Assembly (NCBI GenBank): GCA_017512675.1
Contig: JAFWEY010000142.1
Span: forward strand, 1-51,849
Direction of reading: 5' to 3'
Length of the DNA stretch: 51,849 bases
Source: Clostridia bacterium
GTDB taxonomy: Bacteria > Bacillota > Clostridia > Christensenellales > Aristaeellaceae
Shown: piece after piece, positions 1 through 51,849 of the stretch
Numbering within the stretch: the stretch's first letter is position 1
Layout: each line of letters starts with the position of its first letter
Notes under the pieces: model-generated
The model's input: only the letters and a program-made list of their open reading frames with translations
What the model was told of the DNA's origin: nothing
The model's database searches: none
Translations under genes and position numbers: made by a program

Positions 1-855
1 CCTGGGAATGTCAATGTATATGATGTGACAGAGACCTCTGCGGAAGTAAGCTGGACTCGAGTTCTTGGTGCAAAGTATTATAATATCATAGTGTTAAAAG
101 ACGGTGTAGTAAAGGGAAGACATGATCATAAAACGTCACCCTTTACGATACCTAATTTGGAAAAAGGAACAACATATGAGGCTTTTGTCCATGCTCAAAA
201 TGAAATCGACTCTGTTCCTGCAACGTATGAGTTTACGACTAAGGGTCCTAATCCCCTGCCGAATGGAGTTGTCAGAAAAGTCAACAGATCGGATTTGTCG
301 TGGGTAGTGGATCAGAGGAATTATCCATCACTGAGATTTGAAGATGGCGATTCAATAGCAGATTCAGGATGTGGATTGTGCGCAACTATAAATGCTGTCG
401 CCTATTTAACAGGATACTTGTTAGATGTTAATACCGTACTAAGGTTTTGGAATGATAACGGATGTCATTGCTCAGACGGAACCTACTGGTCTGCTTACGA
501 GAAGTTTGCAAGTAGTTCATATGGGCAGGGTTGTGGGTTCTACAGGGAATCAGTTAATGACACATTATCAAGATATAAAGGATTTATACAAGAGGGAGGA
601 GTTATTATAATGGGCTGTTCAAGAGATAGATCATCAAACAAAGGCGGACATGTAATGGCAATTGTCGATTACAATAAAGATACCAACAAATTCTTGATAC
701 TAGATTCTGCAGGCACACAGCAGAATCACTTGGGGGATTATTGGGCATACACAGGCAGTCTTAGTGGGTGGTATACAATAAGCGAAGATCGAAAGATCTA
801 TGGTGGCTCAATAACTCTCAATATGGGTGGCACGAGAGGCTATAAGCGACGTTAA
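1..855 (+). CDS. Fibronectin type III plus C39-like cysteine peptidase, 5' end missing
   Basis: The reading frame is open from base 1, so the gene starts outside the window. The first ~80 residues have a fibronectin type III pattern (TSAEVSW near the start, GTTYEAFVHA at the end). A papain/C39-like domain follows: putative nucleophile Cys in DSGCGLCAT, His in GGHVMAIVDY and acidic partner in FLILDSAG. I infer an exported or surface-bound peptidase or bacteriocin-processing-type enzyme; the substrate cannot be read. The DNA is strikingly AT-rich (two lines hand-counted at 33% and 42% G+C, against about 63% in a core-gene line), with many tta, ata and aga codons. With the IS66 remnant downstream this indicates horizontal acquisition. 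The domain call is fairly secure, the function is not. Confidence 0.7.
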   Translation, partial: PGNVNVYDVTETSAEVSWTRVLGAKYYNIIVLKDGVVKGRHDHKTSPFTIPNLEKGTTYEAFVHAQNEIDSVPATYEFTTKGPNPLPNGVVRKVNRSDLSWVVDQRNYPSLRFEDGDSIADSGCGLCATINAVAYLTGYLLDVNTVLRFWNDNGCHCSDGTYWSAYEKFASSSYGQGCGFYRESVNDTLSRYKGFIQEGGVIIMGCSRDRSSNKGGHVMAIVDYNKDTNKFLILDSAGTQQNHLGDYWAYTGSLSGWYTISEDRKIYGGSITLNMGGTRGYKRR

Positions 856-1220
856 AGCAACACCGCATAATTCGCCGGTACGCTCGGCGGTGCTTTATGC
901 GCTATCCATTTCCTGCAGATTTTTCGATTTGTTTCCCCCAGTAAACCTTCGAAATCTGCAGAAACGCCTGATGCAAAATTTATTTCCCGACCGACTACCT
1001 CATTTGGGGCTGTCTCAAAACGAGGCAGCCTCGAAATCAAAAAAAGAGGAAAAAAAGATAAGCACGGTCTTGCGCAGTACGGCAGGATGTCGGTGGAAAT
1101 GCCGGCAGGAGTGGGAGTACAGAGATAGCGGTGCTGATGAAAGCTCTGGACCAGCCGTGTTAGACTTCACAAGGGCGAGAAACTGCTATTTCCGCTGCGG
1201 AGACACCGACATGCGCATGC
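856..1220. other. Non-coding stretch with weak hairpins, possible insertion-sequence end
   Basis: No convincing gene. A 6-bp inverted repeat (861-866 with 887-892) followed by cttta could be a weak terminator for the upstream gene. A longer imperfect hairpin at 1008-1030, starting GGCTGTCTCAAAA, looks like the termini of some clostridial insertion sequences. Composition shifts here from AT-rich to the GC-rich background. I read it as the scar between acquired DNA and the core genome. Confidence 0.4.
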
Positions 1221-1439
1221 AGACAGAGGGGCTGGCTTTTTTCCGACACACCTGATGGTGCGAAGGCTACCGCAATCGTCCATTCCCTGGTGGAAACGGC
1301 AAAGGCCAACAACCTCCGCCTGGAAGGCGATATCGAGCACTTGCTGACCGTTCTGCCGGAGCGACTCGTTGCTGATCCGAACGCCGGCATTGATGACCTG
1401 CTGCCCTGGGCTGATGCTATTCAGAAGCGGTTTGCTCTG
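1221..1439 (+). pseudogene. IS66-family transposase C-terminal remnant
   Basis: One frame encodes about 73 residues matching the end of IS66 transposases: GWLFSDTPDGAKA, then IVHSLVETAKANN, a HLLTVLPERL segment and DDLLPW near the end. In intact elements the last follows the DDE catalytic domain. There is no start codon, no recognisable catalytic domain upstream and no orf1/orf2 partners, so this is a degraded fragment. It marks past transposition beside the AT-rich peptidase gene. Confidence 0.75.
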
Positions 1440-1475
1440 TTCGGCACGGGGGATCGGAAAGCAAATACCGGTTTT

Positions 1476-2204
1476 TCAGAATACAGCAAACTCCACGAGA
1501 TCCAGGGCCTTCAGTGCGGCCAATGCAGCCTCCTCGTCCGGGTCTTCCCCGAGGCCCCAAAGCTCAGGCAGACGGGAAAGAATTCCCGTGAAGTCGCGTT
1601 TCCCGCTGGCGATCATGAAAAGTAGATCCGCCGTGCTGCGGGGGACATCGACAAATGCCGTATGGATCGCACAGGCTCCGTCCTCCCCGGCGCAGAAGCT
1701 GACCAGCACCATGGGATGTGCGTCGCCGTAATCCAGCAGAACAAAGGAAAGGCGGGATCGGTGTTCGTCCATCACCCGCAGGGATTCATAACGCGCGATG
1801 GAAGACGCGGCAAGCCTGGTGACCCCAGCCCTGCTGTTCAGAAAAGAGGCGGGCAGGTCCATCAGATTGAGGCAAAAGAGATCGAGGTGCGTTCCTGCAT
1901 CCTGCGTGCTGAGGCCGGGCACCAGCGGCATCAGCTGCGCGACTGCTTCCCGGGGAATGGAAGCCACTGCCGCGCGGCGGCGATTTTCGGGTTTTGTCCA
2001 ATCCCCGCCCCATCCGCCGATCAGGGACAGCAATTCCTGATCCGACGTATACAGTTCTGCATATCCCTGTAATTCGCACAGCGCTGACAGGTTTTCTGCC
2101 GCGGTCTGTCCCGTTTCCACGAGCAGTGCGGGATCGTACTCCTGCGCAAACACGGCAGGAACGAGCAATGCGATGATCATTACAGCAAGCAGCCGTTTGC
2201 CCAT
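1476..2204 (-). CDS. Secreted protein of unknown function
   Basis: Predicted 242 residues. The start at 2204 is chosen for the strong AAGGAGG site about 9 bases upstream and because it begins a clean signal peptide, MGKRLLAVMIIALLVPAVFA, with an Ala-x-Ala-type cleavage site before QEYDP. The mature part is mixed helical and acidic toward the C-terminus (GLGEDPDEEAALAAL), with no membrane segment, lipobox or metal motif that I recognise. It is a single-gene unit with its own promoter at 2345-2373. I do not recognise the family; an extracytoplasmic location is the only supported inference. Confidence 0.75.
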   Translation of the reverse strand: MGKRLLAVMIIALLVPAVFAQEYDPALLVETGQTAAENLSALCELQGYAELYTSDQELLSLIGGWGGDWTKPENRRRAAVASIPREAVAQLMPLVPGLSTQDAGTHLDLFCLNLMDLPASFLNSRAGVTRLAASSIARYESLRVMDEHRSRLSFVLLDYGDAHPMVLVSFCAGEDGACAIHTAFVDVPRSTADLLFMIASGKRDFTGILSRLPELWGLGEDPDEEAALAALKALDLVEFAVF

Positions 2205-2344
2205 TTGGTTTTTTCCTCCTTGTACAGCAAAGCCTTTCGGGGGCAGGCGCGACCGATCGCGGCGTTTCCAATGCACCGAAGAAGCGTTCAGTGGAATCGC
2301 GTCATGTCCCGCCGGAGCCCCGATTCTGCGCCGCCTCCGGAATC

Positions 2345-2373
2345 AGTATAGCAGTTTGGCCGATGAAAATCAA
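2345..2373 (-). promoter_or_regulatory. Promoter for the secreted protein gene
   Basis: Read on the minus strand: TTGATT, 17-base spacer, TATACT. It points at the gene starting at 2204 and leaves an untranslated leader of about 135 bases. Confidence 0.6.
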
Positions 2374-2573
2374 CGGAAGGAGTGGAATCTGTTGCGGTGA
2401 ACCAGCTGCAGACCAATCCGGGTCAGTTCAGGGAAGAACGCGAAGCGCGCGGGGGAAGGGCTGGCGCACGAATGCGTTTTCCGGGCGGCAAAAAGCCGGC
2501 GCCCTAAAGCGCTGTGAGTCGGTTCCCATGCTCTGCATTGGCCAATTTTCCCCGAAATTCCACGCCAATGTTC

Positions 2574-2603
2574 TTGACGGTATTCGCGGTGCGGTGATAT
2601 AAT
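2574..2603 (+). promoter_or_regulatory. Promoter for asnA
   Basis: TTGACG, 18-base spacer, TATAAT, about 70 bases upstream of the asnA start codon. A near-consensus sigma-A promoter. Its preservation suggests the downstream amber mutation is recent or artefactual. Confidence 0.65.
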
Positions 2604-2675
2604 CACTGCATATTTTTTCGTGTGCCGGGGAAACCCTTCGTGCGCGCTTGCTTTTGCAGAGAAAGGATGATCGAT

Positions 2676-3683
2676 ATGCGGCACATCTACCCTGAAGGCT
2701 ATAAGCCGGTACTGGATTTGCGTTCCACGCAGCAGGCAATCAAGACGCTGAAGGACTGCTTTCAGTAGCAGCTCGCCGCGGCGCTCAACCTGACGCGCGT
2801 GTCGGCGCCGCTGTTTGTGCGGAAAATGACCGGACCGAACGACGACCTGAACGGCACCGAGCGGAAGGTCGGTTTCGATCTGCTGGAGACGCCGGGCGAC
2901 GAAATCGAAGTGGTGCAGTCTCTGGCCAAGTGGAAGCGCGACGCGCTGGGACGCTATGGGTATCCGACGGGCAGCGGGCTGTATACCGACATGAACGCGA
3001 TCCGGCGCGATGAGGAGACGGACAACCTGCATTCCGTGTATGTGGATCAATGGGACTGGGAAAAGGTCATTCGCCGCAGCGATCGATCCATCGAAACCCT
3101 GGTGGACACCGCAAAGCGCATCCATGCGGCGGTTCTGGAGGCGGAAACTGTGCTGCACAGCCGGTATCCGGCGCTGCACCCGCGGCTGCCGGCTGAACTG
3201 ACGACCGTTTCGAGCATGGAGCTTTACCAGATGTATCCCGATGTCAGCCCGGACGCGCGGGAGAGGATGTTCGTCAAGGAGCATCACGCGGCGCTGATCC
3301 TCCAGATCGGGCACAAGCTTCCGGACGGCAAGCCGCATTCCGGCAGGGCGCCGGACTATGATGACTGGCAGCTCAACGGCGATCTGATTTATTACCACCA
3401 GGAACTGGACTGCGCTTTTGAGGTGTCTTCGATGGGGATTCGGGTGGACGCGTCCAGCATGTTCTCGCAGCTGAGCGAAGCGGGCGCGCTGGACCGGCTG
3501 GAATTGCCGTTCCATCAGGCGGTAATGCGCGATGAACTGCCGCTGACCATGGGCGGCGGCATCGGACAGAGCCGGCTCTGCATGCTCCTGCTGCGCAAGG
3601 CGCATATCGGCGAAGTTCAGTGTTCGGTTTGGACGGACGAGGTGCGCGACCTGTATCTGGCGCACGGAGTGCAGCTTCTTTGA
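2676..3683 (+). pseudogene. asnA: Aspartate--ammonia ligase (AsnA) interrupted by an in-frame amber codon
   Basis: Encodes ammonia-dependent asparagine synthetase, a class II aminoacyl-tRNA-synthetase-like fold. From the ATG at 2676 (AAGGATGA upstream) the frame reads MRHIYPEGYKPVLDLRSTQQ, hits TAG at 2766-2768 (codon 31), then continues in the same frame with QLAAALNLTRVSAPLF. Family hallmarks follow: NDDLNGTE, VVQSLAKWKR, LHSVYVDQWDWE, GRAPDYDDW, SSMGIRVDA and GGGIGQSRL. Total length, 335 codons, matches the family (~330). The codon lies in the N-terminal helix (FSRQLEERL in E. coli). Re-initiation at GTG 2799 would lose about 41 conserved residues. Either a recent nonsense mutation, a sequencing error or a suppressed stop; the rest is intact. 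Confidence 0.88.
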
Positions 3684-3721
3684 TTCGAGGCCGGATGACG
3701 CGGAAAAGCGAACCATAACAG

Positions 3722-3747
3722 AATCCCCCGCCGCAGGGCGGGGGATT
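3722..3747. terminator. Bidirectional terminator between asnA and the flavoprotein gene
   Basis: A perfect 11-bp stem (3722-3732 with 3737-3747) around the loop GCAG. The arms begin with AA and end with TT, so the hairpin can serve both converging genes. Confidence 0.85.
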
Positions 3748-3773
3748 TGCGTGCTTCGTCAGCGATCTTTCGG

Positions 3774-5225
3774 TCAGCCTTCCTGAATCGAAGCGATCAT
3801 GTGTTTGGCAGCGACGGAGCCGGAGTTCCAGGCATAGCCCTGCGTCCAGCCGACCCCTTCGTAATACGGATAGCTGAAGAATCCGCCGCTGTCCTGTCCC
3901 GCGACGTACAGCCCGCTGATCGGCTGGTAATCGCCGTTCACCGCCTGAAGATTCTCGTTGACGCGAATGCCGTTGTAGGTTCCGTCGATGGCGGAAATCA
4001 CGCGCACCGCGTAGAACGGCCCTTCGGAGAGGGGAGGCATCATGTCGCTGCGCTTGCCGAAGAGCGGATCTTCGCCGGTCTCCAGAACCGTCATGTAATC
4101 CTGAATGTTCTTCTGATAGATTTCCTGATCGGCAAACCCGATGGCGACACCCAGGTCTTCGAGCGTGTCAGCCTTCCAGGCTTCGCCCGCTTCCAGCGCA
4201 ACCGCCATTTCGTCCTGCAGCGTGTAGTAGCTGGGAACCAGAATGCGCGCCCGCAGTTTCAGGCTGTCGATGGTTTCTTCGCTGAGCACGCCGTACAGGC
4301 CCTTTTCGGTCATCGCGTCCAGCTGCTCCTGAGTGAAGACCAGGTACGCGAAGCCGACGCGCCGGAGCGCGGAAGCGCCGTAGGAAAGCGCCTGGGTTAC
4401 GAAGAACTCCTCGTTCACGAAGCGCTCGCCGGAAGGATCCAGCGCCAGGGAGCCCGCCTGGTTCATGAACTTCATGTATCCCGCGTAGAAATCGACCTTT
4501 TTGTTGGAGCAGAATTCCGCGAGGTGCGGACTCACTTCGTCCGAGAGAATCGCGCCGATTTCCATGCACATGTTTACGCCGTCGCCCACATTGGAGCTCA
4601 GCCCGTTCAGATAGAAATTGTCGTGTCCGATGTACTTGCGCAGCATCTCGTCGTTGCCGCCAAAGCCGCCGGTGCAGACCAGCGTTTTTTTGGCGCGCAC
4701 GGTGACTTTGGTGCCGTCCTGCTTCTCCGCTTCGACGCCCACTACCGTACCGTCCTCGACGATCAGGTGCTTCGCAGTGGTTTCGAGCATCACGTTGATG
4801 CCCGCGGGTTCAAGGAACTGGCGGTACAGCACGTCGAATTTGCGGGTTCCCTTGCCGGTGTCGTGTGCGGTCACGCCCGCTTTGGTGACGCCCGGGTCTT
4901 CGGTCTGGTTCCAATACGCCTGCAGCCGGTCGGCATTGGGGCCGGAAACCTTCAGGATGTTGTACACCAGCGGGCCGTTGGCACGCCATTTGCAGAAATC
5001 CATCAGTTCGCGGAACGCGCTGTCTACCGTGTAATCGGCTACGCCCGCGTCGATTTGCTGCTGGGACTGGATGCCGGCAAACCCCGTGGAGCATACGGAG
5101 GTGCCGCCCAGCTTGCCGGTTTTTTCCAGAACGATGGCGTCCACGCCGGCTTCCATCGCTTCGATGGCTGCCATGGTTCCCGCAGCGCCCGCGCCGATGA
5201 TGACGATGTCGGTTTCATAGGTCTC
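3774..5225 (-). CDS. FAD-dependent fumarate/urocanate reductase-like flavoprotein, C-terminal part of an interrupted gene
   Basis: FAD_binding_2 flavoprotein: a Rossmann motif (DIVIIGAGAAGTMAA), the FAD segment EKTGKLGGTS, GGFGGN, and a C-terminal GLYVAGQDSGG. It is in the same frame as the upstream FMN-binding ORF, separated only by TAA at 5226-5228. Between that stop and the first ATG (5174) there is no start codon, and the GxGxxG lies in this interval. An independent product starting at 5174 would lack its FAD-binding loop. Single-chain FMN_bind/FAD enzymes are common in anaerobes as respiratory reductases of unsaturated acids. The usual fumarate-reductase HYTMGG and GGNAL signatures are replaced by DGTYNG and VGWTQGYAW, so the substrate is probably not fumarate. 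Confidence 0.8.
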   Translation of the reverse strand, partial: ETYETDIVIIGAGAAGTMAAIEAMEAGVDAIVLEKTGKLGGTSVCSTGFAGIQSQQQIDAGVADYTVDSAFRELMDFCKWRANGPLVYNILKVSGPNADRLQAYWNQTEDPGVTKAGVTAHDTGKGTRKFDVLYRQFLEPAGINVMLETTAKHLIVEDGTVVGVEAEKQDGTKVTVRAKKTLVCTGGFGGNDEMLRKYIGHDNFYLNGLSSNVGDGVNMCMEIGAILSDEVSPHLAEFCSNKKVDFYAGYMKFMNQAGSLALDPSGERFVNEEFFVTQALSYGASALRRVGFAYLVFTQEQLDAMTEKGLYGVLSEETIDSLKLRARILVPSYYTLQDEMAVALEAGEAWKADTLEDLGVAIGFADQEIYQKNIQDYMTVLETGEDPLFGKRSDMMPPLSEGPFYAVRVISAIDGTYNGIRVNENLQAVNGDYQPISGLYVAGQDSGGFFSYPYYEGVGWTQGYAWNSGSVAAKHMIASIQEG

Positions 5226-5960
5226 TTACGCGTCGGATTTCGGAACCGGTTTCATGAAATCAACCGGATCGGCGCCTGCCGCTTCCAGCGCCTGGGCCAC
5301 GCCGTTCAGAATCGCGCGGCTGGTCAGCGTCGCGCCGGTGACGACGTCCACGGCGATCGACTGATTGGCGACGATTGCCGCCGGAAGCCGCTCGATGCAG
5401 GGATCGGTGAAGCCGGGGGTGTCGGAAGTGGAAACCACTTCCACGGAAAGGATGCTCGTTTCATCCACGGTGACAGAAACCTGCGTCGGTTCGATGATCG
5501 CCGGGGAGCCGAAGCGCTCGCCCTCGATGGAGCCCTTCTGCCATTTGCCGTAGGCTTCGCCGGTATAAGTGCCGGGCGTCATTGCCGCTGCCGCTGCGGC
5601 TTCTTCGGCCGGCGCCGCAAGCGTCACGCCGCTCTGTGCCAGCGCCTCTTTCGCCGCAGTCAGGATGGCGGTGGAGGTAAAGGTGCAGCCGGAAACGGCG
5701 TCCACTTCCACCGAGTTGGCCTTCAGCATCATATCCGGCATCAAATCCACCGCGTTGGAACCGATGCCCTGGGTCTCATCCGGGCCTTCGACGGTTACGT
5801 TCGTCAGCCGGTCGCCTTCGATGGTCAGCGTTACGGTGACCTCGCCGCCAAATCCCTTCGCGGACGCCGTGTAAGCATTGCCCGCTTCCGCAAACGCGGC
5901 AAATACGCCGGAGAGCATGCAGACTGCGAGCAGCAGGGACAGTATTCTTGTCTTCTTCAT
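5226..5960 (-). CDS. Exported protein with two FMN_bind domains, N-terminal part of the interrupted flavoprotein
   Basis: Predicted 244 residues, start at 5960 with AAGGAGG just upstream. A signal peptide (MKKTRILSLLLAV to AFAEA) is followed by two FMN_bind domains of about 85 residues. Each ends in a flavinylation-type motif for covalent FMN on Thr: DAVSGCTFTS and DVVTGATLTS, separated by an Ala-rich linker (residues ~115-130). The frame continues through TAA into the FAD domain, so the ancestral product would be a 728-residue exported reductase. If the stop is real, this part could still be a free FMN electron carrier. No ApbE flavin transferase gene is in the window. Transcription is from the MerR-type promoter at 6009-6039. 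Confidence 0.82.
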   Translation of the reverse strand: MKKTRILSLLLAVCMLSGVFAAFAEAGNAYTASAKGFGGEVTVTLTIEGDRLTNVTVEGPDETQGIGSNAVDLMPDMMLKANSVEVDAVSGCTFTSTAILTAAKEALAQSGVTLAAPAEEAAAAAAMTPGTYTGEAYGKWQKGSIEGERFGSPAIIEPTQVSVTVDETSILSVEVVSTSDTPGFTDPCIERLPAAIVANQSIAVDVVTGATLTSRAILNGVAQALEAAGADPVDFMKPVPKSDA

Positions 5961-6008
5961 CCTGAAACCTCCTTCTTTTCGGGCATGGAAGCCCAATACC
6001 TCCATTCC

Positions 6009-6039
6009 TTTATAGCACCTCAAACTGTTTGAGATGCAA
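6009..6039 (-). promoter_or_regulatory. MerR-type promoter and operator for the flavoprotein gene
   Basis: On the minus strand: TTGCAT, a 19-base spacer, TATAAA. The spacer contains the perfect dyad CTCAAACAGTTTGAG (6019-6033). Over-long 19-bp spacers with a central dyad are the hallmark of promoters that MerR-family proteins activate by DNA distortion. The dyad overlaps the stop codon of the merR-like gene, which lies immediately upstream in the same direction. Confidence 0.8.
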
Positions 6040-6889
6040 GGGGGTTGTCTGGATTTAACATATTCCGTTTCCGGGTCACGGGAATCCAGCACTCGTAATA
6101 CACGGCGGCGGGGATGACCTCTTCGCCCAGAGCCCGGAACTCCCCGACCTTCGAAAGAACGCGCTGAATGGCGGGGGCGCAGATTTCCAGTCCCTGTGAT
6201 TCCGCATACGCGGCGATCCCCTGATAGGAAGGCTCGTCCATCGCGCGCCGGACCGCGGTGTGAATGCACAGCGGCCATTCGATTTTTTCCGCCGGCGTGC
6301 CGATCGGAAGCCCCAGGCGCAGCGCATCCTGTTCCCAAGCACAGTATCCGCTTTCCCGGCCGCTCCACGGGTCGCAGGCGAGGATCGAGGATGGATGCAC
6401 GCGCACTGCGCTTTCGACGATCGGCAGTGCGTTGATCCACTTTTCCAGCATGCTCCAGACCGCGTCGTCTTCCGTGATTTGGTCGTCTCTTCGATCGATC
6501 AGCAGGTACATGGGCGGCAAAGCGCACAGTTCAAAGCGGCCCTGCAGATCGTGAACGCGCAGGATGTTGGCCCTTTGACGCCGAAGCGCCTCGAGGCGGA
6601 ACCTGAGCTCTTCCATCTCGCGCTCTGTTTTCAGAGCCTGCGCTTTCAGCCGGGCATCGATGGCATCCAGCTCCGTTTCGGAGAACAGCTCCTGTATTTC
6701 CCGGGTGCCGAAGCCCATGTTGTGATACTGGCGAACCGATGACAGCAGCTTCAGGGTTCGCAGGTGATAGCGCCTGTCGCCGGTGTTCCTGTCGCGCGTA
6801 GGCTGTAAGAAGCCTTTCTCCTCGTAATACCGGATGGTCTGAGGCGAAATCCGAAAATGCTTTGCCAGGGTGCCGATTTTTATGTACAT
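6020..6889 (-). CDS. MerR-family transcriptional activator with GyrI-like ligand domain
   Basis: Predicted 289 residues from ATG 6889; an in-frame ATG at 6901 is an alternative and neither has a strong ribosome site. Residues 1-70 form a MerR winged helix (IGTLAKHFRISPQTIRYYEE, DRRYHLRTL). A coiled-coil dimerisation helix follows (~75-120, rich in Glu/Arg/Leu). The C-terminal ~160 residues resemble the BmrR/GyrI-type effector domain, which in relatives binds hydrophobic or cationic ligands. The gene ends inside the operator of the downstream flavoprotein promoter, so it very probably controls that gene in response to a small molecule, perhaps the flavoprotein's substrate. The effector identity is unknown. 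Confidence 0.85.
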   Translation of the reverse strand: MYIKIGTLAKHFRISPQTIRYYEEKGFLQPTRDRNTGDRRYHLRTLKLLSSVRQYHNMGFGTREIQELFSETELDAIDARLKAQALKTEREMEELRFRLEALRRQRANILRVHDLQGRFELCALPPMYLLIDRRDDQITEDDAVWSMLEKWINALPIVESAVRVHPSSILACDPWSGRESGYCAWEQDALRLGLPIGTPAEKIEWPLCIHTAVRRAMDEPSYQGIAAYAESQGLEICAPAIQRVLSKVGEFRALGEEVIPAAVYYECWIPVTRKRNMLNPDNPLASQTV

Positions 6890-7016
6890 GAGAATCACCA
6901 TACCGGCGCGGTGACCGGCGCATTAGGACGAAAACGGATGCCGCAGAATTCTCCGTTCACCGGGAATATGCTCCTGAGAGGAACCCGCGGATCGGGCGGT
7001 TGGCTGCACTGCATTC

Positions 7017-7045
7017 ATTATACAGGGATCGGCGTCCAAAAGCAA
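7017..7045 (-). promoter_or_regulatory. Promoter for the MerR regulator
   Basis: On the minus strand: TTGCTT, 17-base spacer, TATAAT, leaving a leader of about 125 bases. It diverges from the FHA-gene promoter at 7071-7100; the two -35 elements are about 25 bases apart. Confidence 0.6.
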
Positions 7046-7070
7046 AGCGATTCTGCTTTTTGGGAAACGC

Positions 7071-7100
7071 TTGATTGCACGGCCGCAATTCTGGTATAAT
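7071..7100 (+). promoter_or_regulatory. Promoter for the FHA-ftsW-pbp operon
   Basis: TTGATT, 18-base spacer, TATAAT, about 20 bases before the start codon at 7122, with CGGAGG between. It would drive the three overlapping envelope genes. Confidence 0.7.
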
Positions 7101-7121
7101 GGGTGTCACACGGAGGAATGC

Positions 7122-7781
7122 ATGAATTCTGATTTGTATACACTGGTTTCTCTTGCGGCCCGTTACTGGTTCGCTTTGCTGATGGTTGTGACCGTTGCGC
7201 GCGCCTGGCACGCAACGAGGGTGGACAACCGCAGGGCGCGCGTACTGCGCGGCTGGATGCCCGAGACCGGCTGCATCGGCGAATTCCTGGCGAGCGGCGC
7301 GCGCGACAGGATAGAAATCCGGCTGCCGATTCCGCGGGAAGGCGTCCTCGGTTCGTCGTCAGGCGCGGATATACAGATACGGGGACGCGGAATCGCGCGC
7401 AATCAGGCGCACATCGAACTGCGCGAAGGCGGCGTTTGGGTGCGTCCGCTGAAGCGCGGGATTTTTGCGCGCAATGGGGAAACGATGCAGGAGCCGTTTC
7501 TGCTGCGGGACGGGGATATTTTTACCGTCGGCAGCGTTCAGCTGATAACGGTTTTGTTTGACCCGGCGGAGGCGCGCCGGGGTGGCGGGGAAGACCCGTT
7601 CGGGGACGAAGAGCGCTTGTGGGACGAACCCCGAAAGCGCTCCGCGGCACAGGACCCGGAGAAGCGGAACCCGTCAGGCCGGACGGATGCGGCGGACCCG
7701 TTTTTTGACGACGACGCGCTGTGGGGAGACGAAACAGAGGAGACGGTATGGCAAAGCGGCAAATCAAGGCATCATCGCTGA
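7122..7781 (+). CDS. Membrane-anchored FHA-domain protein
   Basis: Predicted 219 residues. The start at 7122 follows CGGAGG. One N-terminal membrane helix (residues ~8-25) is followed by a forkhead-associated domain: LGSSSGADIQIRGRGIARNQ, HIELREGG, and LLRDGDIFTVGS. FHA domains bind phosphothreonine peptides, so this is probably a target or adaptor of a PASTA-type Ser/Thr kinase not in the window. The C-terminal third is acidic and Arg-rich low complexity (DPFGDEERLWDEP). It overlaps the ftsW-like gene by 34 bases; FHA-FtsW-PBP triplets are known in Clostridia and Actinobacteria and link phosphorylation to peptidoglycan synthesis. Confidence 0.82.
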   Translation: MNSDLYTLVSLAARYWFALLMVVTVARAWHATRVDNRRARVLRGWMPETGCIGEFLASGARDRIEIRLPIPREGVLGSSSGADIQIRGRGIARNQAHIELREGGVWVRPLKRGIFARNGETMQEPFLLRDGDIFTVGSVQLITVLFDPAEARRGGGEDPFGDEERLWDEPRKRSAAQDPEKRNPSGRTDAADPFFDDDALWGDETEETVWQSGKSRHHR

Positions 7782-9046
7782 TGCAGGTTCTTCTCAGGTC
7801 AAATACCCGGCTTTTGCTCAGCGGCGTCATTGCTTTTCAGATCAGCGGAATGCTGCTGCTGGCGATGAAAACCAGCCCGCCGGATTGGCAGGCGCTGCTG
7901 TTCGCGGCTGCGATGCCCTGCGCCTCCGCGGGCATCGTTCGGCTGTTCTCGGCACTGTGGAAGGTTGACCGCGCACTGCTGATTCTGATGCTGTTTCTGT
8001 GTTCCGTCAGCCTGGTCACCCTGGAGGACATCGCGCGTTCCGCCGTCACGCCGTGGCAGCAGGCGACGCATATGCTGGGCGGCTTTCTTGCAATGGCGCT
8101 GGGCATACTGACGGTCCGGAAGCTGCGCAGGTATGAAAAGTGGTTCCTGCCGCTGTCCGCCGCGGCCGTGGCCGGCGTGGCGCTGCCGCTGGTATTCGGG
8201 CAATGGCATTACGGCGCCAAAAACTGGATCCATCTGTTTGGCGGCGTTTCGGTGCAGCCGGCGGAATTCGGGAAATGCGCGCTGATTCTCCTTCTGGCGT
8301 GCGGGCTGGCCAATCGGCCGCGAATGCGTCAATGCGTCGTGCCCCTGGCGGTGGCTGCCGCGCTGTGCGGGCTGCTTCTTGCGGAACGGGACCTGGGCGC
8401 GCTGCTTCTGTACTTTCTTGTCACCTGCGCTGCCTATTTTGCCGCGACCGGGAATCTTCCGGTGACCCTGATGGGGCTTGGCGCCGGGGTCGCGGGCGGC
8501 GTTCTTGCCGTTCGCATGTTTCCCTATGTGCAGAAACGCATCGAGGTATGGCAGAATCCCTGGTCCGACCCGCTGGACAAGGGATGGCAGATCATTCAGG
8601 CGCTGATCGCGATCGGCAGCGGCGGGCTGTTCGGCATGGGGCTGGGACTGGGGTATCCGAGGAATATACCGCTGTACAATTCGGACTTCATTTTTGCGGC
8701 GATCTGCGAGGAATTCGGCCTCGTGTTTGCCGTCGGGCTGATTCTGATCTATGTGATCATCATTTTGCGCGGCATTTCTGTCGCGATGAATGCGCGCACC
8801 AGCTTTCATATGCTGATCGCTGTCGGCGTGGTGGTGCTGATCGGCGTACAGGCATTCATCATCATCGGCGGCAATGTCAAAATGATTCCGCTGACCGGCG
8901 TGACGCTCCCGTTTGTCAGCACAGGCGGCTCCTCGATCATCAGCATGATGGGGGCGTTTGGCATGCTGCTCGGCGTGTCTTCGGTTAACGCGTACGACGA
9001 AGCGGAAGATTTGAAGCGGCTGGAGTGGCGGGAGGCGAACGCATGA
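7748..9046 (+). CDS. FtsW/RodA/SpoVE-family peptidoglycan polymerase
   Basis: Predicted 432 residues, polytopic, with about ten hydrophobic segments. SEDS signatures are visible: GAKNWI and QPAEFGK mid-protein, the large loop NPWSDPLDKGWQIIQALIAI, then GLFGMGLG, FIFAAICEEFG and the closing PFVSTGGSS. SEDS proteins polymerise lipid II glycans with a partner class B PBP, here encoded by the next gene (ATGA overlap). The start at 7748 follows GAGGAGA inside the end of the FHA gene. Whether it serves division (FtsW), elongation (RodA) or sporulation (SpoVE) cannot be decided; the FHA partner favours a phosphorylation-regulated growth role. Confidence 0.9.
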   Translation: MAKRQIKASSLMQVLLRSNTRLLLSGVIAFQISGMLLLAMKTSPPDWQALLFAAAMPCASAGIVRLFSALWKVDRALLILMLFLCSVSLVTLEDIARSAVTPWQQATHMLGGFLAMALGILTVRKLRRYEKWFLPLSAAAVAGVALPLVFGQWHYGAKNWIHLFGGVSVQPAEFGKCALILLLACGLANRPRMRQCVVPLAVAAALCGLLLAERDLGALLLYFLVTCAAYFAATGNLPVTLMGLGAGVAGGVLAVRMFPYVQKRIEVWQNPWSDPLDKGWQIIQALIAIGSGGLFGMGLGLGYPRNIPLYNSDFIFAAICEEFGLVFAVGLILIYVIIILRGISVAMNARTSFHMLIAVGVVVLIGVQAFIIIGGNVKMIPLTGVTLPFVSTGGSSIISMMGAFGMLLGVSSVNAYDEAEDLKRLEWREANA

Positions 9047-10458
9047 GGCGCATACGGGGCGCGATCCGCGCCATTTCCGTTCTGCTGCTGGCGGCGTTCG
9101 CGGGCCTGATCCTGTACGTCGGGTATTCCGTATACACGAGTTCATCGCGATGGCTGACCAGCGGGTACAACGCCCGGCTGACCCATGCAAAGCGCACGGT
9201 CCGCATGGGAAACATCACGGACCGCAACGGTTTGCTGCTCGCAACGACGGATCAGGACGGCATGCGAATGTACAGCGCCGATCCGGCGCTCAGACGCGCG
9301 GTGTCGCAAACCGTCGGCGACACGATGAGCATGTCGGGAACCGGCGTGGAAACCTTCCACGCGCAGACGCTGCTGGGCATTTCCGGCTCGCTGATCGACA
9401 GAACCTGGCAGTACCTGACCGGCAAGGAGTATACCGGGGAGGACATCCGCCTGACCATCGACGCGGAGCTTACAAGCTATATATCCGGGCTGTTTCCCGA
9501 AGGGAAAAACGGGGCCGTGGCGGTGATCAATTATCAAACGGGGGAAATCCTTTCCATGGTGTCCAAACCCGATTACGACCCGCAGGCGCTGGTAAACCGG
9601 CGGGAAGGCGCGGATGAAAACGGTTCCGGGTATCTGAACCGCTGCCTGCAGGGGCAGTACGCGCCGGGTTCCGTCTTCAAGGTGATCACACTGGCCGCCG
9701 CGCTGGAAAACCTGCCGAACGTGCAGAACGAGCACTTTTACTGTGAAGCGGAGCAGGCCTTCGGCGACGGAACCGTCAGCTGCTACGGGCATACAAAGCA
9801 CGGAAAGCTCTCGCTGCTTCAGGCGTTCTCCGAATCCTGCAACGTGTCCTTCGCCGAGATCGCCTGTGCGCTCGGTTCCGATTTGCTGGCAAAAACCGCC
9901 GAGGACGCGGGCTTCAACGACAATTTCCGTTTTCAGGATCTCATTCTCTACGAGTCGTCGATGGAAAAGGGAGATCTGCCGCTGTACGATCTCGCATGGA
10001 CCGGCGTCGGACAGGGGACCACGCTGGTAACGCCGCTGCACATGGCGATGATCGCGGGGGCAGTCGGCGCAGGCGGCATTATGCGGGAACCGAAGCTCAT
10101 TCTGCAGGTGACCGGAGAGGGCGGGATTCCCCGCATACGGACGGGCGGGGGCATCTACAGGAGGGCATTTTCGGATTCGACCGCCCGGACGCTCAGCGAC
10201 TATATGCGTTACGCGGTGGAGAGGGGAACCGGCACCAAGGCGCGGATTTCCGGGTACACCGTTTGCGGGAAAACGGGATCTGCGGAAATATCCAACGACA
10301 AATCCGTTTCCACGAACGCTTGGTTTGTCGGTTTTGTGGAGGACGAAAGGCATCCTTACGCGATCGCGGCGGTCGTGGAGCAGGGCGGAACCGGCGGGTC
10401 CGTCGCCGCGCCGCTGGCGGCGAAAGCCCTGAAAATGGCCATCGAAAGAAACGGCTGA
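9043..10458 (+). CDS. Class B penicillin-binding protein (PbpA/FtsI type)
   Basis: Predicted 471 residues; start at 9043 in an ATGA overlap with GGAGG upstream. One N-terminal membrane anchor (~8-30), then a short pedestal domain and a transpeptidase domain. Active-site motifs are complete: Ser-Val-Phe-Lys at 210-213 (APGSVFK), Ser-Cys-Asn at 265-267, and Lys-Thr-Gly at 410-412 (KTGSAE). It cross-links peptidoglycan peptides outside the membrane and should pair with the adjacent SEDS polymerase. The shortness and the MGNITDRNG opening resemble actinobacterial/clostridial PbpA rather than full-length FtsI with PASTA domains. Confidence 0.9.
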   Translation: MRRIRGAIRAISVLLLAAFAGLILYVGYSVYTSSSRWLTSGYNARLTHAKRTVRMGNITDRNGLLLATTDQDGMRMYSADPALRRAVSQTVGDTMSMSGTGVETFHAQTLLGISGSLIDRTWQYLTGKEYTGEDIRLTIDAELTSYISGLFPEGKNGAVAVINYQTGEILSMVSKPDYDPQALVNRREGADENGSGYLNRCLQGQYAPGSVFKVITLAAALENLPNVQNEHFYCEAEQAFGDGTVSCYGHTKHGKLSLLQAFSESCNVSFAEIACALGSDLLAKTAEDAGFNDNFRFQDLILYESSMEKGDLPLYDLAWTGVGQGTTLVTPLHMAMIAGAVGAGGIMREPKLILQVTGEGGIPRIRTGGGIYRRAFSDSTARTLSDYMRYAVERGTGTKARISGYTVCGKTGSAEISNDKSVSTNAWFVGFVEDERHPYAIAAVVEQGGTGGSVAAPLAAKALKMAIERNG

Positions 10459-10575
10459 CCCGCGCGGGGGGCCGCGCTCTGCGCCGCGGAAACCAAACGA
10501 TGCGCAACTCCGTCAAATATTCGCGTGCGCGTTTGTGTTGGAACAATTCCTGCACAGAAACGTAAGATTTGAGCC

Positions 10576-10604
10576 TTGCCATTTTTACGCGAATACGGTA
10601 AAAT
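10576..10604 (+). promoter_or_regulatory. Promoter for uppP
   Basis: TTGCCA, 17-base spacer, TAAAAT, about 40 bases before the uppP start. The region from 10459 to here holds no gene. Confidence 0.55.
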
Positions 10605-10643
10605 ATTTGTGTTGATTGACGCAATGGAAGGGGTGACGCTTGT

Positions 10644-11444
10644 ATGACGATCATACAGGCTGCAATACTCGGTTTGGTACAGGGCCTGACAGAATTTTTG
10701 CCGGTCAGTTCATCCGGCCATCTGCTGCTCGTGGAAAGGCTGTTCGGCCTGAAAAACTCGTCGCTTCTGTTCAGCGTGCTCCTGCATCTCGGCACGCTGC
10801 TGGCAGTTATCGTCGTATACCGCAAGCGCATATGGAAAATGATTCGCCGCATACCCGATATGTTCCGTCATCCGCTGAAGAACGAGTTTCTGCTTTTGAT
10901 TGTCGCCACGATTCCGGCGGTGATTGCCGCGCTGGTGATCGATTTTGACGACGCCTTTGCCGGCGAATACCTGGGTTTCTCGTTCCTGCTGACAACGCTG
11001 ATCCTTTGGCTCAGCGACCTGGTCAGCGGCCTGGCTCCGCAGATCAAAAAGGTCGGGCTTCCGCAGGCGATCGTAATGGGCATTATGCAGGCAGTGGCGA
11101 TTCTTCCGGGCGTTTCGCGTTCCGGTTCCACGATTGCGGGCGGCGTGTCCGCCGGGCTGAGCAGAAAGCGCGCGGCAGACTTCGCTTTCCTGATGGCGAT
11201 TCCGGCGATTCTGGGTTCAGCGGTGCTCGAAGGGGTCAAGCTGATCAGGAATCCGGAGGTGGTCACCGGCAGCTGGATGCCGATCATCGTCGGCGTTCTC
11301 GTATCCGCGGCCGCCGGGTATCTGGCAATCCGGCTGATGCTGAAGATCATCCGCCGCGTCCGCCTGACCTGGTTCGGCGTCTATACCGGGGTGCTGGGCA
11401 TTCTGGTGCTGCTGGATCAGTATATGTTCCATTATTTCTTCTGA
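10644..11444 (+). CDS. uppP: Undecaprenyl-diphosphatase UppP (BacA)
   Basis: Predicted 266 residues. It recycles undecaprenyl pyrophosphate to the monophosphate carrier used for peptidoglycan and other envelope polymers; loss raises bacitracin sensitivity. Family motifs are intact: the N-terminal GLVQGLTEFLPVSSSGH with catalytic Glu and Ser residues, and the second PGVSRSGSTIAGG motif with its Arg. About seven or eight membrane segments are visible and the length matches the family. AAGGGG precedes the start. It is monocistronic, with a promoter before and a good terminator after it, and belongs functionally with the preceding wall-synthesis operon. Confidence 0.95.
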   Translation: MTIIQAAILGLVQGLTEFLPVSSSGHLLLVERLFGLKNSSLLFSVLLHLGTLLAVIVVYRKRIWKMIRRIPDMFRHPLKNEFLLLIVATIPAVIAALVIDFDDAFAGEYLGFSFLLTTLILWLSDLVSGLAPQIKKVGLPQAIVMGIMQAVAILPGVSRSGSTIAGGVSAGLSRKRAADFAFLMAIPAILGSAVLEGVKLIRNPEVVTGSWMPIIVGVLVSAAAGYLAIRLMLKIIRRVRLTWFGVYTGVLGILVLLDQYMFHYFF

Positions 11445-11466
11445 GAATCTGCGCAGTCGCGCATAT

Positions 11467-11498
11467 GCCCGCGGGAAAAGCCCGCGGGCGATTTCTTT
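11467..11498 (+). terminator. Terminator after uppP
   Basis: A 9-bp stem GCCCGCGGG/CCCGCGGGC with loop AAAAG, followed by ATTTCTTT. Standard intrinsic terminator. Confidence 0.8.
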
Positions 11499-11690
11499 GC
11501 CCTCGAAAGGGCGCCGGCGGTTGCCGGGACGGCAGCCGCGGCTTTCCGGCGCTTCGGCGCGCAGAAGACGCGCTCCGGGGCGGCCTCTTCCGGGGATTCG
11601 CGGACAATGCGCCCGCCGCGGCGGGCAGCGGAACGGAATCGCAGCAGAGCCGCATCATGGTTTCATAACATTCAGACGATACAGTTTCCC
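11499..11690. other. Non-coding, no recognised content
   Basis: GC-rich intergenic sequence between the uppP terminator and the next promoter. No gene, RNA or repeat recognised. Confidence 0.5.
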
Positions 11691-11719
11691 TTTACAATTT
11701 GCCCGGAATGGAGTATAAT
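11691..11719 (+). promoter_or_regulatory. Promoter for the following membrane protein
   Basis: TTTACA, 17-base spacer, TATAAT, about 42 bases upstream of the start at 11762. Confidence 0.7.
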
Positions 11720-11761
11720 AAATATGTATGACAAATTTTAAAGGAAAGGGGGAGCGCTTTG

Positions 11762-12289
11762 ATGGCAAAATCGTTGAAAAAGCCGAAACGCCGTCCGATG
11801 AGCAATTACAGCAAATCGGTCATCCGCTGGCTGGTTTTCTGTTTTCCGATCGGGCTGATGATGATGTGGAACGACCGGTGCCGTTGGCATAAGGCTGTCA
11901 AGTCCGCGGTCACGGCGGTGATTGCCTGTGTGCTCGCGGCAGCCATTCTGCCGCAAACCCTTCCTCCGGAGCGGAAGCGCGGCGGCGTGGAAACGGTGTC
12001 GCTGACCGCGGCATACGAAACCCAGGGCCCGGTGCAGCAGATCGGCAGCGGCGATGATTACGAGGTATATGTTCCCGTATACGTGCCGCAGGCGACTCTG
12101 ATCGTACAGCCGACCCCGACGCCGGTTCCGATTTACGTCTGGTGCAACGACGGCGGGCGCTATTATCACAACAAGAACTGCCGTTATGTGAAAAAAACGA
12201 CGCCGAGGGCGACACTGCAGCAGGCGATTTCCGCGGGGTATTCTCCCTGCAAGGACTGCAATCCGCCCAAAGAAGAGGAATTGTATTAG
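11762..12289 (+). CDS. Membrane-anchored protein with C-terminal Cys/His motif domain
   Basis: Predicted 175 residues; the start at 11762 follows AAGGAAAGGGGGA. A very basic N-terminus (KSLKKPKRRP) is followed by two hydrophobic stretches (~22-36 and ~46-62), a Pro-rich linker (VQPTPTPVPIYV) and a compact C-terminal domain with pattern YYHNKNCRYVKK and AGYSPCKDCNPP. This H-x3-C...C-x2-C module recurs at the C-termini of clostridial secreted or membrane proteins, including nuclease- and competence-type proteins, and resembles a small metal- or DNA-binding fold. I infer a membrane protein exposing this domain outside; no function can be assigned. It has its own promoter. Confidence 0.72.
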   Translation: MAKSLKKPKRRPMSNYSKSVIRWLVFCFPIGLMMMWNDRCRWHKAVKSAVTAVIACVLAAAILPQTLPPERKRGGVETVSLTAAYETQGPVQQIGSGDDYEVYVPVYVPQATLIVQPTPTPVPIYVWCNDGGRYYHNKNCRYVKKTTPRATLQQAISAGYSPCKDCNPPKEEELY

Positions 12290-12662
12290 GGAAGCACCGC
12301 TGGGGTCGCCGCTGCATCCGGCGGACGCGGAAATCACCGGACGCATCCGGCGGGGTTTTCTTTCAAAAGAAGTCCGGACAGTTCAACAGGGATTCAAATC
12401 GGCGCGGCCGCTGCGTTCAGTTCGGCCGCGCCGATTGCCGTTCCGCTTTCGCATATCTGCGGGGCGGACCCTGGAAATGAACAGCTTCGCGCCGCGCGCG
12501 GGATTCCCGCAGCGCGGCTTCGCTTTTTGGAATGATTCTGCCGGGATCGAATGCGGTCAATCGGGATTCCGGTGCCCTGACGGCCGATTCACTGCCGTCG
12601 GCGGAATCCGAAGGCGTTTCGCGGGAGGAATCCCGCCGTGCCGGCCGGGCAGAGATCCCGGG
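12290..12662. other. Intergenic region with a strong hairpin
   Basis: No gene in this 373-base convergent interval. A CCGGA/TCCGG hairpin followed by CGGGGTTTTCTTT (~12343-12365) probably terminates the membrane-protein transcript. A perfect 13-bp stem (12397-12409 with 12424-12436, 14-base loop) lies beyond it without a T-tract. A short GC-rich hairpin before CTTTTT near 12515-12530 is weaker. Confidence 0.45.
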
Positions 12663-13469
12663 TCAATTCGTCATGCTTCTGAGGAATTCGATGGCGGCTG
12701 CGGCGTCGGCCTCAAAGTTTCCGGCCGTGTAGGCTTCACAGCTGATGCGCGCGTCATAACCGGCTTTCTTCAGCGCGTCAAAGAACGGCTGATAGTGCGC
12801 GTCCAGCCTGGACAGGCTGGGGCAGTGCCGCTTCTCCAGCTGGGCAAAATGCACGTGCCGAAGGAACTCGCTTCCCCAGACGGCCAGATGCCATTCGGGT
12901 TCGTCCATCACGCGCAGATGGTAGTAATCCACCAGAACGCGGACGTTTTCCAGGTTTACATCCCTTGCCAGGCACACGCCGTCCACAAAGCTGTTGATCA
13001 GATTGCATTCGGCGGCGCGCAGCGGTTCAATGACGATCGTAATGCCGTGTTCTTCGGCAATCGGGGATATGCGCTTCAAAAGACCGATGACCTGTGCGTA
13101 CCCGTCCTCCATCGGCCAGGACACGGGCACGTTCTTCGCGGCGCCGGAACCGAAGACCACGGTCATCGCGCCCAGGCGTTCAAGCCGGGAAAGCGCGCGG
13201 CGGACGTAGGAATCCGCTTTTTCGCTGTTTGCGTCCGGCCCGGTAAGACGCACCGACGGCGGGAAGAAATTGTTGCTGGCTTCGCAGGGAACGCCGGTTT
13301 CCGATACTTTCGCGGCCAGTGCGTCGAACGCCTCGTCGTCCAGCGCGGCGACTTCGGCGCAGGGCAGCTCCACATAGTCGTAGCCCAGCTTTTTCAGCGT
13401 CCCGAGATGTTCCGCGCCGGTGCCGTCCGGGCGTGTGGCCACCATGTTCAGACAATAGCCGATTTTCAT
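12663..13469 (-). CDS. Sugar phosphate isomerase/epimerase-like TIM-barrel protein
   Basis: Predicted 268 residues from ATG 13469 with GGGAGGG upstream. It has the AP endonuclease 2/xylose-isomerase-like barrel pattern: MKIGYCLNM at strand 1, YDYVELPCAEV, VVFGSGAAKN, ITIVIEPLRAAECNLINS (metal-binding Glu), VLVDYYHLRV (metal Asp/His), HVHFAQLEKRH and the late ISCEAY Glu. Such enzymes isomerise or epimerise keto-sugars or act on inositol derivatives using a divalent metal. A sugar role fits the neighbouring transaldolase, but a terminator separates the two genes, so it is not the same operon. Specific substrate unknown. Confidence 0.8.
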   Translation of the reverse strand: MKIGYCLNMVATRPDGTGAEHLGTLKKLGYDYVELPCAEVAALDDEAFDALAAKVSETGVPCEASNNFFPPSVRLTGPDANSEKADSYVRRALSRLERLGAMTVVFGSGAAKNVPVSWPMEDGYAQVIGLLKRISPIAEEHGITIVIEPLRAAECNLINSFVDGVCLARDVNLENVRVLVDYYHLRVMDEPEWHLAVWGSEFLRHVHFAQLEKRHCPSLSRLDAHYQPFFDALKKAGYDARISCEAYTAGNFEADAAAAIEFLRSMTN

Positions 13470-13741
13470 ACGATTCCCTCCCGCATCAAAGGATTGGGCC
13501 GATGACATATTCGCAGATCCTGCCGTACGGACTCCCGAAGGAGCCTGAAACGTCCTGCGGGCCAGAACCCGCGCGGGCGAAACGGACGGCTCCGACGCCC
13601 CGCCGCCGGCGTCCGGAACGCCGAAGGACCGCTTTTCATGCATTGGCGCGGCCGCCGCGAAAGCCCGCACACCCGCCGCGGAGGCTGACCGGACGGGCGC
13701 GCCGACAGCGGCTTTCGAGGCTTCGGAAGACGCGCATCCAG
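13470..13741. other. Non-coding upstream region of the isomerase gene
   Basis: GC-rich, no gene recognised. It must contain the isomerase promoter on the minus strand, but I see no clear -35/-10 pair. Confidence 0.45.
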
Positions 13742-13777
13742 AAAAACACCGCACAAATCAGATCGAATTGTGCGGTG
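13742..13777 (-). terminator. Terminator after the transaldolase gene
   Basis: Minus-strand hairpin with a 10-bp stem CACCGCACAA/TTGTGCGGTG and 11-base loop, followed by TTTTT. It lies 16 bases past the transaldolase stop codon. Confidence 0.85.
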
Positions 13778-13793
13778 CTGCCGTTGCCTTATC

Positions 13794-14819
13794 TCAGTAA
13801 TTGAAGGAAGCCAGGGGGTTCCAGCCGTCGTTGATGAACTGGTCGGTGGTGCGGTTGGTGGAACCGAAGGTGATGAATTCCTCGGGCTTCATGCCGTCGG
13901 GTTCATAGGCCTTGCGGAATTCCGGCATGGTCATCAGCCGGTCGATGACGGCGCTGTCGACCGGTACGTCGATGCGCTCTTCAAAAGTGTCCACGGTTTC
14001 GAGGAGCTTCGCGATCTTCGGGGCGATTGACATCAGCATCTTCGCGCCGGCCAGATCGACGATATGGTTGGCGCCGCGGCAGCCGGCGGGCATCAGGAAG
14101 GTATCCCATCCGTTTTCGTTGAAGATGCCGTAGGCGCGCTTGATGCATGCGGTGCCGGCGTTGATGATATCGCCTTCCTGCACGTTCGGGAAGGAGTCGT
14201 GCGCCACGTCGCGCAGATAGTCGTCCAGACGTCCGACCATCAGAACCGCGATGGTCAGGCCGGGCTTGACGCCGTTGGCCTTCGCGCGGGCCTTGCCCCG
14301 GGCCGCGGCTTCGCCGACCGCCAGCACCTGGGGCACCGTGAAGCTGACCGTCGCGGCGACGTTCATGCCGCGGGCCGCGCACTCTTCATAGGCTTCGATG
14401 CCGGCGCGGGTCGCGGGGAGCTTCACCACGATGTTTTCCGCCCAGGAGGAAAGCCTGGAAGCCTGATCGATCATGTACTGTACGTCGCCGGTATGCAGGG
14501 GGCTGGTCTGGGCGCAGACGTAGCCTTTGCCCTTGACGGGATCGTGGAAGGGCTTGACTTCCTTCGCGTAGTAGGTGGTGACGCAGCGGATCAGCGCTTC
14601 TACCTTTTCGTCGCCTTTGAGGCCCTGGGGTACATTTTTCAAAGCATCGGCCCAGAAGGCGGTGTCCTTCACCAGCGTCTGATTGACGAGGAACGGATTT
14701 GTCGTCATGCCGACAGCACCGTTGGCAAATCCTTCCAGCTGCTCTGCGCGGATGGCGGAATCATGCCAGTAAACGGACTGGGTCTGAGAGGAGAGCCACT
14801 TCAGAAACTTGTTTTCCAT
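13794..14819 (-). CDS. Transaldolase-family protein
   Basis: Predicted 341 residues; start at 14819 with AAGGAGG upstream. A class I aldolase-type barrel: NGAVGMTTNPFLVNQTL near the N-terminus (the transaldolase TTNP motif), the Schiff-base Lys in ENIVVKLPATRAG, NVAATVSFTVPQ, and a late MPAGCRGANH. Transaldolases move dihydroxyacetone units between sugar phosphates in the pentose phosphate pathway. The protein is longer and more divergent than TalA/TalB or the short FSA type, so a variant aldolase is possible. It is monocistronic, with a consensus promoter at 15159-15187 and an unusually long leader. Confidence 0.82.
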   Translation of the reverse strand: MENKFLKWLSSQTQSVYWHDSAIRAEQLEGFANGAVGMTTNPFLVNQTLVKDTAFWADALKNVPQGLKGDEKVEALIRCVTTYYAKEVKPFHDPVKGKGYVCAQTSPLHTGDVQYMIDQASRLSSWAENIVVKLPATRAGIEAYEECAARGMNVAATVSFTVPQVLAVGEAAARGKARAKANGVKPGLTIAVLMVGRLDDYLRDVAHDSFPNVQEGDIINAGTACIKRAYGIFNENGWDTFLMPAGCRGANHIVDLAGAKMLMSIAPKIAKLLETVDTFEERIDVPVDSAVIDRLMTMPEFRKAYEPDGMKPEEFITFGSTNRTTDQFINDGWNPLASFNY

Positions 14820-15158
14820 GGGGTTATGCCTCCTTGTAATTGAGCCTTTCCAGGCGGATGATCGTCTCCGGCGCTTTCAGGAATCGGCGCCGCGCTTCGC
14901 GCATTCGCGTTCGGAAGGATCGGGCATGTGCACCGTAGTGAGAGTGCCGCTGCCGGATACCGGTTCTTCAGAATCATCGGACCCGTACCGATAGGAAGCT
15001 TCCCGCCCGGAAGGCGGATTCGGCGCTGACGCTCAGGCACGGCCGCCATGCGGATCCTCCGCGCTGCCGGCGGACGCACGGCATCCGTGATTCCTCCTGC
15101 GGCAGCTGTCTTCCGCGCCTGAAGGAGAACCGGAAAAAGCTTAAAATGAATCATTTTC
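14820..15158 (-). other. Long transaldolase leader with operator-like dyad
   Basis: The promoter at 15159-15187 implies a leader of about 330 bases. A perfect 7-1-7 dyad, AAAATGAATCATTTT at 15143-15157, sits just downstream of the -10 box, where a repressor would block initiation. The rest is GC-rich without a riboswitch core I recognise and without a convincing leader peptide. Confidence 0.5.
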
Positions 15159-15187
15159 ATTGTAACCTTCGGCCGTCGTTTTGTCAA
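15159..15187 (-). promoter_or_regulatory. Strong promoter for the transaldolase gene
   Basis: On the minus strand: TTGACA, 17-base spacer, TACAAT, close to perfect sigma-A consensus. The dyad at 15143-15157 overlaps the expected start region and is a candidate operator. Confidence 0.75.
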
Positions 15188-15567
15188 TAGAGGTGTCCGA
15201 AACTTATTAAACCAGAAGAAGCCCAAAGAGCGCGGAAGCCGGCGCGCATAAATATGTCGCAGGCGCATATTTAAACAATCGGGGATGCCTTCGGACGCGC
15301 GGGTGACGCGAATGGAGCCTATATCGATGCGGATTTCCCGGGGGATCGGATTGCGGAGGAAGGAATACGAAATGCCGGACGCGTTCAAGCGGTACGGGTA
15401 TCCCGGGGCCCGGAGGCGCAATGCCGGGCGAACCGCGGCTTTTACGGCCGGGCGGGGGAAGCCGGGGACGAACAGTCCGGGAGCCGGGCAGATCGCGCCA
15501 TATCGCGTTATAAGGAAGGCCAGTAAGCGAAGGTTGCATGAACTTCCGCTTTCCCGAGCATATTCGC
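15188..15567. other. Divergent intergenic region, no gene recognised
   Basis: 380 bases between the transaldolase and asp23 promoters. I see no gene, RNA or repeat. Confidence 0.5.
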
Positions 15568-15596
15568 TTGCGCAGGCGCCGGAAATCTGCTATAAT
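15568..15596 (+). promoter_or_regulatory. Promoter for the asp23 operon
   Basis: TTGCGC, 17-base spacer, TATAAT, about 29 bases before the start at 15625. It could drive asp23 through recN, as the genes are tightly packed. Confidence 0.65.
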
Positions 15597-15624
15597 GAAT
15601 CAACCGCGAGGAGGTGTTTTATCG

Positions 15625-16236
15625 ATGAGTGAAAATGTGCCGACAAATGTTCAGTTGGATACCAATAAAAACGGTTCCGTGACCTTTGCCACAGACGTGG
15701 TTGCCACCATTGCCGGGCTTGCCGCCACGGAAGTGGAAGGGGTCGCAAGCATGTATTCAGGTTCGATGGGGCTTGCGGGCATTCTCGGAGGACGCGACAA
15801 GAACGCAAAAAACCTGACAAAAGGCGTGAAAGTGGAGGTAACCGGCAGCAACGTGTCGGTGGCGGTTTCCATCAATGTGGAGTTCGGCTATGCGATTCCC
15901 GATGTGGCGCGCAACATCCAGGAAAACGTCAAGAAGGCCGTGGAGACCATGAGCGGCCTGACGGTGGATCTGGTGGACGTCAACGTGGTCGGGCTGAGTT
16001 TCGAGAAGGAAAACCGCGATTCGGCGCAGATCTCTTCCGGCAAGCGCGTTCTCTTGCAGCAGAAAAAGGAAGGCAAGGGGGAGACGGCGCCGCAGGGCGG
16101 CGTGAACGCGCCGAAGGAAGAAGAGGAACCGGAAGAGGACGACCCGGAAGAGGAGCCGTTTGAAGAGCTGCCGGACGAGGAGACGCAATGCGACGCGCCG
16201 GACGGCGCAGAAGAGGAAACGGTGGAAGAACTATGA
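15625..16236 (+). CDS. Asp23/Gls24 family envelope stress protein
   Basis: Predicted 203 residues; start at 15625 after GAGGAGG. The Asp23 domain spans ~10-140: GSVTFATDVVATIAG, ATEVEGVASM, GVKVEVTGSNVSVAVSINVE, and VDVNVVGLSFE. Asp23 proteins form a membrane-associated layer tethered by AmaP and are linked to cell-wall stress. The C-terminal ~45 residues are an acidic tail of Glu/Pro (EEEEPEEDDPEEE), unlike short staphylococcal Asp23. It overlaps amaP by four bases, matching the known functional pair. Confidence 0.88.
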   Translation: MSENVPTNVQLDTNKNGSVTFATDVVATIAGLAATEVEGVASMYSGSMGLAGILGGRDKNAKNLTKGVKVEVTGSNVSVAVSINVEFGYAIPDVARNIQENVKKAVETMSGLTVDLVDVNVVGLSFEKENRDSAQISSGKRVLLQQKKEGKGETAPQGGVNAPKEEEEPEEDDPEEEPFEELPDEETQCDAPDGAEEETVEEL

Positions 16237-17315
16237 AGGTGAATATCAAACCGGCGGAACGGGTGCTGCTGGCGCTTTACGCACTGCTCGGGCTGCTGGC
16301 CGCGCTGTTTTTCGGCGCCGCGGCTGTTTCCCCGGAAGGGCTGGCCTTCCAGGCCTTCGGCCGCCAATTCGCGGTCGGCCAGAACATCTTTTCGTCGATC
16401 CTGGCCGCGCTGGCCGCGCTGGTTCTGCTCGCATGGTCAGTCCGGCTGATCATGCTGGCGTTCAAGCGTCCTCCGAAAAAGGACCGGACCAGCGTCTCCG
16501 TTCAGAACACCGAAAACGGCGATGTGCGGGTATCGATCGCCGCGATGGATACGCTGGTGCGCCAGGCCATCGGAGAAGAGGCGGGCGTGTCGGAGCTGCA
16601 TTCGGCGGTGGAGAACCACGAGGATTCGATTACCGTCGATATCAACATGACGCTGGAAAGCGATGTGCACATCCCCAACGTAACGATGATGCTGCAGCGG
16701 CGCATCAAAAGCTTTATCGAAGAGTACGCGGGCATTGCCGTACGGGACGTCCGGGTGATGATCGACAAAATCGTCGAAGTGACCCCGCCCCCCGCTGTCA
16801 GCCTGCCGCCTCAGAAGGACCCGGCGAAGCTGGCTGAACCGGAAAAGCCTGACGAAACCGCGGACGCGGGAGCCGAACCGGAAGAGTCAGCCGAAGAACC
16901 GGAAGAACCCGCCGAAGAAACGGAGGAACCCGCGGAAGAACCGGAAGAAGAAGAACCGGAGGAACCCGCCGAAGAAGCTGCCGAATCCGCAGGGGACGCG
17001 GACGAATTCGCGTGGGCGGCACAGGACCCGGAACCGGAAGAAGCGCAGACCGCCGCGGAAGAGGACGAAAACGGGGAAGACACCGAACCGGACGAACTGC
17101 CGCCGGAAGACGCGCCGGAAGCCGGAAGTGACGGGATGCCCTGGGAAGACGCGGAAGAAACCGCGCTTTCCGAGGACCCGAAGCAGGACGGCTTTTTCGA
17201 AGCGGACGCGGAGGAAACGAATGAGCCCGGGGAGCCGGAAGAACAGCATGACGATGCGTTTGGCGGCGATTTCGAAGCGGATGACTGGGAGATTCCGGAG
17301 ATCAGAAAACCGTAA
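16233..17315 (+). CDS. amaP: AmaP-like membrane anchor for Asp23, with long acidic tail
   Basis: Predicted 360 residues; start in an ATGA overlap with asp23. Two membrane helices (~8-30 and ~50-72) flank a short loop, then an Asp23-like cytosolic domain (~82-185; VSVQNTENGDVRVSIAAMD, TVDINMTLESDVHIPN). The remaining ~160 residues are low-complexity Glu/Pro/Ala with repeated PEEPAEE-type units, predicted disordered. In Staphylococcus AmaP recruits Asp23 to the membrane. The acidic tail is the odd feature and is paralleled by the tail on the adjacent Asp23, so both partners carry charged disordered ends. DUF2273 and nusB follow, as in many Clostridia. Confidence 0.85.
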   Translation: MKVNIKPAERVLLALYALLGLLAALFFGAAAVSPEGLAFQAFGRQFAVGQNIFSSILAALAALVLLAWSVRLIMLAFKRPPKKDRTSVSVQNTENGDVRVSIAAMDTLVRQAIGEEAGVSELHSAVENHEDSITVDINMTLESDVHIPNVTMMLQRRIKSFIEEYAGIAVRDVRVMIDKIVEVTPPPAVSLPPQKDPAKLAEPEKPDETADAGAEPEESAEEPEEPAEETEEPAEEPEEEEPEEPAEEAAESAGDADEFAWAAQDPEPEEAQTAAEEDENGEDTEPDELPPEDAPEAGSDGMPWEDAEETALSEDPKQDGFFEADAEETNEPGEPEEQHDDAFGGDFEADDWEIPEIRKP

Positions 17316-17373
17316 CCGCCGGCCGGCATCGGAAATGGGGTTTCGATACCGCTCAGGCTGAAGGAGATTCGAT

Positions 17374-17577
17374 ATGGACAAAGCGATGCTGACGAGGATT
17401 CTCGGCGCAGCCGCGGGAATTGCTGCAGGTGCGCTGATTCTTGTCCTTGGATTTTGGAAAGCGTTTTTGCTGATCGTGCTGGCGCTTCTCGGCTGGTGGA
17501 TCAGCGGCGGATGCAAGCTCCCTGCCTTCGTCAGGCAGATCCTGCACATGGAAGAGAAAACGGAGGACGGAGAATGA
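17374..17577 (+). CDS. DUF2273 small membrane protein
   Basis: Predicted 67 residues; start preceded by AAGGAG. Two hydrophobic helices (~10-25 and ~28-45; LLGWWISGG), then a short charged tail. DUF2273 proteins regularly sit beside asp23 and amaP and probably belong to the same membrane complex. The stop overlaps the nusB start (ATGA). Confidence 0.8.
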   Translation: MDKAMLTRILGAAAGIAAGALILVLGFWKAFLLIVLALLGWWISGGCKLPAFVRQILHMEEKTEDGE

Positions 17578-17978
17578 ACCGCAAGGACGCGCGCGCCGCT
17601 GCGATGAAACTGATCTACGAATGGGATTTGGGCGGCGACGGCGGCACAGATACCTTTGAAGGGCTTTTGGAGATTACGCCGGACGACGAAAACTTCGGGT
17701 ACACGCAGGAAGTGGTTCGGGGCGTTACCGGGCAGGCCGAAGCACTGGACGCGGAAATCAGCAGGCATTTGGTGGGCTGGACGCTGGACCGGGTTTCCCG
17801 TGTGGACCTGGCGATCCTTCGCCTGGCGGTTTACGAATTGAACGGGGACGAGGTTCCGCCCGGAGCGGCGATCAACGAAGCGGTGGAATTGGCGGGGATC
17901 TATTCCGGCGAGAAGTCCGGTCACTTTGTGAACGGCGTGCTGGGCAGCATCTACCGGGAAAGGCAGAAGAATTCTTGA
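17574..17978 (+). CDS. nusB: Transcription antitermination factor NusB
   Basis: Predicted 134 residues, family length. All-helical RNA-binding protein that with NusE (S10) recognises boxA in rRNA leaders. Visible signatures: RKDARAAAMKLIYEWD at the N-terminus, GYTQEVVRGV, RVDLAILRLAVYEL and INEAVELAGIYSGEKSGHF near the end. It overlaps DUF2273 upstream and the TsaD-like gene downstream by four bases each, the conserved clostridial asp23-nusB arrangement. Confidence 0.93.
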   Translation: MNRKDARAAAMKLIYEWDLGGDGGTDTFEGLLEITPDDENFGYTQEVVRGVTGQAEALDAEISRHLVGWTLDRVSRVDLAILRLAVYELNGDEVPPGAAINEAVELAGIYSGEKSGHFVNGVLGSIYRERQKNS

Positions 17979-18916
17979 TTCTCGGAATTGATACCAGCTG
18001 CTACCGCACGAGCGCGGCGTTGGCGGATCGGGACGGCAGTTTCTTTGACAGACGGGTATTGCTCGAAGCGCCGAAGGGAACGCGCGGCTTTCGGCAGAGC
18101 GAAGGCGTGTTTCGACACGTTCAAACCCTGCCGGCAGTGCTGTCCGGCCTGCTGCGCGAAGCGGGACACCCTTCAATCGATGCGGTTTGCGTCAGCGTAA
18201 AGCCCCGTCCGGCTGACGCGTCCTATATGCCCGTTTTTCTGGTGGGAGAAGGGCAGGCAATCGCGCTTGCGGAAGCGATGCAGGTTCCGCTGTACCGTAC
18301 ATCCCATCAGCAGGGCCATATACGAGCTGCGATGGTGGGAAATTCTGCCATCGCGGATCGTTTTTTGGCGGTGCATCTGTCCGGAGGGACCACGGAAATC
18401 CTGCAGTGCGACCGCGGGCTTCGCGTTCAGCGCATCGGCGGCAGCGGAGATCTGCACGCGGGGCAGCTGATCGACCGCATCGGCGTCGCGATGGGATGCG
18501 GGTTTCCATCGGGCCCCGAAATGGAACGGCTGGCGGGGAAGGGCCGCTGCGCTTCGCTGTTTCCGACGGCGATTCGCGCGGAAACGTGCAGCTTTTCCGG
18601 CGCGGAAGCACAGGCGCTGAGAATGCTCGCCGCGGGCGCGTCCTGCGAGGACGTGGCGGCGGAGGTGTATTCCGTGATCGCCCGGACGCTGGCCAAAATG
18701 CTGAAGGAGGCTTCCTTGAGGACCCGGACCGCGGACGTGCTTCTGTGCGGCGGGGTCGCTTCTTCGGATTTCCTCAGAAAAATGCTCAGCGAGCGGCTTG
18801 ACCGGCTGGAATGCCATTTGCGCCTTTTCTGGGCGCGCAGTGACCTGTCCGGCGACAACGCGGTCGGCACCGCGCTGATCGGACTGGATCTTTTGAATGC
18901 TGAGGGAAAGGCATGA
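17975..18916 (+). CDS. TsaD/Kae1-family paralogue (M22 glycoprotease-like)
   Basis: Predicted 313 residues from TTG at 17975, which overlaps the nusB stop; upstream frames are closed and ILGIDTSCYRTSAA is the normal N-terminus of the family. ASKHA fold with the H-x3-H metal pair (SHQQGH), SGGTTEIL, and a late Asp ligand in SGDNAVG. True TsaD makes the tRNA t6A37 modification with TsaB/E/C, but this is the divergent paralogue often found in clostridial nusB/xseA clusters, annotated as peptidase M22 or sialoglycoprotease-like. Its own substrate is unestablished. No tsaB/tsaE lies nearby. Confidence 0.8.
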   Translation: MILGIDTSCYRTSAALADRDGSFFDRRVLLEAPKGTRGFRQSEGVFRHVQTLPAVLSGLLREAGHPSIDAVCVSVKPRPADASYMPVFLVGEGQAIALAEAMQVPLYRTSHQQGHIRAAMVGNSAIADRFLAVHLSGGTTEILQCDRGLRVQRIGGSGDLHAGQLIDRIGVAMGCGFPSGPEMERLAGKGRCASLFPTAIRAETCSFSGAEAQALRMLAAGASCEDVAAEVYSVIARTLAKMLKEASLRTRTADVLLCGGVASSDFLRKMLSERLDRLECHLRLFWARSDLSGDNAVGTALIGLDLLNAEGKA

Positions 18917-19764
18917 GCGCGACAATCATCGACGGGAAGGCCGCTGCGGAAAAGGTGCGCGCCGGGCTGGCGGAACGGGTTTTGCGGCTGAAGCAGAAGG
19001 GAATCGTGCCGGGGCTTGCAGTGATCCTGGTGGGCGATAACCCGGCGTCGCAGATCTACGTGCGCAACAAAGCGCGCGCCTGCGAGAACACGGGAATCCA
19101 TTCCCGGGTGGAAAGGATGCCGGAGAATACGACCCAGGAACAGCTGCACGCGATGATCAGGGAGATCAACGGGGATCCGGCGATCCACGCGCTTCTGGTG
19201 CAGCTGCCGCTGCCCGGTCACCTGAATGAAGCCGAAGCGCTCCGGCAGATTCTTCCCGCGAAGGATGCCGACGGCTTTACGCTGGCCAACGCAGGCGCGC
19301 TTCTCACCGGCACAAAAGGGGTGCTTCCGTGCACCCCCCGCGGGATCATCGAACTGCTCAAGGGCGCGGGTGTCCCGTTGCAGGGCGCCCATGCGGCGGT
19401 GATCGGGCGGAGCAATATTGTCGGCAAGCCGACGGCGCTGCTGCTTCTGCGGGAAAACGCGACCGTGACGGTCTGTCATTCCCGTACGCGGGATCTTGCG
19501 TCGGTCGTCAGCAAGGCGGATATCGTGGTCGCGGCTGTCGGCAGGCCGGGATTCGTCACGGCGGACATGATAAAGCCCGGGGCGGCGGTCATCGACGTCG
19601 GGATCAACCGTCTCGGGGACGGAAGGCTTGCCGGAGACGTGGACTTTGACCGGGTTCGGGAAACGGCGGGCTGGATTACGCCGGTCCCCGGCGGCGTCGG
19701 CCCGGTGACGATCGCGATGCTGCTTGCAAACGCCGTGGAGGCAGCGGAAGCTTATGCTCGATGA
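18913..19764 (+). CDS. folD: Bifunctional methylenetetrahydrofolate dehydrogenase/cyclohydrolase FolD
   Basis: Predicted 283 residues. It interconverts 5,10-methylene- and 10-formyl-tetrahydrofolate for purine, formyl-Met and one-carbon metabolism. Family motifs: GLAVILVGDNPASQIYVRNK (with the catalytic Lys), LLVQLPLPGHL, PCTPRGI, the cofactor loop VIGRSNIVGKP and TPVPGGVGPVT near the end. The length is typical. It overlaps the TsaD-like gene (ATGA) and the xseA start by 11 bases, so all are co-transcribed. Confidence 0.96.
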   Translation: MSATIIDGKAAAEKVRAGLAERVLRLKQKGIVPGLAVILVGDNPASQIYVRNKARACENTGIHSRVERMPENTTQEQLHAMIREINGDPAIHALLVQLPLPGHLNEAEALRQILPAKDADGFTLANAGALLTGTKGVLPCTPRGIIELLKGAGVPLQGAHAAVIGRSNIVGKPTALLLLRENATVTVCHSRTRDLASVVSKADIVVAAVGRPGFVTADMIKPGAAVIDVGINRLGDGRLAGDVDFDRVRETAGWITPVPGGVGPVTIAMLLANAVEAAEAYAR

Positions 19765-21058
19765 TCGCGCGCTGAGCGTCAGCCAGTTGAATGAATACGC
19801 GCGCCGGCTGATGGCGGGAGACCCGATTCTCTTGTCCCTGCGGGTGCGCGGCGAAATCAGCGGCTTTAAACGGCATACTCCCAGCGGACACCTGTATTTT
19901 TCGATCAAGGATTCCTCCGCGAAGGTGGACTGCTGCATGTTTCGCCAGAATGCCGTGCGGCTGAATTTCGAGCCCAGGGACGGCATGATGGTGATTCTGA
20001 GCGGAAGCGCTGGTCTGTACACCCAGGCTGGGAAATTCCAGGTGTACGTGCAGGCGATGGAGCGGGAGGGCCAGGGCGAGCTCTTCCGGCGGTTCCTGGA
20101 GCTGAAGGACAGGCTGCTGGCAGAAGGGCTGTTCGACGCGTCGCGGAAAAAACCGCTGCCGCTTTTGCCCCGAAGGGTCGGAATCGTGACCAGCGCATCC
20201 GGTGCCGCGCTTCGGGATATAGTCCGGGTGGCAAACCGGCGGTATCCGGGAATGCCGCTTTTGCTGTGCGCCGCGCAGGTGCAGGGCACAGGGGCGGCAG
20301 CTACGATCGTGCGTGCAATTCAGCTTCTGGACGCGGTCCCCGACGTGGACGTGATTCTGGTGGGACGCGGCGGCGGCGCCCTGGAGGATTTGTGGGCTTT
20401 TAACGAGGAAAGCGTGGCGCGCGCGATCGCGGCTTGCGCGACACCGGTGGTTTCCGGGGTCGGTCATGAAACGGATACATCGATCGCGGATTTCGTGGCG
20501 GACGTTCGCGCAGCGACGCCATCACAGGCGGCGGAGTACGCGATTCCGGAAAAGAAGGCGCTTCTTGACCGGCTGAAGCACGATCTCGCGCGGATGGACT
20601 GGGCGCAGCAGAACCGCCTGCAGAGGCTGCGCGCACGGGTTGACCGGGCTGCGGGTTCAAAGGCGATGCGCGACGCGGCGAATCTGGGCAGCATCCGGCG
20701 GCAGCAGCTCGGTCAGCTTCGGGTGCGGCTGGATGCCGGATTCAAGCGGCAGACAGACAGAGCCCTGCGGGAAGTCGTGCTTCTGCATTCCCGCCTGAAA
20801 GGCGGCATGGAGCGGACGGTTTCCGGGAACAGGCTGCGCGTTGAGCGCGCACAGGCGGCTCTGGCGTCGCTCGACCCGACAGGCGTTCTTCGGCGCGGGT
20901 ACGCGGTGGTTTCGACGGAGAGCGGCATCGTGGACAACGCAGAAGCCCTTTCGCCGGGCCAGAACGTGGAAATCCGCCTGCGGGGCGGGCGCGCCGGCGC
21001 GCAGATACAGAAAGTCTGGAGGGATTCGGATGGCGGCGAAAAAAATCAAATCGTTTGA
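19754..21058 (+). CDS. xseA: Exodeoxyribonuclease VII large subunit
   Basis: Predicted 434 residues; start at 19754 with GGAGGCAG upstream. An N-terminal OB-fold (residues ~10-105; SVSQLNEYARRL, HLYFSIKD), then the catalytic core with VGIVTSASGAALRDI, VDVILVGRGGGALEDLWAF and GVGHETDTSIADF, then a coiled-coil tail that binds XseB subunits. ExoVII degrades single-stranded DNA into oligonucleotides in repair. The gene overlaps xseB by 29 bases. Confidence 0.96.
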   Translation: MLDDRALSVSQLNEYARRLMAGDPILLSLRVRGEISGFKRHTPSGHLYFSIKDSSAKVDCCMFRQNAVRLNFEPRDGMMVILSGSAGLYTQAGKFQVYVQAMEREGQGELFRRFLELKDRLLAEGLFDASRKKPLPLLPRRVGIVTSASGAALRDIVRVANRRYPGMPLLLCAAQVQGTGAAATIVRAIQLLDAVPDVDVILVGRGGGALEDLWAFNEESVARAIAACATPVVSGVGHETDTSIADFVADVRAATPSQAAEYAIPEKKALLDRLKHDLARMDWAQQNRLQRLRARVDRAAGSKAMRDAANLGSIRRQQLGQLRVRLDAGFKRQTDRALREVVLLHSRLKGGMERTVSGNRLRVERAQAALASLDPTGVLRRGYAVVSTESGIVDNAEALSPGQNVEIRLRGGRAGAQIQKVWRDSDGGEKNQIV

Positions 21059-21257
21059 AGAAGGACTCGGTCAGCTGGAAGAGCTGGTTGCCGAACTGGA
21101 AAAAGGAGATATTACGCTGGACAGGGCCTTTCAGGTGCATGAAAAGGGCGTGGAACTGGTCAAGGAACTGAGCAGAATGCTCGATGCCGGCGAAAAGCGG
21201 CTGGCGGAGCTGACGGAGCAGGGCGAGAGAGCGCTCCGGCTGGAAACGGAGGAATAG
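21030..21257 (+). CDS. xseB: Exodeoxyribonuclease VII small subunit
   Basis: Predicted 75 residues; ATG at 21030 inside the 3' end of xseA, with GGAGGGATT upstream. Helical hairpin signature: SFEEGLGQLEELVAELEKGD, LDRAFQVHEKGVEL, then a Glu-rich end. Several copies bind the XseA coiled coil. Overlapping coding probably couples their translation. Confidence 0.95.
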   Translation: MAAKKIKSFEEGLGQLEELVAELEKGDITLDRAFQVHEKGVELVKELSRMLDAGEKRLAELTEQGERALRLETEE

Positions 21258-21260
21258 CGG

Positions 21261-22187
21261 ATGCACAGCCTGAAAGAATACGCCCGGATGGCGGAAAACA
21301 CGCTGGAGGATATCTTCCGGGAGAGCCGGGAGGAGTACGCCGGGGCCATGTACCGGATTCCGCCGCTGCTGCTGGATTCGATGCGATATTCCGTGATGGC
21401 CGGTGGAAAGAGGCTGCGCCCCGCGATGCTGCTGGCGACGGTCGAAATGCTGGGCGGCGATTTCAGGAGCGCGCTGATTCCCGCCGCCGCGCTGGAAATT
21501 ATCCACACGTATTCCCTGATTCACGATGATCTTCCCGGGATGGACAACGACACGCTGCGGCGCGGACGGCCGACCAATCACGTGGTTTACGGCGTCGGGC
21601 AGGCGATTCTCGCGGGAGACGGCCTGCTCAATCACGCGTTTACGCTGCTGCTCAGAAATGCGCAGGCGCAGCTGGAAAAGAATCCGTCCTTTGACCTTCC
21701 GGGGTACCTGCGGGCAATGCAGATCATCGCGGCGAACGCGGGCGCTGAGGGAATGATTGCCGGGCAGACCATCGATCTGGCCTGTGAAAACGGAAAGATG
21801 CCTTCAAACGCGCAAATGCTGGAAGCCATGCAGCTGGGGAAAACGAGCTGCATGTTCATCGGCGCGATGCAGGCGGGCGGATGTCTTGCGGGCGCAAGCA
21901 GCCTTCAGATGCAGGCGCTGTTTGATTACGCCCGCGCTTTCGGGCTGCTCTTTCAGGCGGTGGACGATTTGCTGGATGTGGAAAGCGACCCTTCCGTATT
22001 GGGAAAATCCGTCGGCAAGGACGCTGCCAGCGGCAAGCTCACCTGTATCGGGCAGTACGGCCTGGAAGGGACCCGGCAGAGGGCAAAGGAACTGGCGGAG
22101 CAGGGAATCGCGGCGATGGAGATCTTTGACGAACGCGCGGAGTTCTTCCGCGATCTGATCCGCGAGATGGTGAATCGCAAGGCGTAA
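21261..22187 (+). CDS. ispA: Polyprenyl synthetase (farnesyl/geranylgeranyl diphosphate synthase)
   Basis: Predicted 308 residues, three bases after xseB, with CGGAGGA upstream. It condenses isopentenyl diphosphate with allylic diphosphates. Aspartate-rich motifs: first DDLPGMD from residue 89, second DDLLD at 235-239; GGKRLRP binds diphosphate. The second motif is followed by LGKSVGKDAASGK, as in bacterial farnesyl diphosphate synthases. In Bacillus and many Clostridia dxs follows ispA; here it is absent. Chain length cannot be fixed from sequence; C15 is most likely. Confidence 0.93.
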   Translation: MHSLKEYARMAENTLEDIFRESREEYAGAMYRIPPLLLDSMRYSVMAGGKRLRPAMLLATVEMLGGDFRSALIPAAALEIIHTYSLIHDDLPGMDNDTLRRGRPTNHVVYGVGQAILAGDGLLNHAFTLLLRNAQAQLEKNPSFDLPGYLRAMQIIAANAGAEGMIAGQTIDLACENGKMPSNAQMLEAMQLGKTSCMFIGAMQAGGCLAGASSLQMQALFDYARAFGLLFQAVDDLLDVESDPSVLGKSVGKDAASGKLTCIGQYGLEGTRQRAKELAEQGIAAMEIFDERAEFFRDLIREMVNRKA

Positions 22188-22197
22188 CGGAGGACAT

Positions 22198-22643
22198 ATG
22201 CGGTTTTTTTCGGAGATCGGACAGAATCGGGTTCTGCTGGTGGCTGTTCTCGCCTGGTTGTTGCGCAGGCGCTGAAAGTGGTTTTCCCTTTGATCGGCAG
22301 CGGGACCTGGAAGCCGGCCCGCATTTTCGGGCTCGGCGGAATGCCGTCCTCCCATTCGTCGGTTGTGTGCGGCACAGCCACTGCCATTGGCCTTTCCAGA
22401 GGCTTTTACAGCGCGGAATTCGCGCTGGCGCTGGTGCTGGCGGCTGTCGTAATGACGGACGCGGCCGGCGTGCGTCGCAACGCGGGGCGGCAGGCGAAGG
22501 TGCTCAACAAGATGATTCAGGACTTGTTTGAAACCGGGCAGGGGATGGATTACGGCAAGCTGAAGGAAATGATGGGCCATTCGCCGTTTGAAGTGCTGGT
22601 CGGCGCGCTGCTGGGGATCCTGCTGGCCGTATGGATCATGTAG
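22198..22643 (+). pseudogene. DUF212/PAP2-like membrane protein, one-base frameshift
   Basis: ATG 22198 with an ACGGAGGACAT site starts MRFFSEIGQNRVLLVAVLAW, then terminates at TGA 22273-22275. In the next frame from ~22264 the family sequence resumes: AQALKVVFP, IFGLGGMPSSHSSVV, a GTATAIGL helix, LNKMIQDLFETG and LKEMMGHSPFEVLVGA to TAG at 22641-22643. Adding one base near 22260 (TTGTTGCG for an expected TTGGTTGCG) restores one ~148-residue divergent PAP2 protein of the YuiD type. It is either a single-base deletion or an assembly error; flanking genes are intact and the ribosome site is good. Confidence 0.88.
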
Positions 22644-22668
22644 AAACCGGCCGGAAGGAGGGAAAGGC

Positions 22669-23484
22669 ATGCCGACCTGTCGCGTCGATGCCGAACTGGT
22701 GAATCGGGGCCTGGCTGCTTCCATTGAACAGGCCAGGCTTATGATTCTGGAAGGAAAGGTTTATCAGGGTGCCGGAAAGGTGGTCAAGGGCTCGGACAGG
22801 GTCAACCGGAACCTTCCGCTGACCGTCCGGGACAGATCGCTGCCGTTTGTCAGCCGGGGCGGATACAAATTGCAGGAAGCCCTGAAGGTCTTCGGCCTGT
22901 CCGTGCAGGACAGGATTTGCCTGGATGTCGGAGCTTCGACCGGCGGTTTTACCGATGTCATGCGGCAGCACGGCGCCGCGAAGATCTATGCCGTGGACGT
23001 GGGCTTCGGGCTGCTGGACTGGTCGCTGCGCGGGGATCCGCGGGTGGAAGTGATGGAGCGCACGAACGCGCGCTTTCTGACGCCGGAGATGTTTGCGCCG
23101 CGCCCTTCCTTCGGCGCGACGGATGTTTCGTTTATCTCCCTGAAAGCGATACTTCCTCCGGCGCTGGCGGTGCTGGAGGGAAGCGGCCGCAGGTTCGTCG
23201 CATTGATCAAACCGCAGTTTGAAGCGCGCAGGGAAGATGTCGGCCCGGGCGGCGTGGTGCGGGATATCGGGGTGCACCGGGCGGTGTGCCTGGATTTGTG
23301 CCGGTACGCGGGAAAGCTGGGCTGGAAGGCGAGTGGATTTGCGCCGTCGCCGATCACCGGCGCCGGGGGGAACGTCGAGTTTTTGATGGCGCTTTCTCCG
23401 GAAGACTGCGCGTGCTCCGGGGTGACCGAAGGCGATATCGAACGGGAAGTCGAATATGCTTATGAGAAATTCATGAAAATCTGA
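22669..23484 (+). CDS. tlyA: TlyA-family rRNA 2'-O-methyltransferase / hemolysin A
   Basis: Predicted 271 residues; start at 22669 after GGAAGGAGGG. An S4 RNA-binding domain (1-~60; RVDAELVNRGLAAS) is followed by an FtsJ-like SAM domain (VSRGGYKLQEAL with a catalytic Lys, then LDVGASTGGFTDVM). In mycobacteria TlyA methylates 16S and 23S rRNA 2'-OH groups; in Firmicutes it is conserved between ispA/dxs and argR/recN, as here. The role in ribosome maturation is inferred from homology. Confidence 0.92.
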   Translation: MPTCRVDAELVNRGLAASIEQARLMILEGKVYQGAGKVVKGSDRVNRNLPLTVRDRSLPFVSRGGYKLQEALKVFGLSVQDRICLDVGASTGGFTDVMRQHGAAKIYAVDVGFGLLDWSLRGDPRVEVMERTNARFLTPEMFAPRPSFGATDVSFISLKAILPPALAVLEGSGRRFVALIKPQFEARREDVGPGGVVRDIGVHRAVCLDLCRYAGKLGWKASGFAPSPITGAGGNVEFLMALSPEDCACSGVTEGDIEREVEYAYEKFMKI

Positions 23485-23493
23485 CCAACCGTC

Positions 23494-23520
23494 TTGTATG
23501 TTTATACATTTTGGTATAAG
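23494..23520 (+). promoter_or_regulatory. Possible internal promoter before nadK
   Basis: TTGTAT with a short 15-base spacer to TATAAG, preceded by TGG so the -10 reads as extended (TGGTATAAG). The interval is locally AT-rich between two GC-rich genes. Tentative. Confidence 0.4.
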
Positions 23521-23536
23521 ATAGGAGAGAAGGGAC

Positions 23537-24340
23537 ATGCCGATCAAGCGAATCGGGATCCTCTCGATCAGAGAGAATCCGTCCTACGACGAGGTGGCCG
23601 GCCGGTTTGCCCGCGCCGTGGAAGCCGCGGGCGGCATATGCGTTTCCGGCCCCGATTATACCGGGTGCGACGTGTTGGCGGTCATCGGCGGCGACGGTTC
23701 GATCCTGTCCGCGCTGGAGGAATCGCTCCGCCTGGACGTGCCGATTCTGGGCGTCAATATGGGCCGCGTCGGGTACCTGACCGAGACGCAGGTGGGAGAT
23801 ATCGAACGGGATGTCGGGTGCCTGCTGTCAGGGCAATACCGCATTGAGGAGCGTATGCTTCTGGAGGCGCGTTCCGGGGACGCTTCGGGCGTCGCGCTCA
23901 ACGAGGTTTCGTTCAAAAACGCCGCGGGAGCGGTTGGAATCCTCTCGCTTGAGGTTTCTTCGCACGAAGCCGTGATCGACCGGTTTTCCGGAGACGGGCT
24001 GGTGATCGCAACGGCGACCGGCTCCACGGCCTATTCGCTTTCCGCGGGCGGGCCGATCCTGTCGCCGGAGCTGGACTGCCTGGTGCTGACCCCGGTCTGT
24101 CCCCATATGCTGCGCGCGCGTCCCGTCGTGATATCGGCGAACGAAACGGTGCGCGTCCGCGTGACCGACAACCGCGCGGTCGCCCGGATTCTGCTGGACG
24201 GCCGGCGCAGTCTCCCGGACAGCGCCGGCAGGGACGGTGTTCTGGTCAGGCGCGCGGCGGCAAAAGCGCGCTTCGTGAGGATTTCCCGGCGGAATTTCTA
24301 CGACTTGCTGCACGAGAAGCTTTCGGATTGGAAGCATTGA
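23537..24340 (+). CDS. nadK: NAD kinase
   Basis: Predicted 267 residues; start preceded by AGGAGAGAAGGG. It phosphorylates NAD to NADP. Signatures: the nucleotide loop VIGGDGSIL, GVNMGRVGYLTE, NEVSFKN, and the NAD-binding SGDGLVIATATGSTAYSLS followed by AGGP. Length is normal for Firmicute NadK. The order tlyA-nadK-argR-recN is the standard clostridial arrangement. Confidence 0.95.
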   Translation: MPIKRIGILSIRENPSYDEVAGRFARAVEAAGGICVSGPDYTGCDVLAVIGGDGSILSALEESLRLDVPILGVNMGRVGYLTETQVGDIERDVGCLLSGQYRIEERMLLEARSGDASGVALNEVSFKNAAGAVGILSLEVSSHEAVIDRFSGDGLVIATATGSTAYSLSAGGPILSPELDCLVLTPVCPHMLRARPVVISANETVRVRVTDNRAVARILLDGRRSLPDSAGRDGVLVRRAAAKARFVRISRRNFYDLLHEKLSDWKH

Positions 24341-24376
24341 CAGGGGCCGCAAACATCCTTTTGAAGGAGGACATCG

Positions 24377-24829
24377 ATGAAATCTGTACGGCAGGAAATG
24401 ATCCTGGAAATCATCGATTCGATGGAGATTGAAACGCAGGAAGAACTCGCGAAAGAACTGAAGCAGCGCGGCATTCGCGTGACGCAGGCGACGGTTTCGC
24501 GGGATATCAAGGAATTGCGCCTGCTGAAGGTGCTTTCGGTCAACGGCGGATACAAATACGCGACGGCGGATCAGAACGAGAAGGGTTCGACGGATCGCTT
24601 CATTCGGATCTTTTCGGAATCTGTGCTTTCCGTCGCGGCGGCGGGGAATCTGATCGTCATCCGCACGCTGTCGGGCAGCGCCAACGCGGCGGGAGAAGCG
24701 GTGGACAGCCTGAAATGGCCCGAGATTCTGGGCACGCTGGCGGGGGACAATACACTTCTGGTGGTTGTGGAATCGGAGGATAAGGTCGGCCTGATCGCTG
24801 ACCGGTTCCGCGCGATGACCCGCAGATAA
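24377..24829 (+). CDS. argR: Arginine repressor ArgR/AhrC
   Basis: Predicted 150 residues; GAAGGAGGACATCG precedes the start. An N-terminal winged helix (1-~70; SMEIETQEELAKEL, VTQATVSRDIKELRL) is followed by a C-terminal hexamerisation/arginine domain (FSESVLSVAAAGNLIVIRT, with LGTLAGDNTLLVV holding the arginine-contact Asp). It represses arginine synthesis and activates catabolism when arginine is bound. No arginine genes are nearby; its place beside recN is conserved synteny, not target proximity. Confidence 0.95.
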   Translation: MKSVRQEMILEIIDSMEIETQEELAKELKQRGIRVTQATVSRDIKELRLLKVLSVNGGYKYATADQNEKGSTDRFIRIFSESVLSVAAAGNLIVIRTLSGSANAAGEAVDSLKWPEILGTLAGDNTLLVVVESEDKVGLIADRFRAMTRR

Positions 24830-24844
24830 CGGGAGGACGCCGGA

Positions 24845-26473
24845 ATGCTTTTGGAAATCTCGATTCGAAATATCGCGCTGATCGAAGAGATGCGCCTTTC
24901 CTTCGAGGAAGGGCTCAACGTGTTAACCGGCGAAACGGGTGCCGGAAAATCCATCGTCGTGGACAGTCTGGCGCTCGCGCTGGGCGGGCGCGCGGACCGC
25001 GATCTGATCCGTTCGGGTGCCGGCAAGGCGTCCGTTACGGCGCTGTTCGACGTTTCGGGCCGCGGCGACGTGGCGGAAAAGCTCGAGGAGATGGGCCTGG
25101 AGGCGGAAGAGGGGCTTTTGCCGGTCACCCGGGAAATCTCGGAAAACGGCCGCAGCATCTGCCGCATCGCCGGCACCGCCGTGCCGCTGAGCAGAATGCG
25201 CGATATAACGGGAATGCTGGTGGACATTCACGGTCAGCACGAGTTTCAGCAGCTGACGGATCCGTCCCGCCATCTCTCGTTCATCGACGCGTACGGGGAC
25301 AGCGGGCACAGGGCGCTGATCGGGGAGGTAAAGGAAAAGCACGCGCTGTGGAAAGAAGCGAAGACGGCGCTGGACGGGTTCCGCGCGGACATGCGGGAAA
25401 AGGAACAGCTGAAGGATATCCTGACGTTTCAGATTGCCGAGATCGACAGCGTCAGGCCGAAGCCGGGGGAAGAGGAAAAGCTGAAGCAAAAGGCGTTGCT
25501 GCTGCACAACGCCGAGAAGATTTCCTCTTCCGTCGCAAAAGCGTACCACCTGGTCTATCAGGGCGGCAAATCGGCTTCCGCGCAGGAGTCTCTGGTGCGG
25601 GCCGTACAGGCGCTGGACGGCATCGCCGGCCTGGATGCCCGCTTTTCAGAGATTCGGGACCGGCTGAACGAATTGTTTTTCGGTGTGCAGGATGTCGGGC
25701 TGGAACTGCAGGATATCGTCGAGGGGCAGGAGTTCGATCCGGAAGAAGCGGATCGGATCGGGCGCAGATTGAATGCCCTCGACCAGCTGGAGAAGAAATA
25801 CGGCCCGACGGCAGAGGATGTGCTGAAATTCCGCGATGAGGCCGGAAAGCGGCTCGAGGGCATCGAGGCCGGCGATGAAAAGCTGCAGGATATGGAGCGG
25901 CAGGAAAAACTGCTGCGCGAAGCGCTCCATGCCGCGGCAGATCGGCTGACGGAATCCCGCAAAGCGCTGGCGCTGACATTTACCGGCAGATTGCTGGACG
26001 AACTGAACGATCTGGGAATGCCGCGCACGCGGTTCGAGGTTCGCTTTGAAAAACAGCGCCAATGCGGGGCGGCGGGCTGGGATCAGGTCGAGTTTCTGAT
26101 TTCTCCCAATCCGGGCGAACCGCTCAAGCCGCTGGCAAACATCGCCTCCGGCGGCGAACTGAGCCGGATCATGCTGGGCATGAAAGCGATTCAGGCGGAT
26201 GAAGGCGGTGTCGGTGTCATGATCTTCGACGAGATCGACACCGGGATCAGCGGCCGTATGGCGCAGGTCGTCGCAGAGAAGATGGCGCAGATCGCCGGCC
26301 GGCGGCAGGTTCTGTGCGTCACGCATCTGGCGCAGATCGCCTGTATGGCGGACGAACAGTACCTGGTGGAGAAAACCGCGTGCGGCGAGCGCACCGGAAC
26401 CGGCGTGCACCGCCTGTCACAGCAGCAGCGCGTGCAGGAAATCGCGCGAATGGTCAGCGGGGCAGGGGACTGA
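24845..26473 (+). CDS. recN: DNA repair protein RecN, C-terminus cut by an in-frame stop
   Basis: Predicted 542 residues to TGA at 26471-26473. SMC-like ATPase for double-strand-break repair: Walker A (LTGETGAGKSIVVDSL), the VDIHGQHEFQQL motif, a central coiled coil (~150-370), ABC signature (ASGGELSRIMLGM), Walker B (MIFDEIDTGISG) and the H-loop CVTHLAQIA. The frame continues past TGA for 26 codons to TGA 26552-26554, and LRHAENMLEAA there matches the conserved RecN tail (HAKELL in Bacillus). The stop therefore truncates the last helix only. ATPase motifs are intact, so residual function is possible. Downstream spo0A/spoIVB, usual in spore formers, are absent. Confidence 0.93.
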   Translation: MLLEISIRNIALIEEMRLSFEEGLNVLTGETGAGKSIVVDSLALALGGRADRDLIRSGAGKASVTALFDVSGRGDVAEKLEEMGLEAEEGLLPVTREISENGRSICRIAGTAVPLSRMRDITGMLVDIHGQHEFQQLTDPSRHLSFIDAYGDSGHRALIGEVKEKHALWKEAKTALDGFRADMREKEQLKDILTFQIAEIDSVRPKPGEEEKLKQKALLLHNAEKISSSVAKAYHLVYQGGKSASAQESLVRAVQALDGIAGLDARFSEIRDRLNELFFGVQDVGLELQDIVEGQEFDPEEADRIGRRLNALDQLEKKYGPTAEDVLKFRDEAGKRLEGIEAGDEKLQDMERQEKLLREALHAAADRLTESRKALALTFTGRLLDELNDLGMPRTRFEVRFEKQRQCGAAGWDQVEFLISPNPGEPLKPLANIASGGELSRIMLGMKAIQADEGGVGVMIFDEIDTGISGRMAQVVAEKMAQIAGRRQVLCVTHLAQIACMADEQYLVEKTACGERTGTGVHRLSQQQRVQEIARMVSGAGD

Positions 26474-26554
26474 CAAAGCAGTCTGCGGCACGCGGAAAAC
26501 ATGCTGGAGGCAGCGCGCGCACTGAAAGCGGAAAAACGGGCGGAACGGAAATGA
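26474..26554 (+). pseudogene. recN: Detached C-terminal tail of recN
   Basis: 26 sense codons in frame with recN immediately after its TGA, reading QSSLRHAENMLEAARAL and ending AEKRAERK. It aligns without a gap to the Bacillus RecN end when the stop codon is counted as one residue. It has no ribosome binding site of its own. Confidence 0.75.
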
Positions 26555-26560
26555 AAACAC

Positions 26561-26591
26561 GGGGAAGCGGCGGTGGATCCGCTGCTTCCCC
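26561..26591. other. Stable hairpin between recN and the PHP gene
   Basis: A 13-bp stem with one G-T pair (26561-26573 with 26579-26591), loop TGGAT. It lacks a T-tract, so it may be an RNA-processing or attenuating element rather than a terminator. Confidence 0.45.
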
Positions 26592-26624
26592 GAAGAATGA
26601 CACGACTGAGGGAGGCTTCTGATC

Positions 26625-27911
26625 ATGGAAAACATCACCCGGGAAGAGGCGCTGAGGCTTTTGAATGCACCGGAGCGCCTGGAGAATCTGAAACGGTTGG
26701 TTCAGGACGCGAAGGAAGGCCGCCTGCCGCTGCCTGAAACGCATTCGGACGTCAACAACCACATCCATACGACGTATTCCTTTTCGCCTTATTCTCCCAC
26801 GGCAGCGGTTTGGTTTTCCTGGCAGGCAGGCCTTTGCACGTGCGGACTGATGGATCACGATTCGATCGGCGGCGCGGAAGAATTCCTGGAAGCGTGCCAT
26901 ATCGTCGGCATGCCGGGCACCATGGGCCTGGAGTGCCGCGCATCCATGTCGGATACGCCGTTCGGAGACAGGCGGCTGAACAATCCCGACCAGAAAGGAT
27001 GCGCATATCTGACGCTGCACGGAGTGCCGCATGACAAAGCCGGAGAGCTGAACGCCTGCTTTGGGAAATACCGGGATCTTCGCAACCGGCGGAACCGGAA
27101 GATGGTGGAAGGCATCAACGGGCTGCTGCGCGCGTACGGGATCGAAGTGGATTTCGACAGGGACGTGCTGCCGCTGTCCAATTACGCAGCGGGCGGCTCG
27201 GTGACGGAGCGGCATCTCAGCTGCGCGCTGGCGAAAAAGCTGCTGGAGCGGTATCCTGCCGGTGCAGATCTGATTTCATTCATCAAAAATGACATGCGGC
27301 TGCCGGTTTCCGGAAAGATCGAAGGCTATCTGCTGGACGGGAACAATCCGCATCGGCTGTATGACCTGATCGGCTGGATCAAAGCGCAGCTGATTTCCCG
27401 GTTCTATGTGGACGCGAAGGAAGAGCTGATGGACATCCGCGATGTACTGGACATGGCGGACAGGATCGGTGCCATCGCCTCCTACGCGTATTTGGGCGAC
27501 GTGGGGGATTCCGTTACCGGAGACAAAAAGGCGCAGACCTTCGAGGACGAATACCTGGATGAGCTGTTTCCGTACCTGAAGGAAATCGGATTCAAGGCCG
27601 TCAGCTACATGCCTTCCCGCAATACGCCGGCACAGCTGGATCGCCTTCGCGCGCTGTGCGACAGATATCAGATGTTCCAGATCAGCGGCGAGGACATCAA
27701 TCAGCCGCGCCAGGCGTTTGTGTGCATGGCGCAGAGGGATCCCAAATTCAGCAACCTGTACGAGGCGACCTGGGCGCTGATCGCGCATGAGTGGCTGTCC
27801 ACCGGGCATCCGGAAAAAGGCTTCTTCTCGAAGGAAGCGGTTGCGAAGATTCCGGACATGAAAGAGCGCATCGCGGCATACGCGAAGCAGGGCCGGGAGC
27901 TGACGTTCTGA
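26625..27911 (+). CDS. PHP-domain metal-dependent phosphoesterase-like protein
   Basis: Predicted 428 residues; GAGGGAGGCTTC precedes the start. PHP motifs: N-terminal NNHIHTTYSFSPYSP (first metal His pair), GLMDHDSIGG (second Asp-His), and a late HEWLSTGHPEKG. A middle segment of about 200 residues has no signature I know. PHP proteins hydrolyse phosphoesters of sugars, nucleotides or histidinol phosphate; the substrate here is unassigned. It is the last gene before the cobalamin cluster and is closed by a terminator-like hairpin, so it is probably unrelated to B12. Confidence 0.8.
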   Translation: MENITREEALRLLNAPERLENLKRLVQDAKEGRLPLPETHSDVNNHIHTTYSFSPYSPTAAVWFSWQAGLCTCGLMDHDSIGGAEEFLEACHIVGMPGTMGLECRASMSDTPFGDRRLNNPDQKGCAYLTLHGVPHDKAGELNACFGKYRDLRNRRNRKMVEGINGLLRAYGIEVDFDRDVLPLSNYAAGGSVTERHLSCALAKKLLERYPAGADLISFIKNDMRLPVSGKIEGYLLDGNNPHRLYDLIGWIKAQLISRFYVDAKEELMDIRDVLDMADRIGAIASYAYLGDVGDSVTGDKKAQTFEDEYLDELFPYLKEIGFKAVSYMPSRNTPAQLDRLRALCDRYQMFQISGEDINQPRQAFVCMAQRDPKFSNLYEATWALIAHEWLSTGHPEKGFFSKEAVAKIPDMKERIAAYAKQGRELTF

Positions 27912-27941
27912 GAGGAACCATCATTTTACAAATAATTAATC

Positions 27942-27967
27942 GCCCTCTGTTGTATCGAACAGAGGGC
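27942..27967 (+). terminator. Terminator-like hairpin after the PHP gene
   Basis: A perfect 10-bp stem GCCCTCTGTT/AACAGAGGGC with loop GTATCG, followed by TTATGTT. The T-tract is weak but the position, 31 bases after the stop, fits. Confidence 0.65.
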
Positions 27968-27979
27968 TTATGTTAATAT
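27950..27979 (+). promoter_or_regulatory. Possible promoter of the cobalamin operon
   Basis: TTGTAT, 18-base spacer, TAATAT, just upstream of the riboswitch and overlapping the preceding terminator hairpin. The best candidate in this AT-rich pocket, but not strong. Confidence 0.35.
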
Positions 27980-28023
27980 TTGATTGATCCGCGAAAAGCG
28001 GATCATGACAATTGCACAATGGC

Positions 28024-28206
28024 TCAGGGTGCGCTGCGCGGCTGCGCGGCGTTAAAAGGGAAACAGGTGCGAATCCTGTACGAACTCGTCACTGTAACAG
28101 GCAAATGCCATCCCGGGGGATGGCATGGATCCGTGCAAGGCGGTCACTGGCAAAAGCCGGGAAGGCCGCACAGATCGAAAGCCTCAAGCCAGGAAACCTG
28201 CCCTGC
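28024..28206 (+). promoter_or_regulatory. Cobalamin (adenosylcobalamin-type) riboswitch
   Basis: Canonical RF00174 elements are in order: AAAAGGGAAACAGGTG (28054 on), AATCCTGTACG, CGTCACTGTAA, a variable hairpin (TGCCATCCC with GGGATGGCA), CACTGGCAAAAGCCGGGAAG, and the B12 box AGCCAGGAAACCTGCC at 28187-28202. Cobalamin binding should shut off the downstream transport and biosynthesis genes. Exact 5' and 3' limits are approximate. Confidence 0.95.
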
Positions 28207-28376
28207 TGCCGGTACCGGAATGTATTTCCAGATCACGAGCAACTGATCGTACCGTATTGGCGCTTGCGCGCCTTACTGTTCGGCTCTTGTGTGAAAACGC
28301 AGGGGTTTTTGTTTGTCTTCTCCGAATTGTCCGGCACGGCGCCATGTGCGGGCATTACGACAAGGAGGGAAAAGAC
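28207..28376 (+). promoter_or_regulatory. Riboswitch expression platform / leader
   Basis: 170 bases between the aptamer and the cbiK start. CCCTGC at the aptamer edge (28201-28206) can pair with GCAGGG at 28299-28304, which is followed by GTTTTTG. This is compatible with a ligand-dependent terminator with small internal hairpins (GGCGC/GCGCC at ~28259-28272). Termination versus translation control is not resolved. Confidence 0.4.
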
Positions 28377-29300
28377 ATGAAAACGTGGATTGCTCTGGTA
28401 CTGGCTCTGGTCTTCGCGCTGTCCTGCACGATCGCTCTGGCGGAGGACGAGGAGAACTACGAAACCGGCGACGCGACGCTGGATCTGGTTCGCAACGAGG
28501 ACGATATCGGCGAGAAGGAACTGCTGGTCGTTTCTTTCGGCACCAGTTTTAACGACAGCCGGCGCCTGACCATCGGCGGCGTGGAAGCGGCCATCGCGGA
28601 AGCACTGCCGGAATTCTCCGTTCGCCGCGCGTTTACCGCGCAGATCATCATCGATCACGTTGAGAAGCGCGACGGTATCCACATCGACAACGTCACCGAG
28701 GCGCTGGACAGGGCGGTAAACAACGGAGTGAAAACTCTTGTGGTGCAGCCCACCCATCTGATGCACGGCTTCGAGTACGACGAGCTGGTGGAAACGCTGG
28801 GCGGGTACGCCGACGCGTTTGAGCAAATCGTGGTGGGGGAACCGCTGCTGACGAGCGAGGACGATTTTTCCCGCGTGGCCAACCTCATGATCGACGTGAC
28901 AAAGGAATACGATGACGGCGAAACCGCGATTGTCTGGATGGGCCACGGCACGGAGCACGAATACAACAAAATCTACGGCGAGATGCAGCAGGTGCTCAGC
29001 GGACTGGGCGCAGAAAACACCTACGTCGGCACCGTGGAAGCGGCTCCGTCGCTGGAGGACGTGATGGCGGCCATCGACGGCAAGGGATACAAGCGCGTTG
29101 TGCTGCGCCCGATGATGGTGGTTGCCGGCGATCACGCGAACAACGACATGGCGGGTGACGAAGAGGATTCCTGGAAGGCCGTTCTGACGGAGGCCTGTTA
29201 CGAGGTCGAATGCGTTCTGGAAGGTCTCGGCCAGGTGGAAGGGATTCAGCAGATCTACGTCGAGCACGCGCAGGCCGCGGCGGCGCAGACCGCACAATAA
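28377..29300 (+). CDS. cbiK: Exported sirohydrochlorin cobaltochelatase CbiK
   Basis: Predicted 307 residues; ATG 28377 after CAAGGAGGG. Residues 1-22 are a signal peptide (MKTWIALVLALVF, cleavage after ALA). The rest is a class II chelatase: ELLVVSFGTSFNDSR, the first metal His in QPTHLMHGFEYDE, the second in WMGHGTEHEYN, and a C-terminal RPMMVVAGDHANNDM. CbiK normally inserts Co2+ into sirohydrochlorin in the cytoplasm. Exported forms are known (periplasmic CbiKP of Desulfovibrio; the CbiK-like IhtB of Porphyromonas, implicated in haem handling). It heads the B12 operon just before exported binding proteins and an importer, suggesting extracellular metal or tetrapyrrole capture. No second, cytoplasmic CbiK/CbiX is seen. 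Confidence 0.9.
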   Translation: MKTWIALVLALVFALSCTIALAEDEENYETGDATLDLVRNEDDIGEKELLVVSFGTSFNDSRRLTIGGVEAAIAEALPEFSVRRAFTAQIIIDHVEKRDGIHIDNVTEALDRAVNNGVKTLVVQPTHLMHGFEYDELVETLGGYADAFEQIVVGEPLLTSEDDFSRVANLMIDVTKEYDDGETAIVWMGHGTEHEYNKIYGEMQQVLSGLGAENTYVGTVEAAPSLEDVMAAIDGKGYKRVVLRPMMVVAGDHANNDMAGDEEDSWKAVLTEACYEVECVLEGLGQVEGIQQIYVEHAQAAAAQTAQ

Positions 29301-29372
29301 GATTCCGTGCGAAGGGGGAAGGCGTTCCCCCTTCGCTGTTGTTTAATGAAAACCGCAAATGGGGGGACTGGG

Positions 29373-30227
29373 ATGAAATACCGTATACTCAGCCTGTTGC
29401 TTGCGATGCTGTTTATGTCTTTCGCGGCTGCGGCGGAAGAAGGGAATGGCAGCGGAGTCGCAAGCGCATCGGACATGACCGATGTGATCGACATCGTCGA
29501 CGAAAACTCGGTGCCGGTAACCGCGCAGCAGCTGAACGACGGCGTCTATCCGGTGGCCGTGGACGTTTCCTCATCGATGTTCAAAGTGGTCGGCTGTGAA
29601 GTGACCGTCCAGGACGGAAAGATGACAGCGCGCCTCTCGATGAAGAGCAAAAGCTACGAGGCCATGTATCCCGGCACGGCGGAAGACGCGGCAAGAGCGC
29701 CGAAAGAGGCGCTGGCGATGCTGGAAGAGCAGGCGGACGGCAAGCTGACCTTTACGCTTCCCATCGACGCGTTCGATGCGGGTTATGAATGCGCGGCGCT
29801 CAGCGCGCGCAAACAGCTGTGGTATCCCCGCACGCTGGTGTTCCGCTCCGATTCCCTTCCCCTTGACGCGTGGAAGGAGGAGTGCCTGAAAACGCCGGAA
29901 TCGCTGGCGCTTTCTGACGGGACGTACACCTGTGACGTCAGGCTGGAGGGCGCGGGACGCGCGTCGCTGGCGTCGCCCGCCGTTGTGACCGTGCAGGACG
30001 GAAAATGCAGCGCGCGGATCGTGTTTTCCACTTCGAAAATCGATTACGTGATCGTGGACGGTCAGAGATTCGAGCCGGCGGGGAATGAGAACGGCGCGGC
30101 GTTCACCGTCCCGGTAGCGGTCTTCGACCGGAAGCTGCCGATCACGGTGGACAGCACCGCCATTACGCCGTCCGTCGAAGTCGCCTATTCGATGACATTT
30201 GACGCGCAGAGCATTGCGCCGCAATGA
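29373..30227 (+). CDS. Exported protein with two copies of an unassigned beta-rich module
   Basis: Predicted 284 residues; start at 29373 after GGGGGG, with signal peptide MKYRILSLLLAMLF...AAAA. Two similar modules follow (56-162 and 181-276). Each opens with a DG-x-Y strand (LNDGVYPVAVDV; LSDGTYTCDV), then VTVQDGK, (S)ARLS/ARIVF and a Ser-x-x-Tyr strand, and closes with an F-x-x-P stretch before a Val/Ile-rich end. The layout (DGxY start, SMF, V-x-DGK) recalls haem-binding NEAT domains, but the diagnostic YxxxY is not clear; that is inference. A third copy begins the next gene's product. Position between exported CbiK and BtuF suggests binding of a corrinoid, porphyrin or cobalt complex. Confidence 0.72.
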   Translation: MKYRILSLLLAMLFMSFAAAAEEGNGSGVASASDMTDVIDIVDENSVPVTAQQLNDGVYPVAVDVSSSMFKVVGCEVTVQDGKMTARLSMKSKSYEAMYPGTAEDAARAPKEALAMLEEQADGKLTFTLPIDAFDAGYECAALSARKQLWYPRTLVFRSDSLPLDAWKEECLKTPESLALSDGTYTCDVRLEGAGRASLASPAVVTVQDGKCSARIVFSTSKIDYVIVDGQRFEPAGNENGAAFTVPVAVFDRKLPITVDSTAITPSVEVAYSMTFDAQSIAPQ

Positions 30228-30243
30228 GCCGGGAGGGACCGGA

Positions 30244-31677
30244 ATGAGAAATCGACTTGCGCTGGTGTTGGCCGTTCTGCTTGCCGCCGTGGCCGCTGCC
30301 GTCTGCGCGGAGGGGGAATTGCCGAACGGCGTTTATGCGCCCGACGAATTCCGCTTCACAGGCGGCACGGGAAGGGTGGTCATCGATTGCCCGCAGGTTG
30401 CCGTCGCGGACGGGCAGGCGACTGCCCGCATCGTGTTCGGCAGCCCCAATTATACGACGCTCACGTACGACGGCGTTCAGTATACGGCGGCACACGAAGG
30501 CGATGCCTCGGTCTTTGAAATCCCCGCCGAGCTCAACCGTTCCTTTGAGATCACCGCCGTAACCACGGCGATGAGCCGCCCTCACGGGATCGGGTACACG
30601 CTGTATATCCAGCTGAACGCGGCCCGGCACGAAAAAGACCTGGCCGGCCTTACGTGGGAGAGCGAACTGCCGCTTTCCTACGCGGAATGCTTTTCGGTGG
30701 ATTTCTACAGCGGAGGATACGCGCTGATCGATGTAAAGGACGGCGCCCGCTATCTGGCCGTGCCGGAAAACCAGCCGGTTCCCGAAGGACTCGATCCCGG
30801 GATCACCGTGCTGCCCCAGCCGTTGGATCGGGTGTACCTGGCGGCCACCCCCGTCATGTCGCTGATCGATCGGCTGGACGCGATGGACGCCGTGCGCTTT
30901 TCGGGCACGCAGGCGGAAGGCTGGACGGTGGAAAACGCGTCGGAAGCCATGCGCGCCGGCTCCATGCTTTTTGCCGGGAAATACAGCGAGCCGGATTACG
31001 AACTGCTTTTGCGCGAGGAGTGCGATCTGGCGGTGGAATCCACGATGATCCTCCACACGCCGAAGGTGCAGGAACTGCTGGAAATGCTGGGGATCCCGGT
31101 ATTCGTCGATCGCTCCAGCTACGAGCCCCACCCGCTGGGGCGCACCGAATGGATCAAGGTTTACGGGGTGCTTTTCGGCAGACAGGCCGAGGCCTGCGCT
31201 TTCTTCGAAGAGCAATGCGCCATTCTCGATTCGATCGGAGACTTTCCCCAAACGGACCGGATGGTCGCGTTTTTCTACATCAGCGCCGACGGCTCCGTCG
31301 TAGTGCGCGGCGCTTCGGACTACGTGGCGGATATGATCGCGCTTGGCGGCGGCAGATACGCGTTTTCGGACATGACGGATGAAGACAGCACCAGGGCGTC
31401 CGTGTCGATCACGATGGAGGATTTCTACGCCGCGGCGTCGGACGCGGATTATCTGATCTACAATACTTCCATCGATACGACGGTTTCCGGCCTCGCGGAT
31501 CTGATTGCCCGCAGCGGGCTGCTTTCACAGTTCAAAGCGGTGCGCGAGGGCAACGTATGGTGCGCGGGCAGCGATCTGTTTCAGGCGGCGGACACGTCGG
31601 CCGGCATGATTTCCGACATTCACAAAATGCTGTGCGGAGAAGAAGAGGGCATGGTTTTTCTGAAAAAGCTGTGCTGA
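30244..31677 (+). CDS. btuF: ABC transporter substrate-binding protein (BtuF/FecB-like) with N-terminal extra module
   Basis: Predicted 477 residues; start at 30244 after GGGAGGG. Signal peptide (1-22; no lipobox, unlike most Gram-positive binding proteins), a third copy of the repeated module (27-125), then a class III periplasmic-binding fold (~130-477): YAECFSVDFYSGGYALIDV, CDLAVESTMILHTPKVQELLEMLGI, VFVDRSSYEPHPLGRTEWIKVYGVLFG. Helix-linked two-lobe proteins of this class bind cobalamin, haem or siderophores. BtuC and BtuD homologues follow. The B12 riboswitch supports a corrinoid or precursor ligand; haem cannot be excluded. Confidence 0.83.
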   Translation: MRNRLALVLAVLLAAVAAAVCAEGELPNGVYAPDEFRFTGGTGRVVIDCPQVAVADGQATARIVFGSPNYTTLTYDGVQYTAAHEGDASVFEIPAELNRSFEITAVTTAMSRPHGIGYTLYIQLNAARHEKDLAGLTWESELPLSYAECFSVDFYSGGYALIDVKDGARYLAVPENQPVPEGLDPGITVLPQPLDRVYLAATPVMSLIDRLDAMDAVRFSGTQAEGWTVENASEAMRAGSMLFAGKYSEPDYELLLREECDLAVESTMILHTPKVQELLEMLGIPVFVDRSSYEPHPLGRTEWIKVYGVLFGRQAEACAFFEEQCAILDSIGDFPQTDRMVAFFYISADGSVVVRGASDYVADMIALGGGRYAFSDMTDEDSTRASVSITMEDFYAAASDADYLIYNTSIDTTVSGLADLIARSGLLSQFKAVREGNVWCAGSDLFQAADTSAGMISDIHKMLCGEEEGMVFLKKLC

Positions 31678-31687
31678 GCGGGGCGAA

Positions 31688-32707
31688 ATGGAAAGACGAA
31701 AGCAACGGGTGCGGATCACGTGGATGTTCGCGATGCTGTCATTTGCGCTTCTTGTCAGCGCGGTTCTGAATATCGCGCTGGGCAGCGTGCAGATTCCGCT
31801 TCGGGACATCGCGGAGGTTTTGCTGCGCCGAAACGATAACCGTATGTATGAAGACATCATCTGGCAGATCCGTCTGCCGCGCCTCGTGATGGCCGCGGTT
31901 CTCGGCGGCGGGCTCGCCGTATCGGGCTTTCTTCTGCAGACGTTTTTCGGCAACCCGATCGCCGGCCCCTTCGTGCTGGGCATTTCTTCCGGCGCGAGGC
32001 TGGCCGTGGCGCTGACGATGATCGTCTTTCTGGATCGCATGCAGGCGGCGTCCTCCTGGGTGCTGGTGTTTTCCGCGATGATCGGATCCCTCGCCTGCAT
32101 GGGCTTCATTCTGCTGCTTGCGAACCGTCTGAAGCACATGTCAACGCTGCTTGTAGCCGGCATCATGATCGGCTATATCTGCTCCGCCGTCACTGATTTT
32201 ATCGTAACCTTTGCCAGTGAATCCGATATCGTCAACCTGCGCGGATGGTCGCTGGGCAGCTTTTCCGGCATGAACTGGGAAAACATCCGCGCGGCTTCCG
32301 CCATCATCGGCACAGGGTTCGCCCTTTCCCTGCTGATGAGCAAGCCGATGGGCGCGTACCAGCTGGGAGAGGCCTATGCCCGAAGCGTCGGCGTAAATAT
32401 CCGGTGGTTCCGAATCGCGCTGATTCTGCTTTCCGGCGCGCTTTCCGCCTGCGTGGCGGCGTTTGCCGGACCGATCTCCTTTGTGGGCATCGCGGTGCCG
32501 TATCTGATCAGGCGCCTGTTCAATACGTCCAGGCCGCTGATCGTGATTCCGGCGGCGTTCCTGGGCGGAGCGGTCTTCTGCATGGGATGCGATTTGATCG
32601 CGCGCACCGCGTTCGTGCCGACCGAGCTCAACGTCAGCACGGTCACCTCCGTGTTCGGCGCGCCAGTGGTCATCGTTATGATGCTCAGACGGCGGAAGGC
32701 GGGGTGA
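31688..32707 (+). CDS. btuC: FecCD/BtuC-type ABC permease
   Basis: Predicted 339 residues with about ten membrane helices. Family motifs: RLPRLVMAAVLGGGLAVSG, QTFFGNPIAGPFVLGISSGA, GWSLGSFSGMNW, and FAGPISFVGIAVPYLIRRL near the C-terminus, which contacts the ATPase. It forms the channel of the importer fed by the preceding binding protein. The spacing (10 and 4 bases to its neighbours) makes one translational unit. Confidence 0.92.
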   Translation: MERRKQRVRITWMFAMLSFALLVSAVLNIALGSVQIPLRDIAEVLLRRNDNRMYEDIIWQIRLPRLVMAAVLGGGLAVSGFLLQTFFGNPIAGPFVLGISSGARLAVALTMIVFLDRMQAASSWVLVFSAMIGSLACMGFILLLANRLKHMSTLLVAGIMIGYICSAVTDFIVTFASESDIVNLRGWSLGSFSGMNWENIRAASAIIGTGFALSLLMSKPMGAYQLGEAYARSVGVNIRWFRIALILLSGALSACVAAFAGPISFVGIAVPYLIRRLFNTSRPLIVIPAAFLGGAVFCMGCDLIARTAFVPTELNVSTVTSVFGAPVVIVMMLRRRKAG

Positions 32708-32711
32708 TTCG

Positions 32712-33812
32712 ATGGAGCGCTATTCTGTCAGTGTTCGGGATCTGGCCGTGGGCTATGACGGGAAACCCGTCCTTCGAAATGTCAGCTTCGATATCGGGCA
32801 GGGTGAAATCGTCACGCTGATCGGGCCCAACGGCGGGGGGAAATCGACGCTGCTGAGAAGCATCGTCCGGCAGCTGGAGACTCTTGCCGGTACGGTTGAA
32901 ATCAACGGACGCCTGCTGAACAGCATCTCTGCCCGCGATCTCGCAAGGCAGACGGCGGTGGTTCTGACCGATCGGATCAGGCCGGAGATGACGACCTGCC
33001 GGGAAATCGCGGCGATGGGCCGCTATCCTTATACCGGCCCGATCGGCATTCTGTCAAAGGAAGACGAAATGCAGGTGGACGCGGCGCTGAAGGCCGTGGA
33101 AATGAGCGATTATGCGCAGCGGGATTTCAATGCCGTCAGCGACGGCCAGCGTCAGCGCGTGCTGATTGCCAGAGCGATCTGCCAGCAGCCGAAGATCATC
33201 GTGCTGGACGAACCGACTTCTTTCCTGGATATTCGCCACAAGCTGGAGCTGCTGAGCCTCCTAAGGCGCATGGCCCGGGAGCAGGGGATCACCATCCTGA
33301 TGTCGCTGCACGAAATCGATCTGGCGCAGAAGATCTCCGATAAAATCCTGTGCGTGGAAAACGGGCGCCCGGTCCGTTTCGGCACGCCGGAGGAACTGTT
33401 CACCGAAGACGGGATCCGGTCGCTGTACGAACTGGAGAACGGCTGCTACGATCCGCTTTTCGGCGCGGTCGAACTGCCGGGAGCGCAGGGACGTCCGCAG
33501 GTGTTTGTTCTGTCGTCGGGCGGCACAGGGATTCCGGTGTACAGAAAGCTCGCGGGGAACGGGATCCCGTTTGCCGCCGGAATTCTGTATACAAACGATC
33601 TGGACTGTCACCTGGCGCATCGCCTGGCGTGCGAGGTGGTAACGGAAGAAGCGTTCTGCCCGATTTCCGATCCGGCCTGCGCGCGGGCGATGGCTCTGAT
33701 TCGGGAAGTGCCGCGCGTGATCGACGCGGGGGTAAAAATCGGTCCGTGCAACAGCAGGATCCGGGATCTGATCCTTGAAGCCAAAACGCTTGGCAAATAC
33801 GGGGAGGCGTAA
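32712..33812 (+). CDS. btuD: BtuD/FecE-type ABC ATPase with C-terminal extension
   Basis: Predicted 366 residues. The ATPase domain (1-~250) has Walker A GPNGGGKST (38-46), signature SDGQRQRVLIARA, Walker B IIVLDEPTSFLD and switch His in LMSLHEIDLA. An extra ~115-residue C-terminal domain follows: VFVLSSGGTGIPVYRKLAGN, GILYTNDLDCHLAHRL, VVTEEAFCPISD, VIDAGVKIGPCNSRIRDL. This extension is absent from E. coli BtuD and I cannot name it; it looks like an independent alpha/beta domain and may sense ligand or metal. It powers import through the preceding permease. Confidence 0.9.
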   Translation: MERYSVSVRDLAVGYDGKPVLRNVSFDIGQGEIVTLIGPNGGGKSTLLRSIVRQLETLAGTVEINGRLLNSISARDLARQTAVVLTDRIRPEMTTCREIAAMGRYPYTGPIGILSKEDEMQVDAALKAVEMSDYAQRDFNAVSDGQRQRVLIARAICQQPKIIVLDEPTSFLDIRHKLELLSLLRRMAREQGITILMSLHEIDLAQKISDKILCVENGRPVRFGTPEELFTEDGIRSLYELENGCYDPLFGAVELPGAQGRPQVFVLSSGGTGIPVYRKLAGNGIPFAAGILYTNDLDCHLAHRLACEVVTEEAFCPISDPACARAMALIREVPRVIDAGVKIGPCNSRIRDLILEAKTLGKYGEA

Positions 33813-33817
33813 GAGGC

Positions 33818-34885
33818 GTGGAGGCGCTCAGAGAGGGGTTTACAACCGGCAGCTGTGCCGCGGCGGCGGCGCTGGCCTGCTGCCTGTGGCAGCGCGACGG
33901 CGTCTGTCCGAAGCAGGTGTCTTTGACCGTACCCGAAGGGCGGACCTTCACGGCGGAGATCGTATCCCATGCGGACGGAAGCTGCGGCGTGATCAAGGAC
34001 AGCGGAGACGATCCGGACATCACGAACGGCATGGAGATCGTCGTTCGGGTCGAACCCGCCGAAAATGAAGGCGCCGTGCGCTTTGCGGCGGGAGACGGCG
34101 TGGGAAGGATCACCGCGCCGGGGCTGAAACTCCCGGTGGGCGAAGCGGCGATCAACCCGGTGCCGCGGCAGATGATCGAAGAAGCAGTGCGCTCCGTATT
34201 TCAGCGGCGCGCCTGTCTGGTGACGGTTTCGATCCCCGGCGGGCGGGAACTGGCGATGCGCACCTTCAATCCCCGGCTGGGCATCGAAGGCGGGCTGTCG
34301 GTGCTGGGCACGAGCGGCATCGTCCGGCCGATGAGCAGCAGGGCGCTGCGGGATTCGCTCGCGGAGGAGCTGAATATGCGCGTCGCCCAGGGGCACACGT
34401 CCCTGATCTATACCTTCGGGAACCAGGGCGAACGGGCGATGCAGCGGCTGTTCCCCGGCATCCCTGTGGTGCAGGTAAGCAACGAAATCGGCTTTATGCT
34501 GGACGCGGCGCGGGAACGGGGCATTCAGAGCATCCTTTTGGGCGGACACCCCGGCAAGCTGGCGAAGGTCGCGGCGGGAATCATGCAGACCCACAGCCGA
34601 TGGGCGGACGGACGGCGGGAGGCGATCATCACGCAGCTGGCGCGGATGAATGCGCCGCTGCCGCTGATCGAATCGGTGTATGCCTGTGTGACGACGGACG
34701 CCGCCGCCGACAGGATTCACAGCGCCGGCTTCGACGCGGTGTGGGGGAAGGTCGCCGAAGCCGCCAGGCATTACTGTGAACTGCGTTTGGGCGGCGGAAT
34801 TCAGATCCGCGTCGTCTGCCTTGACCGGCAGGGGCGAATCCTGGGGCATGCAGGCGCACAGCGGGAGAACGGAGGGCGCATCTGA
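33818..34885 (+). CDS. cbiD: Cobalt-precorrin-5B C1-methyltransferase CbiD
   Basis: Predicted 355 residues from GTG 33818, after GGGGAGG. Anaerobic-pathway enzyme that methylates C1 after ring contraction. Signatures: REGFTTGSCAAAAALA at the N-terminus, GVGRITAPGLKLPVGEAAIN, the central LSVLGTSGIVRPMS, GNQGE and SNEIGFMLDAA. Its presence with CbiG and CbiK identifies the early-cobalt, oxygen-independent pathway. The stop overlaps the cobD start. Confidence 0.95.
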   Translation: MEALREGFTTGSCAAAAALACCLWQRDGVCPKQVSLTVPEGRTFTAEIVSHADGSCGVIKDSGDDPDITNGMEIVVRVEPAENEGAVRFAAGDGVGRITAPGLKLPVGEAAINPVPRQMIEEAVRSVFQRRACLVTVSIPGGRELAMRTFNPRLGIEGGLSVLGTSGIVRPMSSRALRDSLAEELNMRVAQGHTSLIYTFGNQGERAMQRLFPGIPVVQVSNEIGFMLDAARERGIQSILLGGHPGKLAKVAAGIMQTHSRWADGRREAIITQLARMNAPLPLIESVYACVTTDAAADRIHSAGFDAVWGKVAEAARHYCELRLGGGIQIRVVCLDRQGRILGHAGAQRENGGRI

Positions 34886-35916
34886 TGCATGGAGGAAACG
34901 TGTGGCAGGGAGACGCGCCCGAACAGTGGCTCGATTTTTCGGCGAACACCCGGCCTGAAGGCGCCCCGGAGTGGGTGACGCAGGCCGCCCTGCGGGGAAT
35001 GCGTCACATTCGGTATTATCCGGACCCCGAAATGCGCCGGATGACGGATGCGCTGGCGGCCTGCCTGGGAATCCCCTCCGGGTGCGTATTGCCTGCTGCG
35101 GGCGGCGTTTCCGCGATTGATCTGGCGATGTATGCCGCGGAAAGCGGCGTGACGGCGGTGGAGCCGTGCTTTTCCGAATACCGGTCCCTGGCGGCGCGGC
35201 ACGGTCTGCCGTTTCGCGGATTTCCGATGTCCGCTGGATTGCAGGCGATCCCGGACAGCGCGCTTGCCGGCGGCCTGCTGTGTCTGACAAATCCCAACAA
35301 CCCCACCGGCCGCGCGTTTGGAACGGCGGAGACAGAACAGCTGCTATGCCGGGTGGAGAAGGCGAACGGATACCTGCTGGCCGACGAAGCGTTCATTGAG
35401 TATTGCCCGGAATTCTCTGTGCGGCAGGCGGCCGCCGCCCGCGAGCGGCTTTTGGTGGCGGGTTCCATGACCAAGATCCTCGGCATTCCTGGGCTTCGGC
35501 TCGGGTATCTGTGCGGGCATCCGCGCACGCTCGGGCGGCTGCGGGCGAAGAGGCTTCCCTGGGAAGTGAACGCGGTCGCCGAGGCCGTCGCCTGCGCGCT
35601 GCCCGATCACGCGGAAGACATTCGGCGGGACGCGGAGATCAGCGCGGAACGCCGGCAGGCGTTGGCGCGCGCACTGGAGGACACGGGCGCATTCGTGTAC
35701 GATTCACAGGCCCCGTTTTTGCTGGTGAAATACCAAAGGCCGGTGCATCCCCTCGCGCAGTGGCTGAAGAACCGGCGGATTCTGGTGCGCGAGTGCATGG
35801 ATTTTACGGGTGTCGACGACGGGTATCACCTGCGGGTGGCGGTGAAGGATGAAGAATCGAACGCGCGCCTGACGGAGGCGCTGAAGGAAGGGCTGTTATG
35901 CGCGGAAAATCGCTGA
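34885..35916 (+). CDS. cobD: L-threonine-O-3-phosphate decarboxylase CobD
   Basis: Predicted 343 residues; ATG 34885 overlaps the cbiD stop. PLP-dependent fold type I enzyme that makes (R)-1-aminopropan-2-ol phosphate for the nucleotide loop. Motifs: LTNPNNPTGR, the ADEAFIEY Asp, the Schiff-base Lys in GSMTKILGIPGLRLGYL and the C-terminal Arg in YHLRVAVKD. The precise reaction is assigned from operon context, because histidinol-phosphate aminotransferases are close relatives. It overlaps cbiP by 19 bases. Confidence 0.92.
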   Translation: MHGGNVWQGDAPEQWLDFSANTRPEGAPEWVTQAALRGMRHIRYYPDPEMRRMTDALAACLGIPSGCVLPAAGGVSAIDLAMYAAESGVTAVEPCFSEYRSLAARHGLPFRGFPMSAGLQAIPDSALAGGLLCLTNPNNPTGRAFGTAETEQLLCRVEKANGYLLADEAFIEYCPEFSVRQAAAARERLLVAGSMTKILGIPGLRLGYLCGHPRTLGRLRAKRLPWEVNAVAEAVACALPDHAEDIRRDAEISAERRQALARALEDTGAFVYDSQAPFLLVKYQRPVHPLAQWLKNRRILVRECMDFTGVDDGYHLRVAVKDEESNARLTEALKEGLLCAENR

Positions 35917-37433
35917 TGATTCAGGGAACGGCGTCCTCGGTGGGCAAATCCGTGCTGTGCGCCGCGCTGCTGCGCATCATGAAGCAGGACGGCCTGCGCT
36001 GCGCTCCGTTCAAGGCGCAGAATATGGCGCTCAATTCTTTCGCGACCAGCGAAGGCCTGGAAATGGGCCGCGCGCAGGTGGTGCAGGCGGAGGCGGCGGG
36101 CATCGAGCCCTCTGTTCGCATGAATCCGGTTTTGCTCAAGCCCACGTCGGACCGGCGCAGTCAGGTGATTGTAAACGGAAAAAGCATCGGAACCATGTCT
36201 GCCGCGGAGTACGAGCGGTTTAAGCCGCAATTGCGGGAAATGATCCGGTCGGTCTACGGCCGCCTGGAGGGCGGCGTGGACGCGGTGGTCATCGAAGGCG
36301 CGGGCAGTCCCGCCGAGATCAACCTGAAACAGGGGGACATCGTAAACATGTCGATGGCCAAAAGCGCGGACGCGCCGGTCATTCTGGTCGGCGACATCAA
36401 TCCGGGCGGGGTGTTTGCCGCGCTGTACGGAACGGTGAAGCTGCTCGACGAAGAGGAGCAGGCCCGGATCAAGGGCATCGTGATCAACAAGTTCCGCGGC
36501 GATGTGCGCATCCTTGAAAGCGGGCTGGACCGGATCGAGCAGCTGCTTGGAATTCCGGTGATCGGGGTGATACCCTGGACGGAGATCGATCTGGAGGATG
36601 AGGACAGCGTGACGGACCGCTTCGAGCGCAGCGGCGGCGCAGCGCCGGTAAAGGTGGCGGTGGTGCATCTGCCGCACATTTCGAACTTTACCGATTTTAA
36701 CCTGCTGTCCGCGGAACCGGATGCGGCGCTGTGCTATACCGCGAAGGCTCAGGATATACGGGAAGCGGATGTGGTGATTCTGCCCGGCACCAAGAATACC
36801 ATCGAGGATCTGGAATGGATGCGGGCGATGGGCATTGCGGAGCAGGTGGTGCGGCATGCCCGTGAAGGGGGCCTGACCATCGGCATTTGCGGCGGTTATC
36901 AGATGCTCGGACGCGCGCTGTTCGATCCGCAGCATGTGGAGTCGGCGATCCCGCAGACGGAGGGACTGGGCCTGCTGGATTTTTCCGTCACCTTCAGAGC
37001 GGAGAAAACCACCGTACAGGCGGCAGGCGCGATCCGCGCGGAAAGCGGATGGCTCAGCAGATGCGACGGAACGGTGGTGGACGGGTACGAAATCCACAGC
37101 GGTGTGAACGATTTCGGCCCGGAGTGCATCCCGTTTCTGTCCCTGAACGGGAGAACGGAGCCGGACGGGATCATGAACCCGGAAGGCAGCGTGATGGGCA
37201 GCTATCTGCACGGCATTTTCGACAGCGAGCCCTTTCGCAGGGCAGTGGTGAACCGGGTGCGGACCGAAAAGGGAATGGCAGAACGCGCCGGAACCGCCCT
37301 GACGGCGGCGCAGTTCCGCGAGAAAGAATTCGATCGGCTGGCGGCGGTCGTACGGCAGAATCTGGATATGGACGCGGTGTACAGAATCATGCGCGGCGAA
37401 GACGTTCCGTGCGGCAGGTGGTCCCATGCGTAA
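35898..37433 (+). CDS. cbiP: Cobyric acid synthase CbiP/CobQ
   Basis: Predicted 511 residues. Glutamine-dependent amidation of the b, d, e and g side chains of adenosyl-cobyrinate diamide. An N-terminal dethiobiotin-synthetase-like ATPase (QGTASSVGKSVLCAALL, KAQNMALNS, EGAGSPAEINL) is followed by a class I-like amidotransferase with nucleophile Cys in GICGGYQMLGR and His in SYLHGIFDS. Length matches the family (~500). Confidence 0.96.
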   Translation: MRGKSLMIQGTASSVGKSVLCAALLRIMKQDGLRCAPFKAQNMALNSFATSEGLEMGRAQVVQAEAAGIEPSVRMNPVLLKPTSDRRSQVIVNGKSIGTMSAAEYERFKPQLREMIRSVYGRLEGGVDAVVIEGAGSPAEINLKQGDIVNMSMAKSADAPVILVGDINPGGVFAALYGTVKLLDEEEQARIKGIVINKFRGDVRILESGLDRIEQLLGIPVIGVIPWTEIDLEDEDSVTDRFERSGGAAPVKVAVVHLPHISNFTDFNLLSAEPDAALCYTAKAQDIREADVVILPGTKNTIEDLEWMRAMGIAEQVVRHAREGGLTIGICGGYQMLGRALFDPQHVESAIPQTEGLGLLDFSVTFRAEKTTVQAAGAIRAESGWLSRCDGTVVDGYEIHSGVNDFGPECIPFLSLNGRTEPDGIMNPEGSVMGSYLHGIFDSEPFRRAVVNRVRTEKGMAERAGTALTAAQFREKEFDRLAAVVRQNLDMDAVYRIMRGEDVPCGRWSHA

Positions 37434-38796
37434 GGATGCGGCGCGGCTGCTGATCGCCGGAACCGGCAGCGGCTGCGGAAAGACCACTTTGGTGTGCGCG
37501 ATCCTGCAGGCGCTTGTGAATCGAAAGCTGGATACGGCGGCGTTCAAGTGCGGGCCGGATTACATCGATCCGATGTTTCATGCCGAGATTCTGGGCATTC
37601 GCGGATCGAATCTCGACCTGTTCTTCACCGACGGAGACCGGACGCGCAGCCTGTTTCTGAAGCATGCCGGGGATATAAACGTCATCGAAGGCGTGATGGG
37701 ATACTACGACGGGCTGTCGGCGGCCTCGGCCGAAGCGTCGGCATGGCACATGGCGCAGGTTCTGGATGCGCCGGCAGTGCTGGCGGTGGATGCCAGGGGC
37801 ATGGCCCTTTCGGCCGCGGCGGCCGTCAAAGGCTTTTTGACCCTGCGCTCGCCGAGCCGCATTGCGGGAATCCTTCTCAATCGGGTATCCGCGTCCCGAT
37901 ATCCGCAGATCAAATCGGCGATCGAAAGCGAATGCGGAGTTCCCGTGTACGGGTTCCTGCCGGATATGCCCGGGGCCGTGCTGGAGAGCCGGCATCTGGG
38001 GCTGGTGACAGCCCAGGAGGTGGAGGGCCTGCGCTCGAAAATGCAGCTGCTGGCGAAAACGGCGGAGGAATGCGTCGATATCGCGGGATTGCTGGATCTG
38101 ATGCGGAACGCGCCGGCGCTTGAGGCCGATCCGATCGGGGAAACGAAAATCGGCGATGTGCGCGTGGCCGTGGCGCGGGACCGGGCGTTCTGCTTCTACT
38201 ACAGGGAAAACCTGGAACTGCTGGAGGAATTGGGCGCGTCTCTGGTGCCGTTCAGCCCGCTGGAGGACGACGCGCTTCCCGAATGCGACGGGCTGTACAT
38301 TGGAGGCGGGTATCCGGAATTGTACCCGGAACAGCTCAGCCGGAATGCGCGGATGCGCGCGTCCGTGCGGGAAGCGGTGCTGGGCGGTCTGCCCACGATC
38401 GCCGAGTGCGGCGGTTTTATGTACCTGACCGGGCAGATTGCGGGGCATCCGATGGCAGGGGTCCTGCCGGGAGGCTGTGTAAATCGGGGCAGGCTGGTGC
38501 GCTTTGGATATCAGCAGCTGATCGCGGATCGCGACAGCCTGCTGTTCGGGGCGGGAGACGCCGTCCGGGGCCACGAATTTCACTACTGGGATGCGGAGCA
38601 AACCGGGAACGCGCTTCGGGCGGTGAAGCCTTCCGGCCGCAGCTGGCGCTGCGGCTATGCCTGGGATACGCTGTATGCCGGATTCCCGCATCTGTACTTC
38701 CCCGGTTGTCCGAACGCCGCGCGCCGGTTCGTGCGGAGATGCGTTGAAAGGAAGATGCGCAATGCGCCCGATGGAGATCGAGAAGAAAAGCTTTGA
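37426..38796 (+). CDS. cbiA: Cobyrinate a,c-diamide synthase CbiA/CobB
   Basis: Predicted 456 residues, overlapping cbiP by eight bases. It amidates carboxylates a and c of (cob)yrinate using glutamine and ATP. Features: P-loop GTGSGCGKTTLVCA (~11-24), KCGPDYIDPMFH, IEGVMGYYDG, then a C-terminal glutaminase with IGGGYPELYPEQL, catalytic Cys in AECGGFMYLTG, and HEFHYWD. Intact and of normal length. Confidence 0.96.
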   Translation: MRKDAARLLIAGTGSGCGKTTLVCAILQALVNRKLDTAAFKCGPDYIDPMFHAEILGIRGSNLDLFFTDGDRTRSLFLKHAGDINVIEGVMGYYDGLSAASAEASAWHMAQVLDAPAVLAVDARGMALSAAAAVKGFLTLRSPSRIAGILLNRVSASRYPQIKSAIESECGVPVYGFLPDMPGAVLESRHLGLVTAQEVEGLRSKMQLLAKTAEECVDIAGLLDLMRNAPALEADPIGETKIGDVRVAVARDRAFCFYYRENLELLEELGASLVPFSPLEDDALPECDGLYIGGGYPELYPEQLSRNARMRASVREAVLGGLPTIAECGGFMYLTGQIAGHPMAGVLPGGCVNRGRLVRFGYQQLIADRDSLLFGAGDAVRGHEFHYWDAEQTGNALRAVKPSGRSWRCGYAWDTLYAGFPHLYFPGCPNAARRFVRRCVERKMRNAPDGDREEKL

Positions 38797-39382
38797 AATC
38801 ATTGCCGGGGAATTGAAGGGCAAACCCATTGATCCGGAATACGACCTGCTGGTGCGCCGCGTCATTCACGCGACGGCGGATTTCGATTACGCGGACAGCC
38901 TTTGTTTTTCCGAACACGCGATGGAGAATCTGCTGGACGCGATACGCTCCGGCGCCGACATTGTAACCGACACCGCGATGGCGAAAGCGGGGATCAACAG
39001 CCGCGCGCTTTCGAAATTCGGCGGGGCGGTTGACTGTTACATCGCAGACCCGGAGGTGGCGGAAGAGGCCAAAGCGCGCGGCACCACGCGCTCGTGGGTT
39101 GCGATGGAAAAAGCGGCGCGGCTTCACGAGCGGCCGGTCTTTGCCATCGGGAACGCGCCCACGGCGCTGCTGTCGATCTGCAGGATGGTGCGCGCGGGAG
39201 AACTGGAACCGCGGTTTGTGATCGGCGTGCCGGTGGGGTTCGTTGAGGTCGTCGAGGCGAAGGAGGCGCTGATGCAATTGCCGGTGCCGTACGTCATCGC
39301 CCGCGGCCGCAAGGGCGGGAGCCCGGTGGCCGCGGCGATCGTCAACGCGGCGCTGTATCAGCTGGCTGAGCGGGAGGAATAA
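38762..39382 (+). CDS. cbiC: Cobalt-precorrin-8 methylmutase CbiC
   Basis: Predicted 206 residues from ATG 38762 (AAGGAAG upstream); ATG 38771 is possible. It moves the C11 methyl to C12, giving cobyrinate. Signatures: the catalytic His in VRRVIHATADFDYA, GADIVTDTAMAKAGI, FAIGNAPTALL, GVPVGFVEVVEAKEAL and the late GRKGGSPVAAAIVNA. It overlaps the end of cbiA by 35 bases. Confidence 0.95.
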   Translation: MRPMEIEKKSFEIIAGELKGKPIDPEYDLLVRRVIHATADFDYADSLCFSEHAMENLLDAIRSGADIVTDTAMAKAGINSRALSKFGGAVDCYIADPEVAEEAKARGTTRSWVAMEKAARLHERPVFAIGNAPTALLSICRMVRAGELEPRFVIGVPVGFVEVVEAKEALMQLPVPYVIARGRKGGSPVAAAIVNAALYQLAEREE

Positions 39383-39384
39383 TT

Positions 39385-40140
39385 ATGGTGCATTTTGTCG
39401 GCGCCGGCTGCGGCGCACCGGATTTGATCACCGTGCGCGGCGCGCGACTGCTCGCCCAGGCGGACGTGGTCATCTACGCCGGATCGCTGGTCAATCCGGC
39501 ATTGCTGGAATACGCGGGGAAAGACGCGCGGATTTACGACAGCGCGAAGCTGACGCTGGAAGAAATCATGGGCATCATTTGCGCCGCGGAAAGCAGCGGG
39601 AAAACCACGGTGCGCCTGCATACCGGAGACAGCAGCCTTTACGGCGCGGTGCGGGAGCAGTTTCAGGCGCTGGATGCGATGGGGATCGAATACGACGTGT
39701 GCCCCGGGGTCAGCGCGATGTTCGGAGCTGCGGCCGCGCTGAAAGCGGAGTACACGGTGCCGGAGCTGTCGCAGACGGTCATCATATCCAGGGTCGAAGG
39801 CCGTACGCCCGTTCCGGAAAAGGAAAGGCTGCGGGAGCTCGCGAAACACGGAGCCACCATGGTGCTTTATCTCAGCGCGGGGCATATTGGCCGGGTGCAG
39901 CAGGAACTGCTCAGCGGCGGTTATCCGGAAGACACTCCGGCGGCGATCGCGGCGAAGGCCACCTGGCCGGAAGAAGAGCTGCTGCGCTGCCGCGTCGGAA
40001 CGCTGGAGCAGACCGCCCGCGAGCACGGGGTCGAAAAGACGGCGCTGATTCTGGCGGGCGCGTTTCTGGGCGAAGGCGGCAGCCGGTCGAAGCTGTACGA
40101 TCCGGAGTTTTCGACCGGATGCCGGGAGGCGAAGCAATGA
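39385..40140 (+). CDS. cbiF: Cobalt-precorrin-4 C11-methyltransferase CbiF
   Basis: Predicted 251 residues; GGGAGGAATAATT precedes the start. SAM-dependent tetrapyrrole methylase: N-terminal FVGAGCGAPDLITVRGARL, the GDSSLYGAV loop, VCPGVSAMFGAAAALKAEYT, MVLYLSAGH and a GAFL stretch near the end. CbiF/CobM is the best match, as AEYTVPE is characteristic. Its stop overlaps the cbiG start (ATGA). Confidence 0.94.
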   Translation: MVHFVGAGCGAPDLITVRGARLLAQADVVIYAGSLVNPALLEYAGKDARIYDSAKLTLEEIMGIICAAESSGKTTVRLHTGDSSLYGAVREQFQALDAMGIEYDVCPGVSAMFGAAAALKAEYTVPELSQTVIISRVEGRTPVPEKERLRELAKHGATMVLYLSAGHIGRVQQELLSGGYPEDTPAAIAAKATWPEEELLRCRVGTLEQTAREHGVEKTALILAGAFLGEGGSRSKLYDPEFSTGCREAKQ

Positions 40141-41138
40141 GCCGCGCAGCGGTTCTGGCGTTCAGCGAACGCGGCGCAAAAACGGCACAGCGGATCGCGT
40201 GCGCGCTGGAGGGCAGCTATGAAGTGGAGCTGTACCCGGCGGCGCGCAGCCTGTCAAAGCTGATGGAGGACATCTTTCCGAAGGTGCAGGCGCTGGTGTT
40301 CGTCGGCGCCTGCGGCATCGCGGTGCGCGCAGTGGCGCCGCACCTGGTGAGCAAAGCGAGCGACCCCGCGGTGCTGGTCTGCGACGAGAAGGGCGAATTT
40401 GTGATCTCCCTTCTGTCCGGACACATCGGCGGCGCGAACGCGCTGTCCCGCCGGGTGGCAGAGGCGCTGGGGGCAGCCGCGGTGATTACCACCGCGACCG
40501 ATGTCCAGGGCCGCTTTTCGGTGGATGCGTGGGCAGCGGAAAACGGGATTCCCGTACCCGACCTGCACCTGGCAAAGCGCTTTTCGGCGGAAATCCTGAA
40601 ACGCGATCTGCCGTTTGCCTGCGATTTTCCGGTCAGGGGCGCGCTGCCGCCGGGATTGTATGCGGGCTGCGAAGGGGATTTGGGGCTTGCGGTTTCCTGC
40701 CGGGACATCCGGCCGTTTGCCGCGACGCTGGCCCTGGTGCCCCGGATCCTGACGGTCGGCATCGGCTGCAAGCGCGGCACGCCGGCAGAGGCGATCGAAG
40801 AGGCGGTCGGGCGCGCGCTGGAAAGCGGAGGATTCAGGAAGGAAGCGCTTTTCTGCGCCGCGTCCATCGATCTGAAGCGGGATGAACAGGGGCTCCTGTC
40901 CTGGGCGGAGGAAAGCGGGCTGCCGATTCGGTTCTATTCGGCGGAGGCGCTGAACGCGCTGCGGGGCGCGTTTACGGCATCGGAGTTCGTGGCGCGGACC
41001 GCGGGCGTGGACAACGTCTGCGAGCGTGCGGCCGTGCGCTGTGCGGGAGAGGGCGCCTGCCTGGCCGTAAGAAAAACCGCCGCAAAAGGCGTTGCGGCCG
41101 CGATTGCACAGAAAGAATGGGGTGTCTGCTTTGAATAA
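40137..41138 (+). CDS. cbiG: Cobalt-precorrin-5A hydrolase CbiG
   Basis: Predicted 333 residues. It opens the delta-lactone of cobalt-precorrin-5A, releasing acetaldehyde, in the anaerobic route. N-terminal domain: FVGACGIAVRAVAPHL, ISLLSGHIGGANALSRRVA and TTATDVQGRFSVDAWA. C-terminal domain: VGIGCKRGTPAEAIEEAV, then CAASIDLKRDEQGLLSWAEE. Both halves are intact and not fused to CbiH as in some relatives; the two genes overlap by eight bases. Confidence 0.95.
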   Translation: MSRAAVLAFSERGAKTAQRIACALEGSYEVELYPAARSLSKLMEDIFPKVQALVFVGACGIAVRAVAPHLVSKASDPAVLVCDEKGEFVISLLSGHIGGANALSRRVAEALGAAAVITTATDVQGRFSVDAWAAENGIPVPDLHLAKRFSAEILKRDLPFACDFPVRGALPPGLYAGCEGDLGLAVSCRDIRPFAATLALVPRILTVGIGCKRGTPAEAIEEAVGRALESGGFRKEALFCAASIDLKRDEQGLLSWAEESGLPIRFYSAEALNALRGAFTASEFVARTAGVDNVCERAAVRCAGEGACLAVRKTAAKGVAAAIAQKEWGVCFE

Positions 41139-41859
41139 GCTGTATGTGGTCGGGATCGGTCCGGGCGCGGCTGAGGACATGACGCTGCGGGCCCGGGCGG
41201 CGCTGGACGACGCTTCCGTGATCGTCGGGTATACGACGTATGCCAATCTGATTCGGCCGCTGTTTCCCGGCAAAGAATACATCGTCACCGGCATGCGCAG
41301 GGAAACGGAGCGCTGCAGGGCCGCGGTGGAGTGTGCCAAAGCCGGCCGAACCGCCGCGATCGTTTCCAGCGGCGACGCCGGCGTGTACGGCATGGCGGGT
41401 CTGGCGCTGGAAATGGCGGCCGGAACCGGTGTGGAAGTCGAGATTGTGCCCGGCGTGACCGCGGCGCTGAGCGGAGCCGCCAGGCTGGGCGCGCCGATCG
41501 GGCACGACTTTGCGGCAATCAGCCTGTCCGATCTGCTGACTCCCTGGGAAAAGATCGAAAAGCGGCTGACGCTGGCGGCGGAGGCCGATTTCTGCCTTGT
41601 GCTGTATAACCCCGCCAGCCGCCGGCGAACGGATGCGCTGAAGCGCGCCTGCGAAATCGTGATGCGCCATGCGTCGCCGGATACCGTGTGCGGCGCGGTG
41701 CGCAACGCGGGGCGGGAGGGAGAAGAAACGCTGGTTATGACCCTGCGGGAATTGGCGTCCTATACCGCCGACATGTGCACGACCGTATTCATCGGAAATT
41801 CGCAGACCAAAACGGTAGGATCGGGAATCGTCACGCCGAGAGGGTACAAAGATGTCTGA
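41131..41859 (+). CDS. cbiH: Cobalt-precorrin-3 C17-methyltransferase CbiH
   Basis: Predicted 242 residues from TTG 41131 (GGGGTG upstream), the codon that starts the conserved LYVVGIGPGAAEDMTLRA. Tetrapyrrole methylase that methylates C17 with ring contraction. Other motifs: VSSGDAGVYGMAGLALE, EIVPGVTAALSGAARLGAPIG (the LGAPI typical of CbiH/CobJ), CLVLYNPASRRR, and the end GNSQTKTVG. No ATG lies in a plausible position. Confidence 0.93.
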   Translation: MNKLYVVGIGPGAAEDMTLRARAALDDASVIVGYTTYANLIRPLFPGKEYIVTGMRRETERCRAAVECAKAGRTAAIVSSGDAGVYGMAGLALEMAAGTGVEVEIVPGVTAALSGAARLGAPIGHDFAAISLSDLLTPWEKIEKRLTLAAEADFCLVLYNPASRRRTDALKRACEIVMRHASPDTVCGAVRNAGREGEETLVMTLRELASYTADMCTTVFIGNSQTKTVGSGIVTPRGYKDV

Positions 41860-43852
41860 AATCTGTGTGTTCGCGGGAACCAGCGAGGGACGCAGGCTGG
41901 TTTGGCGCCTGCGGGGCAGGGGCGCGCGCCTGACGGCCTGCGTGGCCACGGAATACGGCGCGGAACTGCTGGGAACCCATGCGGACGTTCGGGTTCGCGT
42001 GGGGCGGCTGGATCTGGAAGCCATGAAATCGATGCTGCGGGAAGAGCGCTTTGACGCGGTCGTCGACGCCACTCATCCGTACGCGGACCGGGCCACGGAA
42101 AACATCGCGGCGGCGTGCGGCGCGGAGGGCGTCGCGTATCTTCGGCTGGAACGGTCCGGCAGCGCAGACAGCTCCGACGGCGTGTTTGTGCAGGACGCCG
42201 CCGGCTGCGCCGAATACCTGAAGACGACAGAAGGCGCGGTTCTGCTCACTACGGGCAGCAAGGATCTGGCAGCCTTTTGCGCCGACGGCGCCCTGCGCGG
42301 AAGGCTTTTCGCCCGGGTGCTTCCGAACGCGGATTCGCTGAAAGCCTGCCTGGAGAACGGGATTCCGGCGGATCGGATCTTCGCGATGCAGGGGCCCTTC
42401 GACGAGGACATGAACTGCGCGATGCTCAGAGCAGCAGGCGCGAAATATATCGTCACCAAGGACAGCGGCAGCGCCGGCGGATACGCGGCAAAGATTCGCG
42501 CGGCGGAGAAGTGCGGCGTCTGCCCTGTGATCATCGGCCGGCCGCCGCAGCGGGAGGGACAGCCTTTCGAGGCTGTGGCGGCGGAACTGGAGACGCGCTT
42601 TCACCTCGCGCCCGCGCCGAAGCGGGTGACGTTGGCGGGGATCGGCGCAGGAAATCCCGAAACCCAGACTGCCGGACTGCGGCAGCTGCTGCGGGAGGCG
42701 GATTGCCTGATCGGCGCAAGGCGGATGCTGGATGCGGCGAACGCGCCGGGCAAACGCGAATACGAGGCGTTCGACGCCCGGGAAATTGCCGCATATGTCC
42801 GGGACGAGAAAGAATGCCGGAACTTTGCCGTGCTCTTCTCCGGCGATCCGGGCTTTTACAGCGGCGCGAAAAAACTGCTGGGCGAGCTCGAGGGGCAGCC
42901 GGGGATCACCGTGGAAGTCCTTCCGGGCATAAGCTCGCTGGCGTATTTCTGCGCAAGGCTCAAAAGGTCCTGGGAAAACGTCCGCACGGTGAGCCTGCAC
43001 GGAAGGGAAGAGGATCTGGAAGGCGCTGTACGCGGCAGCGAACAGGTGTTCGTGCTGGCGGGCGGCGCAGACGGCGTCAAAAGAGCGCTGCGGCGCCTGA
43101 CGGAATCCGGCATCTGCGGGCTGACCGTGACGGTCGGGGAGCGGCTCGGGTATCCGCAGGAACGCATTGTCCGGGGATCGGCGAGCGAACTTGAAGCCCT
43201 GGAATTCGATCCGCTCAGCGTGCTTTTGGTGGAAAACCCGAACGCCGGGAAAACGGCGGTTACCCAGGGCCTGCCGGACGATCTGTTCGAACGCACCGGG
43301 GTGCCGATGACGAAATGCGAAGTGCGCAGCGTCACGCTGTCGAAGCTGGCGCTCAACCGGGATTCGATCGTTTACGACGTCGGTTCAGGCAGCGGCTCGG
43401 TATCCGTGGAATGCGCGCGTCTTGCCGACCGGGGAACGGTTTATGCGATCGATCAGAATCCGGAAGCGGCGTGTCTCACGGAAAGAAACGCCGAAAAATT
43501 CTCGCTGCGCAACATCCGGATCATACGCGGCACCGCGCCGGAGGCGCTTATGGATCTGCCGGCGCCTACCCATGCGTTTATCTGCGGCAGCTGCGGCCGG
43601 CTGCGCGGGATTCTCGAATGCCTGCTGGAAAAGAATCCGTCTGTGCGCATCGTCGTCAATGCGGTCACCCTGGAAAACCTGTCGGAAATGGCGCAGATTG
43701 CGTCGATGTTTGAATGGTCGGACATTGCCGGAATTTCGGTGGCAAAACCCCGCGCCGTCGGGAGCTTTCACCTGATGACCGCGCAGAATCCGGTGTACGT
43801 CTTTGCACTGCAAAACCGGCGCAAAGGCGAAACAGGGGGGAGAAACCCGTGA
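41852..43852 (+). CDS. cbiJET: Trifunctional CbiJ-CbiE-CbiT fusion
   Basis: Predicted 666 residues in three parts. CbiJ (1-~250): cobalt-precorrin-6A reductase, with VFAGTSEGRRL, DATHPYADRATEN and MQGPFDEDMN. CbiE (~258-460): C5 methyltransferase, with VTLAGIGAGNPET, LFSGDPGFYSGAKKLL and EVLPGISSLAYFCARL. CbiT (~472-666): C15-methyltransferase/decarboxylase, with MTKCEVRSVTLSKL, the SAM motif YDVGSGSGSVSVECA and FICGSCGRLRGILE. CbiE-CbiT fusion (CobL type) is common; adding CbiJ in front gives one protein for consecutive steps. All signatures are present, with no stop or frameshift at the joints. Confidence 0.94.
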   Translation: MSEICVFAGTSEGRRLVWRLRGRGARLTACVATEYGAELLGTHADVRVRVGRLDLEAMKSMLREERFDAVVDATHPYADRATENIAAACGAEGVAYLRLERSGSADSSDGVFVQDAAGCAEYLKTTEGAVLLTTGSKDLAAFCADGALRGRLFARVLPNADSLKACLENGIPADRIFAMQGPFDEDMNCAMLRAAGAKYIVTKDSGSAGGYAAKIRAAEKCGVCPVIIGRPPQREGQPFEAVAAELETRFHLAPAPKRVTLAGIGAGNPETQTAGLRQLLREADCLIGARRMLDAANAPGKREYEAFDAREIAAYVRDEKECRNFAVLFSGDPGFYSGAKKLLGELEGQPGITVEVLPGISSLAYFCARLKRSWENVRTVSLHGREEDLEGAVRGSEQVFVLAGGADGVKRALRRLTESGICGLTVTVGERLGYPQERIVRGSASELEALEFDPLSVLLVENPNAGKTAVTQGLPDDLFERTGVPMTKCEVRSVTLSKLALNRDSIVYDVGSGSGSVSVECARLADRGTVYAIDQNPEAACLTERNAEKFSLRNIRIIRGTAPEALMDLPAPTHAFICGSCGRLRGILECLLEKNPSVRIVVNAVTLENLSEMAQIASMFEWSDIAGISVAKPRAVGSFHLMTAQNPVYVFALQNRRKGETGGRNP

Positions 43853-43955
43853 AGGGCTGTCCCGGGTTGGCAAAAGAAGCGTTCCCGCGCTCCGGGGAAG
43901 CGGATTCGGCGCACGCGGCGAAAGGCGGCGGGCAGGGACGGAGGCACGCGAAGCG

Positions 43956-44930
43956 ATGATGTTCTTTTACGCGCTGTTGGCGGGATTCTGCATGGATCTC
44001 CTTTTCGGAGATCCGGAATGGCTCTGTCATCCAGTCCGGCTGATCGGGAAGTACATCTCCTTCGCGGAGAAAAAGCTGCGCGCGGGGGGCGGGAACCTGC
44101 GGCTTTGCGCGGTGCTTCTGACGCTGTCCGCCGTGCTTCTCACGATGGGAACGGCAGGGCTGATCCTGCTGGCCGCAGGACGTTTGGGAAAAGCCCCGCT
44201 GTTTCTCGCGATGGCGCTGCTTGACTGGATGGGCATCGCCGCAAAGAGTATGACGCAGGAAGCGCGGCAGGTGCAGCAGGCGCTTTCGCAAGGAATCGGG
44301 GCGGGGCGCAGGCAGGTCGCCCGCATCGTCGGCCGCGACACGCAGTCGCTCAGCGAGGAGGAAGTGATCAAGGCGACGGTGGAAACCGTGGCGGAGAACA
44401 CGACGGACGGAGTGGTCTCACCGATGATTTACGCCGCGCTGGGAGGACCGGTGCTGCTCTGGGGCTTCAAAGCGGCCAGCACCCTGGATTCCATGGTGGG
44501 TTATATGGATGAGAAATACCGGGATATCGGCTGGTCCAGCGCCCGGCTGGACGATGTGCTGAATTATCTGCCGGCCCGGCTGACGGCGCTGCTGATGTGT
44601 GCCGCCGCATGGGTTTTGCGCCTGGACGCCCGCGTCGCATGGCGCATCGTTAAGCGGGATCATGCGAATCACAGCAGCCCGAACTGCGCGTGGAGCGAGG
44701 CGGCCGCCGCGGGCGCGCTCCGCATACAGCTGGGCGGGACCCACAGCTATTTCGGAAAGGATGTTTTCAAGCCGACGATCGGGGATCCCGATCGTCCGGC
44801 GGAGCGTCAGGACATCGGCAGGGCAAACGCTATGCTGGTGGGAACGGCGCTTCTTGCGATGGGGCTGATCGCGCTGTTGACGCTGCTGCTGTCAAAATGG
44901 ATGGGTGCGCTTCCGTTTGCGGTTCGCTGA
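43956..44930 (+). CDS. cbiB: Adenosylcobinamide-phosphate synthase CbiB/CobD
   Basis: Predicted 324 residues from ATG 43956 (a second ATG follows directly). Membrane enzyme that attaches aminopropanol phosphate to adenosylcobyric acid. Motifs: DLLFGDPEWLCHPVRLIG at the N-terminus, VETVAENTTDGVVSP, KAASTLDSMVGYM, RDHANHSSPNCAWSEAA and a late PTIGDPDRPAERQDI. About five hydrophobic segments. The 103 bases between cbiJET and this gene contain no ORF I trust. Confidence 0.95.
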   Translation: MMFFYALLAGFCMDLLFGDPEWLCHPVRLIGKYISFAEKKLRAGGGNLRLCAVLLTLSAVLLTMGTAGLILLAAGRLGKAPLFLAMALLDWMGIAAKSMTQEARQVQQALSQGIGAGRRQVARIVGRDTQSLSEEEVIKATVETVAENTTDGVVSPMIYAALGGPVLLWGFKAASTLDSMVGYMDEKYRDIGWSSARLDDVLNYLPARLTALLMCAAAWVLRLDARVAWRIVKRDHANHSSPNCAWSEAAAAGALRIQLGGTHSYFGKDVFKPTIGDPDRPAERQDIGRANAMLVGTALLAMGLIALLTLLLSKWMGALPFAVR

Positions 44931-45017
44931 AAGCCGAAGAGCGCCCGCGGCGGACGCCGTCGCCGCCGGACCGGCGGGAAGCACCTGCCGCGCTCACGGC
45001 AGAATGAGAGGAGCATT

Positions 45018-46073
45018 ATGCTGCAGTATTCTCTGAACACACCGGATTCAGCCGCCTCCGGGAAAGCCCGGGCCGTCTGGGACGCGGTCGCCAAGCCGCT
45101 TCGCTCGCTGGGAAAGCTGGAGGATATCATCGTAAAAATCGCCGGCATTCAGCGTACGGAGGACGTGTGCATTCGCCCCCGGTGCGTGCTGGTCTTCTGC
45201 GCCGATCACGGCGTGGTGGAGGAAGGCGTTTCCCAGTGCGGCCGGGAGGTGACGGGTCTCGTCGCCGCGTCCGTCGCAGACGGCACGTCCAACGTGAACC
45301 TGATGGCAAAAACCGCCGGCGCAGACGTTTACGCGGTGGATATGGGCATAGCCCGGGAGATCGGGGCTTCGGCGATCATTCGCCGCCGCATCGCCGCGGG
45401 CACCGGAAATATGGCGCGGGAGCGCGCGATGACGCGGCGGCAGGCGGAAGAGGCGGTGCAGGCCGGGATCGATATCGTGCGGCAGATGCAGTCGCAAGGG
45501 TATCGGATCATTGTGACGGGAGAAATGGGCATCGGCAACACCACCGCCAGCGCGGCGATTCTCTGCGCGCTGCTGGGGCTGGAACCGGAAGAAGCCGTCG
45601 GGCGCGGGGCGGGACTTTCAGACGCGGGACTCGCCCGCAAGCGGGCCGCCGTCGAACGTGCGCTGAAAATCAACAGGCCCGACCCGGACGATCCGCTGGA
45701 CGTGCTGGCGAAGGTCGGCGGGTTTGAAATCGCAGCCATGGCGGGCGCGTTCCTCGGCGGCATGACCTGTTCCGTTCCGATTGTGATCGACGGAGCGATT
45801 TCGGCTGTCTCCGCCCTTCTCGCCGCGAGAATATGCCCCGCGGTCAGGCAGTATATGATCGCATCGCACATGAGCCGGGAAGGAATGGTCGGGCGGGTCA
45901 TGAAAGAAATGGATCTTGAGCCCGTTATCCATGCCGGTATGGCGCTGGGGGAGGGAACCGGCGGCGTTGCGCTGTTGCCGCTGATCGACATGGCGCTCAG
46001 CGTATACCGGGGCCGGCACACATTTTCCGCGCTGGGCATGCAGGCCTATACGCCGCAGGGGGGAGACAGATGA
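45018..46073 (+). CDS. cobT: Nicotinate-nucleotide--dimethylbenzimidazole phosphoribosyltransferase CobT
   Basis: Predicted 351 residues; GAGAGGAGC precedes the start. It forms alpha-ribazole phosphate from a lower-ligand base. Motifs: SLGKLEDIIVKIAGIQ, VFCADHGVVEEGVSQ, GEMGIGNTTASAAIL, GGFEIAAMAGAFLGG and catalytic Glu in ALGEGTGGVALLPLID. No bzaABCDEF (anaerobic dimethylbenzimidazole synthesis) is in the window, so the base is salvaged or is another benzimidazole or purine. Confidence 0.96.
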   Translation: MLQYSLNTPDSAASGKARAVWDAVAKPLRSLGKLEDIIVKIAGIQRTEDVCIRPRCVLVFCADHGVVEEGVSQCGREVTGLVAASVADGTSNVNLMAKTAGADVYAVDMGIAREIGASAIIRRRIAAGTGNMARERAMTRRQAEEAVQAGIDIVRQMQSQGYRIIVTGEMGIGNTTASAAILCALLGLEPEEAVGRGAGLSDAGLARKRAAVERALKINRPDPDDPLDVLAKVGGFEIAAMAGAFLGGMTCSVPIVIDGAISAVSALLAARICPAVRQYMIASHMSREGMVGRVMKEMDLEPVIHAGMALGEGTGGVALLPLIDMALSVYRGRHTFSALGMQAYTPQGGDR

Positions 46074-46585
46074 CCGTTCTGATCACCGGCGGGAGCGGAT
46101 GCGGCAAATCGACGTTCGCGGAAAAGCTTACGGAAAGCCTGTCGGCCGGAAGCCGCGTCTACATCGCGACGATGCGCGTCGTGGACGAGGAATCGGCCAG
46201 GCGCGTTGCGCGCCATCGCGCGCAGCGGGCGGGCAAAGGGTATAGGACCATCGAATGCCCGAAGGATCTGTCCGGCACGGAATTCGCGCCGGGCGCGTCG
46301 GTGCTGCTGGAGGATCTGCCGAACCTGCTCGCGAACGAGATGTTCGGCGGCGGGGACTGGAAGCGCATTGCGCCGGCGCTGAAGGAGTTGTCGGGGAAAT
46401 GCCGGCATCTTGTCATCGTGACCAACGACGTGTTTTCCGACGGGGAGAACTACGATCCGCCCACGGCGGAATACATGCGATGCCTGGCACAGATCAACAG
46501 CGAAGCCGCGCGCATGGCGGAGGTTGTCGCGGAGGTCGTCTATTCCATTCCTGTCTGGCTGAAAGGGGATGCGCCATGCGTGTAA
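46070..46585 (+). CDS. cobU: CobU-family adenosylcobinamide kinase, variant
   Basis: Predicted 171 residues, ATGA overlap with cobT. Intact P-loop (ITGGSGCGKSTFAE), YIATM, the ARHRAQRAG guanylylation-type His region and LLEDLPNLLANEMF. Where classical CobU has NEVGxGIVP, this protein has TNDVFSDGENYDPP, so the C-terminal half is altered. It should phosphorylate adenosylcobinamide; the guanylyltransferase step is less certain. A second, complementary CobU-like gene lies 750 bases downstream. Confidence 0.87.
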   Translation: MTVLITGGSGCGKSTFAEKLTESLSAGSRVYIATMRVVDEESARRVARHRAQRAGKGYRTIECPKDLSGTEFAPGASVLLEDLPNLLANEMFGGGDWKRIAPALKELSGKCRHLVIVTNDVFSDGENYDPPTAEYMRCLAQINSEAARMAEVVAEVVYSIPVWLKGDAPCV

Positions 46586-47340
46586 TCCGGTCGCTGGCAA
46601 CGGCGTTTTCCATGTATTCGAGAATACCGGTCCCCCGGGTGGAGTGGTCCGACGGGAACCGCCGGTACGCGATGTGCTTCTTTCCGCTGATCGGCGCCGT
46701 GATCGGGGGCGCGCTCCGGCTGTGGCTGTGGCTGTGCGAACAGCTCGGGTGCGGAAGCCTTCTCAGAGGCGCGTTCGCCGCGATTCTGCCGGTTCTGATC
46801 ACCGGCGGCATCCATATGGACGGCTTCATGGACACGATGGACGCCCTTGGATCCTGTCAGCCCCGGGAAAGAAAGCTGGAGATTCTCAAAGACAGCCGTG
46901 TGGGCGCGTTCGCCGCAATGGCCTTGTGCGCGTACCTGCTGCTTTGTGCCGCGCTGTACGGGGAAATGCCTTTGAAATCCGCGCCGGCGCTGATGCCGTG
47001 CTTTGTCCTGTCCCGGGCGCTGAGCGCCGGGGCGGCCGTCACCCTGCGGGGCGCCCGCGCAGACGGCATGCTGCAGGGCTTCGCAAAAGCCGCGCAGAGC
47101 CGTATCGTGCTGTGTACGTGCTTCGCGTACGCGGCGGCATGCCTTTTGGGCTGGGTGCTCTTCGGGGGAGCGCGCACGGCCGGCCTGTGCCTGGCGGCGG
47201 CGCTGTGCGTCTCCCTGTACTACGTGCGGATGGCATACAAACAGTTCGGGGGCGTGACGGGCGATCTGGCGGGATGGTATTTGCAGGTGATGGAGCTCGC
47301 GCTGATTGGCGCTGTGTACCTCGGAGGGAAAATCGGATGA
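46576..47340 (+). CDS. cobS: Adenosylcobinamide-GDP ribazoletransferase CobS
   Basis: Predicted 254 residues, overlapping cobU by 10 bases. Membrane cobalamin synthase joining adenosylcobinamide-GDP and alpha-ribazole (phosphate). Signatures: AFSMYSRIPVP at the N-terminus, the Mg-binding GGIHMDGFMDTMDALGS, KDSRVGAFAAMALC, and GGVTGDLAGW near the end. About six hydrophobic helices. Confidence 0.95.
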   Translation: MRVIRSLATAFSMYSRIPVPRVEWSDGNRRYAMCFFPLIGAVIGGALRLWLWLCEQLGCGSLLRGAFAAILPVLITGGIHMDGFMDTMDALGSCQPRERKLEILKDSRVGAFAAMALCAYLLLCAALYGEMPLKSAPALMPCFVLSRALSAGAAVTLRGARADGMLQGFAKAAQSRIVLCTCFAYAAACLLGWVLFGGARTAGLCLAAALCVSLYYVRMAYKQFGGVTGDLAGWYLQVMELALIGAVYLGGKIG

Positions 47341-47663
47341 AGCTGTACATCGGAGGCGCGTACCAAGGGCAGCAGGAACTGGCGCGCAGGGAAAACCCCG
47401 GCGCGGAGATCCTCGGAGATTTTCATGATGCGGCGCGCGCCGCACTGCTGCGGGGAGAGGACGCACGGGATTTTGCCCGCCGCGTATGCGGGGAGCATCC
47501 GGATGCGGTGATCGTCGCAAACGAAGTGGGTTCGGGGATCGTGCCGGTCGATCCCGCGGAGCGGGCGTTCCGGGAAGCCGCGGGGCGGGCGCTGTGCGTC
47601 ATTGCCCAGCGCGCGGAGCAGGTGACGCGGGTCGTATGCGGGATCGGGGTGCGCATCAAATGA
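47337..47663 (+). CDS. Short CobU paralogue with lost P-loop lysine
   Basis: Predicted 108 residues, ATGA overlap with cobS. The C-terminal half is CobU-like (VIVANEVGSGIVPVDPAERAFREAAGR, then VVCGIGVRIK). The N-terminus LYIGGAYQGQQELA matches the CobU P-loop position, but the essential Lys is Gln. The central His region is missing. Related short proteins in Lachnospiraceae have an intact GGxxQGK here, to my recollection. It may be a non-catalytic partner that supplies the NEVGxGIVP segment missing from the other CobU, or a decaying duplicate. Confidence 0.78.
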   Translation: MKLYIGGAYQGQQELARRENPGAEILGDFHDAARAALLRGEDARDFARRVCGEHPDAVIVANEVGSGIVPVDPAERAFREAAGRALCVIAQRAEQVTRVVCGIGVRIK

Positions 47664-48211
47664 GATGGATTCTGATCCGCCACGGCGAGACGCGGGGCAA
47701 TGCGCAAAAGCGGTACATCGGCTGCCGGACCGATGAACCGCTGAGCAGCGCGGGGATCGCCGCGCTGCGCGCGAAGCGTTATCCGCCGGTGGCACGGGTG
47801 TTTTCGAGCCCGATGAAGAGGTGCCTGATGACGGCGGACATCATCTATCCGATGCACAGGCCGGAAAGCATCCGCGATTTTCGGGAATGCGACTTTGGAA
47901 TTTTTGAAGGATACAATTATTCAGAACTGAAGGATTCCGCCGATTATCAGCGGTGGATCGATTCCGGCGGGCGCAGGCCGTTTCCCGGCGGAGAGAGCCG
48001 GGAAGCGTTTGCCGCCCGCTGCGTTCGGGCTTTCGAAGCGCTGCGCGCACGGCCCCGCGCCGGAGACAGCGCGCTGGTGGTGCACGGCGGCACGATTATG
48101 GCGATCCTCGAAGCGTTTGCGGCGCCGCATCGCGATTATTTCGATTATCAGACAGCGTGCGGCGAAGGGTTCATTCTGGAAGAGAGCGGAAGCTGCACTC
48201 CGCTGTTCTGA
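47660..48211 (+). CDS. cobC: Histidine phosphatase, CobC-like (alpha-ribazole phosphatase)
   Basis: Predicted 183 residues, ATGA overlap with the preceding gene. Branch-1 histidine phosphatase: nucleophile His in LIRHGETRGNAQ, VFSSPMKRCLMTADII, ECDFGIFEGYNY, PGGESREAFAARC and a second His in ALVVHGGTIMAIL. Phosphoglycerate-mutase relatives are similar, but position at the end of the cob operon supports dephosphorylation of alpha-ribazole phosphate or adenosylcobalamin phosphate. It is the last gene of the cluster. Confidence 0.88.
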   Translation: MRWILIRHGETRGNAQKRYIGCRTDEPLSSAGIAALRAKRYPPVARVFSSPMKRCLMTADIIYPMHRPESIRDFRECDFGIFEGYNYSELKDSADYQRWIDSGGRRPFPGGESREAFAARCVRAFEALRARPRAGDSALVVHGGTIMAILEAFAAPHRDYFDYQTACGEGFILEESGSCTPLF

Positions 48212-48278
48212 GCGGACAGCCTCGTCTGCGCGCGCTTTTTCCGGCGGCCCGCGGCCGCCCGCGGGAGGACGGAAATCC
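48212..48278. other. Convergent intergenic spacer with GC-rich inverted repeat
   Basis: 67 bases between cobC and the dnaI-like gene, including GGCGGCC/GGCCGCC inverted arms around CGC. No flanking T-tract on the proper side, so termination is uncertain. Confidence 0.4.
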
Positions 48279-49253
48279 TCATAAGCGGCCCTTCAGCCGC
48301 AAGTCCTCCCCGGTCAGGCAGACTGCCCGGGTGGTCGCCTGGTTGAGCAGCCGGGAGACGATCCTTTCGCCGTAGCGGGCCAGCATGTCGTTGGGCATCA
48401 GATTGCTGGCGATGACCGTGTGCCGGCCGGAGATTCCCCGTTCGTTGAGGAGAATAAACAGGTATTCAAGGGTGATGTTCTTCATCATCGGTTCGGTTCC
48501 GAGGTCATCGATCAGCAGCAGCGGCGCTTTCACCATCTGCTCAAAGCCGTCTTTCCCGTCATCCAGGTTCAGAAAATGCGCGCGCATCGACTGATGCATC
48601 CGATAGGCGGTCATTTTCAGATACACGTGCCCGTTCCGGGCCACCCTCTCGGCGATGGCATTCAGAAGGAAGGTTTTGCCGAGCCCCGCCGTACCGAGAA
48701 TCAGCAGATTGTTCTTCCCGGTGTTCGGATACGCGTCGGCATATTGCAGGCAAAGGTCGCGAATGGCCAGCGCCTGCTTTTTCTGCGCTTCATTCGGATA
48801 GATGTCTTCGCGGAACGATTGAAAGGTTTCCCGCTCTTCGCTACCGAACGCATCCTGTGCGTAAACGAGGGCGTTCAGCTGCTTTTCCATGCACGCGCAC
48901 ATGATCCGGGGAACGAGTCCGGTATAGCCGGTATCCTTGCACAGCGGACAGCTGTAGCGTATCTCCAGCGCATCGGCGTCAAAACCGGCTTTCGTCAGAC
49001 GGCTGCGGATGGCGCCGCGCGCCGCAAGGGTCTCTTCCCGAAGGCGTTCGGCGTTCGCAGCCGCGTTTCCGGGATCCGCCACCAGCAACCGGGCGGCCTT
49101 TGACAGGGCGTTCGAAAGAGTGTCCTGCAGTTCCCGAATCTTCGGATCGCCGGCAAATATCCGCTCCCGCCGTTCGATCCACTCGCGCTCTGCGGATTCA
49201 CGTTTCTTCGCGTATTCGTTTTCCAAATAGGAAATGGCCTCGGCGCGTGTCAT
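48279..49253 (-). CDS. dnaI: DnaI/DnaC-type helicase loader ATPase
   Basis: Predicted 324 residues; GGAGGAATAAG precedes ATG 49253. A helical/coiled N-terminus (~1-90), a four-Cys zinc-like cluster (CPLCKDTGYTG...CACME), then an AAA+ domain: Walker A LGTAGLGKTFLLNAIA, Walker B LLLIDDLGTEP, sensor 1 VIASNLMP, and an Arg-finger-like YGERIVSRL. It loads the replicative helicase and acts with the adjacent DnaB/DnaD-like protein, whose stop is one base upstream. Confidence 0.9.
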   Translation of the reverse strand: MTRAEAISYLENEYAKKRESAEREWIERRERIFAGDPKIRELQDTLSNALSKAARLLVADPGNAAANAERLREETLAARGAIRSRLTKAGFDADALEIRYSCPLCKDTGYTGLVPRIMCACMEKQLNALVYAQDAFGSEERETFQSFREDIYPNEAQKKQALAIRDLCLQYADAYPNTGKNNLLILGTAGLGKTFLLNAIAERVARNGHVYLKMTAYRMHQSMRAHFLNLDDGKDGFEQMVKAPLLLIDDLGTEPMMKNITLEYLFILLNERGISGRHTVIASNLMPNDMLARYGERIVSRLLNQATTRAVCLTGEDLRLKGRL

Positions 49254-49254
49254 C

Positions 49255-50748
49255 TTATTCCTCCTGCTGTTGATCCATGTTCAGAATCAGCTGGTTCAGG
49301 TCCTGCGTACCGTATTGCCGCTGGGTGTACCCCAGTGCCGGATTGGGCTGCCCGCCGCCGGGCGCGGTCCGCTTTCCGCCGCGGTTCTGCCCCGGCCGCT
49401 GGAACGCCTTGGCCGCGTCCAGCGTGGAAATGCCGGCCTGCTGGAACTCCTCGAGCCGTTTGGTGATGGAACGCTGCGGCAATTGAAGCCCTTTGGCGCG
49501 CTGCGCGGCGTAACGGATCACGTCCTGATCGGGGACGAGTTCCAGCCATTCCCGCATCTGATCCAGATCCGCCTCGGTTGCCGGCCGGTCCTGACCGATG
49601 ATCCGCAGAACCTCGACGGTCAGCGGACGCAGGGCCGCGTAATCCGCCAGATACTGTTCGACCCGTTCGGATGTGGTCAGCCCGAGAGACAGCCATTTCT
49701 CCAACAGATCGGACAGGGACTGAAAAGTGTGCCGCCCGTGCCTTGCACAGTAGGCTGCGGCGTACAGAACCGTTTCCGGCGCGAAGCCCTTGGCCAGAAA
49801 GCCCCGATAGGCGGCTGCGAGCTCGTCGGTCACCCGGGACGCGGAGCCCAGCGCGGAAAGGACGGCGCCTGCCGCTTCCCACTCCCGGCTGGACTGCTCC
49901 AGTTCCAGCGCCAGGGAAGTGCCGAATTTTCGCGTCCGGTGGTTCTTGAGCACCTGATCAAGGTAATGGAAGGAAGGGTTGGCGGCACTGGTGGTCTCGG
50001 GAAGGGCAGAAAGCACATCCTCCTGCGTGTAATTCCATTCGTTGAGCCAGCGGGCGGCCAGGTCGATTTCCGCCGAGGTGGCGTTGCGCCGGAAACCGAG
50101 CCCCTCGAGAACCTTCTTTGCCAGCTGCGCGGGGGGAAGCTCCTTTTGAATCTCCTTCTGCGCCGCTTCCAGCGTGGTGATCCCGTCCCGGGCCCAGTTC
50201 AGAGCCGTTTGGTTCAGAACCTTGAACGCGTATGGAACGGAACGCTGCCGGCCGCCGTTTTTCGCCTTGAGGATCTCATTGGTCTGTTCGGCCATGTACA
50301 GCACCACTTCCTGGCTCAGCTTCAGGTCCTCCACCCATTCGATGGCCATGCGGAACTGCTGCGGATGCAGAAGGCCAAAAATCTGCTGCAGGCGCTCGTT
50401 GAAGGCGCTGTAGCTGTACGCGCCGTCGTCTTCCGATTTGGCGGTCATCATGGCGCTGCGCACGTTGTTCAGCCGGAACGACAGCGGTTCGTCGCTCAGG
50501 CCGGTCAGCAGCCCCTTCTGTTCCCAGTAGCGCAGCGCGCTCAGCACATCGTCGACCGTCATGCCGAGCACCCTTGCCAGGTCCTGCACCGTCCGGCACA
50601 GGTCAGGGTGCTGCGCCAGCAGCAGCGAATACAGGTAAACGCGCACGCAATCGCCGGGCGCGCCCGGCATGAATTCCATCAGAAACAGGTTTTCGACCGG
50701 GGTCGATCCGTAAAGCGTAAAGTCGTCGTGTGCAGAAATCAATGCCAT
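49255..50748 (-). CDS. Primosomal DnaB/DnaD-like replication initiation protein
   Basis: Predicted 497 residues; GAAGGAGGCGC precedes the start. An N-terminal winged-helix region (~1-100; LMEFMPGAPGDCVRVYLYSLLL, ALRYWEQKGLL), then repeated DnaD-type C-terminal domains (~125-200, ~215-275 and a later copy), each ending near a Tyr/Phe-rich YxxxVLxxW-like helix (PYAFKVLNQTALNW; FHYLDQVLKNHR). The tail is basic and Gln-rich. In Bacillus, DnaB and DnaD recruit DnaI and the helicase to oriC. The dnaB-dnaI pairing is conserved in Firmicutes. Confidence 0.87.
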   Translation of the reverse strand: MALISAHDDFTLYGSTPVENLFLMEFMPGAPGDCVRVYLYSLLLAQHPDLCRTVQDLARVLGMTVDDVLSALRYWEQKGLLTGLSDEPLSFRLNNVRSAMMTAKSEDDGAYSYSAFNERLQQIFGLLHPQQFRMAIEWVEDLKLSQEVVLYMAEQTNEILKAKNGGRQRSVPYAFKVLNQTALNWARDGITTLEAAQKEIQKELPPAQLAKKVLEGLGFRRNATSAEIDLAARWLNEWNYTQEDVLSALPETTSAANPSFHYLDQVLKNHRTRKFGTSLALELEQSSREWEAAGAVLSALGSASRVTDELAAAYRGFLAKGFAPETVLYAAAYCARHGRHTFQSLSDLLEKWLSLGLTTSERVEQYLADYAALRPLTVEVLRIIGQDRPATEADLDQMREWLELVPDQDVIRYAAQRAKGLQLPQRSITKRLEEFQQAGISTLDAAKAFQRPGQNRGGKRTAPGGGQPNPALGYTQRQYGTQDLNQLILNMDQQQEE

Positions 50749-50835
50749 GGAAGCGCCTCCTTCTCGGGCATATCATATCACAAAAGGCGGCTTGCCGCAA
50801 TGCGCCGCGGGAAAAACCGCAGGCGGCGGACGGCG

Positions 50836-50863
50836 AAAAAAAACCCGCCGCTCAGCGGCGGGT
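50836..50863 (-). terminator. Terminator after mscL
   Basis: Minus-strand hairpin ACCCGCCG/CGGCGGGT with loop CTGAG followed by eight T residues. It lies 16 bases beyond the mscL stop codon. Confidence 0.9.
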
Positions 50864-50878
50864 GACCGGGCAAAGGCA

Positions 50879-51280
50879 TCAGCCCTTGATCGGTTTCATT
50901 TCGGCAGTGCAGTGCGGGCAGCGGGTTGCCTTCTCGTTGACTTCGCTCATGCAGAACGGGCAAAGGCTCTTCGGGGCTTCCGGCGCGGCCGGGGCGGGCT
51001 TCTTCAGCTTGTTGATGGCCTTGACGATCGCGAAGATGCAGACCGCGACGATCACGAAATTGATGACAGCGTTGATAAAGTTGCCGACCATGATGCTGCC
51101 GAGTTTGATTCCCGAGAAATCCGGCTGTCCGAAGATCATGCCGATCAGCGGAGTGAGAAGATCTTCCACCACGCTGGATACGATTGCGCCGAACGCGGAG
51201 GCGATCATAACGCCGACGGCCATGTCCACTACATTGCCCTTGAATGCAAAGGCTTTGAATTCCTCGATGAGCTTCTTCAT
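50879..51280 (-). CDS. mscL: Large-conductance mechanosensitive channel MscL with C-terminal zinc ribbon
   Basis: Predicted 133 residues; AAAGGAGGAGAACC precedes the start. Two membrane helices: the first contains FKGNVVDMAVGVMIASAFG, the pore-lining segment, the second ~66-90. It opens under membrane tension on osmotic downshock. After KAINKLKK the usual cytoplasmic helical bundle is replaced by a zinc ribbon with Cys 107, 110, 121 and 124 (CPFC...CPHC). Monocistronic, with its own promoter and terminator. Confidence 0.94.
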   Translation of the reverse strand: MKKLIEEFKAFAFKGNVVDMAVGVMIASAFGAIVSSVVEDLLTPLIGMIFGQPDFSGIKLGSIMVGNFINAVINFVIVAVCIFAIVKAINKLKKPAPAAPEAPKSLCPFCMSEVNEKATRCPHCTAEMKPIKG

Positions 51281-51311
51281 AAAGGTTCTCCTCCTTTAAT
51301 GATGTGAAAGC

Positions 51312-51340
51312 ATTATAGCACATAACGGGCGTTTTGAAAA
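51312..51340 (-). promoter_or_regulatory. Promoter for mscL
   Basis: On the minus strand: TTTTCA, 17-base spacer, TATAAT, about 32 bases upstream of the start codon. The -10 is perfect, the -35 poor. Confidence 0.55.
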
Positions 51341-51666
51341 GAGCAATCGGCGCATCGGGACAGTTTTTTCTTTGCGCGGAGAGAGGCCGCGTGACGGGAA
51401 CCCGGGGAAGCGGCGGGAATGTCGCCGCATCGGAAGGATCCCGGAGATTCCCATAGATAAGGAAGCAACCGGCTGATGCAGCGCTGCCCCAATCCGGAAA
51501 ACCGGCCGCGCGGGAATTATAAATGTTAAGAGTTTCGAAAGAAGAACGGAAAACTGGCGCGGAATCCCCGCAAAAACACAATATATGGAAAGATAATGTG
51601 TTTATGAGTCTATATATGGTAGAAAATGGCCGAAAAACCGGCTTGCGATTTTTTGAAAAAAAGTCC
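51341..51666. other. Intergenic region turning AT-rich before the rRNA-type promoter
   Basis: No gene. The left half is GC-rich without features. From ~51517 it becomes AT-rich with A/T tracts (GATTTTTTGAAAAAAAG just before the -35), consistent with an UP element. Confidence 0.5.
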
Positions 51667-51695
51667 TTGACAAACCGCGAGTGTTTTGATATAAT
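51667..51695 (+). promoter_or_regulatory. Consensus sigma-A promoter, probably of an rRNA operon
   Basis: TTGACA, 17-base spacer, TATAAT: perfect in both boxes, with A/T tracts upstream. The strongest promoter in the window, reading out through the right edge. Confidence 0.85.
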
Positions 51696-51702
51696 ATCAC
51701 CT

Positions 51703-51849
51703 GTTGCCGCGCGAGACACCAGTCGAACGGACAACGGAGCACCTTGAAAACGATACAGCGAGAGCAAGGAAAGAAGAAGTCAGATTCGGAGAGTTGAAGC
51801 AGCTGAGGGAGCGGAGCCGGAGCGCTTGGCGGCGCGGCGGGGAAGCGAG
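51703..51849 (+). other. Leader of a probable 16S rRNA operon, cut by the window edge
   Basis: No protein-coding signal. CACCTTGAAAAC (51740-51751) and the purine-rich GAGAGCAAGGAAAGAAGAAG that follows resemble clostridial rRNA leader/processing regions. The 16S gene itself is not reached, so this rests on promoter strength and leader style only. Confidence 0.5.

Follow-up and report, generated by a model that had tools for sequence, protein, structure and literature searches.

Which ligand is held by a module that a gut bacterium exports in three copies, spread over two neighbouring proteins that are encoded within a cobalamin operon? The DNA comes from a Clostridia bacterium of the Aristaeellaceae (contig JAFWEY010000142.1 of assembly GCA_017512675.1), and the whole forward-strand stretch of 51,849 nt that was analysed is called the window. 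The analysis uses MAG assemblies, and that of the window's genome is 83% complete. The first-pass annotation had pointed out a module of about 100 residues repeated three times across two adjacent exported proteins, and the repeat is indeed present and correctly placed. The gene at 29373..30227 (+) encodes a secreted two-module protein of 284 aa, with module D1 at residues 52-165 (29526..29867, +) and module D2 at residues 176-284 (29898..30224, +). The adjacent gene at 30244..31677 (+) encodes a substrate-binding protein of 477 aa, in which an N-terminal module, D3 (residues 23-130; 30310..30633, +), precedes a Peripla_BP_2 domain (residues 204-444, E 3.1e-30). Both proteins start with a signal peptide, the models of both show an N-terminal helix at residues 2-21, and the exported proteins of this system in the window carry no lipobox. 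Smith-Waterman scores of all module pairs exceed the means of 1000 shuffles, with 52 against 26.7 for D1-D2 (p 0.003), 54 against 24.7 for D1-D3 (p <0.001) and 97 against 26.3 for D2-D3 (p <0.001). Profile-profile comparison by hhalign, based on alignments of relatives, agrees and is significant for each pair (E 1.3e-7 for D1-D2, 1.1e-4 for D1-D3 and 9.6e-13 for D2-D3). With the two-module protein as sole query against its own genome, D3 is recovered with an E value of 1.1e-5.

The annotation had also guessed at a NEAT or Ig-like fold, and predicted structures bear this out. The AlphaFold2 model of the two-module protein, built from 12 aligned sequences, has a mean pLDDT of 89.6, with D1 and D2 mostly above 90; D3, in the model of the binding protein, lies mostly at about 78-93. 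One strand order is common to D1, D2 and D3 in the AlphaFold2 models. All ten Foldseek matches of the two-module model in the PDB with E <0.001 are NEAT domains (IsdB, IsdH and IsdX1; best E 1.2e-6), and the top VIA matches are NEAT as well. VIA-align superimposes D2 on IsdX2-NEAT5 with a Z score of 12.5 and an rmsd of 2.1 over 101 residues, and residues 55-279 match N2-N3 of IsdH as a pair of modules. The eight-stranded Ig-like NEAT fold with its lip region is found in D2 by structure and in D3 by profile similarity to D2 together with strand order. The VIA matches of the 30244-31677 protein model fall on the binding domain throughout, and D3 is placed by profile and strand order. D1 is assigned by homology and model, and a D1-type module of a relative matches Pfam NEAT.

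Pfam NEAT (PF05031) scores the two-module protein at 14.8 bits in D2 (E 0.041), below the gathering score of 32.8. It matches 5 of 12 family members of this protein, all below the cut-off (best E 9e-4), and the best relative, the D1-type module mentioned above, reaches 23.1 bits (E 1e-4), which is still below 32.8. Because the gathering score is missed, we term the modules divergent modules with a NEAT fold and not Pfam-certified NEAT domains. Against the PDB, neither the isolated modules nor profile A1 matched any NEAT protein by sequence, and there the likeness to NEAT emerges from structure comparison only. A match to the flavoprotein PplA (E 0.0076) was dropped, as its alignment covers the signal peptide and the linker. 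We conclude that, as modelled, D1, D2 and D3 are all divergent NEAT-fold modules.

Haem is the best-known ligand of the NEAT fold, and haem-binding NEAT domains use an S/YXXXY motif on strand 8 in addition to the lip (PMC7815599). The full YxxxY is found in none of the window's D1, D2 and D3, nor in most relatives (58 D1, 35 D2 and 24 D3 sequences). Four residues before the conserved Tyr, D1 sequences (n=58) carry Lys (61%), Arg (18%) or Tyr (14%), D2 sequences (n=35) mostly a hydrophobic residue or Thr, and D3 sequences (n=24) His (88%) or Arg (12%). Another four residues ahead of this His/Arg position, between the last two strands of the model, Met110 of D3 is invariant (24/24). A reading in which the iron ligand would lie four residues ahead of the conserved Tyr was withdrawn, since the ends of the VIA alignments suggest a shift by two residues. 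NEAT domains without YXXXY have been described from clostridia by Honsa et al. 2014, with their function left open (PMC4143258). Compared by description, that group shares with our modules the occurrence in Clostridia, the lack of YXXXY and a conserved Met in the beta7-beta8 loop (cf. Met110 of D3), and differs from them in that the context of the window points to cobalamin precursors. In Staphylococcus and Bacillus, the haem relay of the Isd proteins (IsdA/B/C/H, IsdX1 and IsdX2) uses NEAT domains and resembles the window modules in its fold and in the tandem modules within one protein. As proposed here, both systems would also hand a flat tetrapyrrole from exported NEAT modules to an ABC importer. 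In contrast to the Isd relay, the window modules lack S/YXXXY, NEAT is fused to the binding protein (here) or to the chelatase (in relatives), and the window has a cobalamin riboswitch and a cobalamin gene cluster.

The operon starts with a cobalamin riboswitch aptamer (RF00174; 28010..28219, +; cmscan 89.1 bits against a gathering score of 31.5, E 8.6e-21), 157 nt ahead of a gene for an exported CbiK-type cobaltochelatase of 307 aa with a signal peptide (28377..29300, +). The two-module gene and the fusion of NEAT module and binding protein follow, then a FecCD/BtuC-type permease (31688..32707, +; Pfam FecCD E 1.5e-77, top NCBIfam model BtuC) and an ABC ATPase of the corrinoid-transporter type with a C-terminal extension (32712..33812, +; NCBIfam PRK09536 E 5.7e-67). 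From CbiD onward, the anaerobic cobalamin genes CbiD, P, A, C, F, G, H, JET, B, CobT, U and S extend over 33818..48211 (+). CbiD, P, F, G, H, JET and CobT were named by family models and the remaining cobalamin genes from their translations. Among the first six genes of the operon, intergenic gaps are at most 72 bases. Binding protein, permease and ATPase make up a BtuF-type importer, with 105.8 bits for Peripla_BP_2, 261.2 for FecCD and 112 for the ABC ATPase, all above the Pfam cut-off. The C-terminal extension of the ATPase comprises about 110 residues, as in the PRK09536 model of a corrinoid-transporter ATPase.

The product of 28377..29300 scores 261.8 bits with Pfam CbiK (PF06180; gathering score 26.2, E 8e-78) and stays below the stricter NCBIfam CbiK equivalog cut-off (217 vs 400). 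In the alignment with 1qgo, its His190 and His253 align with His145 and His207 of Salmonella CbiK, whose catalytic roles have been described (PMC7689651). It is the single CbiK recovered by the genome search, and we regard it as a predicted cobaltochelatase with both catalytic histidines intact. The closest sequence in the PDB is FetB (9b86, E 1.8e-46), an exported CbiK homologue from Porphyromonas gingivalis.

FetB binds haem and has been proposed to take iron from it, and thereby leads to the main rival explanation for the locus, an Isd-like uptake of haem. The NEAT modules would then take haem, CbiK would remove the iron, haem or porphyrin would be imported, and the position of this system in the B12 cluster would be incidental. 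The best-known ligand of NEAT domains fits such a function (PMC7815599), and so does the model of the binding protein, which resembles siderophore, haem (PhuT/HutB) and B12 (BtuF) binders alike. FetB is reported to use protoporphyrin as the acceptor of manganese (PMC13402209). Sirohydrochlorin is thus not a necessary substrate of an exported CbiK, which is a counterpoint to any reading based on a B12 precursor. Against haem stand the cobalamin riboswitch at the head of the operon, the missing YxxxY in the window modules and most relatives, and the cbi genes that follow in several families. The operon feeds the cobalamin pathway and haem cannot be converted into a corrin, which disfavours haem as the ligand. 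The likeness to haem-binding NEAT domains that had been noted at the outset is supported for the fold and is not supported for the ligand, given the lack of YxxxY, the riboswitch, the exported cobaltochelatase and the cobalamin pathway downstream. We consider haem uptake unlikely, and an isobacteriochlorin precursor of B12 is a likelier cargo than haem.

The distribution of the module among relatives also bears on this question. Among 300 genomes of the family, the module occurs in 56, CbiD in 67 and both in 54. CbiD is found in 54 of 56 genomes with NEAT versus 13 of 244 without (Fisher p 2e-44, for related genomes that are not independent and with no correction for ancestry), and NEAT thus tracks the cobalamin pathway in a way that haem uptake would not lead one to expect. 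Within the first 150 genomes, CbiK is present in all that carry both CbiD and NEAT; among the eight with CbiD and no NEAT, CbiK is undetected in six, lacks a signal peptide in one and is exported in one. NEAT was undetected in 13 genomes with CbiD, most of which also have no detected CbiK, and the ten of their loci that were read have no NEAT nearby. An exported CbiK without NEAT is seen at L123. NEAT accompanies the chelatase step more than import as such. L124, L127, L130, L131 and L132 encode an importer of binding protein, FecCD and ABC alongside cbi genes, with no NEAT or CbiK at the locus. These relatives may take up an intermediate that already carries cobalt, and a NEAT-independent import of such a cobalt-loaded form seems to exist.

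Importer loci of this kind are informative for a second explanation, in which a finished corrinoid is imported and the NEAT modules assist the BtuF-type protein in binding cobinamide or cobalamin. Control by a cobalamin riboswitch suits B12 uptake, and the permease and ATPase are closest to BtuC and corrinoid-transporter models. The importer loci without NEAT and CbiK, however, adjoin the same cbi genes, so that NEAT goes with CbiK and not with transport as such. Import of a finished corrinoid also leaves the exported chelatase, the CbiK-NEAT fusions and the complete mid-pathway Cbi set in genomes without HemB, HemC and HemD unaccounted for, and we find it quite improbable.

Early tetrapyrrole synthesis is where the genomes with NEAT are incomplete. 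In 17 of the 24 NEAT genomes tested, including that of the window, none of HemB, HemC and HemD could be detected. Several of these 17 genomes are at least 94% complete and two consist of a single contig, with the window's genome at 83%; two weak partial HemD-like matches, one each from G002 and G016, were disregarded. Among the 300 family genomes, HemC is found in 16, all of which have NEAT and CbiD, and is undetected in 38 that have both. CbiL is undetected in 12 of the 17 Hem-less genomes, among them that of the window, and no CbiX besides CbiK was found in the 24 NEAT genomes. For the window's genome, a search that covered HemB, HemC, HemD and CbiL found none of them in the 83%-complete assembly, and the late genes are present. 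Apparently, the Hem-less NEAT genomes keep the enzymes from CbiH onward yet cannot make their substrate. The absence of Hem genes from an 83%-complete assembly could instead be an assembly gap; near-complete relatives nonetheless agree. CbiL is the C20 methyltransferase and acts on the cobalt form, so that its absence from cells that have CbiK is only partly accounted for, which is a counterpoint to salvage. At L083 and L084, CbiL adjoins a second, distantly related FecCD/ABC pair, and in both of these relatives CbiL is present and HemC undetected.

We think it reasonably probable that the NEAT modules hold an isobacteriochlorin precursor of B12 outside the cell, where CbiK adds cobalt, and that the product is relayed to the importer and completed to cobalamin. 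Other cells would release a metal-free isobacteriochlorin, either sirohydrochlorin or factor III, which is C20-methylated sirohydrochlorin. The secreted two-module protein would bind it outside the cytoplasmic membrane, and cobalt would be inserted by the exported CbiK. The NEAT module of the binding protein would then receive the cobalt form and pass it to the binding domain of that protein, import would proceed through FecCD with the ABC ATPase, and the cytoplasmic Cbi enzymes would complete cobalamin. Through the riboswitch, B12 would turn the operon off. With the fold and homology of the modules, the gene order, the riboswitch, the exported chelatase, the fusions, the co-occurrence and the lack of detectable HemB, HemC and HemD as observations, we infer the identity of the ligand, the order of hand-over and the supply of the precursor by other cells.

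The gene order of the window recurs, in whole or in part, in relatives of the same family. In most of the same-family loci read, a cobalamin riboswitch lies upstream, and it is also found at L057, L058 and L060, three loci in which CbiK pairs with the two-module gene at a distance from other cobalamin genes. The modules recur in 13 genomes from five other families. Most of the loci read there hold CbiK, importer or cbi genes, several have the riboswitch, and in several families cbi genes continue the gene order. A D2/D3-type module and the binding protein, which form one protein in the window's family, are separate adjacent genes in other families (L106-L109). The exported CbiK of L114 and L118 has a lipoprotein signal and carries, within one open frame, a D1-type module at its C-terminus. 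NEAT is thus joined to the chelatase and, elsewhere, to the importer's binding protein, as a hand-over chain predicts. The relay from a stand-alone module to the importer's binding protein, which had been suggested from the window alone, gains support at the sequence level from gene context and from these fusions.

The modules have multiplied within the window's family. At L043, an open frame of 1009 aa (3278-6304) that adjoins the importer has several D1- and D3-type NEAT-fold modules in tandem. Two fused chelatase domains are found in exported CbiK frames of about 620-650 aa at L042 (6462-8411) and L043 (357-2210). D1-type modules also occur in very large proteins at L113 (6986-10402), L115 (7454-10672) and L116 (10993-14625), which in addition carry carboxypeptidase-regulatory, fn3 or FMN-binding domains. 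Those of L113 and L115 have no cobalamin genes nearby, which shows that the module also occurs outside B12 loci.

Where HemC is present, the genome has a compact synthesis set that consists of hemC, cobA/hemD, cbiL, an ABC-2 ATPase and permease, a NEAT protein and a CysG-type precorrin-2 dehydrogenase, with hemB nearby. The NEAT protein of this operon has two modules and a C-terminal membrane anchor. With small variations, the set is seen at L051-L054 and L085-L093, and L110 and L112 show it in two other families. At L087 (G060), the synthesis genes are present and the exporter is missing. At L085, L086 and L091, a CbiK is inserted into the set, and no signal peptide is seen in those copies that retain an intact start. 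At L086 (6261-7337; G253:C127), an in-frame TAA splits the anchored NEAT gene in one of the two synthesis-operon copies of the genome. A generic ABC-2 exporter as the usual partner of the window's system was considered and rejected, as it is absent from the window's genome and from most relatives.

About ten relatives have the operon for synthesis, CbiL, ABC-2 and anchored NEAT, and several of them hold an exported CbiK-NEAT pair or an importer elsewhere. This arrangement would fit cobalt capture, in which tetrapyrrole made by a cell would be sent out as a cobalt shuttle and taken back loaded, so that the system would serve cobalt uptake and not salvage. The window's genome and most relatives with NEAT, however, have neither the synthesis genes nor such an exporter, so that cobalt capture cannot account for the system in them, and a cytoplasmic CbiK in some synthesis operons means that cobalt can be inserted inside the cell. 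We judge cobalt capture to be highly improbable. The preferred reading, salvage of a precursor, can be extended to an exchange between cells. Producer Clostridia would make (cobalt-)factor III from an operon with hemB, hemC, cobA/hemD, cbiL, cysG and sometimes a cytoplasmic cbiK, and would export it via the ABC-2 pump and the anchored NEAT protein. Relatives that have lost these genes would capture it via NEAT, metallate it outside when needed and import it. This extension is tentative, and we hold it to be possible rather than probable. It is suggested by a producer operon that combines the genes that salvagers lack with a transporter of the exporter type and the same carrier module; export of a B12 intermediate as such would follow from the transporter class alone.

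Known systems share parts of this arrangement. Desulfovibrio has an intact tetrapyrrole synthesis of its own, its CbiK is reportedly periplasmic in D. vulgaris, and we know of no NEAT modules in this system. It resembles the window in the B12-controlled CbiK that adjoins a BtuCDF-type importer and in the location of CbiK outside the cytoplasm. In Desulfovibrio, the riboswitch controls cbiK-cbiL with btuCDF (PMC545781), and D. vulgaris CbiK (2xvx) is described by Lobo et al. 2008, as cited in PMC12654859. FetB also shares export with the chelatase of the window, is its nearest PDB homologue by sequence and comes from a host, P. gingivalis, without precorrin-2 synthesis (PMC6461909). It differs in its reported product, manganese protoporphyrin (PMC13402209), and to our knowledge FetB has no NEAT partner. 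Shelton et al. 2018 (PMC6461909) describe bacteria that keep the corrin pathway and lack early tetrapyrrole genes as tetrapyrrole precursor salvagers. Unlike in those salvagers, HemB, HemC, HemD and often CbiL are undetected here, which points to a precursor later than 5-aminolevulinate. As far as the accessible sections of that paper go (PMC6461909), no uptake system is named for precursor salvagers in the literature found.

Among open-licence papers, nothing joins sirohydrochlorin to NEAT, and the combination of NEAT, cobalamin and cobalt yields papers on haem only. The parts of the system are known, their combination is new and the ligand is probably new. The locus names candidate proteins for capture, metallation and import in precursor salvage. 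It links the orphan clostridial NEAT domains without YXXXY (PMC4143258) with bacteria that have a corrin pathway and are short of tetrapyrrole, as known from PMC6461909. If the proposed mechanism is true, a B12 intermediate gains its cobalt extracellularly, and gut bacteria may share it with one another. Elsewhere in the window, at 3774-6901 (-), an exported FMN-binding protein lies beside a FAD_binding_2 flavoprotein and a MerR-like regulator, and this group resembles an extracellular reductase unit.
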